In this document: piece after piece, positions 1-45,376 of the stretch
How positions within the stretch are numbered: the first letter of the stretch is position 1
Layout: each line of letters starts with the position of its first letter
NCBI GenBank assembly: GCA_937923965.1
Contig: CALDTL010000081.1
Location: forward strand, 1-45,376
Direction: 5' to 3'
From: an uncultured Caulobacterales bacterium
GTDB taxonomy: Bacteria > Pseudomonadota > Alphaproteobacteria > Caulobacterales > Maricaulaceae
Length of the DNA: 45,376 bases
Translations under genes and position numbers: made by a program
The notes under the pieces: model-generated
Database searches by the model: none
What the model was told of the DNA's origin: nothing
Seen by the model: only the letters and a program-made list of their open reading frames with translations

Positions 1-633
1 TTTGCGCACGATGAAAAAATGGGTCGAATTACAGGTCGCGACAAACCCTTGCGGATCGAGCATGAGCCCTTCATCCGCGCCCGCCTTGATGGCCTGAATA
101 CACGCCGTCACGCAATTAATTTTGGAATGTGAGTTCAGTCCGGGGTCCTGCACATCTGCCCGCCCTCGCCGCACGGAGACTGTATACAGGCTCTGAGGCC
201 GCGCGGCGATGGCCGGATCAGCGGCTTTAAACTCAGGGGCAATGACGATGGTCGGCTCCGAGATCACTACGCGCGGATCTTGGTAGGGCGTCGAGCGGAG
301 GCCGCGCGTCAACATCAGACGAATATGCACTCCCTCGGTCATCTCATTGGCTTTTAGTGTCTCGTAAAGCCGCGCGGTCAATTCAGCCTGCGAGAGGCCT
401 ATGTCGATATCTAAGGCGGCCGCGCCTTCCCACAGACGATCCAGATGATCTTTCAGAAAAGCAATCCGTCCTTGATGAACGCGCAGTCCTTCCCAGACTC
501 CGTCACCCAACATAAAACCGGAGTCAAACACATTGACAGTCGCCTGATCGCGCGGAACCAGCTTTCCATTCAAATTAAACAATACAGACGCATTGCGGGC
601 GTCCGGGATATAGGCGTGCGTGCCGAAGCTCAT
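1..633 (-). CDS. Class IV aminotransferase (BCAT / D-amino-acid transaminase type), 3' end outside window
   Basis: This frame reads 211 codons without a stop and runs off the left edge. The ATG at 633 follows AAGGT and lies 15 bp after the stop of the upstream lipoprotein gene. The protein opens with a fold-type IV signature: GDGVWEGLR near residue 44, then the strand RLMLTRG near 105, and SKIN with the probable PLP lysine at residue 171. The last visible part, EGLMLDPQGFVATCNSTHFF, is the usual cofactor-pocket region of the family. Members transaminate branched-chain or D-amino acids, or act as lyases on aminodeoxychorismate. The substrate cannot be told from this part. It is probably co-transcribed with the hydroxyacid dehydrogenase and the metallo-hydrolase upstream. 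The family call is firm; the reaction is open. Confidence 0.85.
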   Translation of the reverse strand, partial: MSFGTHAYIPDARNASVLFNLNGKLVPRDQATVNVFDSGFMLGDGVWEGLRVHQGRIAFLKDHLDRLWEGAAALDIDIGLSQAELTARLYETLKANEMTEGVHIRLMLTRGLRSTPYQDPRVVISEPTIVIAPEFKAADPAIAARPQSLYTVSVRRGRADVQDPGLNSHSKINCVTACIQAIKAGADEGLMLDPQGFVATCNSTHFFIVRK

Positions 634-648
634 GCTCGAGACCTTGAG

Positions 649-1623
649 CTAAAATTCGCCGCCAAGAGACCGCCATGTTGCGGTAATGACATTTGGTTTT
701 TTCATGAACCCTTCCAGCTCTGTCATATCGGCGAGCGGGTCAGCGGCGATAATGGCTTCGAGGCTTTCGCCCGCATCCATGCGCGCCTTTACGCGGTCAT
801 GAATCGCTTGCAGGCGCTTGATCGACTCCCCAAGGTCAGCCTTCGTCGCCAAAGCCCCGTGTCCCGGAATGATCTGCGTATTCGCATCAGACAAATCATA
901 GGCGATTTGCTGTGCATTGATCATACCCTGAATGGCCCCGCCGCTATCCACATCAATGAAGGGCAGCATGCCGCGAAAAAAATTATCACCGAGATGAATG
1001 ATATTGGCCTCAACGAAATGGACGATTGTATCGCCGTCCGTGTGCCCCGCAGGCACATGAATAGCGCGCACCTCATCGCCGTTAAACCAAAGCGTCATTT
1101 CATCAGAAAATGTCAGCGTCGGCCAAAGCGATGCATCGCGGGCATCTTGCTGGCGGCCAAACGCCTGATTCATGTAAGTCTTACCCATGCGGGAACGAAC
1201 ATTGTCATGAGCCACAACAGTGGCGCCAACCGCTTTCATTTCAGCATTCGCGCCGGAATGGTCTCCGTGATGATGTGTGTTCAAAACATAGGTAATCGGC
1301 TTGTCCGACAAGGTTGCCACAACATCGATTATCTCTTGGCCAAATCGCGCAAATTTGTCGTCAATCATATAGACGCCGTCTGCACCCGTGCTCACGCCAA
1401 TATTACCGCCCGGTCCAAGCAGCATATAAAACCCGCCGCCCAAGTCTTGGCTTGTGATGTTCGGCTTGACCGGTGCCTCTGCCGTATTTGGGGCGGCTTT
1501 AGGGGCCGCTTGATTTGCGGCCGTCGGCTCTGACGCCGCTTTGGGCTCTGATGTTTCGGCCACTGTTTCAGCGCCAGAACACGCCGCCAAAAGAAGCGTA
1601 GAAGCTAGAAGAAGATGTTTCAT
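649..1623 (-). CDS. Metallo-beta-lactamase-fold hydrolase, predicted lipoprotein
   Basis: 324 residues. The N-terminus has a short hydrophobic stretch ending in LLAAC, so Cys15 is a likely lipidation site. An Ala/Pro/Glu-rich linker (about 18-55) follows, then an MBL domain. The zinc ligands are clear: HHHGDH at 117-122, a second histidine site in AGHTDGD, and a final site in IPGHG. This is the broad family that includes periplasmic cyclases, quinoprotein-relay metallohydrolases and B3-like enzymes. The linker suggests an enzyme held off the membrane in the periplasm. The true substrate is unknown; antibiotic hydrolysis is possible but unsupported. It lies 9 bp downstream of the dehydrogenase gene and 15 bp upstream of the aminotransferase gene, so the three probably form one transcript. 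Confidence 0.85.
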   Translation of the reverse strand: MKHLLLASTLLLAACSGAETVAETSEPKAASEPTAANQAAPKAAPNTAEAPVKPNITSQDLGGGFYMLLGPGGNIGVSTGADGVYMIDDKFARFGQEIIDVVATLSDKPITYVLNTHHHGDHSGANAEMKAVGATVVAHDNVRSRMGKTYMNQAFGRQQDARDASLWPTLTFSDEMTLWFNGDEVRAIHVPAGHTDGDTIVHFVEANIIHLGDNFFRGMLPFIDVDSGGAIQGMINAQQIAYDLSDANTQIIPGHGALATKADLGESIKRLQAIHDRVKARMDAGESLEAIIAADPLADMTELEGFMKKPNVITATWRSLGGEF

Positions 1624-1632
1624 GATAAAGTC

Positions 1633-2634
1633 CTATGAGGCAATTTGAAAACTCGCGCCCGGCGGCAAGACGCGGTTAGGCGCGGCGTGATGATCCATCA
1701 TGGCGCGAATATTTATCAGAACGAGTTCGCCCATTTCGCGGCGGCTTTCATGTGTGGCGGAGCCAATATGCGGCGCGAGGATAACATTTGGAAGATCCAA
1801 CAGATCAGAATGGACCTCTGGCTCGCCCTCATAAACGTCCAATCCTGCACCTGAAATGACGCCTGTTTTTACAGCTGCAGCCAGCGCCGCTTCGTCGATA
1901 ATTTCGCCGCGGGCCGTGTTCACAATATAGCTATCCGGACGCATTTTGGACAGACGCGCCGCATCGATCATATGATAAGTTTTTGGCGTGGCAGGACAAT
2001 GAATGGATAAAAAATTCACCTCGCCCAACATCGTATCTAAGTCTTCGTGCCAAGTCGCGGAAAGCGTTTCCTCGATGCCTTTGGGAATACGGCGGCGATT
2101 ATGATAATGAACGTCTAGCCCAAACGCCGTTGCGCGGCGGGCCAAAGCTTGTCCGATCCGGCCCATGCCCAGAATACCTAGCTTACTCCCGCGCACGCGG
2201 TGACCCAACATATGCGTGGGCCCCCATCCGGTAAATTCACCGGCGCGCAACCGCCGGTCTCCTTCGACCAAGCGGCGCGACACCGCCAGAATGAGCGCCA
2301 TAGCGAGATCCGCTGTGTCCTCGGTCAACACACCCGGCGTGTTGGTAACTGGGATGCCTTTCGCGTGAGCCGTGGCCACATCAATATGATCCGTCCCGGC
2401 TCCAAAATTTGCAATCAAACGCAGCCTATCGGACGCATTAGACAGAACCGCTGCGTCGATTTTATCTGTCACCGTTGGAACAAAAACATCGCAATCCGCA
2501 ATCGCCGCCGCGAGCTCGTCCTGCGTCATAGGCGTATCATCAACCCTTAGAACGGTATCAAACAAATCCGACATTCGAGTTTCAACCTCAACTGGGAGGC
2601 GGCGCGTGACAATAACCTTGGGCTTCGACTTCAT
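1633..2634 (-). CDS. D-2-hydroxyacid dehydrogenase (glyoxylate/hydroxypyruvate reductase type)
   Basis: 333 residues, the usual length for NAD(P)-dependent D-isomer-specific 2-hydroxyacid dehydrogenases. The Rossmann motif GILGMGRIGQ is at 153-162. The catalytic arginine lies in NTARGEIID, the glutamate in the YEGEPEVH region, and the catalytic histidine in APHIGSATH. The order of these motifs matches glyoxylate reductase (GyaR-like) enzymes, which reduce glyoxylate or hydroxypyruvate in the cytoplasm. It is the first gene of a minus-strand run with the MBL lipoprotein and the class IV aminotransferase. Glycine/serine or keto-acid metabolism is a plausible shared theme, but that is inference. 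The exact substrate cannot be read from sequence. Confidence 0.88.
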   Translation of the reverse strand: MKSKPKVIVTRRLPVEVETRMSDLFDTVLRVDDTPMTQDELAAAIADCDVFVPTVTDKIDAAVLSNASDRLRLIANFGAGTDHIDVATAHAKGIPVTNTPGVLTEDTADLAMALILAVSRRLVEGDRRLRAGEFTGWGPTHMLGHRVRGSKLGILGMGRIGQALARRATAFGLDVHYHNRRRIPKGIEETLSATWHEDLDTMLGEVNFLSIHCPATPKTYHMIDAARLSKMRPDSYIVNTARGEIIDEAALAAAVKTGVISGAGLDVYEGEPEVHSDLLDLPNVILAPHIGSATHESRREMGELVLINIRAMMDHHAAPNRVLPPGASFQIAS

Positions 2635-2728
2635 AGGAATAGCTTGGACCGATAAATGTCAAAATGCAATGCACCGCAAAGTCACGAATTAGGGTTTGTT
2701 TAACCAAATTAGAGGCAAAGCTACGACC

Positions 2729-3286
2729 ATGCGCAAGATTATACTTTCAATGCTAACGACCCTTGTTTTCGCGGTGCCCGTAACAGCTCAAGAGGCGTCT
2801 CAAGATCGTGTCAAACGCGTTGTGGAACCGATTCCTGCCGCAAACACGGCAGACCTATACCGCGTGAAAGCGGATAAGACTCCTTCAGGTTTTGTCGTCC
2901 CGCGCTATGTGAGCTTGAAATTCTCTAAGGTGAATGGGCGGACAGGGCCTAGTCGTGAACATCCCATTGCGTGGCAATATCAACGGCGCGGCTTGCCATT
3001 GCTGATTGTCGCCGAGACCGAAATGTGGCGCAAAGTTCGCGATATTTCGGGCGACGAAGCATGGGTCCGCAAACCGGCTCTATCGGGCGCGCGCACAGTC
3101 TTGGCTTTGCAGACGACTGCCCTCCGCGCCCGCCCCGATGCCCGGGCGCGCGAAGTCGCCCGCACTGAGCCCAATGCGCTTCTCAGGCTGGAAGATTGCC
3201 GCGACGGGTGGTGTGAGGTGAAAGCCGAGAACGGGCTTAAAGGCTGGGCGCGGCAGGAAACCTTATGGGGCGCAACGCGGCCTTAA
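2729..3286 (+). CDS. Periplasmic SH3-domain protein
   Basis: 185 residues from the ATG at 2729. The frame extends upstream to a TTG, but the ATG is preferred because a clean signal peptide begins there (MRKIILSML, cleavage likely after VTAQ) and AGAGG lies 13 bp before it. After a linker, two bacterial SH3-like units follow: one near 60-115 (SLKFSKVNGRTGPSREH, then the WRKVRD and WVRKP strands) and one near 120-180 (LRARPDARAREVA, ending CEVKAENGLKGWA). This is the alphaproteobacterial COG3807-type protein of unknown role, presumed to act at the cell wall. Its stop lies one base from the stop of the convergent mtnP gene, so there is no separate terminator. Confidence 0.85.
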   Translation: MRKIILSMLTTLVFAVPVTAQEASQDRVKRVVEPIPAANTADLYRVKADKTPSGFVVPRYVSLKFSKVNGRTGPSREHPIAWQYQRRGLPLLIVAETEMWRKVRDISGDEAWVRKPALSGARTVLALQTTALRARPDARAREVARTEPNALLRLEDCRDGWCEVKAENGLKGWARQETLWGATRP

Positions 3287-3287
3287 T

Positions 3288-4199
3288 CTAAGATTTCCCT
3301 AAATATCGTCCAGCGACCGCATCCAACATCGCCATGCGCTTTGGTTCTCTTGCATCGGGCGCTGTGATAATCGCGACATCTAGGTTCGTTTCTATACCTT
3401 GGGGCGACCCTGTTCTGGGCATATCCTGCAATGTCTCAACAAGCTGCAAAACCGCCTTTTGCGCCATGGCAGAATTTTTCTGCATCACGGCAATGACGCT
3501 TGCGACATCGACATTACCATGGCCCTCATGCCAGCAGTCATAATCCGTCACCATTGCCATTGTCGCGTATGGCAGCTCCGCCTCGCGGGCGAGTTTAGCC
3601 TCGGGCATATTTGTCATCCCGATGACGTCACACCCCCATTGGCGGTAAACATGACTTTCTGCTTTGGTTGAAAATTGAGGCCCTTCCATCGCCAGATAAG
3701 TTCCGCCGCGATGGGTGTTTGCACCAGCGCTTTCTGCAGCGTCAGCGATCAGCCCCGACAGCCGCGAGCAAATAGGCTCGGCCACGCTGACATGCGCCAC
3801 GCAACCTTTGCCAAAGAAACTTTTTTCGCGCGCAAACGTGCGGTCGATAAATTGATCGACAAAGACGAAATCACCGGGCGGATATTGCTCTTGCAAACTT
3901 CCCACCGCCGAAATGGAGAGAATATCCGTGCAGCCGCTGCGTTTTAGCGCGTCAATATTCGCGCGGTAGTTTACATCAGACGGCGCAATGGCGTGGCCGC
4001 GTCCGTGCCGTGGTAAAAAACGCAGACGGACATTACCTATCTCTGCGAATAAGATATCATCCGAAGGGTCGCCCCACGGCGTGCTGACGGAAACCCATTC
4101 AGGATTCTCCAAACCGTCTAGATCATAGAGGCCAGACCCGCCAAGAATACCCAAGGTCCATTGCTGATTGTTAGATTGCTCTTTGCTAGGATGTGTCAT
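3288..4199 (-). CDS. mtnP: S-methyl-5'-thioadenosine phosphorylase
   Basis: 303 residues. The N-terminal LGILGGSGLYD (phosphate-binding GGSGLYD) and the later MEGPQFSTKAES and GMTNMPEAKLAREAELPYA segments are diagnostic of MTAP/MtnP. The enzyme splits methylthioadenosine with phosphate into adenine and methylthioribose-1-phosphate, the first step of methionine salvage. TDYDCWHEG, another conserved block of the family, is also present. A short extension of about 16 residues precedes the Rossmann-like strand. Other salvage genes are not in the window. The gene is isolated from the bc1 operon upstream by a strong hairpin terminator at 4220-4246, so it probably has its own promoter near 4200-4220. 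Confidence 0.93.
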   Translation of the reverse strand: MTHPSKEQSNNQQWTLGILGGSGLYDLDGLENPEWVSVSTPWGDPSDDILFAEIGNVRLRFLPRHGRGHAIAPSDVNYRANIDALKRSGCTDILSISAVGSLQEQYPPGDFVFVDQFIDRTFAREKSFFGKGCVAHVSVAEPICSRLSGLIADAAESAGANTHRGGTYLAMEGPQFSTKAESHVYRQWGCDVIGMTNMPEAKLAREAELPYATMAMVTDYDCWHEGHGNVDVASVIAVMQKNSAMAQKAVLQLVETLQDMPRTGSPQGIETNLDVAIITAPDAREPKRMAMLDAVAGRYLGKS

Positions 4200-4219
4200 T
4201 TGATCCTCCTGCTAAACAA

Positions 4220-4246
4220 AAAACCCGGCTGCAAGCGCCGGGTTTT
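4220..4246 (-). terminator. Intrinsic terminator of the petABC operon
   Basis: Perfect 10-bp stem AAAACCCGGC / GCCGGGTTTT with a 7-base loop. Read on the minus strand it follows the cytochrome c1 stop codon by about 33 bases, and it is followed by a T-rich stretch (TTTTTTGTTT) before mtnP. The shorter T-run on the plus side could act in the other direction, but no plus-strand gene needs it. Confidence 0.85.
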
Positions 4247-4279
4247 CAAAATATTGTGTTCATCGCTCTGATTGAGAGC

Positions 4280-5143
4280 CTAGTGCTCCACGTTTCTCCA
4301 AACGCGCTTATAGGAGAAAAACAGAAGAACGGATAAAATCAGAAGATAGATAATTGTCATCAACCCAATACTTTTGCGCTGCTCCAATTTTGGATCTGCT
4401 GTCCAAGCAAGGAACTGGGTCAAATCAGACGCCATTTGCTCCACTGTCGCAACGGGCGGATCAACCAGCTTCAACTCGCCGTAATCCATCATCTCGGTAG
4501 GTTCATAGGTCACCAACTCATCTGATAACGGATTCGCCATGGCTATTTTCCCGCCTTCCATCACGGGATTCCAATGCAGCCCAGGCGTGATTTCTAATCC
4601 TGCGGGTTTCGGGGAATCATAAGCGGTCAGCAGGTTGTAGAGATAATCAGCGCCGTTTGATCGGGCCTTGACCATGCTGGATAGGTCCGGCGGAAGCGAG
4701 CCACCATTAGATGCGCGCGCCGCGGCGTCATTTGGGAAAATTGGCGGGAAATAATCTGCCGGAATGCCTGTGCGTTCAATTATATCACCCGTCTCAGAGT
4801 CAATATCCTCAACGGACCAGTCAGCCGCAAAGTTTTTGACATATGGATTATCACTCGGATTCGGGAAATCCTCTAAATAGAAGGGTGCACCTTCATCTCC
4901 CAAATGGCGGAAGGCAACATATTTCAAACTATGGCATGCCGCACACACTTCCCGATAAACCTGATAGCCACGTTGCGCCGCGGCACGATCATATGTGCCA
5001 AACGCTCCGTTAAATGACCAATCCGGATGTTTCATCTTGTAATCGCCCATCACGCCGCCGCCAGCAGCAAACGCCATCCCTCCAACGGATGTGACGGCAA
5101 TGATTGCGCCGATAACTAGTTTTTTCGGTGTCTTGAACGCCAT
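4280..5143 (-). CDS. petC: Ubiquinol-cytochrome c reductase, cytochrome c1 subunit
   Basis: 287 residues. A cleaved signal (MAFKTPKKLVIGAIIAVTSV...AFA) targets it to the periplasm. The haem c motif CAACH is near residue 68, followed by SLKYVAFRHL. A PxL-type region (GSLPPDLSSMVKARSNG) and a methionine-containing segment near 195-205 (MEGGKIAMANPLSD, the likely distal haem ligand area) fit cytochrome c1. The C-terminus has one membrane helix (LMTIIYLLILSVLLFF) with a positive tail that anchors it in the inner membrane. It is the third gene of petA-petB-petC and passes electrons from the Rieske protein to cytochrome c. Expression ends at the hairpin just downstream. Confidence 0.96.
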   Translation of the reverse strand: MAFKTPKKLVIGAIIAVTSVGGMAFAAGGGVMGDYKMKHPDWSFNGAFGTYDRAAAQRGYQVYREVCAACHSLKYVAFRHLGDEGAPFYLEDFPNPSDNPYVKNFAADWSVEDIDSETGDIIERTGIPADYFPPIFPNDAAARASNGGSLPPDLSSMVKARSNGADYLYNLLTAYDSPKPAGLEITPGLHWNPVMEGGKIAMANPLSDELVTYEPTEMMDYGELKLVDPPVATVEQMASDLTQFLAWTADPKLEQRKSIGLMTIIYLLILSVLLFFSYKRVWRNVEH

Positions 5144-5187
5144 GTCTTCGGGCTTTCTAACTACGGGTATTAAAAGGTGAAGCCCGG

Positions 5188-6495
5188 CTATTCAGCCGGG
5201 GCTAAGGCTGCGCCGCGCTTACCATCGCCGAGGACGGCTTTGGTTATCGAGTCCGGCCGTTTGATCGGTTTCTCAATAAGGCCCAACACAGGCAGGATTA
5301 TCAGAAAATATGCAAAATAATATATCGTCGAAATTTGGCTGAGACGATAAAATGTAATGCCTGAATCGACTTTTACGCCATCAACCATTTTTGATCCAAG
5401 CTTAATGGCAACATTATCGGGTGTTCCGGCTCCGCACCATCCGAGAATAAAACACATCACGATGAATATCAGGAAGAACCAGCGCGCGACGGGGCGGAAG
5501 CGCATGGAGCGAACTTTGTGCGTATCCAGCCAAGGCAGGACAAACAGAACAGCAATCGCGCCGATCATGAGCAAGATACCTGCAAGCTTGTCCGGAACAG
5601 CCCGCAAGATCGCGTAAAACGGTAGGAAATACCATTCCGGCACAATATGCGGCGGCGTTTTCATGGCGTCCGCTTCGATATAGTTATCCGCATGGCCTAG
5701 CGCGTCCGGTAGGTAGAAAAGGAAGATTGCAAATATCACGAGGAACACGGCAATCGCGAAAGCATCTTTAACCGTGTAAAACGGGTGGAAAGCCAGAGTG
5801 TCTTCCTTCGTTTTTTCGGAAATACCAATCGGGTTGTTCTGCCCAACATGATGCAGCGCCCAGACATGCAGGCCGACAAGGGCTGCGATGACGAATGGCA
5901 GCAGATAATGCAGCGCAAAGAAACGCTGAAGTGTCGCATTATCGACGGCATAACCGCCCAATAACCACTGCTGCAGGCTCTCTCCGACAATTGGAACCGC
6001 ACTAAAGAAGCCCGTGATCACAGTCGCGCCCCAGAAAGACATCTGGCCCCAAGGCAGCGTGTAACCCAAGAAGGCTGTGGCCATCATCACGAGGTAAATG
6101 GCGCAGCCCAGTATCCAGATCACTTCTCGCGGCGCCTTATATGAGCCGTAATATAACCCGCGGAACATATGCATGTAGACGGCGAGGAAGAACATAGACG
6201 CGCCAACGGCATGCATGGATTGTAAGAGCCAGCCAAAAGGCACGTCGCGGCGAATCCGCTGCACGGAGGCAAAGGCTTTGTCGACATCTGCAACATAATG
6301 CATGGCCAAGATCACGCCAGAAATGATTTGCACGACTAAGCAAAGCGCCAAAATGCCGCCAAAGGTGTACCAGTAATTTAGGTTCCGCGGGGACGGGAAC
6401 GTCATAAAATCTGCGCCCATTCGGATAATCGGCAAACGCTGATCCATCCATTTGGCAGCGGCATATTTAGGTTCGTAAGTTGAGGGACCGGACAT
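5188..6495 (-). CDS. petB: Ubiquinol-cytochrome c reductase, cytochrome b
   Basis: 435 residues with eight or more hydrophobic helices. The paired haem histidines are seen in SMHAVGASMFF / VYMHMFRGLYYG and in LHYLLPFVIAALVGLHVWALHH. The Qo-site PEWY motif lies in HIVPEWYFLPFY. The length and C-terminal helices match the alphaproteobacterial full-length cytochrome b. It forms the quinone-oxidising and quinone-reducing core of complex III in the inner membrane. The start is 3 bp after the Rieske stop codon, which implies translational coupling. The cytochrome c1 gene follows after 44 bp. No unusual features are visible. Confidence 0.97.
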   Translation of the reverse strand: MSGPSTYEPKYAAAKWMDQRLPIIRMGADFMTFPSPRNLNYWYTFGGILALCLVVQIISGVILAMHYVADVDKAFASVQRIRRDVPFGWLLQSMHAVGASMFFLAVYMHMFRGLYYGSYKAPREVIWILGCAIYLVMMATAFLGYTLPWGQMSFWGATVITGFFSAVPIVGESLQQWLLGGYAVDNATLQRFFALHYLLPFVIAALVGLHVWALHHVGQNNPIGISEKTKEDTLAFHPFYTVKDAFAIAVFLVIFAIFLFYLPDALGHADNYIEADAMKTPPHIVPEWYFLPFYAILRAVPDKLAGILLMIGAIAVLFVLPWLDTHKVRSMRFRPVARWFFLIFIVMCFILGWCGAGTPDNVAIKLGSKMVDGVKVDSGITFYRLSQISTIYYFAYFLIILPVLGLIEKPIKRPDSITKAVLGDGKRGAALAPAE

Positions 6496-6498
6496 AAT

Positions 6499-7059
6499 TT
6501 ATCCTACCTTGATAACGCTATCGGTGACGAAAGAATATGGCGGGATAGCCATGTTCTTAGGGGCTGGACCTTTACGAATGCGTCCAGAGGTATCGTAATG
6601 GGACGCATGACAGGGGCAATACCAGCCATCAAACTCACCCGCCTCGCCCACTGGCACACACCCGAAATGCGTACATACGCCAACCATGACCAAGAACTCA
6701 GGTCTCAGGTTTCCACTCGTGTCAGGCGTTAAACGCTCTTCATCGGTTTGCGGGTCTTTTAAATCTGCGGGATCTGCGGCAGCAGCCTTTTCAATCTCTG
6801 CAGCCGTTCGGTGACGCACGAAAACGGGCTTACCGCGCCATAGCATCTTGAGTTGCTGGCCCTGCGCAATTTTCGTTAAATCGATTTCAATGGATCCGGC
6901 AGCGAGTGTATCTGCCGCCTTGCCCATTTGGGCAACAAGCGGCCACCCGACGGCCGCCACGCCTGCGGCGGCGGTGGCTCCTGTTGCGAGAAAGATAAAA
7001 TCCCGCTTTGAGCTATCTTCGACATCTGTGTCAGCGGGCATTGTGGAACTTTCGGACAT
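6499..7059 (-). CDS. petA: Ubiquinol-cytochrome c reductase, Rieske iron-sulfur subunit
   Basis: 186 residues from the ATG at 7059. The frame has an upstream GTG at 7071, but AAGGAG at 7071-7076 overlaps that codon and must instead serve the ATG 11 bases further on. The N-terminus carries a Tat-like SSKRDFIFLATGATAAAGVAAVGW membrane helix. The 2Fe-2S ligands are in CTHFGC (two of the ligands) and CPCHASHYD. The protein is the mobile electron carrier of complex III on the periplasmic side. It is the first gene of petABC. A TATATA -10-like box at about 7125-7130 and a 14-bp palindrome in the leader (7081-7094) lie upstream. Confidence 0.96.
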   Translation of the reverse strand: MSESSTMPADTDVEDSSKRDFIFLATGATAAAGVAAVGWPLVAQMGKAADTLAAGSIEIDLTKIAQGQQLKMLWRGKPVFVRHRTAAEIEKAAAADPADLKDPQTDEERLTPDTSGNLRPEFLVMVGVCTHFGCVPVGEAGEFDGWYCPCHASHYDTSGRIRKGPAPKNMAIPPYSFVTDSVIKVG

Positions 7060-7414
7060 GTGGGCGTCCACTCCTTTTTGGCCTGCAAGCAGGCGAGTCT
7101 ATGTAGTTTTTCGGCTCTTTAGCTATATATAATGCTCATGGCCAGTACAGATTCGCGGCAACTCGACGCAATGTAGGGACGGATTGCAGCTGCTGAGCAC
7201 GCAGTCTCTCAGAACTCTTTATATCTCTCAAAGCAATTGCCGAATCTGTTGCCCAAAAATGATAGGGAATTTTCATATTATTGGGGCTGGAGCCGTGCTC
7301 ACTCAACCTAATTCTTCGCCGCGGGGAATCCAGCGGGCATTTCCTAACTTGCAAAAGCCTCATTTTCACAATGCCGTCTTGCGCCCCAGCCTATATCAGC
7401 GTTATGCGCCTTTC
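7060..7414. promoter_or_regulatory. Divergent intergenic region petA / trmL
   Basis: This stretch of 355 bases holds no convincing gene. An upstream extension of the trmL frame to 7184 lacks family similarity and is not counted. On the minus strand a TATATA box near 7125-7130 is a likely -10 for petA. A perfect 14-base palindrome, GCCTGCAAGCAGGC at 7081-7094, sits in the petA leader and could be an operator or an RNA hairpin. The trmL promoter was not recognised. Confidence 0.4.
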
Positions 7415-7861
7415 ATGCATGTCACCTTATATCAGCCTGAAATTGCGGGGAATGTTGGGTCTATTCTCCGCAGCTGCGCCTGTTTTGGCGTCGGCCTGAC
7501 GGTCATCGAGCCTTGCGGCTTTCCGCTCGGCGATAAGCGTATGCGCCGGGCGGCGATGGATTACGCCGTGCCTGACGGATTGCAAACCGCTTTAGATTGG
7601 GACTCATATTTGGAGACAACATCCGCGCGCAAAGTCCTCCTAACCACTCGAGGCGCGACGTCCTTGCCCAACTTCCAATTCCAGCCAGATGACTCGCTCA
7701 TTTTCGGGGCGGAAGGGTCCGGCGTTCCAAATTTCGTTCATGACACGGTTGATGCCCGCGTCGTGATTCCAATGGCAGTAGGTGCGAGGTCCCTAAATTT
7801 ATCAAATTCCGTCTCCATATGCCTGTTCGAAGCCTTGCGGCAAACAAACGGCCTGCCATAA
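7415..7861 (+). CDS. trmL: tRNA (cytidine(34)-2'-O)-methyltransferase, SPOUT family
   Basis: 148 residues from the ATG at 7415. The open frame begins far upstream, but the family always starts at this point ([19 protein letters not shown]). The SPOUT signatures are present: [13 protein letters not shown] near the N-terminus, [11 protein letters not shown] near 100, and the knot region [28 protein letters not shown]. TrmL methylates the ribose of the wobble base in tRNA-Leu species, with AdoMet as donor. Interestingly the window also has a tRNA-Leu(CAG). The next gene, hemF, starts 24 bp after its stop, so the two may be co-transcribed. Confidence 0.92.
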
Positions 7862-7884
7862 TCAGCGAGCCCAGAGACAAAAAT

Positions 7885-8757
7885 ATGACCGACCCCTTCA
7901 AAACAAAAAAAACAATGGCCGCGACTTGGTTCAAAAGCCTCCGCGACATTATTTGCGCAGAATTTGAAGCGCTTGAGCGGGAAGCGCCTGACGATCTCTA
8001 TCTTGGCGACGCGGGCACTTTCGTCTATGAAGACTGGCAACGTAGTGCCGCGAACGGCGGCGGGGGGACGGGCGGCATGCTGCGCGGACGCCTCTTCGAG
8101 AAATGCGGTGTCCATATTAGTGTCGTCAAAGGCGAGTTTAACGAAGACATGGCCGCGCGCGTTCCCGGAGCGGATAAAGACCCGCGCTTCTGGGCGGCGG
8201 GAATTTCCCTCATCGCGCATATGGTCAATCCGCGCGTCCCTGCCGTGCATATGAATACGCGTTATATTGTGACGACGCAGGATTGGTTTGGCGGCGGCGG
8301 AGACTTAACGCCGACGCAGGCGGTGGACCGCACCCAAGACAGCCCAGACGCCAAAGCCTTTCATGCAGGCATGAAAGCCGCCTGCGACGCCCACGAAGTC
8401 GCGGATTATGACAGATATAAAGATTGGTGCGATGAGTATTTCCATTTGCACCACCGAGATGAGCCACGCGGCATTGGCGGCATATTTTATGACCGTCATA
8501 ACTCTGGCGATTGGGACGCAGACTTTGCCTTCACCCAAGATGTTGGACGGCATTTCATCAAAACCTATGCCGAGATTGTGCGCCGCCGGATGCAGGAGCC
8601 GTGGACCGAAGCGGAACGTGAAGAACAACTCATCACGCGCGGGCGATATGTCGAGTTCAACCTGCTCTGGGATCGCGGCACGACATTCGGTCTCAAGACG
8701 GGCGGGAATGTCAAAACGATCTTAAGCTCCATGCCGCCAGTCGTGAAATGGCCTTGA
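7885..8757 (+). CDS. hemF: Oxygen-dependent coproporphyrinogen III oxidase
   Basis: 290 residues from the ATG at 7885 (an upstream extension of the frame overlaps trmL and is rejected). Family blocks are complete: [36 protein letters not shown], a DRHNSGDW segment and the C-terminal [23 protein letters not shown]. The enzyme carries out two oxidative decarboxylations of coproporphyrinogen III to protoporphyrinogen IX with O2, in the cytoplasm. Its presence suggests aerobic haem synthesis. The 3' end overlaps the next gene by 10 bases, so the HAD protein is translationally coupled. Confidence 0.95.
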
Positions 8758-9389
8758 GTCGGGATAAACCCCTCACCCTCCTCTTCGATCTCGGGGGCGT
8801 TATCGTGCCTTGGGTTGGACTAGACGCGCTTGCGACATTGAATGACATCCCCCGCGAGGAGGTGGTCGAAAGATTCGCGGCCAGCGTGATCTCCAGCGCC
8901 TTTGAGCGCGGACAGGCGAGTGAGGCGGCGTTTATCGCAGAGTTTCAACAAATGTTTGATCTCCCCGACACAGATATTGCGGCGCTTTGGAACAGTTGGG
9001 TTCACCCGCCTTACCCCGGCGTATTGGAGGCACTGGCCGATCTGAAAACGCAGTTCACGACCGCTTGCCTGTCCAACACAAATTCGCTGCATTGGACCCA
9101 TCTCAATAAGATATTCAGCCTTGACGAGACATTCCACTTTGCCTTCGCCTCGCATCTGATCCATGAGGCCAAGCCAGACGCGAGCTGCTATCTCAAAGCG
9201 CTGGATTTGATGAATTGCGCCGCCGAGGATGTTTGGTTTTTCGACGATACCGAGGCCAATATTGCCGCTGCGCAGACGCTCGGCCTTAAGGCGTTTCATG
9301 TTGACCGGAGCGTAGGCGTCTTGCCGCTATTGCAAGACCTTGGATTGCAAGACCTTGGCCTGACCAAAAACGGGCCTCATGCGTCGTAA
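8748..9389 (+). CDS. HAD-superfamily hydrolase (subfamily IA)
   Basis: 213 residues. Motif I reads [12 protein letters not shown], in which the usual second aspartate (DxD) is replaced by Gly (DLGG). That is typical of the YihX/HAD-IA group. Motif II is in [12 protein letters not shown], motif III is the lysine in [10 protein letters not shown], and motif IV is [14 protein letters not shown]. Enzymes of this group are phosphatases for small phosphorylated metabolites; the substrate is unknown. The start ATG lies inside the hemF 3' end (10-base overlap). Near the C-terminus a 15-bp tandem duplication gives the peptide [11 protein letters not shown]. Confidence 0.85.
9330..9359 (+). repeat. 15-bp tandem duplication inside the HAD gene
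   Basis: Two adjacent copies of TTGCAAGACCTTGG(A/C) differ only at the last base. The repeat keeps the frame and adds five residues near the C-terminus. It looks like a recent slippage event. Confidence 0.9.
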
Positions 9390-9446
9390 AGCCTCTGTGT
9401 TAAAGCACGACTCGTCATTTTCGGCGGCCTGTGCTAAGGGCATGAT

Positions 9447-10013
9447 ATGAAAACACTTAGTCTTATCTGTCTTGCCTTCGGTTTTGTCTCATTTTCCGCC
9501 GGAGCGGCCCAAGCGCAGCTTGTCGTGCAAGGAAAAGGCGATGCAGTTTTATGTTACGAATATTCAGCGCGTGGGAACATGGGGTCCAGATCTGCGATTG
9601 AGACCTGTTCCAATGCCCTCACCCAGCAATCTCTCTCAAAAAACGATTTGGCGGCCACACACGTCAATCGCGGTATCCTTTTAATGCGCAAAGGTGATCA
9701 AAATCCAGCGGCGGAGGACTTTCAATCTGCCATAGACATCAAACCCGAGCTCACAGAGGCTTACGTGAATTATGGGGCCTCCCTCATTCGGCAGGGGAAA
9801 TTTGAAGAGGCGCTCGCAAAACTAAATATTGCCTTAAAAGACACAATGAGCACAACCCGGCCAGAAGCCCTTTATAACCGCGCGATAATTTTAGATCGCC
9901 GTAAAGATTATAAAGCCGCATATTACGATTTGAAAGAAGCGCTCACGCTTCGCCCCGACTGGGCTCCAGCTCTCGATCTCATAGATCGATATGAGGTGCG
10001 CAAAGCCGGTTGA
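9447..10013 (+). CDS. Secreted TPR-repeat protein
   Basis: 188 residues. A signal peptide (MKTLSLICLAFGFVSFSAGAAQAQ) is followed by a short region with two cysteines (LCYEYSARGNMGSRSAIETC), which may form a periplasmic disulfide. About three tetratricopeptide repeats span 70-180: AATHVNRGILLMRKGD, AYVNYGASLIRQGKFEEALAKL and ALYNRAIILDRRKDYKAAYYDL. TPR units bind protein partners; no enzyme motif is present. It stands alone, with 57 bp before it and about 100 bp before fabA. Partner and role are unknown. Confidence 0.8.
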   Translation: MKTLSLICLAFGFVSFSAGAAQAQLVVQGKGDAVLCYEYSARGNMGSRSAIETCSNALTQQSLSKNDLAATHVNRGILLMRKGDQNPAAEDFQSAIDIKPELTEAYVNYGASLIRQGKFEEALAKLNIALKDTMSTTRPEALYNRAIILDRRKDYKAAYYDLKEALTLRPDWAPALDLIDRYEVRKAG

Positions 10014-10114
10014 CCCCCGCTTATCTCAGGCGTCATTATCTTTGCGCCTATTAATCTTTGCTATAGGGTGTTTGACGCCTTAAGAGTATCTGACCCTATT
10101 CGAGACATTGATTC

Positions 10115-10648
10115 ATGAAAAAAATCCAACCCTCATATGACTATGACGATCTCATTGTCAGCGGAGAACAATCTCTATTTGGCCCCGGCAATGCGAAATT
10201 ACCTCTACCGCCCATGCTTATGCTCGACCGCATCACAAATATGGACGAGACGAGCGGCGCTTATGGCAAGGGCGAAGTCGTTGCGGAGTTAGACATTAAC
10301 CCCAGCCTTTGGTTTTTCGAATGCCACTTCAAAGGCGATCCGGTTATGCCGGGCTGCCTCGGGCTGGACGCCATGTGGCAATTAGTGGGATTTTGGCTCG
10401 GCTGGACGGGCGGTATTGGCCGCGGCCGCGCTCTGGGTGTGGGCGAAGTAAAATTCACCGGCCAAGTTACGCCCGACATCAAAAAAGTACGCTATGAAAT
10501 CGACATAAAGCGCGCAATCCGCCGCAAGCTCGTGCTCGGCATTGCCGATGGCCGCATGTTTGCGGATGACGAATTAATCTATCAAGCCAAAGACCTGCGT
10601 GTTGGACTCTTTGTTCCCCCCGCAGAAACAGAAAAGCAGGACACATAA
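10115..10648 (+). CDS. fabA: 3-hydroxydecanoyl-ACP dehydratase/isomerase
   Basis: 177 residues, near the family length. The active-site segment [25 protein letters not shown] contains the catalytic histidine and, 14 residues on, the aspartate of the LGLDAMWQL helix. The hot-dog fold signature is complete. FabA dehydrates 3-hydroxydecanoyl-ACP and isomerises trans-2 to cis-3-decenoyl-ACP, the branch point for unsaturated fatty acids. The stop is separated by one base from the fabB start at 10650. The pairing fabA-fabB-fabI is characteristic of alphaproteobacteria. Confidence 0.96.
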
Positions 10649-10649
10649 T

Positions 10650-11864
10650 ATGCGGCGTGTTGTTGTTACCGGACTCGGTATTGTCTCATGTATTGGAAAT
10701 GATACCGATACCGTTGCCGCGAATTTAAAAGCCGGCCATTGCGGAATCGATAAAGATGAAAAAATGGCGGAGCTCGGCTTTCGCAGCCAAATCTCTGGCC
10801 GCCCCGATTGCGATTATAAAGAGATCATCTCCAAACGCTCCTACCGTTTTATGGGCGACGCCGCAGGTTGGTCCGCCGTCGCAATGAAAAATGCCATTGA
10901 AGATGCAGGTCTGAGCGAGGAACACATCTCTAATCCGCGCACAGGAATTATTGCCGGGTCAGGCGGTCCGTCCTCCATAGAAATCGTCCGCGCCGCAGAT
11001 ATAACGCGCAAGAATAATAGTCCAAAACGCATTGGACCATTTGCTGTGCCGAAAGCCATGTCTTCGACAGTCTCAGCGACACTGGCGACGCATTATAAAA
11101 TCCAAGGCGTGAACTTCTCGATCACCTCGGCCTGCACGACATCGCTACATTGTATCGGCTCCGCCGTGGAGCAAATTCAATGGGGCAAGCAAGACGTGAT
11201 GTTCGCGGGCGGCGGCGAAGAACTCGAATGGTCCATGTCCTCGCTCTTTGACGCAATGGGGGCCATGAGCAGCAAATATAATGACACCCCAAAACAGGCC
11301 AGCCGCGCCTTTGACGAAAACCGCGACGGCTTTGTCATTGCAGGCGGCGCGGGCATGATCGTCCTTGAGGAATATGAACACGCCGTGGCGCGCGGCGCGA
11401 AAATCTATGCCGAAGTCGTTGGCTACGCTGCGACATCTGACGGCTATGATATGGTTGCTCCGTCCGGCGAAGGCGCAGAGCGCGCCATGCGCCTCGCGCT
11501 AGAAACGGCAGGTCTCGAAACCGTCGATTACATCAACCCGCACGCGACTAGCACGCCCGTCGGCGACATTGCCGAGACAAACGCGATTGAGCGCGTCTTT
11601 GGTCTCGACGGTCCTTATGTCTCGGCGACAAAATGCCTGACGGGACACAGCCTCGGCGCAGCCGGCGTTCAAGAAGCGATCTACACGCTGCTGATGATGG
11701 ATAGAGGCTTTGTCGCCCCGTCAATCAATGTCACCACGCGCGACCCGGAAATCCCAGCTATTAATATCGCCACAGAAATGGTCGAGACCGAAGTCAAAAC
11801 GGCCATGTCCAATAGTTTTGGCTTTGGCGGCACAAATGGCAGTGTGATTTTCGCAAAGGTATAA
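10650..11864 (+). CDS. fabB: 3-oxoacyl-ACP synthase I
   Basis: 404 residues from the ATG at 10650. The upstream part of the open frame overlaps fabA and is not used. The start [18 protein letters not shown] is that of FabB. The nucleophilic cysteine is in [14 protein letters not shown]. The two histidines are in [11 protein letters not shown] and [15 protein letters not shown], with the conserved lysine in the latter. FabB elongates cis-3-decenoyl-ACP made by FabA and so drives unsaturated fatty acid synthesis. Spacing of one base after fabA implies coupled translation. Confidence 0.96.
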
Positions 11865-11952
11865 GGCGCTTTATCGCTATTCAGGCCTAGTTTTAAGGCC
11901 GCGCCTCGCTTATCTTCAAATATCAAAGCTAAACGCGAATTGAGAGACCCGA

Positions 11953-12783
11953 ATGGCAGAGCAAAATTTTCCAACCGGCACATTAATGGCGGGCAAGCGC
12001 GGCCTGATCATGGGCGTCGCGAATAAAAACTCTATCGCTTGGGCCATTGCGCGACAGCTCGCCGCCCAAGGTGCAGAGCTCGCCTTCACCTATCAGGGCG
12101 AAAAACTTCTTCGCCGCGTCAAGCCGCTTGCCGAAAGCGTGGGCTCCGACACATTATGCGATTGCGACGTGACCAATGACGCGCAAATGGACGCGACATT
12201 TAAGACGCTCAAAGACAAATGGGGCAAAATCGACTTCCTCGTTCACGCCATCGCCTTTGCTGGAAAAGATCAGCTCGCGGGCTCTTTCATTGAAAATACA
12301 ACGCGCGACGGATTTAAATCCGCCCTCGATATTTCCGCCTATAGCTTTGTCGATGCAGGCCGCCGCGCCAGCGAAATCATGAATGACGGCGGCGCGATGG
12401 TCACCCTCACCTATTTGGGCTCAGAGCGCGTGATCCCAAATTATAATGTCATGGGCGTTGCCAAAGCCGCACTCGAGGCCAGCACACGCTATATGGCCGC
12501 CGACCTTGGTCCGCGCGGCATTCGCGTCAATGCAATTTCTGCGGGGCCGATTAAAACCCTCGCCGCAGCCGGTATTGGATCAGGTCGTCATATGTTCCGC
12601 TTCAACAAAGCCGCCGCCGCAACGCAAGATCACACAGATCCGATGGGCGTGGCGGGCGCTGCGCTTTACTTGCTCTCGGATCTTGGCCTCTCCTGCACAG
12701 GCGAAACCCACCACGTCGACGGCGGCTTCCACGCCATAGGCATGCCGCAAGAGGGTCCGCTTCGGGATAGTTTGGCGGAGTAG
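11953..12783 (+). CDS. fabI: Enoyl-ACP reductase (NADH)
   Basis: 276 residues. The SDR cofactor motif is modified as in FabI: GLIMGVANKNSIAWAIA. The catalytic Tyr and Lys are in NYNVMGVAKAALEAS (Y-x6-K), and the flexible substrate loop SAGPIKTLAAAGI is present. FabI carries out the last reduction of each fatty acid elongation cycle and is the target of triclosan and isoniazid-like inhibitors in other species. An 88-bp gap separates it from fabB. It may share the same transcript or have its own promoter. It is the last core gene before the RNA-like element and island. Confidence 0.96.
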   Translation: MAEQNFPTGTLMAGKRGLIMGVANKNSIAWAIARQLAAQGAELAFTYQGEKLLRRVKPLAESVGSDTLCDCDVTNDAQMDATFKTLKDKWGKIDFLVHAIAFAGKDQLAGSFIENTTRDGFKSALDISAYSFVDAGRRASEIMNDGGAMVTLTYLGSERVIPNYNVMGVAKAALEASTRYMAADLGPRGIRVNAISAGPIKTLAAAGIGSGRHMFRFNKAAAATQDHTDPMGVAGAALYLLSDLGLSCTGETHHVDGGFHAIGMPQEGPLRDSLAE

Positions 12784-12879
12784 ACGTTCGAATCTTTTGC
12801 CGGTGGCGACGCGTTACTCGCTATCATTTTGGAATAGTCCTTCAATAAGTCGCGGCTAAGAGGCAGTAATATCCTGTCT

Positions 12880-13170
12880 TTTCAATCCCTTATGAAAACT
12901 CCGAAAAACATAATCCCCACTTTCAAAACCCATGATAACTTTATTAAGTTCTTTCAAACATGGGACAGGTGAGGCCTCGCTTGCTGGTTTGAAAGACGAT
13001 GGGTCTGAGCGTCTGGGTGTGAGAACTCGGAGTGTGCCGGGGCTTTAGGAGTGAGAGACGACCTCTGGGTGTTGAACCGGGTCATGTTCAATAGAACGAG
13101 CATGGGTGACCGGAACGCCTAACTGAGGGACCCCCGCCCGCTTCTTCAAAAACCATCGCTGCGTGGTTTT
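12880..13170 (+). ncRNA. Candidate structured RNA, copy 1 (3' end uncertain)
   Basis: The stretch matches 45080-45281 with the same order and nearly the same spacing. A 22-base block identical in both copies (12903-12924, containing CATAATCCCCACTTTC) lies 37-38 bases before GGGACAGGT (12962-12970). Then come TGTGCCGG (13033-13040), TGAGAGACGACC (13052-13063) and AACCGGG (13075-13081). Between the blocks the copies differ by substitutions and a 2-base gap, and no reading frame is kept. This suggests RNA or DNA function rather than protein. Possible helices are AGACG/CGTCT around 12995-13015 and GGTCA/TGACC enclosing GTTC-aata-GAAC (13080-13111). A 7-bp AAAACCA/TGGTTTT hairpin (13149-13170) may end it. 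It does not match RNase P, tmRNA, 6S or SRP RNA features that I know. Strand is inferred only from hairpin and T-run placement. Confidence 0.5.
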
Positions 13171-13343
13171 CAAGAGTTGGACTTACATCCCAGCTTTTGC
13201 GGTCTTTGCGTAAAACAACTTTTCTACTTTGGTACTCCATCGCGAGGACCACCACGCGGGCCGTCCCGCTTTATGAATTAGCTAAGGCTGACCCGACCTG
13301 TAACAAGGATAATGGGCAGTCGGAAATTTTGGCTGTCTAAATA

Positions 13344-13364
13344 AAAATGGTGCCCAGAAGAGGA
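13344..13364. repeat. Left attachment repeat of the island (att)
   Basis: The 21 bases are identical to 32357-32377 and consist of AAAA followed by the 3' end of tRNA-Leu on the minus strand (TGGTGCCCAGAAGAGGA). Only this 3' part of the tRNA is present here, as expected for the duplicated crossover segment after integration into a tRNA gene. Confidence 0.8.
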
Positions 13365-13436
13365 GCAGCTATTGTCCTGAATATCTATTTATTACAATGA
13401 CTTATGGTTACACAATTTGCTTCACAGACTGTTGCG

Positions 13437-13448
13437 CAGAAGAGGACT
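13437..13448. repeat. Second partial copy of the tRNA-Leu 3' segment
   Basis: CAGAAGAGGACT repeats 32369-32380 exactly, and with one mismatch it extends three bases to the left (GCGCAGAAG against GCCCAGAAG). It lies 73 bases inside the left repeat. It may be a relic of an earlier or tandem insertion, or of recombinase arm sites. It could be chance. Confidence 0.4.
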
Positions 13449-13595
13449 AAAAACTTCAAAAAATGAGACTAGATCAAAGTTCACCTACGCAGCCAACTAA
13501 ATTCTCAGGCCAATCATTTGGGAAATTTCATCAACCTCGATATCGGAAGCGTTAGTGAGAACGGCGAACATCCAAACCAATTGCGGCTTTTAGAT

Positions 13596-14855
13596 TCAAC
13601 TTAGAACTGGTCGCGAAATCTCGATTTCCTCAAGTCGTAAAGCGGAATTTTTAGCTTTACGCAGGACATTAAAATTTCCAGTTTTCGTTTTTCTAAGAAG
13701 TTGCAGTTGAATGGACGCGACGGTTTCCATCGTAACCCCTTTTGAAACATGCAGGTTGTTGTCTGCGTAGCCTTGTCCGAGTTCCGAGCTATTCAGGCAT
13801 TGCAAAATGGAGTCTTCAAGCGCCTTTTGATCCAACGGCGTAAAATTAAAACCTTTCAAGCCTTCACGTTCAGTCACATCGACAAAATCACCCATCATTG
13901 GATAAGCAGCTGGCGTCCCGTAGATCGCAGCTTGATGCAGAACACCTGAACTTCCAGTCGTGCTATCATAGTCAAAAATCGCGAGTTTTGCCTGTGTGAA
14001 GAATGTGGCGACATCTTCTTCTGCCACGTAACCGTGGAAAACGATATTTGCGTCCGCCTTGTACTTTGTTTCCAAGGACTTCAAATAACCAGGTGTTGCG
14101 GGGTGATCGCTCCCCCCGATAACCAACCTAATTTTTTGAACTTCTGTTCGAGATAGATTTAAATTTTGTATGGCTCCAATTGTCCGCTCAAGCCTTTTAT
14201 AGGTTCCAAATTTCCCCATTGTGACGATCGTGCACGGTCGCTCAGAGAGATTTGATATCTCAATATCAGAGGCCAATGGAAAAGAACCATGAGGCACCAT
14301 GAAGGCATTCTTGGCTTTATACTTATTCTTCAAAATATCCCAGAAACTATCTAACGTTACGGTCATAAATCCCGACATCAACATGGTTTTGGTCACGAAA
14401 TAACTAGCAGCGCCAACTAACCTTTGGCGGAATAGGCTTTGCGCAAGGTTCGTTTTGCTAAGATCAACGGCTTCGACCAGATTATGCATAATCACGCCCG
14501 AAGGTAGGCCCGATTTTTGGGAAACAGTTGGCGTTAGCAATCCAAGAGCAGCAGGAATCTCACTATCCCCAAAAGAGGCGGTTTGAAGATTATAGATGAC
14601 CCCTTCTGCCTTAGATGACTTGAGCGCGCGCAAAATATGAAAACCCGCGAGCGGATCATTGAACCGCCATGTGCGCTGGACCTCCACTTTAGAGCCTAGG
14701 TCAAGCTCTGGCAGGTCACCATGATAGTAATCTGCAATGACAATGATTTTTTCAATGTCTTGGCGCGCTGCAAACGCATTGACAAGGTGAAGCCCATACT
14801 CGTTCAAAGAACCTGCGCTTGGTGGAAAGGCGGTAACAATTGCGATAGTTTTCAT
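13596..14855 (-). CDS. Glycosyltransferase family 4 protein
   Basis: 419 residues. The N-terminal Rossmann half opens with IAIVTAFPPSAGSLNEYGLHLVNAF. The C-terminal half has TIVTMGKFGTYKRLERTI, the KYKADANIVFHGYVAEEDVATFF strand-helix, and a donor-site segment STTGSSGVLHQAAIYGTPAAYP, in which the usual EGFGLxxxEAMAxGxP is modified to a serine-rich form. GT4 enzymes are retaining transferases that use nucleotide sugars on the cytoplasmic side. No signal or membrane helix is seen. It is the third gene of the minus-strand operon, 23 bp after the glycosidase-like gene. Likely role: adding a sugar to the lipid-linked repeat of the island's glycan. Sugar and linkage unknown. Confidence 0.85.
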   Translation of the reverse strand: MKTIAIVTAFPPSAGSLNEYGLHLVNAFAARQDIEKIIVIADYYHGDLPELDLGSKVEVQRTWRFNDPLAGFHILRALKSSKAEGVIYNLQTASFGDSEIPAALGLLTPTVSQKSGLPSGVIMHNLVEAVDLSKTNLAQSLFRQRLVGAASYFVTKTMLMSGFMTVTLDSFWDILKNKYKAKNAFMVPHGSFPLASDIEISNLSERPCTIVTMGKFGTYKRLERTIGAIQNLNLSRTEVQKIRLVIGGSDHPATPGYLKSLETKYKADANIVFHGYVAEEDVATFFTQAKLAIFDYDSTTGSSGVLHQAAIYGTPAAYPMMGDFVDVTEREGLKGFNFTPLDQKALEDSILQCLNSSELGQGYADNNLHVSKGVTMETVASIQLQLLRKTKTGNFNVLRKAKNSALRLEEIEISRPVLS

Positions 14856-14878
14856 GATGTTTCCTTAGATATTTAAGT

Positions 14879-16390
14879 TTAGTTGTTGGGTTGAAGTGTG
14901 AGATACGCTGCATGTGCCTGAAGCACTTTTTGTGAAGGACGAGCTGAGCCATCCGCGCGAATGAGGCCGAAGTGTCTTTGCTGAGCTTTTCGCCAAGGCC
15001 GTCGACCGACGACATCACTCCCAACATGGTCAAAGTCGTTTAATGTCCACACAAACACGCCATCGGCGGCAATTGATTGCTGTAGCTGGCTTTCAAGACG
15101 CGCGGCCTGTTTATATTCTGCCGATTGGGTGGAACGAAATGGATTCCAAATTGTTGAGCCAATTTCTGTGATCATAACCGGCTTGTCGCCAGATTTAGTT
15201 TTTATGGCGTCCAAACGGTCAGCAAATCCTTCGACGTCTCCATATTCATGGTAAGTCACAAAATCGACGACATCTTTTAAACCGAGGGCGGAGTCTGGAT
15301 TTGACCACCCGACTGTTATCGGAACATTTGGGTAATGAATTTGAATGTGGCGCGCCAAGACCGTCAGCCACCCTTCGACAACACCCTGCCCCCAGGTCGG
15401 AAAATCTAAGTCGGCTTGATTTTTTATGTCGATACCCAAAATAGCGGGATGGTCGGAAACTGGGGCAATCACTTGGTCGATATGACCCACATCGCTTTCC
15501 AAATTAGACAACGTGTAATCTGGCCGAAGATCGAATAATGTAACGAGAACCTGGATGTTTTTTGCAGCGCAGAGATCCAGAAAAACACCAAGCTTCGTAT
15601 TGGCGTCCTCTTGCGTATCGCCACCCCCGAAGTAGTCGTGGTTCAGGAAAATGCGCACTGAGTTCACATTCATATCGCTGAGAGTTTCAAGGTCGGCCTT
15701 GATTTCCTCAACAGGAAACTCTGTCCAAAATTCTTTCCACGATGCGGATGCCGGATAATAATTTATACCTACCAAGTTGGTCGAAAATTTCTCAACAAAT
15801 GCGTCGTTACGGTTTCCTAAACTCATCAATTGCGTTTCAAGTATTTCTGATGCTTTTTGAGTCCAACCATTTTGTGTTTGATAGAATCTAAACAGTCGCG
15901 ACTCATAGGCCATCTCGTCGATAGATAATGTCGTGAGCTCAGAATGAGACGTAAAAGTCACGCGCAAGCTTTTCTCTTGTACATTTGTGACCCGTAAATC
16001 TTTATTGGTGTGAAGTTCACGGAACTCCCGCCCCAATCGAAACGCTACTTTGCAGGGCTTCGCGGATGACAGACAGGCTGCTTCTTTTGCTACTGTTAAC
16101 GCTTGCCCCGTGACGGCGATGTCTGAAGACGGCGTCCAATTAGGTTGTTCAAGTTCGGTAATGATTGTGCTGAGCTTCTCCCGGTCTTGAACAGGGAGCG
16201 TGAAAGCCCCCCCTACCCATCTCTGATCTGCTCGTGAAGTTGATGAAATTAAATGCTCATGCAAAAACTCATGTAATCCCGCTGGAGATTCGATGATGTT
16301 GGACACAATGCCTGCGAACACGACACCTGATAGGAGAATGCCAACGGACACTAGAATGCGCTTCATTTTATAAAGAGGCTTAAGCGTCAT
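14879..16390 (-). CDS. Membrane-anchored TIM-barrel glycoside hydrolase-like protein (GH5/GH2 type)
   Basis: 503 residues from the ATG at 16390, which overlaps the upstream stop as ATGA. A TTG eight codons earlier is rejected. A single membrane helix (about 10-32) anchors the protein with its bulk outside. Residues 60-200 look like a beta-rich region. A TIM barrel follows from about 205: GINYYPASASW, then VNSVRIFLNHDYF, IQVLVTLFDL, ILGIDIKNQADLDFP, VPITVGWSNPD, VDFVTYHEYG, KPVMITEIGST, GVFVWTLNDF. The glutamate of ITEIG (about 409) suits the nucleophile. At the acid/base position the expected Asn-Glu is Asn-Gln (KNQ, 323-325), so hydrolysis may be lost or altered. It might trim, or merely bind, the exported glycan. 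GH family assignment is tentative. Confidence 0.7.
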   Translation of the reverse strand: MTLKPLYKMKRILVSVGILLSGVVFAGIVSNIIESPAGLHEFLHEHLISSTSRADQRWVGGAFTLPVQDREKLSTIITELEQPNWTPSSDIAVTGQALTVAKEAACLSSAKPCKVAFRLGREFRELHTNKDLRVTNVQEKSLRVTFTSHSELTTLSIDEMAYESRLFRFYQTQNGWTQKASEILETQLMSLGNRNDAFVEKFSTNLVGINYYPASASWKEFWTEFPVEEIKADLETLSDMNVNSVRIFLNHDYFGGGDTQEDANTKLGVFLDLCAAKNIQVLVTLFDLRPDYTLSNLESDVGHIDQVIAPVSDHPAILGIDIKNQADLDFPTWGQGVVEGWLTVLARHIQIHYPNVPITVGWSNPDSALGLKDVVDFVTYHEYGDVEGFADRLDAIKTKSGDKPVMITEIGSTIWNPFRSTQSAEYKQAARLESQLQQSIAADGVFVWTLNDFDHVGSDVVGRRPWRKAQQRHFGLIRADGSARPSQKVLQAHAAYLTLQPNN

Positions 16391-17070
16391 GCGCCTGCCT
16401 TCCCCAATTCGCAAAGAGCAGAAAGATCGGAAGAAAAAACTTCTACATTTTTCAAAACCGCTCGAACTTTCAACGGAGCGATATATACCCGAGGGCAGAT
16501 ACTCATATACGACATGCTGCTGTTTGAGAGTTGCGCTGCTTCCGAGCGCTTAACCCCTGAGCTGTCAAACCAACTTAATGAGACGAGCGTTTGATCTGAT
16601 ATTGGATTACCAAAGGCGTCACTTAACGTCTCAGTCATGAGTTCGACAAAGTTAGGATTTCTTGCAGGTCTAACCTTTAACTTGAATGTTTTTGGTTGGG
16701 CCGCAACGATTAGCACAGGGGCATTGTTTGACACTAAATCGCTAGAAAGTGCCTTGAAGATCATCTCACCCGCTCTACGTTGTGCATTCACATCAAATGA
16801 CACCAATCCATTTGAAACCTTTCCCGATATTGTCATGGGAACGCCATCGGAAATATAAGTCAGCTGTATCGTTTCACCATGAACGCTACGTCCATGACCA
16901 TCGGTCATTTCAATCGTCACACTGATGTTACCCTCCGGGAGCGCCGTCTGCGGTCCCGCATAGACGTGTAGGCTGTTCGCAGCCGGCTGCGCCTGTGCAG
17001 TGGCATCAGAGAACCCGACACTCATTATGAGTGACAAGAGGTATACAGTTGCTTTCGTTCGGTTCGTCAT
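16387..17070 (-). CDS. Secreted Ig-like domain protein
   Basis: 227 residues from the ATG at 17070. The open frame continues upstream through the promoter region, but the signal peptide MTNRTKATVYLLSLIMSVGFSDATAQAQ begins here, and a sigma-54 element lies 36 bases before it. Two beta-sandwich units are likely: 35-125 (NISVTIEMTDGHGRSVHGETIQL, then VSNGLVSFDV) and 130-220 (FVELMTETLSDAFGNPISDQTLVSLSW). Both resemble bacterial Ig-like (invasin/Big_1-like) domains. No catalytic motif is present. It is the first gene of the operon and is coupled to the glycosidase-like gene by an ATGA overlap. A role in binding the glycan or partner enzymes in the periplasm is inference. Confidence 0.7.
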   Translation of the reverse strand: MTNRTKATVYLLSLIMSVGFSDATAQAQPAANSLHVYAGPQTALPEGNISVTIEMTDGHGRSVHGETIQLTYISDGVPMTISGKVSNGLVSFDVNAQRRAGEMIFKALSSDLVSNNAPVLIVAAQPKTFKLKVRPARNPNFVELMTETLSDAFGNPISDQTLVSLSWFDSSGVKRSEAAQLSNSSMSYMSICPRVYIAPLKVRAVLKNVEVFSSDLSALCELGKAGA

Positions 17071-17105
17071 AGGTCTTTTTCTTGCGAAGTGGCCTATGAA
17101 TGATT

Positions 17106-17119
17106 GCAATGGACATGCC
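17106..17119 (-). promoter_or_regulatory. Sigma-54 promoter of the minus-strand operon
   Basis: On the minus strand the sequence reads CGGCATGTCCATTGCA. The GG (17119-17118) and GC (17107-17106) are separated by exactly 10 bases, and GGCA and TTGCA match the -24/-12 consensus TGGCACG-N4-TTGCW. The GC is 35 bases before the ATG at 17070. Sigma-54 promoters need an AAA+ activator, and the island encodes one. Confidence 0.65.
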
Positions 17120-17135
17120 GCGAAAAAACGCCATG

Positions 17136-17206
17136 TTTTGCGTGCAAATTGAGCAAAATTGCAAAATGATCTTTGCGAAATGCGAATTTGTTTTCTGATT
17201 TGCAAA
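17136..17206. promoter_or_regulatory. Cluster of TTGC/GCAA operator-like sites between the divergent operons
   Basis: Within 71 bases lie TTTTGCGTGCAAA (17136-17148), TTGCAAAA (17159-17166), TTTGCGAAATGCGAA (17172-17186) and the perfect palindrome TTTGCAAA (17199-17206). They sit between the two oppositely directed sigma-54 elements. Related sites recur before the third operon at 22908-22945. Probable enhancer sites for the island's NtrC-type regulator; the assignment is inference. Confidence 0.55.
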
Positions 17207-17236
17207 GAAATCAGTCGAAACCGCAGGGAAAATAGC

Positions 17237-17250
17237 GGCCCAGCATTTGC
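17237..17250 (+). promoter_or_regulatory. Sigma-54 promoter of the GT2/flippase/GT-C operon
   Basis: The sequence CGGCCCAGCATTTGC has GG at 17237-17238 and GC at 17249-17250 with 10 bases between, and it matches GGC and TTGC of the consensus. There are 30 bases between GC and the ATG at 17281. The third promoter (23007-23020) has the same 30-base distance. The gene's ribosome binding site GGAG is at 17271-17274. Confidence 0.6.
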
Positions 17251-17280
17251 GTAGTTATCTCCGAAATATTGGAGATTAAA

Positions 17281-18453
17281 ATGACAAAACAAACAACTAC
17301 ATCTACTGAAACGTTCCTCCAAGAGCCAGCTTTAAAGCCGTCCACCTGGAAGCATGATAGAACATCAATTATCATTCCCTGTTATAATGAAGCCAACAGG
17401 TTGCATCTTGAAATCTTTCTAAACTTCGCCCGCGAGAACCCAAAAATATCCTTTGTATTTGTGGATGACGGATCAAAAGATTTGACAATTAGCTTGCTCT
17501 GCGGAGCCATGGCAGCGTTACCTAAACAAGTCGACGTCTTAACAATGGCGCGAAATGCAGGAAAAGCGGAAGCTGTCCGTCACGGGCTTAAATTTGCAGC
17601 CGAACGCGGCGATAAATATATCGCGTTTTTGGACGCTGATCTTGCAACACCGCTAAATGCAATCAACGACTTCATCTCAGTTGCAGATCGCTTAGACAAC
17701 ATTGATGTCGTTTTCGGATCCCGTGCTGGCGGACTGGGTCGTCGCGTCTATCGAGACATTCATCGCAAAATGATCTCTCTGGTTTGCGCGTCGATGGGTC
17801 GATTGGCGACAGGTTTAGCGTTGAAAGACACGCAATGCGGCGCGAAATTATTTCGCAACAACGAACATCTAATCAACTGCTTAGATGCACCTTTCACTGC
17901 AGGTTGGCTTTTTGATGTCGAATTATTCCTGAGAATTTCTAACCCAAACCGGCGGGAACGAAAAAACTTCTTCGAATACCCGGTTCTTGAGTGGACAGAA
18001 ATCCCAGGGTCCAACATCAAATTTTCTGATGTTATCAAAGGCGGTCTGAAAATGACGTCGCTAATTTTTAGTCAATGGAAAATCAGAGCAAGGTTTCAAA
18101 ACAGACGCACTTTGTCTTGCCCTTCATTGACCCAACATCTGCGCTCTGGAGAGGCTTTAACCACGCAGAGCATTCGCGCGATGGGAGCCATAGTTTCAAA
18201 TGAGAAACGCCATATCACTTTAGATTTTTCCAATGTTAAAACGTTAGGCCCATCTGTTTTCACCACTCTTACAGAGGCCTGCGAAGAGTTTTTGGCGCTC
18301 GGGAAAGAGGTGTCAATTTATCTTCCAGATGATTCATATATTTTGTCAGCCGCACGGCGATCTTCGATCACAGCCCTTTTTCACTGCACCATTGTTAATC
18401 GTCTTCCGACCCACTTTACTGATAACAATCGTTTTTCGTTGTCGGAGGCTTAA
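17281..18453 (+). CDS. GT2 glycosyltransferase with C-terminal STAS-like domain
   Basis: 390 residues from the ATG at 17281 with GGAG six bases before it; an upstream TTG overlaps that site and is rejected. Residues 28-260 are a GT-A fold like dolichyl-phosphate glucosyl/mannosyltransferases: TSIIIPCYNEANR, VDDGSKD, ARNAGKAEAVRHG, the metal site LDADLATP near 118, VFGSRAGG, and DTQCGAKLFR. There are no C-terminal membrane helices. From about 285 to 380 the sequence has a STAS pattern: a beta strand HITLDFSNVKTLG, helix PSVFTTLTEACEEFLALGK, strand EVSIYLP and helix SYILSAARRSSITALF. The usual phosphorylatable D-S-S-G is G-P-S-V. It likely loads a sugar onto polyprenyl phosphate. The STAS part may dock the enzyme or sense a regulator. 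Confidence 0.8.
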   Translation: MTKQTTTSTETFLQEPALKPSTWKHDRTSIIIPCYNEANRLHLEIFLNFARENPKISFVFVDDGSKDLTISLLCGAMAALPKQVDVLTMARNAGKAEAVRHGLKFAAERGDKYIAFLDADLATPLNAINDFISVADRLDNIDVVFGSRAGGLGRRVYRDIHRKMISLVCASMGRLATGLALKDTQCGAKLFRNNEHLINCLDAPFTAGWLFDVELFLRISNPNRRERKNFFEYPVLEWTEIPGSNIKFSDVIKGGLKMTSLIFSQWKIRARFQNRRTLSCPSLTQHLRSGEALTTQSIRAMGAIVSNEKRHITLDFSNVKTLGPSVFTTLTEACEEFLALGKEVSIYLPDDSYILSAARRSSITALFHCTIVNRLPTHFTDNNRFSLSEA

Positions 18454-19743
18454 ATGTCACGATCTCTCAAACTTCCCATACAGGCGTTCCGAACAAACGC
18501 TTTACTTGGGCCAGCTGCAGTTTTGTTTATTTCAGCGAATATCGCGAATGCTGCCAATCTAGTTTTCAATATGCTCTTTGCCCGAATGATGGGACCCGCA
18601 GCATTTGCTGACCTCACACTTTTACTTACGCTAAAGCTTGGCATCTTGTCATTCCTAGGCGCGCTTCAATTCGCGTTTGCCGAGTTAGCTGCAAAGGAAA
18701 GTAAAACTCAACGAAGCCGTAGGCGTGCGCGTGCGCTTTCATGGAGAAGTCTCAAATTTTCTTTACCTGCGATGTTCCTTGTCATCGCGCTGGCGAATTA
18801 CATTTCTGGGGTTTTGAACTTCTCTTCGCCGTTGGCTCTTTTCATCCTGGCTCTTGCTATTCCATTTTTTCTACCAATGGTGATTTATAGAGGCCTCACG
18901 CAAGGCTTGATTGATTTACCAAAGATCATTCTCTCAATACAATCTGAGTGGATAATTAGACTTTTGGGTAGCCTGATACTCTGGAAAATGGGGTTCGGAT
19001 TAGCTGGCATTGCCGCAGCTGTTGGGCTTTCAATCATGGCAGGGTTTATTTTTTCAACGCGCAAAGAGGACCTAAAGTCCTTTGGTCCCCGCGAAATGCC
19101 TACCCTAGATCCGCAGACAAGGGCGCTTGGCATCATCGCCCTGCCATACCTGATTTTACAAATTGCTCAAGTCTTGGTCTTAGACAGTGACATCCTTATC
19201 GCAAAGGCGAGTTTTTCACCTGAGACAGCAGGTCTCGTGGCGGGATTGCTTCTCATCCAACGCGTTTTCTTTTTCGCTTTTCTATCTTGTTCAACGATCC
19301 TTCAGCCACTTGTTGCAAAGCAGAAAGACGTTCAGAAATCACCTCAGGAACTGCTAATACTCTTAGGTGCAATCTCTATAATTACCGTCGCTGCAATCGC
19401 GATTATTCTACCGAACTCCGATCTGATTGTACGCGTCATGCTAGGGGATGAATATCTAGCATTGTCTTCAATCGTTTGGATAAGCGCTCTTACGGGTGCG
19501 GTCTTCATCGGCAGCCACCTTTGCGCGATTTACCAAATTGCCAAGGGCAAGAGTTTTGCCGCACTGGTCGTTTTATTCTTTGGCGCCATTCAACTCATTT
19601 CACTCTCGGCGGTTAATCACTTCTTTCCTGACATAGGGTTACACAGCTACTTCAGTATGAAGTTGCTTATTCAAGTTGCATGCGCGGCAACTTTGATCGG
19701 AATTATTTTGATGCCATTGAGAAAAGAAAAACCAATTCCATAA
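18454..19743 (+). CDS. Polysaccharide flippase (Wzx/MOP superfamily)
   Basis: 429 residues with about 12 hydrophobic helices and short basic loops. The pattern begins AAVLFISANIANAANLVFNMLFARMMGPAAFADLTLLLTL, typical of MOP-superfamily polysaccharide exporters. Such proteins flip lipid-linked oligosaccharide across the inner membrane. The ATG follows the GT2 stop codon directly, with no gap. The GT-C gene starts one base after its own stop. This places flipping between sugar loading and a periplasm-side transfer step. Family call is supported by topology and N-terminal pattern only. Confidence 0.8.
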   Translation: MSRSLKLPIQAFRTNALLGPAAVLFISANIANAANLVFNMLFARMMGPAAFADLTLLLTLKLGILSFLGALQFAFAELAAKESKTQRSRRRARALSWRSLKFSLPAMFLVIALANYISGVLNFSSPLALFILALAIPFFLPMVIYRGLTQGLIDLPKIILSIQSEWIIRLLGSLILWKMGFGLAGIAAAVGLSIMAGFIFSTRKEDLKSFGPREMPTLDPQTRALGIIALPYLILQIAQVLVLDSDILIAKASFSPETAGLVAGLLLIQRVFFFAFLSCSTILQPLVAKQKDVQKSPQELLILLGAISIITVAAIAIILPNSDLIVRVMLGDEYLALSSIVWISALTGAVFIGSHLCAIYQIAKGKSFAALVVLFFGAIQLISLSAVNHFFPDIGLHSYFSMKLLIQVACAATLIGIILMPLRKEKPIP

Positions 19744-19744
19744 A

Positions 19745-22700
19745 ATGACAGCAAGATCGTGGACATATCTAGCGATCTTACTGGCACTCATGTTTCATGG
19801 GGCGCTCTTGCCGTTCACCTATGGGCAAACATATGACTCCTATATCCATATGTTTTTTGGCAACCATTATCTAACGTCTTGGTTCGATCCTTGGGAAACA
19901 CGGTGGTATACTGGCTTTACAGTTACAGCCTATCCACCGGGCAGCCATCAAGCCTTGGGCGTGTTGATGCGCTTCATGGATATGCGCATCGCATTTATAG
20001 TGCTGCAACTTTTGGCTATCGGCATTCTTATTATTGGAGTGTTCAGATTCAGCCGTTTATGGGTGAATGATAAGGCCGCGTCATATGCAGCAATGCTATG
20101 CGCATTCTCAACCAGCATTTCGGAAACGCTGCATATTTTCGGGCAGTTACCTACACTGCTTTCAATCGCGCTTTTCCTGAACGCAATTCCCCACATATCA
20201 AGCTGGATTGAACATGGCCGAAAGAGAGATTTTGTTTTAGGTCTTTTTATAACAGCGGCGACAACCTCAGTTCACCATGTCACGCCGTTGTTTGGAACTG
20301 TCTTCTTTGTGGCACCGATTGGCATCGCAGCCCTCTTAGCTAATTTGAAACGACGTGGGCCTTCTAAACCCCATGGAAAACTAGCCTATTTGAAGTGGGC
20401 CTCGCCTGCCTTGATACGTGGCATTATAATGGGATTGGGAATGTTGTTTCTAATCGTCACAATCGTTTTCCCATACTGGCATTGGTCCATTACCGACCCG
20501 ATCACCCAAGTTAGTATTCCGCACGGCAGCCGCGAAAATTTTATCGCGAAGCCGAATTTAGGCTTGATGTTCTTTGTCATTCCTTGGGGCATGCTAATCG
20601 CGGTCGTTCCCTATGTTGTATTAAAGTCAATTAGAACGGCGCTGTGGCCCTTAGGACTTTCCGTTTTTATCGCATTGTTTTTGGGAACGGGCGGAACTAC
20701 GCCCTTTCCGCGTATTCTTCTTGGTCCTGCATTCGAAATTCTGACATTGGATAGGTTCACCTTCTGGGCGTCAATTTTGATTTTACCTTTCGCAGGCCTG
20801 GCGGTGCAAAGCCTGTGGGAAGGGCGAGGAAAAATATTGATAGATCGTGCTTTTGGCTCTTTTTTAAGCCGGGCCGCCCTAGTCCTAATGCTAGTAAGTT
20901 ATGTTGGTCTCGCCGTTGGAACAGCCCTTCTTCCCACTTTTCGACCCACCCAGCCCGACTTCATTGATCCTGCGCCAATTGTCACATTTATGGATGAAGA
21001 CCGTCACTCAGATTGGCGTTACCTGACACTCGGATTTGGGGATCAATTCGCCTATCACAGCGCTCTGATCAACGCCGAGTCCGTTGACGGGAATTATCAT
21101 TCGGCAAGACGACTTCCAAGTTTGATGAACTACTCCGTAGAGCGACTAGAAAATTCAAAATATATGGGAGTCCCGGGCCTCGCCTCGCTCAATCAGTTTC
21201 TCACGAATGCTGAAAGGTTTCATTTGAAATATGTGTTCTCAAATGACGAGTTCTATGATCCGGTTCTACACTATACAGGATGGAACCAAGTCACACGTCT
21301 GAATAACGGAATACGCGTTTGGGAAAAACCTGACATCACCCCTTTGCCTGTCGTACGGCCCCGAAGGGAATTGCCCGAGTACCAAAAGCTTATGTGGGGA
21401 ACTTTGCCAATCGGATCCTTAATTTTAGGATTACTGACCTTAATTGGGCTTGCTTTACGGCAACAGCTGATATCATCTATATCAACCCCTTTTCTACAAA
21501 ATACGCCTTCGCTCTATATGGCGATCAAGGTTCCTGAACCTGGACCAAATTTGACCGTCGACATCCTCACTCAAGCCCCATCAAGTCCTTCGGCATGGAT
21601 GCCGCCTAGTGCCATGACCTGGGGGGTAAGAGTCCTGCCTATTATTGCTGCCTTTATGGCGGCGATAATCATTAGCAAAACCATACAAAATCAACGCAAG
21701 CCTTTAATGCCCGAAACGGTTGTAGAGCGTTTCTACCAGCACTTGGACTTCCGTGAGACTGAGCAGGCCTTCTCCTTGCTTGTCGCCGATCCGGAACTGG
21801 ATTACGGACAGTTTTTAAAAATCCAGAAACTCACAGGCGGCCTTGTCCCGTCCTTTGGAAAACTCACATCTGTCGCCACTATAAATGTACAAAAATTAGG
21901 GAAAGGACAGGTTAGAGTCAGCTCAAAACTTACATACCTAACATCTATCGGAATACGTCCAGTCATTGCCGAAATGACTTTGCTGAAAAACGCTAATGAA
22001 GTTTGGCAAATCAAATATGAGCCCTCCGACAAGAATTATACGCCAAGTCTTGTAACCAGAGTAAGTGCACCACAGTTTCGTGATCTTACAGGTCAAAAAA
22101 ACGTAAATCCAAACGACCCTGTTCAAAGACTAGCACGTCCTCAAATCGAGCTGATGGCAGCAGAACTTGTCGAAGAAAACGGCAGATTATTCGTTATTGG
22201 CCGAATTAAGAACCTCTCGGAGTTTCCAGCCTGTACAAAAGTTTTAGCACAAACAGTCGACCCCATATCGGAAACCAAATTCAAACAACATGCAGGTCGT
22301 ATTGGTCCGCATCGACTTCTCCCCGGAGAAAGCTCCGCTTTTCGAATTGATTTTGAGGGTTACCTTAAGATTCAAGATCAACCGTTTAACGCGGCTTACA
22401 ATCCAGATGAATTCAGCTTGCCAGAATTTAGCAGCCTTCCCTCTGACGTCGACCTCTCTATCTCCGCAACGGTGTGTTCACCCGCATATTATAAGTCGAT
22501 CACCTTTTCAGACATTGGCGTTTCGAAAACGCAAAACGACCACGCCCTTAACGTTACCGTCTCCAACACGGGTACTGAAATTGTAAGCACACTCCAGCTC
22601 AAACTATCTTACGCGGACGCTGATGGTCGTCTTATATGGGTAGAGCCATACTACCTTCAGAATAACCTAATACCAGGCGAAGTAAGACGTATTCAAATCC

Positions 22701-22873
22701 CCCTATCAGAAACATCTGGCACACATGTCTCGTCACCATATCGCATGCAGATAAACGGACACAAGGTCGCCATAAATTCGAGTTCTATCTGGCCAATAGG
22801 TATCAAGCTTAAGCCAAGCGGCACGCGCGTCATGATTGACTATGACGCAATGCTGTATCGACCACTGGACTAA
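19745..22873 (+). CDS. Large GT-C-like membrane protein with periplasmic C-terminal modules
   Basis: 1042 residues. The first ~560 hold about a dozen helices with the GT-C-type first loop TYDSYIHMFFGNHYLTSWFDPWETRWYTGFTVTAYPPG, resembling the membrane proteins called 6-pyruvoyl-tetrahydropterin-synthase-related. Such proteins use polyprenyl-phosphate sugars outside the membrane. A further helix (about 628-645) is followed by an NTF2/DUF4878-like unit (655-770, VVERFYQHLDFRETEQAFSLL). Two FxLYD/Ig-like units follow (about 795-900, LFVIGRIKNLSEFPACTKV; and 915-1000, ALNVTVSNTGTEIVSTLQLKL). The combination is unusual. Likely role: polymerising or transferring sugars to the glycan in the periplasm. 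The function is inferred from context. Confidence 0.65.
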   Translation: MTARSWTYLAILLALMFHGALLPFTYGQTYDSYIHMFFGNHYLTSWFDPWETRWYTGFTVTAYPPGSHQALGVLMRFMDMRIAFIVLQLLAIGILIIGVFRFSRLWVNDKAASYAAMLCAFSTSISETLHIFGQLPTLLSIALFLNAIPHISSWIEHGRKRDFVLGLFITAATTSVHHVTPLFGTVFFVAPIGIAALLANLKRRGPSKPHGKLAYLKWASPALIRGIIMGLGMLFLIVTIVFPYWHWSITDPITQVSIPHGSRENFIAKPNLGLMFFVIPWGMLIAVVPYVVLKSIRTALWPLGLSVFIALFLGTGGTTPFPRILLGPAFEILTLDRFTFWASILILPFAGLAVQSLWEGRGKILIDRAFGSFLSRAALVLMLVSYVGLAVGTALLPTFRPTQPDFIDPAPIVTFMDEDRHSDWRYLTLGFGDQFAYHSALINAESVDGNYHSARRLPSLMNYSVERLENSKYMGVPGLASLNQFLTNAERFHLKYVFSNDEFYDPVLHYTGWNQVTRLNNGIRVWEKPDITPLPVVRPRRELPEYQKLMWGTLPIGSLILGLLTLIGLALRQQLISSISTPFLQNTPSLYMAIKVPEPGPNLTVDILTQAPSSPSAWMPPSAMTWGVRVLPIIAAFMAAIIISKTIQNQRKPLMPETVVERFYQHLDFRETEQAFSLLVADPELDYGQFLKIQKLTGGLVPSFGKLTSVATINVQKLGKGQVRVSSKLTYLTSIGIRPVIAEMTLLKNANEVWQIKYEPSDKNYTPSLVTRVSAPQFRDLTGQKNVNPNDPVQRLARPQIELMAAELVEENGRLFVIGRIKNLSEFPACTKVLAQTVDPISETKFKQHAGRIGPHRLLPGESSAFRIDFEGYLKIQDQPFNAAYNPDEFSLPEFSSLPSDVDLSISATVCSPAYYKSITFSDIGVSKTQNDHALNVTVSNTGTEIVSTLQLKLSYADADGRLIWVEPYYLQNNLIPGEVRRIQIPLSETSGTHVSSPYRMQINGHKVAINSSSIWPIGIKLKPSGTRVMIDYDAMLYRPLD

Positions 22874-22907
22874 ATTAGCTTTGCATTCTGACATTCAAAA
22901 AGACTGT

Positions 22908-22945
22908 TTTTGCATATTGCAAAACGCAAAATGCATATTGCAAAA
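22908..22945. promoter_or_regulatory. Tandem palindromic operator upstream of the third operon
   Basis: A 17-base perfect palindrome TTTTGCATATTGCAAAA (22908-22924) is followed by a second copy of its core: TGCATATTGCAAAA occurs at 22911-22924 and 22932-22945, exactly 21 bases apart. That is two helical turns, so two dimers would bind the same face. The sites are about 62-99 bases upstream of the sigma-54 element at 23007, a usual enhancer distance. Confidence 0.6.
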
Positions 22946-23006
22946 TTTTGGCTAAATTTACATTCGATTAACTATCTAACCCACTGTTTTTGCGGAAAGC
23001 TGAATT

Positions 23007-23020
23007 GGTCTCTCGATTGC
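23007..23020 (+). promoter_or_regulatory. Sigma-54 promoter of the TolC-like/MBOAT/SGNH operon
   Basis: The sequence TTGGTCTCTCGATTGCAA has GG at 23007-23008 and GC at 23019-23020 with 10 bases between. TGG and TTGCA match the -24/-12 consensus. There are 30 bases between GC and the ATG at 23051, the same as in the other plus-strand operon of the island. Confidence 0.6.
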
Positions 23021-23050
23021 AATGACTCTCCCGTAAAACGGAGTCGTCAA

Positions 23051-24535
23051 ATGACAATTGAGCAAAAAAAATCAAATTTTAAAACGGCTCTGATTGGGTT
23101 CGGCCTTATTAGTGCCTTGGCGCTAGGAGGATGCGCTTCGACAGCCGTCAAGTATGATTCCACAAATGTGTCTGGCTATACTGATAGCACATTGAGACCT
23201 CAGGCTGTTCCGCTTGAAACAAGTGTCCCGCTCAGCATAGATGAGGTCAGAATCCGTACCCTCGCTCATAATTCCGAGTTTGCGCGCGCCCAGAATCAAT
23301 TGATGGAAACCGTTAGAAAAGCGGGGATGCGCGGCAAAGACTTCCTTCCACAAGCTTATGCAAGCAGTTATGGGACATGGAGAAATAATACGAGTGCGTC
23401 TGTTGGTAAGAAGGTCGATGATACTTCTGGCACGATGCCCAAAGATTTTTACACGGCGCAAGATCAAGCCGTTGCGAGGTCAAACCTAACCACAAGCTGG
23501 GACCTCCTAGAAGTCGGCTTGAGTGGCTTCAAAGCTAATCGCCGCGTAATCAATGCTTATTCGCAAAGTGAGCAAAACCAATATCTTTGCAATAAAATGA
23601 TGGTCGATGTCGAAAACGCGTATTGGCGTGCGGTCGCATTTGAACAGGCAGAAAAGAAATCCGCATGGTTAAAAAGCCGGGTTGCTTACGCCCTCGATCT
23701 GTCGCTGCAACGTGCAGATCAAAACCCTGAAACAAAGCTCCAAGAGCTGATGTTCCAGCGGGAATTGATCGACATCAACCGTTGGTATCAATCGCTATAC
23801 CGTTCTTTGCTTTCAGCAAAGCCTGAACTTGCCCGTCTTATGAATGTTCCCGCTGGAACAGAATTCGATTTAAAAGCAACGCGCCTACCTTCGAATTTAG
23901 GGGAACTCGGCAAACAAAATCCGTTGGAACTTGTTACGACAGCTTACCAAAATCGTCCAGAAATTCGCCAGGCTCTATACAAGACTGATTTGACCAAATT
24001 GAAGAATGAAGAAGACCTGTGGCGGCACCTGCCGGCGATGCGCTTTTTCCTTGGTGCAAACCACAATACAAATAGCTTCGTGTTGAACCAAGATTTTGCG
24101 TCCGCAGGTCTAAACTTGAGCTGGGATCTTTTACGTTTGGGCCAAATTGGTGAGACGAAACGTAATGGCAAACTCGCACTTGCCGAACAACAAAGACAAA
24201 CCGAGATTCTCGCAAGCGCAGTCATGGCGCAGGTCATGATTGCCCGTGAGCAAATGCACAAATTGAATTACGATCTAACGCTCGCATGGAAGGCCTTATC
24301 TATCCAAGGTGAAATAACGGATGACCTAAATACAGATGTAAAATCTGGCGCAAAGCCGGAAACATATTTGGTCAAAGAAGAGCTTATGCGGGAGTTATCC
24401 TTCATTCGCGAACAAATGGCGCGCGCTGAATTGCATACAGCGAAAGCGCGTCTGGAGCAGAGCATTGGCATTGTTCCGACCTGCCAAGCACCAACGCAAC
24501 TTCAGGCGAACGTTCCCTCGCTGACCGCACTTTAG
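23051..24535 (+). CDS. TolC-family outer-membrane lipoprotein
   Basis: 494 residues from the ATG at 23051. The open frame extends into the promoter, but the lipoprotein signal starts here, with LALGGC giving lipidated Cys28, and GGAG lies eight bases before. The rest has the twofold outer-membrane efflux pattern: repeat 1 with RTLAHNSEFARAQNQL and NLTTSWDLLEVGLSGFKANR, and repeat 2 with NRPEIRQALYK and GLNLSWDLLRLGQIGETKR, each followed by long coiled-coil helices. Such proteins form trimeric channels through the outer membrane. No membrane-fusion or ABC partner is encoded in the island. It could export the glycan or a linked protein. It is the first gene of the third operon. Confidence 0.82.
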   Translation: MTIEQKKSNFKTALIGFGLISALALGGCASTAVKYDSTNVSGYTDSTLRPQAVPLETSVPLSIDEVRIRTLAHNSEFARAQNQLMETVRKAGMRGKDFLPQAYASSYGTWRNNTSASVGKKVDDTSGTMPKDFYTAQDQAVARSNLTTSWDLLEVGLSGFKANRRVINAYSQSEQNQYLCNKMMVDVENAYWRAVAFEQAEKKSAWLKSRVAYALDLSLQRADQNPETKLQELMFQRELIDINRWYQSLYRSLLSAKPELARLMNVPAGTEFDLKATRLPSNLGELGKQNPLELVTTAYQNRPEIRQALYKTDLTKLKNEEDLWRHLPAMRFFLGANHNTNSFVLNQDFASAGLNLSWDLLRLGQIGETKRNGKLALAEQQRQTEILASAVMAQVMIAREQMHKLNYDLTLAWKALSIQGEITDDLNTDVKSGAKPETYLVKEELMRELSFIREQMARAELHTAKARLEQSIGIVPTCQAPTQLQANVPSLTAL

Positions 24536-24550
24536 ATCATTGGAATAACA

Positions 24551-26020
24551 ATGCTCTTTACTGACCCCGTATTTCTGACAAAATTTTTACCATTGGTCCT
24601 TTTGGGCTTCTACGCAACACTGTTTTCCAAAACACGTTGGCATAGCCAGATCCTTTTGATTGGGGCCAGCCTCGTTTTCTACAGCTGGTTCAAATCAGAA
24701 TATCTTATTCTTTTAGTCGGGTCGATGGGTGTCAACTACCTTCTTGCGAAACACATTTTGGCGCAGCCCGGCACTTCAAAATCCAAACAGATATTGGTCA
24801 TCGGGATCGTAGCAAACCTATTGCTACTAGGCGTATATAAGTACCTTGGGTTCCTGACGGTCAACTTTAACGCGCTATTCGATTTGGGCTTACCTGATCC
24901 GAAGTTACTCTTGCCTTTGGCAATCTCGTTTTTCACCTTCCAGCAGATTTCATACCTCTGTGACAGTCATGCGGGGAAAATGGATCCAGCTTCACACACC
25001 CCGCTTGAATATGCGTTATTCGTCACATTCTTTCCGCAGTTAATCGCGGGACCAATTGTCCATCACGCCGAGATGATGCCGCAGTTTCGGAAAATCATTA
25101 CCCCAAGTGCTCGTGCGATTATGTTCTGCGAAGGCATTTGTCTATTCGCACTGGGCCTATTCAAGAAACTTGCGATTGCAGACTCTATCGCCCCATATGC
25201 GAATGAAGTTTTCTCCTCTGTCGATAGCGGCGCAGTCGTCACCAGCATAACCGCATGGGGTGGTGCCCTCGCCTATACATTCCAAATCTATTTCGACTTT
25301 TCGGGTTATTCAGATATGGCAATTGGCCTTGGTCTGCTGTTCGCAATTCGTCTGCCTTGGAACTTCAATTCGCCATATAAATCCGAGAATATGTCAGAGT
25401 TTTGGCGTCGCTGGCACATGACACTCAGCCGGTGGCTGCGTGACTACCTTTACATCCCGCTTGGCGGAAATCGCCACGGCAAGGTTCGCCAGTATATCAA
25501 CAATTTCGCGACAATGGTGCTTGGTGGTCTATGGCACGGTGCACATTGGAATTTCCTTATTTGGGGTGCGCTGCATGGCTTCTATCTCATCGTGAACCAA
25601 TTCGTTCGTGCCATCGCTAAATTTTTCGGAGTTCTTGAAATAGTTGAAACCGCGAAAGCCATTCGGATCAGCTCTTGGGCAATCACATTCTTAGCCGCCG
25701 TTGTCGCTTGGGTCTTCTTCCGTGCAACAACGACGTCTGGCGCAATTTCGATGACGCTGAGCATGTTCGGATCAGTGGCAGAGGGAGCGGTCCATATGCC
25801 TGCAACTGTGCAGACAATCCTGTGGGGTACGCTTGCGGCCATATCCGCATTTATCTTGCCAAACACCAAAGAGATATCAGAATTGTTTGAAAAAGATTTA
25901 CTGAAACGGTCTTCGGCGCTCATTGGTGCCTTAGGCATTGCGTCAGGAATAGCAGCATCCGCAGCCTTTCTAGCATCTCTCAGCCTGACCCAATCCCCAT
26001 TCCTATACTTCAACTTCTAG
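24551..26020 (+). CDS. MBOAT-family O-acyltransferase (AlgI/DltB-like)
   Basis: 489 residues with about 11 hydrophobic helices. The family signatures are the FFPQLIAGPIVHHAEMMPQF loop, the FWRRWHMTLSRWLRDYLYIPLGGNR segment, and the catalytic histidine region GGLWHGAHWNFLIWGALHG. AlgI-like proteins move an acyl (usually acetyl) group across the inner membrane to a partner that modifies an extracellular polymer. The next gene, an SGNH-like membrane protein, is the expected partner, as in AlgI/AlgJ, PatA/PatB and DltB/DltD. It starts 15 bases after the TolC-like gene, in one operon. Acetylation of the island glycan is a strong inference. Confidence 0.92.
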   Translation: MLFTDPVFLTKFLPLVLLGFYATLFSKTRWHSQILLIGASLVFYSWFKSEYLILLVGSMGVNYLLAKHILAQPGTSKSKQILVIGIVANLLLLGVYKYLGFLTVNFNALFDLGLPDPKLLLPLAISFFTFQQISYLCDSHAGKMDPASHTPLEYALFVTFFPQLIAGPIVHHAEMMPQFRKIITPSARAIMFCEGICLFALGLFKKLAIADSIAPYANEVFSSVDSGAVVTSITAWGGALAYTFQIYFDFSGYSDMAIGLGLLFAIRLPWNFNSPYKSENMSEFWRRWHMTLSRWLRDYLYIPLGGNRHGKVRQYINNFATMVLGGLWHGAHWNFLIWGALHGFYLIVNQFVRAIAKFFGVLEIVETAKAIRISSWAITFLAAVVAWVFFRATTTSGAISMTLSMFGSVAEGAVHMPATVQTILWGTLAAISAFILPNTKEISELFEKDLLKRSSALIGALGIASGIAASAAFLASLSLTQSPFLYFNF

Positions 26021-26040
26021 TCCGAGTTTTGGACCCCATT

Positions 26041-28140
26041 ATGACCCATCCTATCAACAACACCTCATCCACCGTCAATGAAACTCTCGCAACTAGAACT
26101 CTTGCGAAGCATATTTGCACATTTCTTGCTGGTATGGTCGGCACTTCACTGCTCTGTCTGGGGGCTTATGCTTTGACGGTCGATCGTTTGATTGAGCGTT
26201 CCGCCGTTCCAGACACCTACAAATGGTTTCTTTTGCAAGAGACACCCGGTCCACGAATAATATTTGAATCTGGATCAAATTCACACCACGCGATTGACAC
26301 AGATGCAGTCGGCGCAGCTCTCGGACGAACGGCGATCAATATCGCGGATAACGGCGGATATGCTTTGGAAGACAAAATAACGCGATTAGAAACATTTACG
26401 CAAGCAGGTGACGTTGTTGTCCTCCCCCTGGAATGGACATTCTACCATCGCGAAAAACTCACTGATAATTACGTCAATACTCTTTTTGACAGCAATCGGA
26501 ATTACTATCATTCTATGCCTCTACATAAGCGCATACAACGCGCCCTAAGCCTTCCGCCAGCGACGGTCATATCAAAAATTAGAGATCAGCAAGGAACCGA
26601 GAAGCAATCAAATGAATCCCCAGCCCAAGAGCTATTTGTCTCTGCTTTAACACAACCAACAGGGCATCAATCCCGATCAACATCTTCAGGTCCAGGCCCC
26701 GGTGTCACGGAACAAAGCTGTGACGATTACATTCTCGGGAAGACCCAAACCAGAGAGAAATTGAAGTTGGGCAAAAACATAAAACCAGCTCTTGAGCGGC
26801 TCAAAAAGCTGAAGGCGCGCGGAATAAATATACATTTCGCATGGCCAGTTTTAGCTGGAGAAGGCTGTCTCACAGCTCCCGCATATTTTGAAGGCTTTCG
26901 TGCGGAGATCGAAGCGGCAGTCAATGGGGCGGGTTTTGAATTTCTCGGCACTCCCAGCCAAAGTCTTTATGATGAAGCCTATCGGGATGACACTCCGTAT
27001 CACATCATCACGGCGGCCACTGACATCCATACCCAACAGATGATTGGATTTCTGAGGACGCAAGGATATGGCACCACAGGCGAACCACTGAATATAACTA
27101 ATTTTGCACGCCATCGTTTGCTTGAATTAGAGCTCGCAGAAGCCAGTGAGTTAAATCAAACCCCACTTGAATTTGGAAGAACCGTGTCTTTTGATAATCC
27201 GGAACACCGCGATCAAATCGATTTTACAGCGGGTTGGTGGGCATTCGAAGCTAATGGCCGTTGGATGCGAGATAATCGCGCCATGTTCCGTGTGACACTT
27301 CCAAAGGACTTACCCCCAAATGCCGTCTTGAAAATTCAAGGCATGACGAAATCCGAACGTCCAGAACGAGCAAACATTTCCGTAAATGGAAATCTGGTGA
27401 GTTCTGGATTGTTCGGGGAGAGTGCTCCCCTTTCGGTTCCTGTGACCGGCTTGCCCCAAGGCAAAGCACTCTCCATCTTTATTGATCTGCCAGAGGCAGG
27501 TGACCCAAAGAGCCCAAAGGATATTGGAGAAAGCCAAGATGCGCGTTCGATGACACTCCACTTGCAAACTATGGAATTAATGCAGGCTGCGGACCCTCAA
27601 ATCATAGAGCAATCAACCATTGAAAAAACACCTCTTGTTCAGGCTTTCGAGACAATCGAAAGAGCCATGTCTTCCAACAGCGCAGTCTTCAACGTCTCTT
27701 CAATTCCAAAGACCAGCTCACTCTCGATTCCGGCTGTTCCCATTCATCAACCTAAATTAACTCATGGCAACGGTTGGTGGGCACAAGAGGCAGAAGGCCG
27801 TTGGATGCGAAATGAAGAAGCAAGTTTAAGCCTAATAATACCAGAAACATTAGCGACAGGGTCACCAAATAACTATCTTCTTGAATTATCTGGAGTTTTT
27901 TTCTCAGATACGCCTAGCGCTATAGCTGCAACTATTGATGGAAAAGTAGCGGCCTTAGCCGAGGTCACAGATGAAGGGACTATCACTATTAGATTCACCA
28001 GTTCAAAGACCGCAGGGAAGATAGATCTGGCACTAAAGTTATCAGTGCCAAAGGTACGAAGCCCGAAGGATTTAGGCCTTTCTACGGATGACCGTACACT
28101 CACGTATTTTCTGAAGTCGGTAGAGTTAGTCGCAGCTTAA
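26041..28140 (+). CDS. SGNH-like acyltransferase partner with two C-terminal repeats
   Basis: 699 residues from the ATG at 26041; a TTG four codons upstream is rejected. One membrane helix near 25-50 is followed by a domain with an SGNH-like first block (RIIFESGSNSHHAIDTD) and a possible later histidine block near 310-325 (DDTPYHIITAATDIHT). Residues about 393-516 and 575-697 are duplicates of a beta-rich module beginning GWWAxEAxGRWMR and ending SPKDxGxSxDxR with an acidic-aromatic tail. The module is like ones attached to bacterial membrane glycosyltransferases and may bind glycans. It probably acts with the MBOAT protein to acylate the polymer. The catalytic triad was not proved. Its stop overlaps the stop of the convergent regulator gene. 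Confidence 0.7.
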   Translation: MTHPINNTSSTVNETLATRTLAKHICTFLAGMVGTSLLCLGAYALTVDRLIERSAVPDTYKWFLLQETPGPRIIFESGSNSHHAIDTDAVGAALGRTAINIADNGGYALEDKITRLETFTQAGDVVVLPLEWTFYHREKLTDNYVNTLFDSNRNYYHSMPLHKRIQRALSLPPATVISKIRDQQGTEKQSNESPAQELFVSALTQPTGHQSRSTSSGPGPGVTEQSCDDYILGKTQTREKLKLGKNIKPALERLKKLKARGINIHFAWPVLAGEGCLTAPAYFEGFRAEIEAAVNGAGFEFLGTPSQSLYDEAYRDDTPYHIITAATDIHTQQMIGFLRTQGYGTTGEPLNITNFARHRLLELELAEASELNQTPLEFGRTVSFDNPEHRDQIDFTAGWWAFEANGRWMRDNRAMFRVTLPKDLPPNAVLKIQGMTKSERPERANISVNGNLVSSGLFGESAPLSVPVTGLPQGKALSIFIDLPEAGDPKSPKDIGESQDARSMTLHLQTMELMQAADPQIIEQSTIEKTPLVQAFETIERAMSSNSAVFNVSSIPKTSSLSIPAVPIHQPKLTHGNGWWAQEAEGRWMRNEEASLSLIIPETLATGSPNNYLLELSGVFFSDTPSAIAATIDGKVAALAEVTDEGTITIRFTSSKTAGKIDLALKLSVPKVRSPKDLGLSTDDRTLTYFLKSVELVAA

Positions 28141-29591
28141 CCCGCTTTAGATTGTTGCTCCAAACCCTCTTTAATCCAAGTTTCCCTCTTCCTGTATATG
28201 GTTGAGGGGCTTAATTGTAGGATCTGTGATGCCTTTGGAATGCTTCCGCTGCAGGATGCAATCACAGCCTCAATGATTGTCTGTTCAATCGTTGTCATTG
28301 GCTGCAAAATATCAACAGTAACCGTAGTTTTGAGAGACCGCTGAGGTGTATAGGTGGTGGTCTCACCTGCAAGACCAATCAGTTTATATTCTTCTTTCGG
28401 AGCGCTTACGTCAGCCGTTTTTAACGAAAGCATATGATTTTCCAGCTCTACACCGTCATAGACAACTGCCGCTTTTCGAACAGCATTTTGAAGTTCCCGA
28501 ATGTTCCCAGGCCAATGATAATCCAACATCAACTCTTGGGCTTCAGGTGAAATCGCTTTGAATTGCTTACCCTCTTCCGCTGCATAAGTTTTAAGAAAAT
28601 TTTCAGCGAGTAAAATTACGTCTCTTCCACGGTAGGACAATGGCGGTAATTCGATTGAGAGAACGTCGAGGCGATAGAACAAATCTTCACGGAAACGTTT
28701 CTCAGCGACCTCAACCATAGGATTTCTATTGGTTGCGCAAACGATACGGACATCAACATCTTCAGACCAATCACTACCGACTCGTTTGACTTGGCCCGTC
28801 TGTAAAAACCTCAAAAGCTTGGCTTGGAGATTAATATCCATCTCGCAAATTTCATCAAGGAATAGCGTGCCGCCATTGGCTTGGCTCGCAGCTCCTTTTC
28901 TCGCTTCATGCGCGCCTGTGAAGGCACCTTTAACATGACCAAAAATTTCTGACTCGATTAAATTTTCTGGCAACGCCGCGCAGTTTAACGCAATGAAAGG
29001 CGCATCACGGCGGTGACTTACTTTATGAATTGCCTGTGCCGTGACCTCTTTGCCGGTACCGGATTCGCCTGTAATAAAAACGGCAGCGTTGGAGTTCGCA
29101 ACGTTCTCAATCATTTTGTAAACCGCCAGCATCGGCTCGGACTCGCCAACAAATCCTGGAACTTCGTTTGTTTTTAAACCTCTGTTCAAAACCTGAACTG
29201 AGGTTTTCGCCTTCTCACGTTCAAGCGCATTTTTTACCGTCGTGAGGAGTTTATCAGTTGGAAATGGTTTAATCAAAAAATCATACGCACCCGCCCGCAT
29301 CGCGTCGACAGCTGTGTTTATAGACCCGTTGGCGGTAATCACGATGAAAGTGATATTGTGATCTGTCCCATCCATTTCTTGGATGATATCAAGACCGTTC
29401 ATATCGGGAAGTTGCAGGTCGAGAAGAACCGTATCAACTTTCCCCTCACGAAGCTCAATCAATGCAAGCGAACCAGATTGGCAAATTTGAGACTTAATGC
29501 CTGCTTTTTTCAAATGCTGTTGATACATTAACGCCATGGATAATGTATCTTCTACAATCAACACCTCTGGTGTTGTATTCGTTCCAGCCAT
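28137..29591 (-). CDS. NtrC-type sigma-54-dependent response regulator
   Basis: 484 residues. The receiver domain (1-125) has the phospho-acceptor aspartate in VLLDLQLPDMNG. The AAA+ domain (about 145-375) has the Walker A GESGTGKE, the sigma-54 contact loop GAFTGA, the Walker B GGTLFLDEI, and the arginine-finger region. A Fis-type helix-turn-helix closes the protein (IPKASQILQLSPSTIYRKRETW). Such proteins bind enhancers and open sigma-54 promoters when phosphorylated. The kinase gene lies upstream with 8 bases between, in one transcript. The three sigma-54 elements with repeated palindromes in the same island are the probable targets. Fragments resemble the PrsR/VpsR-type regulators of exopolysaccharide clusters. 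Confidence 0.93.
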   Translation of the reverse strand: MAGTNTTPEVLIVEDTLSMALMYQQHLKKAGIKSQICQSGSLALIELREGKVDTVLLDLQLPDMNGLDIIQEMDGTDHNITFIVITANGSINTAVDAMRAGAYDFLIKPFPTDKLLTTVKNALEREKAKTSVQVLNRGLKTNEVPGFVGESEPMLAVYKMIENVANSNAAVFITGESGTGKEVTAQAIHKVSHRRDAPFIALNCAALPENLIESEIFGHVKGAFTGAHEARKGAASQANGGTLFLDEICEMDINLQAKLLRFLQTGQVKRVGSDWSEDVDVRIVCATNRNPMVEVAEKRFREDLFYRLDVLSIELPPLSYRGRDVILLAENFLKTYAAEEGKQFKAISPEAQELMLDYHWPGNIRELQNAVRKAAVVYDGVELENHMLSLKTADVSAPKEEYKLIGLAGETTTYTPQRSLKTTVTVDILQPMTTIEQTIIEAVIASCSGSIPKASQILQLSPSTIYRKRETWIKEGLEQQSKAG

Positions 29592-29599
29592 TTCGTCAC

Positions 29600-31639
29600 C
29601 TATGCCGCCTCTTCATTATATCCGAAGAGGTCGTCTAAATTGCGCAAGGATATCTCGGCTAATTCTATAGCTCTCGATCCATGCTTTACCATCTGTGCGT
29701 GCATATCAGGAAAGCAATGAGAATTTGTTAATGCGGCAAATTCTGAAAGTTCAGCAAGTCCATATAACCCAGCAAGGCCCTTCAAAGTGTGACTAGCAAA
29801 CTTTGCGGCTTCGTGATCCTGGGACGCGATGGCCCTACGCAATGAAGTTGTAACATCTGTCAAATCTATTTCGAATTGGCCCTTAATCTCAATCAGATCT
29901 TCGGGATCCAGCCCGTCCAATAAGCCACCGGATATTTTCATGGCAGGGACTTCAGGGTTGTCAGACGTCTCGAAAGATTGCCTCTCCTGATGTCTCTTAC
30001 ACTGTTCGGCCACGGCATTTATTAAGTCTCTCGTATTAAATGGTTTGAGCACGACTTGATCAACGCCATATGACTTAAGCTCTTCCGCCTCATGCATATC
30101 GCCCATAGCCGTCAAAGCAATGACCGGAATTTTCGCGTTCACGGAGCCCCCTTTGCGCAGCAATCGAACGAGTTCTTTTCCGCCCATTTCAGGCATAAAA
30201 ATATCCGTCAGAAGCAAATCGAATGCTTGCATCTCCAGAATGGATAAAGCTTCAACCCCGTTAACTGCTTCAACAATTTTGGCGTCATGCTTTTTGAGAA
30301 TGCGCGTGACGACCATACGGTTTGTCGCATTATCCTCTGCAAGTAGGATTTCTTTTCCGGAAATATCGGCCATAGGACCCTCTACGACGTCAGAGACAAC
30401 AAGAGCCGAAGCTTGCGCCAATGGTATTTTAATCCAGAAATCCGAGCCCTGGCCAAATTCACTCTCTACGCCTATATCTCCGTCCATCATTTTCACGAGA
30501 ACTTTACAAATGGTCAGTCCTAATCCAGTGCCTTCGGACGAGCGGGTATCCACATCATCGACCATGTAAAACTCTTCGAACAACCGTCCCAATTTGTCAG
30601 CCTTAATGCCGACACCTGTGTCTTTGACCCGACACATCAAGGTCCATTTTCTTTGATCGGTCTGGGTTGCATCGACGATCAATTCGACCTTACCATTGTC
30701 TGTATATTTAATAGCGTTACTGACAAAATTCATGAGAATCTGACGAATCCGACCTACATCACCTGCCAAATGGATTTTCGAGGAGTCCTCGGACTTGATC
30801 ACTAGATCCACGCCCCTCTCTTTCGCTTGCATTGCAAACAAACGATACACATCATCAAAGACATCCGCTGCAAAAAACGGCTCGTCTCGGACTTTCACTG
30901 AACCAGACGAAATTCTGGCGTAATCCAAAACATCATTCATGATCCGCAACAGAGATTTTGACGTTCTTTCCGCGGTTTGGATGAGGTGTTTTTGATCTTG
31001 GGTAAGTTCTGAATCTCCGAGAATATCAAGGATACCCAGAACGGCATTAAAAGGCGTTCTGATTTCGTGGCTCATAGCGGAGATAAATTGTGTCTTCGCC
31101 CGGTTAGCAAGCTCAGCGGCCTCCTTTGCATCAATAAGTGCTTTCTCGGCAGCCTTTGCTTCTGAAATATCTCGAATATAGGCGATAAAAATATCACCTG
31201 AAGAGCTCCGACTTCTGGAAATAGCGAGTTCTGACATGAACTCCTCTCCGCTCGCCCGAACGGCCTCGATTTCAATGCGCTGACCTAGGATGTTGGCTTT
31301 GCCGGTTTCCCTCATTCTCTCCATGCCAGCATTATGAGCCTCTCGGTATCGCTCAGGCACAATGAAAGCTGCCATGTTTTGGCCTAAAATTTCCTCTTTC
31401 TTATAACCAAATATGCGCTCGGCGGATTCGCTAAATTCCACAATGCACCCGTCCGAATTAACAATGATAATTCCGTCGAGTGAAGCCGAAACAGTCGCGG
31501 TCATTTGCTCCGCTTGGATATCAGCTTGGAGTTTGGCTGCATTCGCTTTTGTTTGCCATTTCAATGTGAAACGTCGCAAAGCGTAACCCAATAAGAAGGA
31601 CGGTAACGCCGCCGACAAAACTAGTAAAAAACCATTCAT
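29600..31639 (-). CDS. Hybrid sensor histidine kinase
   Basis: 679 residues. Order: one N-terminal membrane helix (1-21), a PAS domain (about 45-165, [33 protein letters not shown]), HisKA with [14 protein letters not shown] near 190, HATPase with [13 protein letters not shown] and [10 protein letters not shown], a receiver domain with [10 protein letters not shown] (about 425-545), and a C-terminal HPt with [12 protein letters not shown] near 610. This is a full phosphorelay protein. The HPt probably passes phosphate to the receiver of the adjacent NtrC-type regulator. The start ATG has AAGGA upstream (31645-31650 region). No sigma-54 element was seen before it, so the pair may be made constitutively. 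The signal sensed is unknown. Confidence 0.93.
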
Positions 31640-31748
31640 GAGTGTCCATTCCTTTGAAGGGATACTGACACAGTTTAATTAAAGTTCAGTTAGAGCATAT
31701 CGATACGACAATTTCTTAAAAGTAGCGCACTCCAACTCACCAAATTTA

Positions 31749-32351
31749 TTATTCTTGGTCTATCGCCCAATTCCCCTTGTTCGTCCCTGTCTCTATAAGA
31801 GCCATGCAAAGGAGTGCGCTTGGTCGATTGAGGCCATCAAAAACATCTGGCGAGAGTATGCGTGACCTGACCCAGTCGTCTTCAAAAGGCAAAACCTTCG
31901 TTATGATCTTGTCTTTAAACCTCATATTACGAAAGGGGTTCTCACGCTCTTCTTCGCCAATGTGCTCAAAATAGCGGCGGTAGAGTTTGCGCAAACTGCC
32001 CAAGTCCTTGTTCCCGCTACTGCCGCTCATTGGTTTGGAACCGTCCTTAGGATGGATGCGTTCGTGCCAAAATTTCCGAACGGCATGGGCGTGTTCGCGG
32101 GTAATGTCTCTCATATCTATTTCGCCGTTTATGGTGACGAAGTTCACCACTGCGCGGCGTTTGATTTTTGAAAAGCTCTTCACTTGCTCCGGTGATTTAC
32201 TGGCCAGTTCGTCGGCGACGATCTCGGAGAGATATAAGTCCATAGCCTGCGTGATGGTCGCGGAGGGCGTTGAATACTGCCTAACAACGCATCTGCGTCT
32301 CGTTCTTCCTTCGGCTGCTAAGCTTTTCAGAGGCTTACGCCACTTGCTATG
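31749..32351 (-). pseudogene. Truncated tyrosine recombinase (island integrase remnant)
   Basis: The frame is open for 201 codons from just after a stop at 32352-32354 beside the tRNA. The only ATG is at 32243, well inside the domain (the similarity begins earlier, with VVRQYSTPSATITQAMDLYLSEI). It includes a core-binding domain, with helices such as HAHAVRKFWHERIHP and LGSLRKLYRRYFEHIGEEERENPF. It then enters the catalytic domain at LLCMALIETGTNKGNWAID. There the expected first catalytic arginine block (TGxRxSE) is missing, and the frame ends. Normal integrases are about 380-400 residues; the remaining His-x-x-Arg and Tyr boxes are absent. It therefore lacks both a good start and its active site. 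Its location next to the tRNA-Leu 3' end supports its being the former island integrase. Confidence 0.75.
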
Positions 32352-32356
32352 TTAGG

Positions 32357-32377
32357 AAAATGGTGCCCAGAAGAGGA
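32357..32377. repeat. Right attachment repeat, overlapping the tRNA-Leu 3' end (att)
   Basis: Identical to 13344-13364. Its first four bases lie just outside the tRNA and the rest is the tRNA 3' end (CCA, acceptor strand and part of the T arm). This restores an intact tRNA after integration, as in other tRNA-directed islands. Confidence 0.8.
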
Positions 32378-32447
32378 CTCGAACCTCCACGTCCATACGG
32401 ACACTAGCACCTGAAGCTAGCGCGTCTACCAATTCCGCCATCTGGGC
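32361..32447 (-). tRNA. tRNA-Leu (anticodon CAG)
   Basis: An 87-base class II tRNA on the minus strand. The acceptor stem GCCCAGA pairs with TCTGGGC, followed by an A and a gene-encoded CCA. The D arm contains GGTAGACGCG. The anticodon arm is CTAGC-TTCAGGT-GCTAG with CAG in positions 34-36, read for CUG. A long variable arm (GTGTCCGTATGGAC) and the T arm GGTTCGAGTCC are present. The island is inserted at its 3' end. Confidence 0.95.
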
Positions 32448-32531
32448 ACGTCATCGGGAAGCGGGCGTGTAGCCTTGCCGCTTTCTAGGGTCAAGCGGCC
32501 CGTGACTGAAATCCCGCACGGCCATTTTGAT

Positions 32532-33086
32532 CTAGGGCACGACGCCTTCTCCCAAAAGCGGGAAGACGGCTTCCTCGCGGTAAAGATTTGGGCCGCGTTT
32601 CTTTTCGTGGCTTGAGACCAAACTATATTGGTCCACCAAAAACGGCCGCGTCGACCAATCAGCAAGGCGCTGTTCAAAGGCGATAATTCGGTCAAGCGGG
32701 CTGCGCGGTTTCATATAGGCCATGGTCACATGGGGCGTATATTTACGCGCCTCCAGCGGAATATCGGCCCGCCGCGCGGCTTGGCGGCAATGGCGGTTCA
32801 AGCGCGCCAAAGCGGGCGATGGGGAGACCCCCGCCCAGATGGCATGCGGCTCCGTTTTTCCGAAATGCCCGCTCCCCTCAAGGCGGAGTTCAAAACTCCC
32901 CATATGGAGTTTCCCGAGTTCGTGATCGAGCAGCTCTGCGTGATCGGAGTCGACCTCGCCAAAAAATCCTAACGTGATGTGCAGCCGCTCTTGGCTGACC
33001 CAGCGCGCGCCAGAAACACCTTTTTGCTCGCGCACAACATCGCCCGCGATGTTATCAGGCAGAAATATAGCCGCAAATAACTTCAT
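32532..33086 (-). CDS. thpR: RNA 2',3'-cyclic phosphodiesterase
   Basis: 184 residues, the family length. The start MKLFAAIFLPDN is typical. The two HxTx motifs that form the active site are HITLGFFGEV (about 36) and HVTMAYMK (about 123). The enzyme opens 2',3'-cyclic phosphate ends of RNA; it can also join tRNA halves in vitro. It begins 6 bp after the aldo/keto reductase stop, on the same strand, so the two are likely one transcript. It ends 84 bp before the tRNA-Leu gene on the same strand, which might be read through. Confidence 0.9.
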   Translation of the reverse strand: MKLFAAIFLPDNIAGDVVREQKGVSGARWVSQERLHITLGFFGEVDSDHAELLDHELGKLHMGSFELRLEGSGHFGKTEPHAIWAGVSPSPALARLNRHCRQAARRADIPLEARKYTPHVTMAYMKPRSPLDRIIAFEQRLADWSTRPFLVDQYSLVSSHEKKRGPNLYREEAVFPLLGEGVVP

Positions 33087-33092
33087 ACGCGC

Positions 33093-34139
33093 TCAGCGGC
33101 TGGCGGGGCAGCGATAGGTTTTGTGGAGGCGGCGCGCTTCCTTCTCCATATCATCCGTCCAGTCTATGTCTTGCGCATCAATGTTCTCTTTAAGTTGCCC
33201 CATAGTCGTCGCGCCGATGATATTGCTTGTTACAAACTCGCGCGATTCGACGAATTTTAACGCAAATTCTGTTGGGGTCAGCCCTAATTTTCGCGCCGTT
33301 TCATTGCAGTCCAGATAGGCCTCTTGGGTTGTCCTGTAACCCTCGAGAAACTGCGGAAACAAATCGCCGCGAGAGCCTTTGGGCGACTGGCCCTCATCAT
33401 ATTTCCCGGTCAGCATCCCCATCGCAAGGGGTGAATAGGCGAGCAGGCCAACATCTTCGCGCATCGCAATCTCCGCGCGGTCATAATCAAATCGGCGCGC
33501 GATAAGGCTGTAGACGCATTGATTACTGACTAGACGCGGCAGGCCGGATCTCTCTGCGATGTCCAAAAATTTCATTGTGCCCCACGCCGTCTCATTGGAG
33601 ACTCCGACATGACGGATATTCCCCTTTTCAACATGACGCGACAGCGCGCCCAGAATATCTTCCAATGGCACAATATCTTCGGCGTCATAGTCGTAATAGC
33701 TATCAAACCCAAAGGCTGGCATGGCGCGGTCGGGCCAATGGAGCTGATAGAGGTCAATGTAATCTGTTTGCAGACGTCTCAGAGATTTCTCGACGGCTTC
33801 ATCAATTTGCCAAGGCGTGTGGCGCGTCATCGGGACATCGCCGTCGCGGCACCATGTCATGCCGGATCGTCCGCAAACTTTCGTGGCGAGAACATATTTA
33901 TCGCGGTTTTTACGCGCGGCGGTCCATGTCCCAATATAGCTTTCCGTGCGGCCTTGTGTTTTCGCCTCCCCCGGGACCGGATACATTTCGGCCGTATCGA
34001 TAAAATTGATACCGCGCGACAATGCGTAATCCAGCTGCTCATGCGCCTCTGATTCTGTATTTTGCTTGCCCCAAGTCATTGTTCCGAGGCAGACGGAGCT
34101 AACTTCGAGATCAGTCCGCCCAAGTGTGCGCAGTTCCAT
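33093..34139 (-). CDS. Aldo/keto reductase (Tas-like)
   Basis: 348 residues with an (alpha/beta)8 AKR pattern. The N-terminus MELRTLGRTDLEVSSVCLGTMTWG and the catalytic Asp/Tyr in INFIDTAEMYP, the lysine in KYVLATKVCG, and the histidine in DLYQLHWPDR are all present. The insertion after the Tyr (GEAKTQGRTESYIGTW) and the overall length match the E. coli Tas/YghZ-like subgroup, NADPH-dependent oxidoreductases of uncertain substrate. The C-terminal cofactor region SNIIGATTMGQLKENI is complete. It is the first gene of a two-gene operon with thpR. Confidence 0.9.
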   Translation of the reverse strand: MELRTLGRTDLEVSSVCLGTMTWGKQNTESEAHEQLDYALSRGINFIDTAEMYPVPGEAKTQGRTESYIGTWTAARKNRDKYVLATKVCGRSGMTWCRDGDVPMTRHTPWQIDEAVEKSLRRLQTDYIDLYQLHWPDRAMPAFGFDSYYDYDAEDIVPLEDILGALSRHVEKGNIRHVGVSNETAWGTMKFLDIAERSGLPRLVSNQCVYSLIARRFDYDRAEIAMREDVGLLAYSPLAMGMLTGKYDEGQSPKGSRGDLFPQFLEGYRTTQEAYLDCNETARKLGLTPTEFALKFVESREFVTSNIIGATTMGQLKENIDAQDIDWTDDMEKEARRLHKTYRCPASR

Positions 34140-34174
34140 AGGTTTACCTTAAATTACATATAGGAGAGGATTAT

Positions 34175-34202
34175 TTGTGTTCCGACGAAAAGTGACTATA
34201 TA
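34175..34202 (+). promoter_or_regulatory. Probable sigma-70-type promoter of the BI-1 family gene
   Basis: TTGTGT at 34175-34180 and TATATA at 34197-34202 are 16 bases apart, a fair -35/-10 pair, 65 bases before the start codon. A nested hairpin lies directly downstream in the leader. Confidence 0.45.
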
Positions 34203-34212
34203 AAGGGCAAAG

Positions 34213-34242
34213 CCTCTGCAATGCCGAAACGGCGTAAAGAGG
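34213..34242 (+). other. Hairpin in the 5' leader of the BI-1 family gene
   Basis: CCTCT (34213-34217) pairs with AGAGG (34238-34242), enclosing the inner hairpin GCCG-AAA-CGGC (34223-34233). It lies between the likely transcription start and the ribosome binding site AAGGAG (34257-34262). It may stabilise the transcript. No riboswitch match was recognised. Confidence 0.4.
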
Positions 34243-34267
34243 TAAATGAAATGTTCAAGGAGTCGTC

Positions 34268-35002
34268 ATGAACCAATTTAATGCACAAAATGTAGGGATG
34301 GGTGCACAAACCGACCTCGGTTTAAGAACGTTCCTGCTTGGAACTTATCGATACATGGCCATGGCCATGGGCGTCACCGCTACTGTCGCTTTCTTCACAG
34401 GCCAAGCCATGATGAGCAACCCGGCTCTGATGGGGCTGATCTATAATCCAGTCGTGGCGATTGGAATGATTGTGGCGATTATGTTCGGGTTTGGGATGGT
34501 CGGTAAAAAATTACCGTCAATGTCAAAAGGCGGCGTGCTCGCGTTCCTCTTTGGCTTTGCTGCCGTTATGGGCGTCTTCATGTCAGCCTATGCAACAGCG
34601 GCCTACAGCCCGACAATCGTCGCAAAAATCTTCTTCATGACAGTGGCCATGTTCGGCGCATTGTCAATGTTTGGATATACGACGAAATTTGATCTTTCCG
34701 CAGTCGTAAAATATGCTTTCGCAGCCTTCATGGGATATGTCCTCATCGGCGTTGTTGGTATGTTCGTGCCAGCGCTCAGCATTTTTGCGGGCGGCACATT
34801 TGGCATGATCATCAACATCGTCGCCTTGGCGGCAATCGCTGTTATCACGGCGTGGGAAACGCAGCATCTGAAGCGCGTCTATTATGCCTATGCGAATGAC
34901 GCCGGCATGAAGGGCAAAATGCAGGCCTTTGGCGCAGCATCCTTGCTACTTGCTTTCATCAACATGTTCCAAATCTTGATGAGCTTGTTTGGCCGCGAAT
35001 AG
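34268..35002 (+). CDS. Bax inhibitor-1 (BI-1/YccA) family membrane protein
   Basis: 244 residues with seven hydrophobic helices. The N-terminal FLLGTYRYMAMAMGVTATVAFFTGQAM and the C-terminal helix pair with TAWETQHLKRVYYAY are typical for the UPF0005/YccA/BI-1 family, which includes YbhL, YccA and eukaryotic BI-1. YccA modulates the FtsH protease; other members are Ca2+ leak channels. The function here is not determined. A strong start signal (AAGGAG, 34257-34262), an upstream promoter-like pair and a 12-bp hairpin terminator downstream (35027-35059) show that it is a single-gene unit. Confidence 0.9.
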   Translation: MNQFNAQNVGMGAQTDLGLRTFLLGTYRYMAMAMGVTATVAFFTGQAMMSNPALMGLIYNPVVAIGMIVAIMFGFGMVGKKLPSMSKGGVLAFLFGFAAVMGVFMSAYATAAYSPTIVAKIFFMTVAMFGALSMFGYTTKFDLSAVVKYAFAAFMGYVLIGVVGMFVPALSIFAGGTFGMIINIVALAAIAVITAWETQHLKRVYYAYANDAGMKGKMQAFGAASLLLAFINMFQILMSLFGRE

Positions 35003-35026
35003 TCGCTGCCCAATTTAAAAAAGCAG

Positions 35027-35059
35027 CCGCCTCGTGCCTCTGGCGCGGGGCGGTTTTTT
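35027..35059 (+). terminator. Intrinsic terminator after the BI-1 family gene
   Basis: A 12-bp stem (35027-35038 with 35042-35053, two G-T wobbles) has a loop of three bases and is followed by six T. It lies 25 bases after the stop codon. Confidence 0.9.
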
Positions 35060-35130
35060 ATGTCTGACATTTAAGCCTGCGGCACCCTATAGTTAAGAGA
35101 GGCTTAATTGCCTTGCGCTAAATCCTGCGG

Positions 35131-36987
35131 ATGCGCCTCTCTCGCAAATTTCTGATGAACACAGTCCTGACCGGCACCGCCTGTGCCTATTTATCTGGCA
35201 TGGCCGTTCTGTCGGGATTTGCTATCTCTGCGAAAAACTTGCCGGACCCAAAAAAACTCTGGGAAAGCAACCGTCCGGTCTCGGTTCAGATCGTTGACCG
35301 CAACGGCAGAGATGTTCTCGTGCGCGGCGCCTCCGCAGAGCGTCCCGTTGATTTAGACAGCTTGCCTTTCCATATCCCTGTGACCTTTTTGGCAACAGAG
35401 GATGAGCGGTTCCGAAATCATATCGGCGTTGATCCGCGCGCGCTATTGCGGGCTCTGTGGCAGAACATCCGCGCACGGCGTTATGTGCAAGGCGGCTCTA
35501 CCCTGACGCAGCAGCTTTCCAAGAATATCTTCCTGTCGCCTGACAAAAAACTCACACGTAAAGCGCAGGAAATGATGCTGTCGATCTGGATGGAGCGCGA
35601 CTTCAGCAAGGATGAGCTCCTCGAAATGTATCTCTCGCGTATTTATTTCGGCAGCGGCGCATGGGGATTAGAGAGCGCCAGCCTGCGTTATTTCGATAAG
35701 CCCGCCGCCGACCTATCACTCGCCGAGGCGGCCATGTTGTCGGGATTGCTAAACGCCCCCTCCGCCGCAAATCCTGTTGCCAATTTTGATCGGGCCCAGG
35801 CGCGGCAACATGTAATTTTAGACTCGATGGATGCGCAAGGTCTCCTCGGAGACAATATCGCTGCGGCCGCCAAGGCCGAACCCCTCACCATACATAGCCC
35901 GAAGGACACGGAGGGCGCGCAATATTTCGTCGATTGGATTTGGGAAGATTTAGAAAACCGCATTGGCGTCCCAACGCAAGATATAATCGTGCAAACGACC
36001 CTTGACCTAGATACGCAAACGGCCGCCCAATCCGCGCTCATCGCCCATCTCGATCCGGAGCGCGGCGCAAATCAAGGCGCTATCATCAGCTTGGATGGCA
36101 CGGGCGGCGTCCAAACTCTGGTCGGCGGCTTGGATTACGGCGAAAGCCAATTTAACCGCGCCACTCAGGCCGTTCGCCAGCCCGGCTCGGCCTTCAAACC
36201 CTTTGTGTATCTTGCCGCCCTACGTGCCGGGAAATCACCATGGGACACGGCGGTCGATGCGCCCATCACGATTGAAGATTGGACCCCAGAAAATTTCACG
36301 GAGAAACATCTCGGAACGATTACCTTGCATAAGGCGCTCGCCAAATCTGTGAATACGGTCGCCGTATCCGTAGGCGAAGAGGTTGGGCGCGGCGCCGTTA
36401 TAGCTGCGGCGGAGCGGCAGGGCCTAACGGGCCTTAAGCCTTACCGGAGCCTCGCCCTTGGCGCGCAGGGCCAGACCCCCTTGGCCATTGCAGAGAGCTA
36501 CCTGCCCTTCGCAAATTGGGGCGTTTATAAACCGGCTTACGGCATTCTGTCGATCTCCACCGCAGACGGCACGCCGCTCTATGATCGCGAGGCGGCCAAT
36601 GGAACACCTGTGCTAGGCGCAAGCGAACTTGCGGATATGAATTACATGCTCAGAGAAGCCGTCGAGCGCGGCACCGGAGGCCGCGCCCGAGTCAAAGGCC
36701 ATATGATCGCGGGAAAAACCGGAACCACAAATGATTTCCGCGACGCTTGGTTTGTTGGCTACGCGCCTGACCGCGTTACCGCCGTTTGGGTCGGCGATGA
36801 TGAGAATGCCGCAATGAAGAACGTCACCGGCGGATCAATTCCCGCCATGATTTTCAAAGATGTCATGACCGAGCAGCTCAAAGATGTGCCCCCCGCGCGC
36901 CTACAAGTTTCAACCGAACCAGATTGGGCGAGAAAGAACGCGCAACTTCAAAACCTTCTCAACCAAATGGAAGGGCGCTTGCCTTAA
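35131..36987 (+). CDS. Class A penicillin-binding protein (bifunctional glycosyltransferase/transpeptidase)
   Basis: 618 residues. An N-terminal membrane helix (about 8-35) is followed by a GT51 domain: ATEDERFRNHIGVDP (catalytic Glu), GGSTLTQQLSKN, and RKAQEMMLSIWMERDFSKDELLEMYLSRIYFGSGAWG. The transpeptidase domain contains SxxK in RQPGSAFKPF, the SxN in KSVNTVAVSV and the KTG in AGKTGTTNDFRDAWFVGY. It polymerises and cross-links peptidoglycan in the periplasm. The length is short for PBP1a and lacks the inserted OB domain, like many alphaproteobacterial PBPs (PBP1C/Z-like). No operon partners are seen; a terminator-like hairpin lies at 37187-37222. Confidence 0.92.
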   Translation: MRLSRKFLMNTVLTGTACAYLSGMAVLSGFAISAKNLPDPKKLWESNRPVSVQIVDRNGRDVLVRGASAERPVDLDSLPFHIPVTFLATEDERFRNHIGVDPRALLRALWQNIRARRYVQGGSTLTQQLSKNIFLSPDKKLTRKAQEMMLSIWMERDFSKDELLEMYLSRIYFGSGAWGLESASLRYFDKPAADLSLAEAAMLSGLLNAPSAANPVANFDRAQARQHVILDSMDAQGLLGDNIAAAAKAEPLTIHSPKDTEGAQYFVDWIWEDLENRIGVPTQDIIVQTTLDLDTQTAAQSALIAHLDPERGANQGAIISLDGTGGVQTLVGGLDYGESQFNRATQAVRQPGSAFKPFVYLAALRAGKSPWDTAVDAPITIEDWTPENFTEKHLGTITLHKALAKSVNTVAVSVGEEVGRGAVIAAAERQGLTGLKPYRSLALGAQGQTPLAIAESYLPFANWGVYKPAYGILSISTADGTPLYDREAANGTPVLGASELADMNYMLREAVERGTGGRARVKGHMIAGKTGTTNDFRDAWFVGYAPDRVTAVWVGDDENAAMKNVTGGSIPAMIFKDVMTEQLKDVPPARLQVSTEPDWARKNAQLQNLLNQMEGRLP

Positions 36988-37225
36988 GACCCCCATATGG
37001 TTGGGGCTCAAATGACTTTAATCATCCTGTGTTGAAATAGCCCTCAAACGCCCGTTCAATTTCCATTCATATTTTAGCCCTTAAGGGCTTTCGGCGCATC
37101 GCAAACATATCTGAGCGGCGTTAATTTAGATCGGTCCTTTTTGTGGGCATAGGATCGATCTTCAGACCAAATGGTCTCGGAATTTTCCTTTCGCACTGTG
37201 GGGGTGCGGAAGGTCTTTTTTTGTC
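36988..37225. other. Convergent intergenic region with palindrome and terminator
   Basis: No gene was found. A perfect 14-base palindrome AGACCAAATGGTCT occupies 37164-37177. A 10-bp stem with one wobble (37187-37196 with 37204-37213) is followed by TCTTTTTTT and acts on the plus strand. The first 150 bases show nothing recognisable. Confidence 0.5.
37187..37222 (+). terminator. Intrinsic terminator, plus strand
   Basis: CCTTTCGCAC pairs with GTGCGGAAGG (one T-G wobble, loop of seven bases), followed by TC and seven T. It lies 200 bases after the penicillin-binding protein stop. The distance is long for that gene, so a short RNA between them is possible. Confidence 0.8.
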
Positions 37226-37957
37226 TTAAAATTCTGCTCCGACGGCGTGCAGGATGGGTCCGTTCTTACTGAGCCAGCGCTTCGCGCCTTTAACATCATC
37301 AAAGATTCGGTCGCAAACCGCCCAAAAAGCCGCACTATGATTAGCCTCAATCATATGGGCGCATTCATGCGCCGCGACATATTCTAAAATTTCTGGCGGG
37401 GCGCAAATGAGACGCCAAGAATAGGAAATATGCCCCTCCCCATTCCGCGTAATACAGCTCCCCCAGCGGCTTTCCGTATCGCGAACGGAAACTTTGCCAA
37501 CACGCTTATCAAGCTCCGCGGCGTAATGATGGCTTGCGGCTTCAAGTTCTGCGCGGGCCTCGCGGATAAGGAACCGTCTCACCCGGCCCGGAAAGCTCTC
37601 AATATCAGGGCTGGGAACCACCAGCTTGCGCCCCGCGCGGTCAACTCTGGCACGCCCGCGTCCCGGCGGATTGACAAGGCGAAAATATTGACCTTGGAAT
37701 AAAATTTCTCCGCCCGGCGCAAAAGGCTGCGGCGGCGGAAGCGCTTCGAGCTGAACATCAATCCAGTCGCGTTGTTGCCCAGCGAATGAGCGGGCCTTTG
37801 CAAAAGCCCTAACGCCAGGGACGACGACATGCACTTCTCGGGCGCCCATCTTGACCTTTAAGGAAATGCGCCGGGCGCGTTCGGACAAAACGTATAAAAC
37901 GCGAGGATCAGAGGCGTCCCGCAACGGGAAATCCGACTTGCTCGGCTGGCCTTGCAT
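37226..37957 (-). CDS. YgjP-type M48-like zinc metallopeptidase domain protein (COG1451)
   Basis: 243 residues from the ATG at 37957. The open frame extends further upstream into the region opposite the next gene and is rejected there. The zinc motif is in VAAHECAHMIEANHSAAFW (HExxH, third ligand His), with the upstream DTESRWGSC and ISYSWRLICAPPEILEYV blocks. This is the family around E. coli YgjP. The physiological substrate is not established. The gene is divergent from the lipoprotein at 37998, with 40 bases between starts, so their promoters must overlap. Confidence 0.9.
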   Translation of the reverse strand: MQGQPSKSDFPLRDASDPRVLYVLSERARRISLKVKMGAREVHVVVPGVRAFAKARSFAGQQRDWIDVQLEALPPPQPFAPGGEILFQGQYFRLVNPPGRGRARVDRAGRKLVVPSPDIESFPGRVRRFLIREARAELEAASHHYAAELDKRVGKVSVRDTESRWGSCITRNGEGHISYSWRLICAPPEILEYVAAHECAHMIEANHSAAFWAVCDRIFDDVKGAKRWLSKNGPILHAVGAEF

Positions 37958-37997
37958 GTTATCGTCTATTTTCAGTATGGAATTTAGGAAACCACCC

Positions 37998-39614
37998 ATG
38001 TCTTTAAATCTGTCGTCCCTTTTGAAGCTCTCCATTGCAGGAGCCGTGATTCTGAGTGTGGGGGCATGTAAGCCTGCAGACAAGGGGCAAGGTGCATTGA
38101 AATCTGAAGGCATCGCAGCCTTAAACTTGTCGAAAAGCGAAAGTACCGTCTTTGCGAAATATTTTGCGACAGACCCCTGCGCGGTTGATGAAATGGAAGC
38201 CCTCGGGGCTTTGGCGGGGTTAGGCCTCGGCGAGAGCGGCGCAAATGGTGTGAGTTATAAGTCGAGAAACTTCAGCGGCGGACGGGTTGCCTATACTGAT
38301 CTAACCCTGCGCGAAGATGGCAAAGACCCTGTCGCTTTCTCTGCGAGCTCAGTTGTCTTTCACTGTCCAAAAATGGGCGACGAGGCACCTAGTTTTGACC
38401 GAATTGACCTCACCGATATCTTTATGTTCGATCAGGACGAGGAAGTCGAAATTTCAGCTAAAACCCTCAACATCGCCAATCCGACATCGGATGGCGCGCG
38501 ATCTATCGTCCAAAGCTTGACGCAAGCTGACCCCGGCGACGTCGAAGACACTGGCTTTGAGTCCATTTCAATGACGGATGCACAAATGAAATCCCCAGAC
38601 CTTAACGGCACGCTGGCGGCGCTCAGTTGGGGTAAAACACAAGATGAGGATGGGCGTTGGTCAGCCGACCTCACGCTCGACCGTTTTGAACTCACCCATA
38701 CGGACGCTAGCGGCGTCCAAGCTATGAACATGATTTTCAAGGGCATGAGCGCCCGCAACGTGTCGCTCTCGGGTGCGATGAACGCGCGTCGCTCCATGTC
38801 TCCAGATGGAATGATGGGGACTGTATTTGGCAAGCTCAATGTGTTTGAGAAACCTTATGATGAGCTTTTGATTGAGACGATGAAAGTCGACGCAGAAGGG
38901 TTTTCATTGGATTTCGGCGGAATCGAAGGCCAGACGACCGAAGACGCAGACATCATTACAATCCGCCAGACACTCAAGCCAACGCAAATGCAAATGAAAC
39001 CTGCGATGGGAAATATAGCTGATTTCAAACAGACCTATGACATTTTGAAATCCCTTGGGTTTGAAACGATGAAGATGTCCGGCAGTTCCGTAACGACCCT
39101 AAACTCAACTGACGATTCTATCTCGGTGTCTGACGGCCTCTTTGTGATTGATGACGCGATGCGATTGAATTTTGAATATCAGGCAGAAGGTCTCGGCGCA
39201 ATGAAGACAAAAATGAATAGCGTGCGCGCGGGAGAGTCAGGCGCGGATGCCATGGCCGCCTATGATGAGTTAAAGCTCAAGAGCTTTCGCATGACGATGG
39301 AAGATAACTCCATTGTAGAGCGAGGCTTGAAACTTGCCGCTGAAATGACGGGCCAAAGCGAAACCATGATCAAACGTTCGCTCGGTATGGCCGTTTTTGC
39401 CGCGGCGATGGCCGCGGAAAATGAGGTTCAAGCCGAAGTCTATTCTGAGGCAACAGAGGCTTTTGCAGATTTTGTCAAAAAAGGCGGCACATTGACAATT
39501 GAGGCCAATCCACCAGCCCCCTTCCCGCTCGCGCCGCTCGTCACCGGAAAAGGCGAAGATGTTGATCCGGCCACCCTCGGATTCAGCGCCAGTCAAGCGG
39601 GCGGCACTGAGTGA
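37998..39614 (+). CDS. Lipoprotein of unknown function (538 residues)
   Basis: The start at 37998 is chosen because a lipoprotein signal (MSLNLSSLLKLSIAGAVILSVGAC) begins there, with lipidation at Cys24, and AGGAA lies nearby. The remaining 500 residues have repeated acidic, serine-rich beta-strand-like segments such as FSGGRVAYTDLTLREDG, AQMKSPDLNGTLAALSWGK and VSDGLFVIDDAMRLNFEYQ. They resemble large periplasmic proteins of lipid- or LPS-transport type (AsmA-like or DUF945-like), but I do not recognise the family. It is coupled to the next gene through a GTGA overlap. Function unknown. Confidence 0.7.
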   Translation: MSLNLSSLLKLSIAGAVILSVGACKPADKGQGALKSEGIAALNLSKSESTVFAKYFATDPCAVDEMEALGALAGLGLGESGANGVSYKSRNFSGGRVAYTDLTLREDGKDPVAFSASSVVFHCPKMGDEAPSFDRIDLTDIFMFDQDEEVEISAKTLNIANPTSDGARSIVQSLTQADPGDVEDTGFESISMTDAQMKSPDLNGTLAALSWGKTQDEDGRWSADLTLDRFELTHTDASGVQAMNMIFKGMSARNVSLSGAMNARRSMSPDGMMGTVFGKLNVFEKPYDELLIETMKVDAEGFSLDFGGIEGQTTEDADIITIRQTLKPTQMQMKPAMGNIADFKQTYDILKSLGFETMKMSGSSVTTLNSTDDSISVSDGLFVIDDAMRLNFEYQAEGLGAMKTKMNSVRAGESGADAMAAYDELKLKSFRMTMEDNSIVERGLKLAAEMTGQSETMIKRSLGMAVFAAAMAAENEVQAEVYSEATEAFADFVKKGGTLTIEANPPAPFPLAPLVTGKGEDVDPATLGFSASQAGGTE

Positions 39615-40336
39615 TACGAAATGGCCTAAAAGACTTTAAAGGTCTGGATCATGATCCAGATTTTCGCTGGCGCGGGACCAACGTCACTCGCATCGAAAAC
39701 CTCTCAGATATTGCGTTCGCAATTGCCTTAGGAATGCTTGTAACCGGTGTGGATGCGCCCCGCACACTTATCGATTTGCGAGGTTTTCTAATTAACATCA
39801 TTCCTACGTTTTTAGCGTTTTGCGTGCTTTTGGGATTATGGAACGGACACTATACATTCTTCCGTAGATACGACGTTGCGGATCGCAAAATCATCACTTT
39901 AAATGCCGTTTTGATCTTCATTGTTCTATTCATGGCCTATCCATTACGATTCGCCTTTGACGCATTATTTGGATTTCTGACAACCGTTTTCACCGGTGAT
40001 TATTCACGATCAGTCAGTTTGGGCGTTATGAGCATTAAAAACGCCGCAGAGATTATTGTCTATTTTTGCCTATTCTATTCAGCAGCTTTTGCCACCTTCG
40101 CGATGATGCAGGGGCACGTGTTGAAAAAAGCAGAGCTCCTAAATTTAAATGAGCATGAAATTGCAGTGTCTCGGCAAATGCGGTTGACGCGCTGGCTACA
40201 ATGCGGCGTTACGCTATTTTGCGCCGCCCTAGCCGGTTTGACGCCGCTCGGGCCTGCGGCGGCTTTTTTAACAACCTCGTTTAAACCTGCCTCTTGGATC
40301 GCAAAAAAGCGCCACCCGACCCCAGCGCCCGCATAA
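39611..40336 (+). CDS. TMEM175-like (DUF1211) membrane protein
   Basis: 241 residues. The start GTG at 39611 overlaps the upstream stop (GTGA), showing translational coupling. After a charged N-terminus comes RIENLSDIAFAIALGMLVTGV, equivalent to the pore helix signature RxxxFSDAVFAIAxTLL of bacterial TMEM175. About six hydrophobic helices follow. TMEM175 proteins conduct potassium; whether this divergent one does is not known. The pairing with a large lipoprotein is not a known arrangement. A 113-bp gap to etfB follows. Confidence 0.7.
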   Translation: MIRNGLKDFKGLDHDPDFRWRGTNVTRIENLSDIAFAIALGMLVTGVDAPRTLIDLRGFLINIIPTFLAFCVLLGLWNGHYTFFRRYDVADRKIITLNAVLIFIVLFMAYPLRFAFDALFGFLTTVFTGDYSRSVSLGVMSIKNAAEIIVYFCLFYSAAFATFAMMQGHVLKKAELLNLNEHEIAVSRQMRLTRWLQCGVTLFCAALAGLTPLGPAAAFLTTSFKPASWIAKKRHPTPAPA

Positions 40337-40449
40337 CCCACATAAATGTTTAACCTCTCTGCGCCAATGCGCCGCTTATGGCGTCTTGAAAATCCCGCCT
40401 GCAACCCGCATATGACGTTTAGTTATTTTCCCACCTTTGGAGCCACCTC

Positions 40450-41199
40450 ATGAAAGTTCTGGTCCCGGTCAAGCGTGTGCTTGACTATAACGTCAAGGCG
40501 CGGGTCAAATCCGACCAGTCAGGCGTTGATCTCTCTAATGTCAAAATGTCGATGAACCCTTTTGACGAAATCGCTGTCGAAGAGGCTGTCCGCCTGCAAG
40601 AAGGCGGCACAGCCACGGAAACAATCGTTGTTTCTGTTGGTCCAGCGAAGGCGCAAGAAACTATCCGCACGGCGCTGGCTATGGGTATGGACCGCGGCGT
40701 ACATGTCCAAACCGATGAGGACCTTGAACCTCTCGCGGTCGCGAAAATCCTCAAAGAAGTTGCCGCCAGCGAAGGCGCAGAGCTTATCGTCATGGGCAAA
40801 CAGGCCATTGATAATGATTACGGCGCAACGGGCGGCATGCTCGCAGCGCTTTTAGATTGGCCTATTGGCTCTGCGGCGAACTCTATGTCGCTCGACGGCG
40901 GCGCGCTGACGGTCGTCAAAGAAGTCGACGGCGGATTGCAAACCGTCAAGCTGAAAATGCCAGCCCTCGTGACGGCTGACTTGCGCCTCAATGAGCCGCG
41001 TTATGCCTCGCTTCCCAATATTATGAAGGCGAAGAAAAAGCCGATTGATGCGAAGACGCCCGCCGATCTGGGCGTGGACACAGCGCCGCGCCTCAAGACG
41101 CTGAAAGTCACAGAACCCGCTGCGCGTGAAGCTGGTATTAAAGTCGAAGATGCGGCGCAGCTCGTAGATAAATTGAAAAACGAAGCAGGAGTCATCTAA
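40450..41199 (+). CDS. etfB: Electron transfer flavoprotein, beta subunit
   Basis: 249 residues. The N-terminal [19 protein letters not shown] and [16 protein letters not shown], and the later [23 protein letters not shown] and [26 protein letters not shown], are ETF-beta signatures. It binds AMP and shares FAD with the alpha subunit. ETF collects electrons from acyl-CoA and other dehydrogenases and passes them to ETF:ubiquinone oxidoreductase. The stop overlaps the etfA start by one base (TAATG), so they are coupled. Confidence 0.96.
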
Positions 41200-42140
41200 T
41201 GGCCATTCTTGTTATTGCAGAACATGACAACGCCTCCCTGAAGGACGCGACTCATAAAACCGTCTCCGCCGCCGCCAAAATGGGCGGGGATGTGGATATC
41301 CTTGTTGCCGGCAAAGGCGTCAAAGATGTTGTCGCCGCGGCCGCCAAGATTGACGGCGTGCGCGCCGTTATTGGTGTCGATCATGCCAGCCTTGAGAGGC
41401 AACTCGCTGAAGCTATGGAAACCGTCGTGACAGGACTCATGGGCGGGTATGACGCCGTCCTTGCGCCGGATACGACAACGCATAAAAACTACATGCCGCG
41501 CGTCGCAGCCAAACTCGACGTCCAGCAAATCAGCTCGGTCACAGGCGTGGAGAGCGCGGACACCTTTGTGCGTCCGATCTACGCGGGTAACGCGATGGCG
41601 ACCGTGCAGTCCTCAGATAGCAAAAAAGTTGTCACCGTTCGCACCACCGCTTTTGCGGCGGCGGGCGAAGGCGGATCGGCCTCAACCTCTGATGCGGACG
41701 GCGGCATTGGCGCGCTGAAATCTGAATATGTCGGCGAAGAGCTGTCCAAATCGGACCGTCCAGAACTGACAGCGGCGAAAGTTGTTATCTCTGGCGGTCG
41801 CGGCATGGGCTCAGGTGAAAACTTTAAAATGCTCGAAGGTATCGCGGATAAGCTTGGTGCCGCTATGGGGGCCTCACGCGCCGCCGTTGATGCGGGCTTC
41901 GTTCCGAATGATTGGCAAGTCGGCCAAACGGGTAAAGCCGTCGCGCCAGAGCTTTATATTGCTGTCGGTATCTCCGGCGCTATCCAGCATTTGGCCGGTA
42001 TGAAAGACTCAAAGGTCATTGCCGCGATTAATAAGGACGAAGATGCGCCGATCTTTACCGTCGCGGATTACGGCCTTGTGGCGGACCTGTTTAAGGCCCT
42101 GCCCGAGCTTGAGGACGAGCTAACGAAAGCCGGCTACTAA
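41199..42140 (+). CDS. etfA: Electron transfer flavoprotein, alpha subunit
   Basis: 313 residues. The C-terminal FAD domain is seen in [53 protein letters not shown] and [22 protein letters not shown]. The N-terminal domain has the Rossmann-like fold shared with EtfB. It forms a heterodimer with EtfB in the cytoplasm. The stop is followed by a perfect hairpin terminator at 42166-42193, so etfBA is a complete operon. Confidence 0.96.
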
Positions 42141-42165
42141 ACTAGTTTACAGTCATTAGATTATG

Positions 42166-42193
42166 AAACCCCGCCAATTGGCGGGGTTTTTTT
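42166..42193 (+). terminator. Intrinsic terminator of etfBA
   Basis: A perfect 10-bp stem AAACCCCGCC / GGCGGGGTTT with loop AATT is followed by further T. It lies 25 bases after the etfA stop. It may also protect against the convergent lipoprotein gene. Confidence 0.92.
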
Positions 42194-42256
42194 ATGCGTT
42201 GAGCTCGAAACCGCCCCGCTATGAACAAGGCGAGCCTCTAATTCTCCGGCGAATAT

Positions 42257-44359
42257 TTACGGGAGGTCGGAGCTATCAAACCGGGTGATCTGGCCTGTCT
42301 CTGGGAAGCCAAGGATCAATCCATGAAATCCATTATCTCCATTATCGCCAACTGCGCTCCGGGTGCCGTATGCAATTGAAGCGCCTAAGCCGACATCAAG
42401 ATATGTGGCTTCCAATGGGCCGCTGGCAACAGTAAATCCTTCAGGAAGGCGAAAGCCAATAGCTTGAGGTGTGTCAGGTGTTGCAGCAAAAATATAGGTC
42501 TCCGCGCCGCTATCAAAATTGACAAATGCAAGATCTGAAGGCGTCCCCAGCGTCCAATCGCCCGTAAATGTCCCGATATCCGTCGACCCAAATCGCTCCA
42601 CGATATATTGTAAGCTGTGAGCGCCCTCGCGGGTTTCGTCAGCGACTATAACAGCCATTGCCCCGACAAAGCCTGGACGAGAAAGTCCTTTGACAAAACG
42701 CCGGTTTCCAACAGGCAAATCAGGATTTGTGTGGCGCCGGTCCGCGGAAAGCGTGATGCCGCCCGCTCCGTCATCGTCAATAACAAATCGCTGAACTTCG
42801 AAACTATTTGCGTCAAACCCAATGAAGTCTTTTTGACTGGTTGAGCCAACCGAAGATAGCGCGGAAAACGCGCAATAATTACTCCCGTCCTCAACGGAGT
42901 CTTGACGTGTTAAACTGCCGAAATCGAGGTCGCCTTGGTCGTCTACGCTATAGGTGAAAAGGTCGACACCGCCTTCGCGGCCTACCACCAAAAAATCTCC
43001 GGCGCTTGAGCTCTGAAACGAAAATTCAGACACACATACAGACTCAATCTCAAGGGTCCCAAGCGTTTGAAAAACAGCGTCAGCTTGCGAGCTATCTTGT
43101 TGCAAAAATGTGATACCGCCCGACTCTGTGACCGTATAGAGCGATGTTAAACCTTGCCTGAGTTTCGCGCCGCGCTCAAATTGAGGCGTCAAAACTTCGG
43201 TCGAACCCGGAGCAAAGGTCGCATCCCCAGCCACTCGTATCGTCCGCAATCCAACGAGGCCGCCTTCAATATCGCTTACGGCTATCAAACCATCAGTGGT
43301 CGGATTAAGGAAACCTTCGATGTCGAACAATTCCCCGCTGACCGATACGCTTTCTTCAATCTTTAAAGACACTGGGAAAGCTGGTGATTGCACGACATTT
43401 TTAACCTCAACATCCACGCGCTGCGTGGTCACATCGCGGCCATCACTGACCTGGGCTTCGAGCGTTATGAGTACGTCGGCCTCCACTTCCGGCGCCGCCG
43501 TCGTGAACCGCTCGGCCGCATCATCGAGGTCCAAAACAGGCCCCGCTATCTGCACATAAGAATAGGATAAATCATCGGCCTCAGGATCCGAAGATGCAGA
43601 GGCGTCAAATTCGATGTTCTCTCCTTCGTCGACAGAGGCTGGGGTCGCGACCAGACTCGCAATGGGGGCTTCATTATTCAGCACAGTGATGTTGACGGTC
43701 TGAGTGCTGGTATCGCGGCCGTCATTCACGCTCACTTCGACCGTTAGCGTGACGTCAGCTCCCACATCCGGCGCGGTAAAACTCGCCAAAGATCCGGTCT
43801 GTCCGGAGAGGTCCACATCCGGTCCCGCAACGACGGCATAGCTATAGGTGAGTGGATCCCCTTCCGCGTCCTCCGACGCTGACGCATCGATTGTGATAAT
43901 ATCGCCCTCGCGCACGGCGCTGTCTGCCGCCTGAAGCGTCGCGGCCGGCGCAGCATTGTTCAAAATTGTTACCTCTGCTGTGTCCGTTGCACTTAGACTT
44001 CCATCGCTGGCCGTGACCTGAATTGTGGCTGTCGTATTCGCGTCAACCGCAGGCGCTGTACCGCTCCCAGTCAGACCTGAAAGTGACAAGCCGAGATCGG
44101 GTCCCTGCGTCGTTGCAAGTGTGAAGCTTAAGCTATCATTGTCAGGATCGCTCCCCGAAACCGTGAAGGATAAGGTTTCACCCTCGCGAATTTCCGCCGG
44201 AAGATTGAGTAAACTCACGCTAGGGGCGCGGTTTGCAACGGGCGGAGTCACACTTCCGCCGCTACTACTACTGCCGCTACCGCCGCCCCCGCAAGCCGTC
44301 AGAAGCAAGCCAAGACCCGCAAGGCCGGCACTGAGGCCAATAGGTTTGAGTTTTATCAT
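42257..44359 (-). CDS. Lipoprotein with three PKD/cadherin-like repeats
   Basis: 700 residues. The signal MIKLKPIGLSAGLAGLGLLLTAC gives lipidation at Cys23, followed by a Gly/Ser-rich spacer. Three Ig-like repeats of about 90 residues follow (about 45-325), each with the pattern xSVREGDxIxxDASASxDxxxDxLxYSY...VxVSVNDGRDxxTxTVxIxVLNN, as in PKD or cadherin-like domains. Calcium binding is possible from the acidic loops. From about 330 to 700 there is a beta-rich, perhaps propeller-like region (SDIEGGLVGLRTIRV, GREGGVDLFTYSVDDQGDLDFG). The N-terminal lipid implies a position in the outer membrane, possibly exposed, with adhesion or surface binding as a guess. Start GGGGGGAT is upstream of the ATG. 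Confidence 0.8.
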   Translation of the reverse strand: MIKLKPIGLSAGLAGLGLLLTACGGGGSGSSSSGGSVTPPVANRAPSVSLLNLPAEIREGETLSFTVSGSDPDNDSLSFTLATTQGPDLGLSLSGLTGSGTAPAVDANTTATIQVTASDGSLSATDTAEVTILNNAAPAATLQAADSAVREGDIITIDASASEDAEGDPLTYSYAVVAGPDVDLSGQTGSLASFTAPDVGADVTLTVEVSVNDGRDTSTQTVNITVLNNEAPIASLVATPASVDEGENIEFDASASSDPEADDLSYSYVQIAGPVLDLDDAAERFTTAAPEVEADVLITLEAQVSDGRDVTTQRVDVEVKNVVQSPAFPVSLKIEESVSVSGELFDIEGFLNPTTDGLIAVSDIEGGLVGLRTIRVAGDATFAPGSTEVLTPQFERGAKLRQGLTSLYTVTESGGITFLQQDSSQADAVFQTLGTLEIESVCVSEFSFQSSSAGDFLVVGREGGVDLFTYSVDDQGDLDFGSLTRQDSVEDGSNYCAFSALSSVGSTSQKDFIGFDANSFEVQRFVIDDDGAGGITLSADRRHTNPDLPVGNRRFVKGLSRPGFVGAMAVIVADETREGAHSLQYIVERFGSTDIGTFTGDWTLGTPSDLAFVNFDSGAETYIFAATPDTPQAIGFRLPEGFTVASGPLEATYLDVGLGASIAYGTRSAVGDNGDNGFHGLILGFPETGQITRFDSSDLP

Positions 44360-44629
44360 GACGATCCCCCCGGACGTAAACGGTTCGCCGAGGTTCAGAT
44401 AATTATTTTACACTTGCAAGCAGAAAAAGCGCCTGAGTCGCTTCTGGCGCATATTTCAAAGATAGGCGTTGGCGCAAAATATTGCGCGTTTATTTGGCAC
44501 CTGCGTCGCGATCGCCGGATTATCCGGCGCGGCCACAAATTCCTATAACCGCTCAATGCGAGCGAGCGGGTCTCGCCGCTTTGGCGCGGCAGAGCGTCTA
44601 TCTATTAAAGGCCAAAGGCTCTGTATAGA
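44360..44629. other. Upstream region of the lipoprotein gene with two hairpins
   Basis: This holds the promoter of the minus-strand lipoprotein gene. The leader has GGGGGGAT as ribosome binding site. Two perfect hairpins lie further on: GCGCAA-AATA-TTGCGC (44472-44487) and CGCCGGA-TTA-TCCGGCG (44513-44529). The second could end transcription of the small gene at 44630-44761 on the minus strand. No T-run follows, so it is at best a weak terminator. Confidence 0.4.
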
Positions 44630-44761
44630 TCAGTCGGATGGATGCGGACCATGTTTGGGACACCAATCATTGGGATCACTCGAACAAGAGGGACCTAGCT
44701 CTGCGGGGATCGAAATATCAGACTCCGCTTCATCGACGCTCAAAGGTGTGTGTTCAGCCAT
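44630..44761 (-). CDS. Small acidic Cys/His-containing protein
   Basis: 43 residues from the ATG at 44761. The start is preferred over the longer frame because AAGGAGGT, a near-perfect Shine-Dalgarno sequence, lies five bases before it (44767-44774). The sequence is acidic at first (SVDEAESDISIPAELGP) and ends CSSDPNDWCPKHGPHP, with two cysteines and two histidines that could bind a metal. No signal peptide or helix is seen. I do not recognise the family. It is divergent from nothing and stands alone between the lipoprotein and the RNA-like element. The strong start signal is the main support. Confidence 0.55.
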   Translation of the reverse strand: MAEHTPLSVDEAESDISIPAELGPSCSSDPNDWCPKHGPHPSD

Positions 44762-45079
44762 AATAGACCTCCTTACAATCCTGCCTAGAAACAAGCATCT
44801 GAATGTTAATTGAACAATAATATCGGCAATAGAGCCGCGCCAGACCCCGAAAAAGCTCACCCTTTATCTCTCCAAGACCTGATTTGGAGGGTTTTTGTGC
44901 GTCCACTGCCGCGTTTCCGCGACTCGCAGCAAAAAAACACGGGAAGCTGCGAATGGCCGAACAGGTTTGATCTCACAGAACCGTTCCAAGAAAAACTTTA
45001 CGTCTTAAAATCATGTTTGCCCCCAAGATGCTCGTATCTTTCCCTGATTTCTCGGGCTTGAGGGCTCGCCAATTCTGTT
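44762..45079. other. Region between the small gene and the second RNA-like element
   Basis: No gene is supported. The open frame on the plus strand here lacks a ribosome binding site and family similarity. A possible plus-strand terminator (CTCCAA at 44870-44875 with TTGGAG at 44884-44889, then GGTTTTT) is visible. The first 60 bases should hold the promoter of the small gene. Confidence 0.35.
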
Positions 45080-45376
45080 TCGTTTCAACCGCTTATAAAA
45101 AACCTGAAAAACATAATCCCCACTTTCCCCCTTTACCCCTATTTTAAACTCGTTCCTCACATCGGGACAGGTAGACGTCATCTGCTGTTGTGAGGACGGT
45201 GGGGTTGAGCATCTTGAGGTGACACTTGAGACTGTGCCGGACCTTTTACGCTGAGAGACGACCGCTTTGTCTTAAACCGGGGCTGTCGGGACGGCTGGAA
45301 ACAGTTGGGTTGGTGTGCGGCGGTAGGAAACGCTCCGCACTGACACGCTAAGTTATCTTCACCAGATAATGAGGCG
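45080..45376 (+). ncRNA. Candidate structured RNA, copy 2 (runs to window end)
   Basis: This is the partner of the element at 12880-13170. The 22-base block at 45106-45127 is identical to 12903-12924. GGGACAGGT (45164-45172), TGTGCCGG (45233-45240), TGAGAGACGACC (45252-45263) and AACCGGG (45275-45281) follow in the same order with almost equal spacing. Downstream of 45281 the copies part. Here a strong hairpin GTGCGG/CCGCAC encloses CGGTAGGAAACGCT (45314-45340). No protein frame is shared. Whether the 3' end is inside the window is not known. The conserved 22-base block and A/T-rich spacer may be its promoter. Confidence 0.5.

Follow-up and report, generated by a model that had tools for sequence, protein, structure and literature searches.

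Gene content of the island

The window analysed here, a stretch of 45,376 nucleotides from an uncultured Caulobacterales bacterium, carries a block of polysaccharide (sugar-coat) genes bounded by two 21-bp direct repeats on the plus strand, the left one at 13344..13364 and the right one at 32357..32377. The right repeat covers the 3′ end of the gene for tRNA-Leu(CAG) (32361-32447, minus strand). The gene block of this marine stalked bacterium is apparently mobile and is referred to below as the island. A tRNA-Arg / tRNA-Thr direct repeat flanking the cluster was not found in the stretches compared from the relatives G014 and G097.

As judged from gene order, the structural genes form three polysaccharide operons of three genes each. 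The minus-strand operon starts with p227 (16387..17070), which encodes an exported protein with a signal peptide recognised by eye and a weak Big_1 match below the cut-off. This gene is followed by p511 (14879..16414), the product of which has no Pfam match and looks by eye like a glycoside-hydrolase-type TIM barrel, and by GT4 (13596..14855), encoding a group 1 glycosyltransferase (PF00534). The divergent operon on the plus strand comprises GT2 (17281..18453), a family 2 glycosyltransferase (PF00535), p429 (18454..19743), a polytopic membrane protein that appears flippase-like by eye and has no Pfam match, and p1042 (19745..22873), a large membrane protein with a weak match to PTPS_related (PF10131; 19.5 bits, below the cut-off of 26.4). 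The third operon, also on the plus strand, encodes an outer membrane efflux-type protein (OEP, 23051..24535; PF02321), a membrane-bound O-acyltransferase (MBOAT, 24551..26020; PF03062, and 180 bits with the DltB model TIGR04091, below its cut-off) and p703 (26029..28140), a putative exported MBOAT partner, acyltransferase-like by eye and with no Pfam match above the cut-off.

Two regulatory genes lie on the minus strand downstream of p703. The first encodes a LuxO-like response regulator (28137..29591) with a receiver (REC) domain, an AAA+ domain containing GAFTGA and a Fis-type helix-turn-helix (HTH) containing SPSTIYRK. The second encodes a hybrid sensor kinase (29600..31639) of the architecture PAS-HisKA-HATPase-REC-HPt. 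Pfam recognised no further regulator among the 12 island proteins scanned, several of which have no Pfam match at all; the sequence-only reading, which took this regulator with its partner kinase to be the only one of the island, agrees with this.

Promoter elements and their conservation

An element of the −24/−12 type precedes the first gene of each operon. The promoter of p227-p511-GT4 lies at 17105..17121 on the minus strand (GGCATGTCCATTGC), with GG at 17119-17118 and GC at 17107-17106. The promoter of GT2-p429-p1042 is found at 17235..17251 on the plus strand (GGCCCAGCATTTGC; element 17237-17250), and that of OEP-MBOAT-p703 at 23005..23021 on the plus strand (GGTCTCTCGATTGC; element 23007-23020). 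The sequence-only reading had reported these three GG-N10-GC elements, with 35, 30 and 30 bases between the GC and the ATG; all were read at the same places, the distances were the same on recount in the window sequence, and its observation of the elements is confirmed. The plus and third promoters deviate from the CACG part of the sigma-54 consensus. Sigma-70-type promoters were scanned for as well: the single match lies within GT2 and is no more than the shuffles yield, and the third region is free of matches.

The pattern GGY-N7-TTGC occurs 25 times in the window, counting both strands, and many places score as high as the reported elements against a simple sigma-54 consensus with weights of our own; single matches therefore mean little, and the consensus score alone was dropped as evidence. 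Within the two intergenic regions, each extended by about 30 bases at both ends, there are four occurrences, namely the three promoters and a site at 17072. Dinucleotide shuffling of these regions reached this number once in 5000 trials.

The elements were then compared among related loci. GG-N10-GC is invariant in the minus promoter (13/13 loci), in the plus promoter (13/13) and in the third promoter (all 12 loci having the gene; L045 lacks OEP and was left out of this alignment). The loci are 54-95% identical to the window in the p1042 protein, and the mean majority fraction per alignment column is 0.68-0.70. When the alignment columns were shuffled, the observed number of fully conserved GG-N10-GC was reached in 0 of 20000 trials for the divergent region and in 19 of 20000 for the third promoter. 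At the level of sequence comparison, conservation settles the reality of the elements, where a pattern match alone is weak. The footprint of 13 loci left out G013 and G107, where the regulator contig does not contain the promoter regions, G127, where the regulator is at the contig edge, and G089, G141, G102, G137, G147 and G062, where the regions have no homologous operon set.

The promoter pattern was also found in 16/16 promoter regions of seven held-out loci with the regulator, as opposed to 2/92 upstream regions of related clusters without it; this contrast is softer than the numbers, because the controls include genes inside operons, which are promoterless anyway. Four of the 16 regions have a second pattern match further upstream. 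Excluded from the comparison were 12 loci repeating footprint loci, L081 and L082, where the promoter is off the contig, and control regions shorter than 200 bases or with a match start beyond residue 39. The invariance in the footprint and the presence in the held-out regions bear out the earlier assignment of three sigma-54 promoters.

Putative palindromic enhancers

The LuxO enhancer (UAS) is given as TTGCAWWWTGCAA in a published study (PMC10162802). Similar palindromes accompany all three promoters. The central enhancer candidate of the divergent region, TTTGCGAAATGCGAA (17172..17186), is common to both promoters, its centre lying 58 bp from the GG of the plus promoter and 60 bp from that of the minus promoter. 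In the relatives the spacing is 58 bp on the plus side in 13/13 loci, and on the minus side 59 bp in 11/13 and 60 bp in 2/13. The palindromes of the divergent pair are near-perfect relative to the LuxO UAS. A possible second enhancer, the degenerate TTTCTGATTTGCAAA (17192..17206), is located 20 bp from the first; this site matches the palindrome pattern in 6/13 loci (L040-L045), the window copy not being among the matches.

The third promoter is preceded by two candidate sites. The first, TTTGCATATTGCAAA (22909..22923), holds a perfect LuxO UAS, TTGCATATTGCAA, at 22910-22922, and its centre is 91 bp from the GG in 11 of 12 loci and 90 bp in the remaining one. The second, ATGCATATTGCAA (22931..22943), lies 21 bp from the first and 70 bp from the GG; it is a strict palindrome in 4/12 loci and a near match in the alignment for the rest. 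Between the enhancers and the −24 box there is a conserved block, TTAACTATCTAACCCACTGTTTTT (22968..22991), with largely invariant columns in the 12 loci. It is a candidate IHF site: the IHF consensus is matched at the same place with at most one mismatch in 7/12 loci, and by the window copy with two.

A promoter with a palindromic enhancer within 40-130 bp occurs three times in the 45-kb window, each time at one of these promoters. In 300 shuffles of the whole window such pairs numbered at most 2 (mean 0.25), and in 5000 shuffles of the two regions at most 1. The draft genome contains 24 TTGCRNNNYGCAA sites, of which the first enhancer of the third promoter is the sole one matching TTGCAWWWTGCAA. 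Among the fifteen of the 24 for which the surrounding locus was obtained, the two at the third promoter are paired with a promoter, the other 13 are not. In the organism's own genome a composite pattern of UAS, gap and promoter matches at 4 places in forward and 6 in reverse orientation, against 0 and 2 for the backward control, and two of the ten are island promoters. In G015, where the regulator had no match at E 1e-120, the counts were 7 and 4, against 2 and 1 backward. Genome-wide the composite pattern is not specific, as genomes without the regulator match it too.

The palindromes are likely landing sites for the island's own activator. These putative LuxO-type enhancers, which the sequence-only reading had missed, tie the three promoters to that activator.

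Activator, kinase and sigma-54

The best NCBIfam match of the activator is LuxO (NF041946) with 552.5 bits, below the curated cut-off of 800, and the NtrC model scores 389; the best PDB match is LuxO as well. The sequence-only reading had described an NtrC-type activator with a partner kinase. Membership in the NtrC family and the adjacent hybrid kinase hold, yet the nearest relative is LuxO and not NtrC. Together with the REC, GAFTGA-containing AAA+ and Fis HTH domains, the best family match places the predicted protein in the LuxO/SypG-like group as judged by similarity scores. Aeromonas and Azospirillum have LuxO-like proteins with the same HTH stretch, SPSTIYRK. At the loci of all 14 Sigma54_activat matches of the draft genome, this stretch occurs only in the island regulator, and among six activator frames read, a GAFTGA-like motif was seen in the island regulator and one other.

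In 13/13 loci no GGY-N7-TTGC was found within 300 bp upstream of the kinase-activator operon (for L038 the stretch was 80 bp and for L040 117 bp), the set being the footprint loci with L034 in place of L035. The regulators of this island are thus apparently not self-activated through this pattern.

A search of the organism's own draft genome gave no match for rpoN. Of the 60 genomes in the relatives search, 57 have a sigma-54 match, the three misses including the organism's own draft; sigma-54 was also found in 10/11 other footprint genomes, the exception being G133 (81% complete). Contig C63 of the draft starts about 600 bp past the rpoN position of the relative G010. The gene is probably missing through an assembly gap, which would explain its absence from the draft without proving its presence.

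Proposed circuit and alternative explanations

We propose, with a probability of roughly 0.87, that the island is a self-contained sigma-54 circuit in which a LuxO-like activator and a hybrid kinase switch three operons. In response to a presumed signal, the PAS hybrid kinase, which has both a receiver and an HPt domain of its own, would phosphorylate the response regulator, and this would then bind palindromes of the LuxO type (TTTGC-N5-GCAAA). The two divergent operons would depend jointly on a single palindrome at the midpoint of their shared upstream region, and the export/acylation operon on the enhancer pair located 70 and 91 bp ahead of the third −24 box, where DNA bending, perhaps by IHF, may close the loop. 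Through GAFTGA, the AAA+ domain would open the RpoN polymerase at the three −24/−12 promoters, and the putative polysaccharide would be made, exported and acylated in concert. With matching promoters and likely sites for its own activator, the block appears to come with the switch that turns it on.

That the three elements are chance matches in AT-rich intergenic DNA, as the abundance of the bare pattern and of equally high scores might suggest, has a negligible probability. Conservation, the held-out prediction, the fixed spacing and the shuffle tests all oppose it. Conservation already refutes it unless the alignments reflect recent common descent only, which is itself unlikely given p1042 identities down to 54% and the majority fractions of the columns. 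Genuine sigma-54 promoters might instead be driven by a host activator, with the island regulator acting elsewhere. A second strong activator, the loop of which reads GSFTGA, is encoded at C155 of the draft genome, and the qrr1 enhancers are reported to be used by both LuxO and SypG (PMC10162802). The island enhancers nevertheless fit the LuxO motif, SPSTIYRK is confined to the island regulator among the activator matches of the genome, and the sites follow the regulator in the held-out comparison; we regard a host activator as unlikely. Still less probable is that the regulator mainly represses through the palindromes or competes with another factor, the promoters firing on a different input. 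LuxO structures in the PDB bear the name 'Putative repressor protein luxO', but the island regulator retains both GAFTGA and the Sigma54_activat domain, and its putative sites, 58-91 bp from the −24 box, are spaced like enhancers and do not overlap the promoter. The self-contained circuit is thus our preferred reading.

Comparison with known systems

The island circuit looks like the SypG control of the Syp polysaccharide in Vibrio. In Vibrio fischeri, the Syp locus is reported to be controlled from sigma-54 promoters by SypG, a LuxO-related response regulator that is itself subject to several sensor kinases, SypF among them (PMC10162802; PMC12369376). SypG also acts at LuxO-type UAS on qrr1 (PMC10162802). 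In both cases a LuxO-related response regulator and sigma-54 promoters would govern a polysaccharide locus. The island differs in belonging to another bacterial class, in its other polysaccharide genes and in having its kinase and regulator as the only two recognised regulators. The promoters of the window fit the LuxO palindrome, perfect at 22910, better than the motif quoted for SypG, TTCTCANNNTGMDW, which has no match with fewer than two mismatches in the two promoter regions of the window; since the LuxO and SypG motifs overlap, the island enhancers are one to two mismatches from the SypG motif too.

LuxO, the quorum-sensing activator of Vibrionaceae, is the best NCBIfam and PDB match of the island activator and has the same UAS palindrome. 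In contrast to LuxO, the island activator scores below the equivalog cut-off and its predicted targets are structural operons. No Qrr-like sRNA target was seen, the Rfam scan of the window matching the tRNA only. LuxO receives its input through a separate LuxU, whereas the kinase predicted to feed the island activator has an HPt domain of its own. PrsK/PrsR resembles the island in being reported as a two-component sigma-54 control of PEP-CTERM / exopolysaccharide-associated genes (PMC9850573; PMC1569441). The PrsR model (TIGR02915) gives 385 bits with the island activator, below its cut-off of 502.6 and compared with 552 for LuxO, and no other PEP-CTERM models are among the NCBIfam matches listed for 10 island proteins (for the regulator, the best 25 of 113). 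Among the open-access papers found, no title or opening part of an abstract mentions such a circuit in these algae-associated stalked Alphaproteobacteria.

There is also a broader reading, which we put forward tentatively and consider somewhat less probable than its negation. LuxO-type activators and TTGCA-N3-TGCAA operators may together form an old, mobile module that controls surface polysaccharides throughout the Proteobacteria, and quorum sensing in Vibrio would be one specialised use of it. In the present family, the module would be carried on tRNA-borne islands and have a symmetric shared enhancer. Sister genera would have a second LuxO-like circuit with a private, divergent sigma-54 gene inside the polysaccharide locus or close to it, some of these genes being under a LuxO-type promoter of their own. 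Such a promoter, if real, would make a positive-feedback switch. As the operator motif is published and there are only one activator and three targets, a few reporters suffice to test the island circuit. The findings suggest that DNA recognition of the LuxO type extends beyond quorum sensing in Vibrio, and that sigma-54 wiring can be part of an island, which then needs the host mainly for RpoN.

Predicted promoter elements of the three operons

The polysaccharide island contains three operons of three genes each, p227-p511-GT4 on the minus strand and GT2-p429-p1042 and OEP-MBOAT-p703 on the plus strand, together with a response regulator and a hybrid kinase. The sequence-only reading had placed a sigma-54 promoter before each operon. 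Re-reading of the sequence confirmed the three GG-N10-GC elements at 17119-17106 (minus), 17237-17250 (plus) and 23007-23020 (plus), with GC-to-ATG distances of 35, 30 and 30 bases. All three match GGY-N7-TTGC. This pattern is not rare, with 25 occurrences in the window, and conservation of the elements was therefore examined. The regulator was detected in 21 of 119 family genomes (protein search, E <= 1e-120; own genome counted), and regions were taken from 19 of the 20 others. The operon set is held by 12 loci from 11 of those genomes, which were aligned with the window as the footprint set; the p1042 identity to the window ranges from 54 to 95%. The GG-N10-GC element is invariant in the aligned intergenic regions of the minus (13/13), plus (13/13) and third (12/12) promoters, the last count excluding L045, a locus with no OEP gene. 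Column-shuffled alignments matched the observed conservation in 0/20000 cases for the divergent region and 19/20000 for the third promoter.

The p1042 alignment was scanned over named genomes and gave 53 loci. Seven loci outside the footprint set (L072, L077, L079, L085, L116, L123 and L124) provided 16 usable promoter regions. The promoter element is present in all 16, located 17 to 64 bases upstream of the aligned protein start, and the strict enhancer pattern in 14 (one strand scanned per region). In related clusters whose fetched stretch gave no regulator match (titles such as Rhodobacteraceae, Saprospiraceae and Anaerolineales), 2 of 92 upstream regions carry the element, where about 3 are expected by chance according to our own estimate. 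The controls were drawn from the upstream regions of five gene types, among them genes internal to operons, so that 16/16 versus 2/92 is not a matched promoter comparison; it shows that the predicted promoter element is not general to such genes.

Predicted enhancers

The palindrome T(T/C)GC-N5-GC(A/G)A sits between the divergent promoters. The distance from its centre to GG is 58 bp on the plus side in 13/13 loci and, on the minus side, 59 bp (11 loci) or 60 bp (2 loci); one predicted enhancer is thus at the midpoint of the divergent region. A second palindrome lies 19-20 bp beyond the first in 6 of the 13 loci. At the third promoter, the distance from palindrome centre to GG is 91 bp in 11/12 loci and 90 bp in the remaining one, and a second copy is found 70 bp from GG, satisfying the strict pattern in 4/12. 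In the window, the copy at 22910-22922 perfectly matches TTGCAWWWTGCAA, the LuxO UAS given in PMC10162802, and no other of the 24 TTGCRNNNYGCAA sites in the draft genome does so. The SypG motif quoted in the same paper differs from the enhancers by 1-2 mismatches, and from the window copies by 2. This near-fit is expected, because the SypG and LuxO motifs overlap. The alignment also revealed a conserved block, TTAACYAYCTAA-N5-TG(T/A)(T/A)TTT or a near variant, between the third-promoter enhancer and the -24 box. Against the IHF consensus, the block shows no more than one mismatch in 7/12 loci, with the fit at the same place in each, and two in the window.

A composite UAS-gap-promoter pattern matched the own genome 10 times, versus 2 for the backward pattern, and island promoters account for two of the ten. 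Matches also occur in congeners in which the regulator search gave none (for example G015, 11 versus 3). The composite pattern is therefore informative beside the operons and not as a genome-wide regulon finder.

The response regulator and the kinase

The regulator P0001 (28137..29591, minus) carries GAFTGA, and among solved structures it is closest in sequence to LuxO 5ep0. The LuxO model gives it 552.5 bits, against 389 for NtrC and 385 for the PEP-CTERM regulator. By the curated cut-off of 800 bits P0001 is not a LuxO. Its HTH stretch SPSTIYRK is common to LuxO-like proteins of Aeromonas and Azospirillum, and neither of the two scanned among these reaches the LuxO cut-off. Sigma54_activat gave 14 matches in the draft genome, of which several are weak. 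Among these loci SPSTIYRK is found in the island regulator only, and of six proteins read in frame, only the island regulator and a protein of contig C155 have a GAFTGA-like loop. The kinase has the domain order PAS-HisKA-HATPase-REC-HPt.

Upstream of the kinase-regulator operon no GGY-N7-TTGC was detected in any of 13 loci scanned (the footprint set without L035 and with L034; 80 bases for L038, 117 for L040), and the palindrome alone occurs in two. Locus L035 encodes the LuxO-like regulator in two tandem copies at 16152-19429 (87% and 71% identity to that of the window), with a kinase alongside.

Sigma-54 in the genome and its relatives

A search of the window's own draft genome gave no sigma-54 match. 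A search of relatives found one in 57 of 60 genomes; it was missed in the own draft and in two congeners with incomplete genomes (78% and 65%). A match is also present in 14/15 regulator-bearing genomes (G032 is common to both searches) and in 10/11 other footprint genomes, the exception being G133 (81% complete). In the relative G010, the DNA surrounding rpoN aligns with two contigs of the own draft: with C63 from base 1 onward, where the alignment begins about 600 bp past the rpoN end, and with the first bases of C56 at about 5 kb to the opposite side. As these contig ends flank the rpoN region, the own-genome rpoN most likely falls in an assembly gap.

Related circuits and clusters

Five family genomes, G141, G102, G137, G147 and G062 (loci L047, L048, L049, L050, L051 and L164), encode a LuxO-like regulator that is more distant, at 46-48% identity. 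In all five, the contig with this regulator also bears a divergent second rpoN match, which adjoins the regulator gene in three genomes and lies some 8 kb off in two. A LuxO-type UAS precedes the kinase-regulator operon in 5/5, with a strict -24/-12 site in 3/5, and rpoN2 is preceded by a UAS and then a -24/-12 site in 2/5. The divergent rpoN2 may possibly encode a private sigma-54 with positive feedback. Polysaccharide genes are among the neighbours at both annotated loci, L047 and L050.

In L087-L122, the regulator-bearing L094, L104, L115 and L116 set apart, p1042 is accompanied by part or all of the set p511, GT4, GT2 and p429, forming a related core. The contig titles are Rhodobacteraceae, Saprospiraceae, Chitinophagales, Anaerolineales, Acidimicrobiales and Trueperaceae. 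A hybrid-kinase match (32-38% identity) is nearby in 8 of 12 Rhodobacteraceae loci, some of which we take to belong there on genus name; these eight have no regulator match of at least 150 bits.

Borders and variation of the island

The window, C81, is a 45-kb contig in a 2.8-Mb draft genome. Named relatives from the cluster search include Hellea, Algimonas and Litorimonas cladophorae (Robiginitomaculaceae, Alphaproteobacteria). Identical 21-bp direct repeats at 13344-13364 and 32357-32377 border the island, the right one overlapping the 3′ end of tRNA-Leu(CAG). Two relatives have another tRNA gene close to the kinase end, Arg (L033 1105-1181) and Thr (L043 18112-18186); a flanking repeat was looked for at both and not found in the stretches compared. 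The tRNA genes hint at an element moving between tRNA sites. A 164-aa ORF at 31749-32243 (minus) adjoins tRNA-Leu and by eye resembles the N-terminal part of a tyrosine recombinase; Pfam gave no match above cut-off. The Pfam scan likewise gave nothing above cut-off for p511, p429, p703 and p227, which were labelled by eye. The MBOAT-p703 pair was not found beside OEP in L037 and L040-L044, and this acylation module looks optional.

Proposed regulation of the island

The elements, their conservation and spacing, their co-occurrence with the regulator and the domains support the earlier proposal of a sigma-54-dependent circuit. We propose that it is LuxO/SypG-like, in which the divergent promoters share one central enhancer and the third has a paired distal one; binding and activation by P0001, as well as the signal and the product, are what we infer from these features. 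The island circuit would work like the SypG control of the syp polysaccharide locus.
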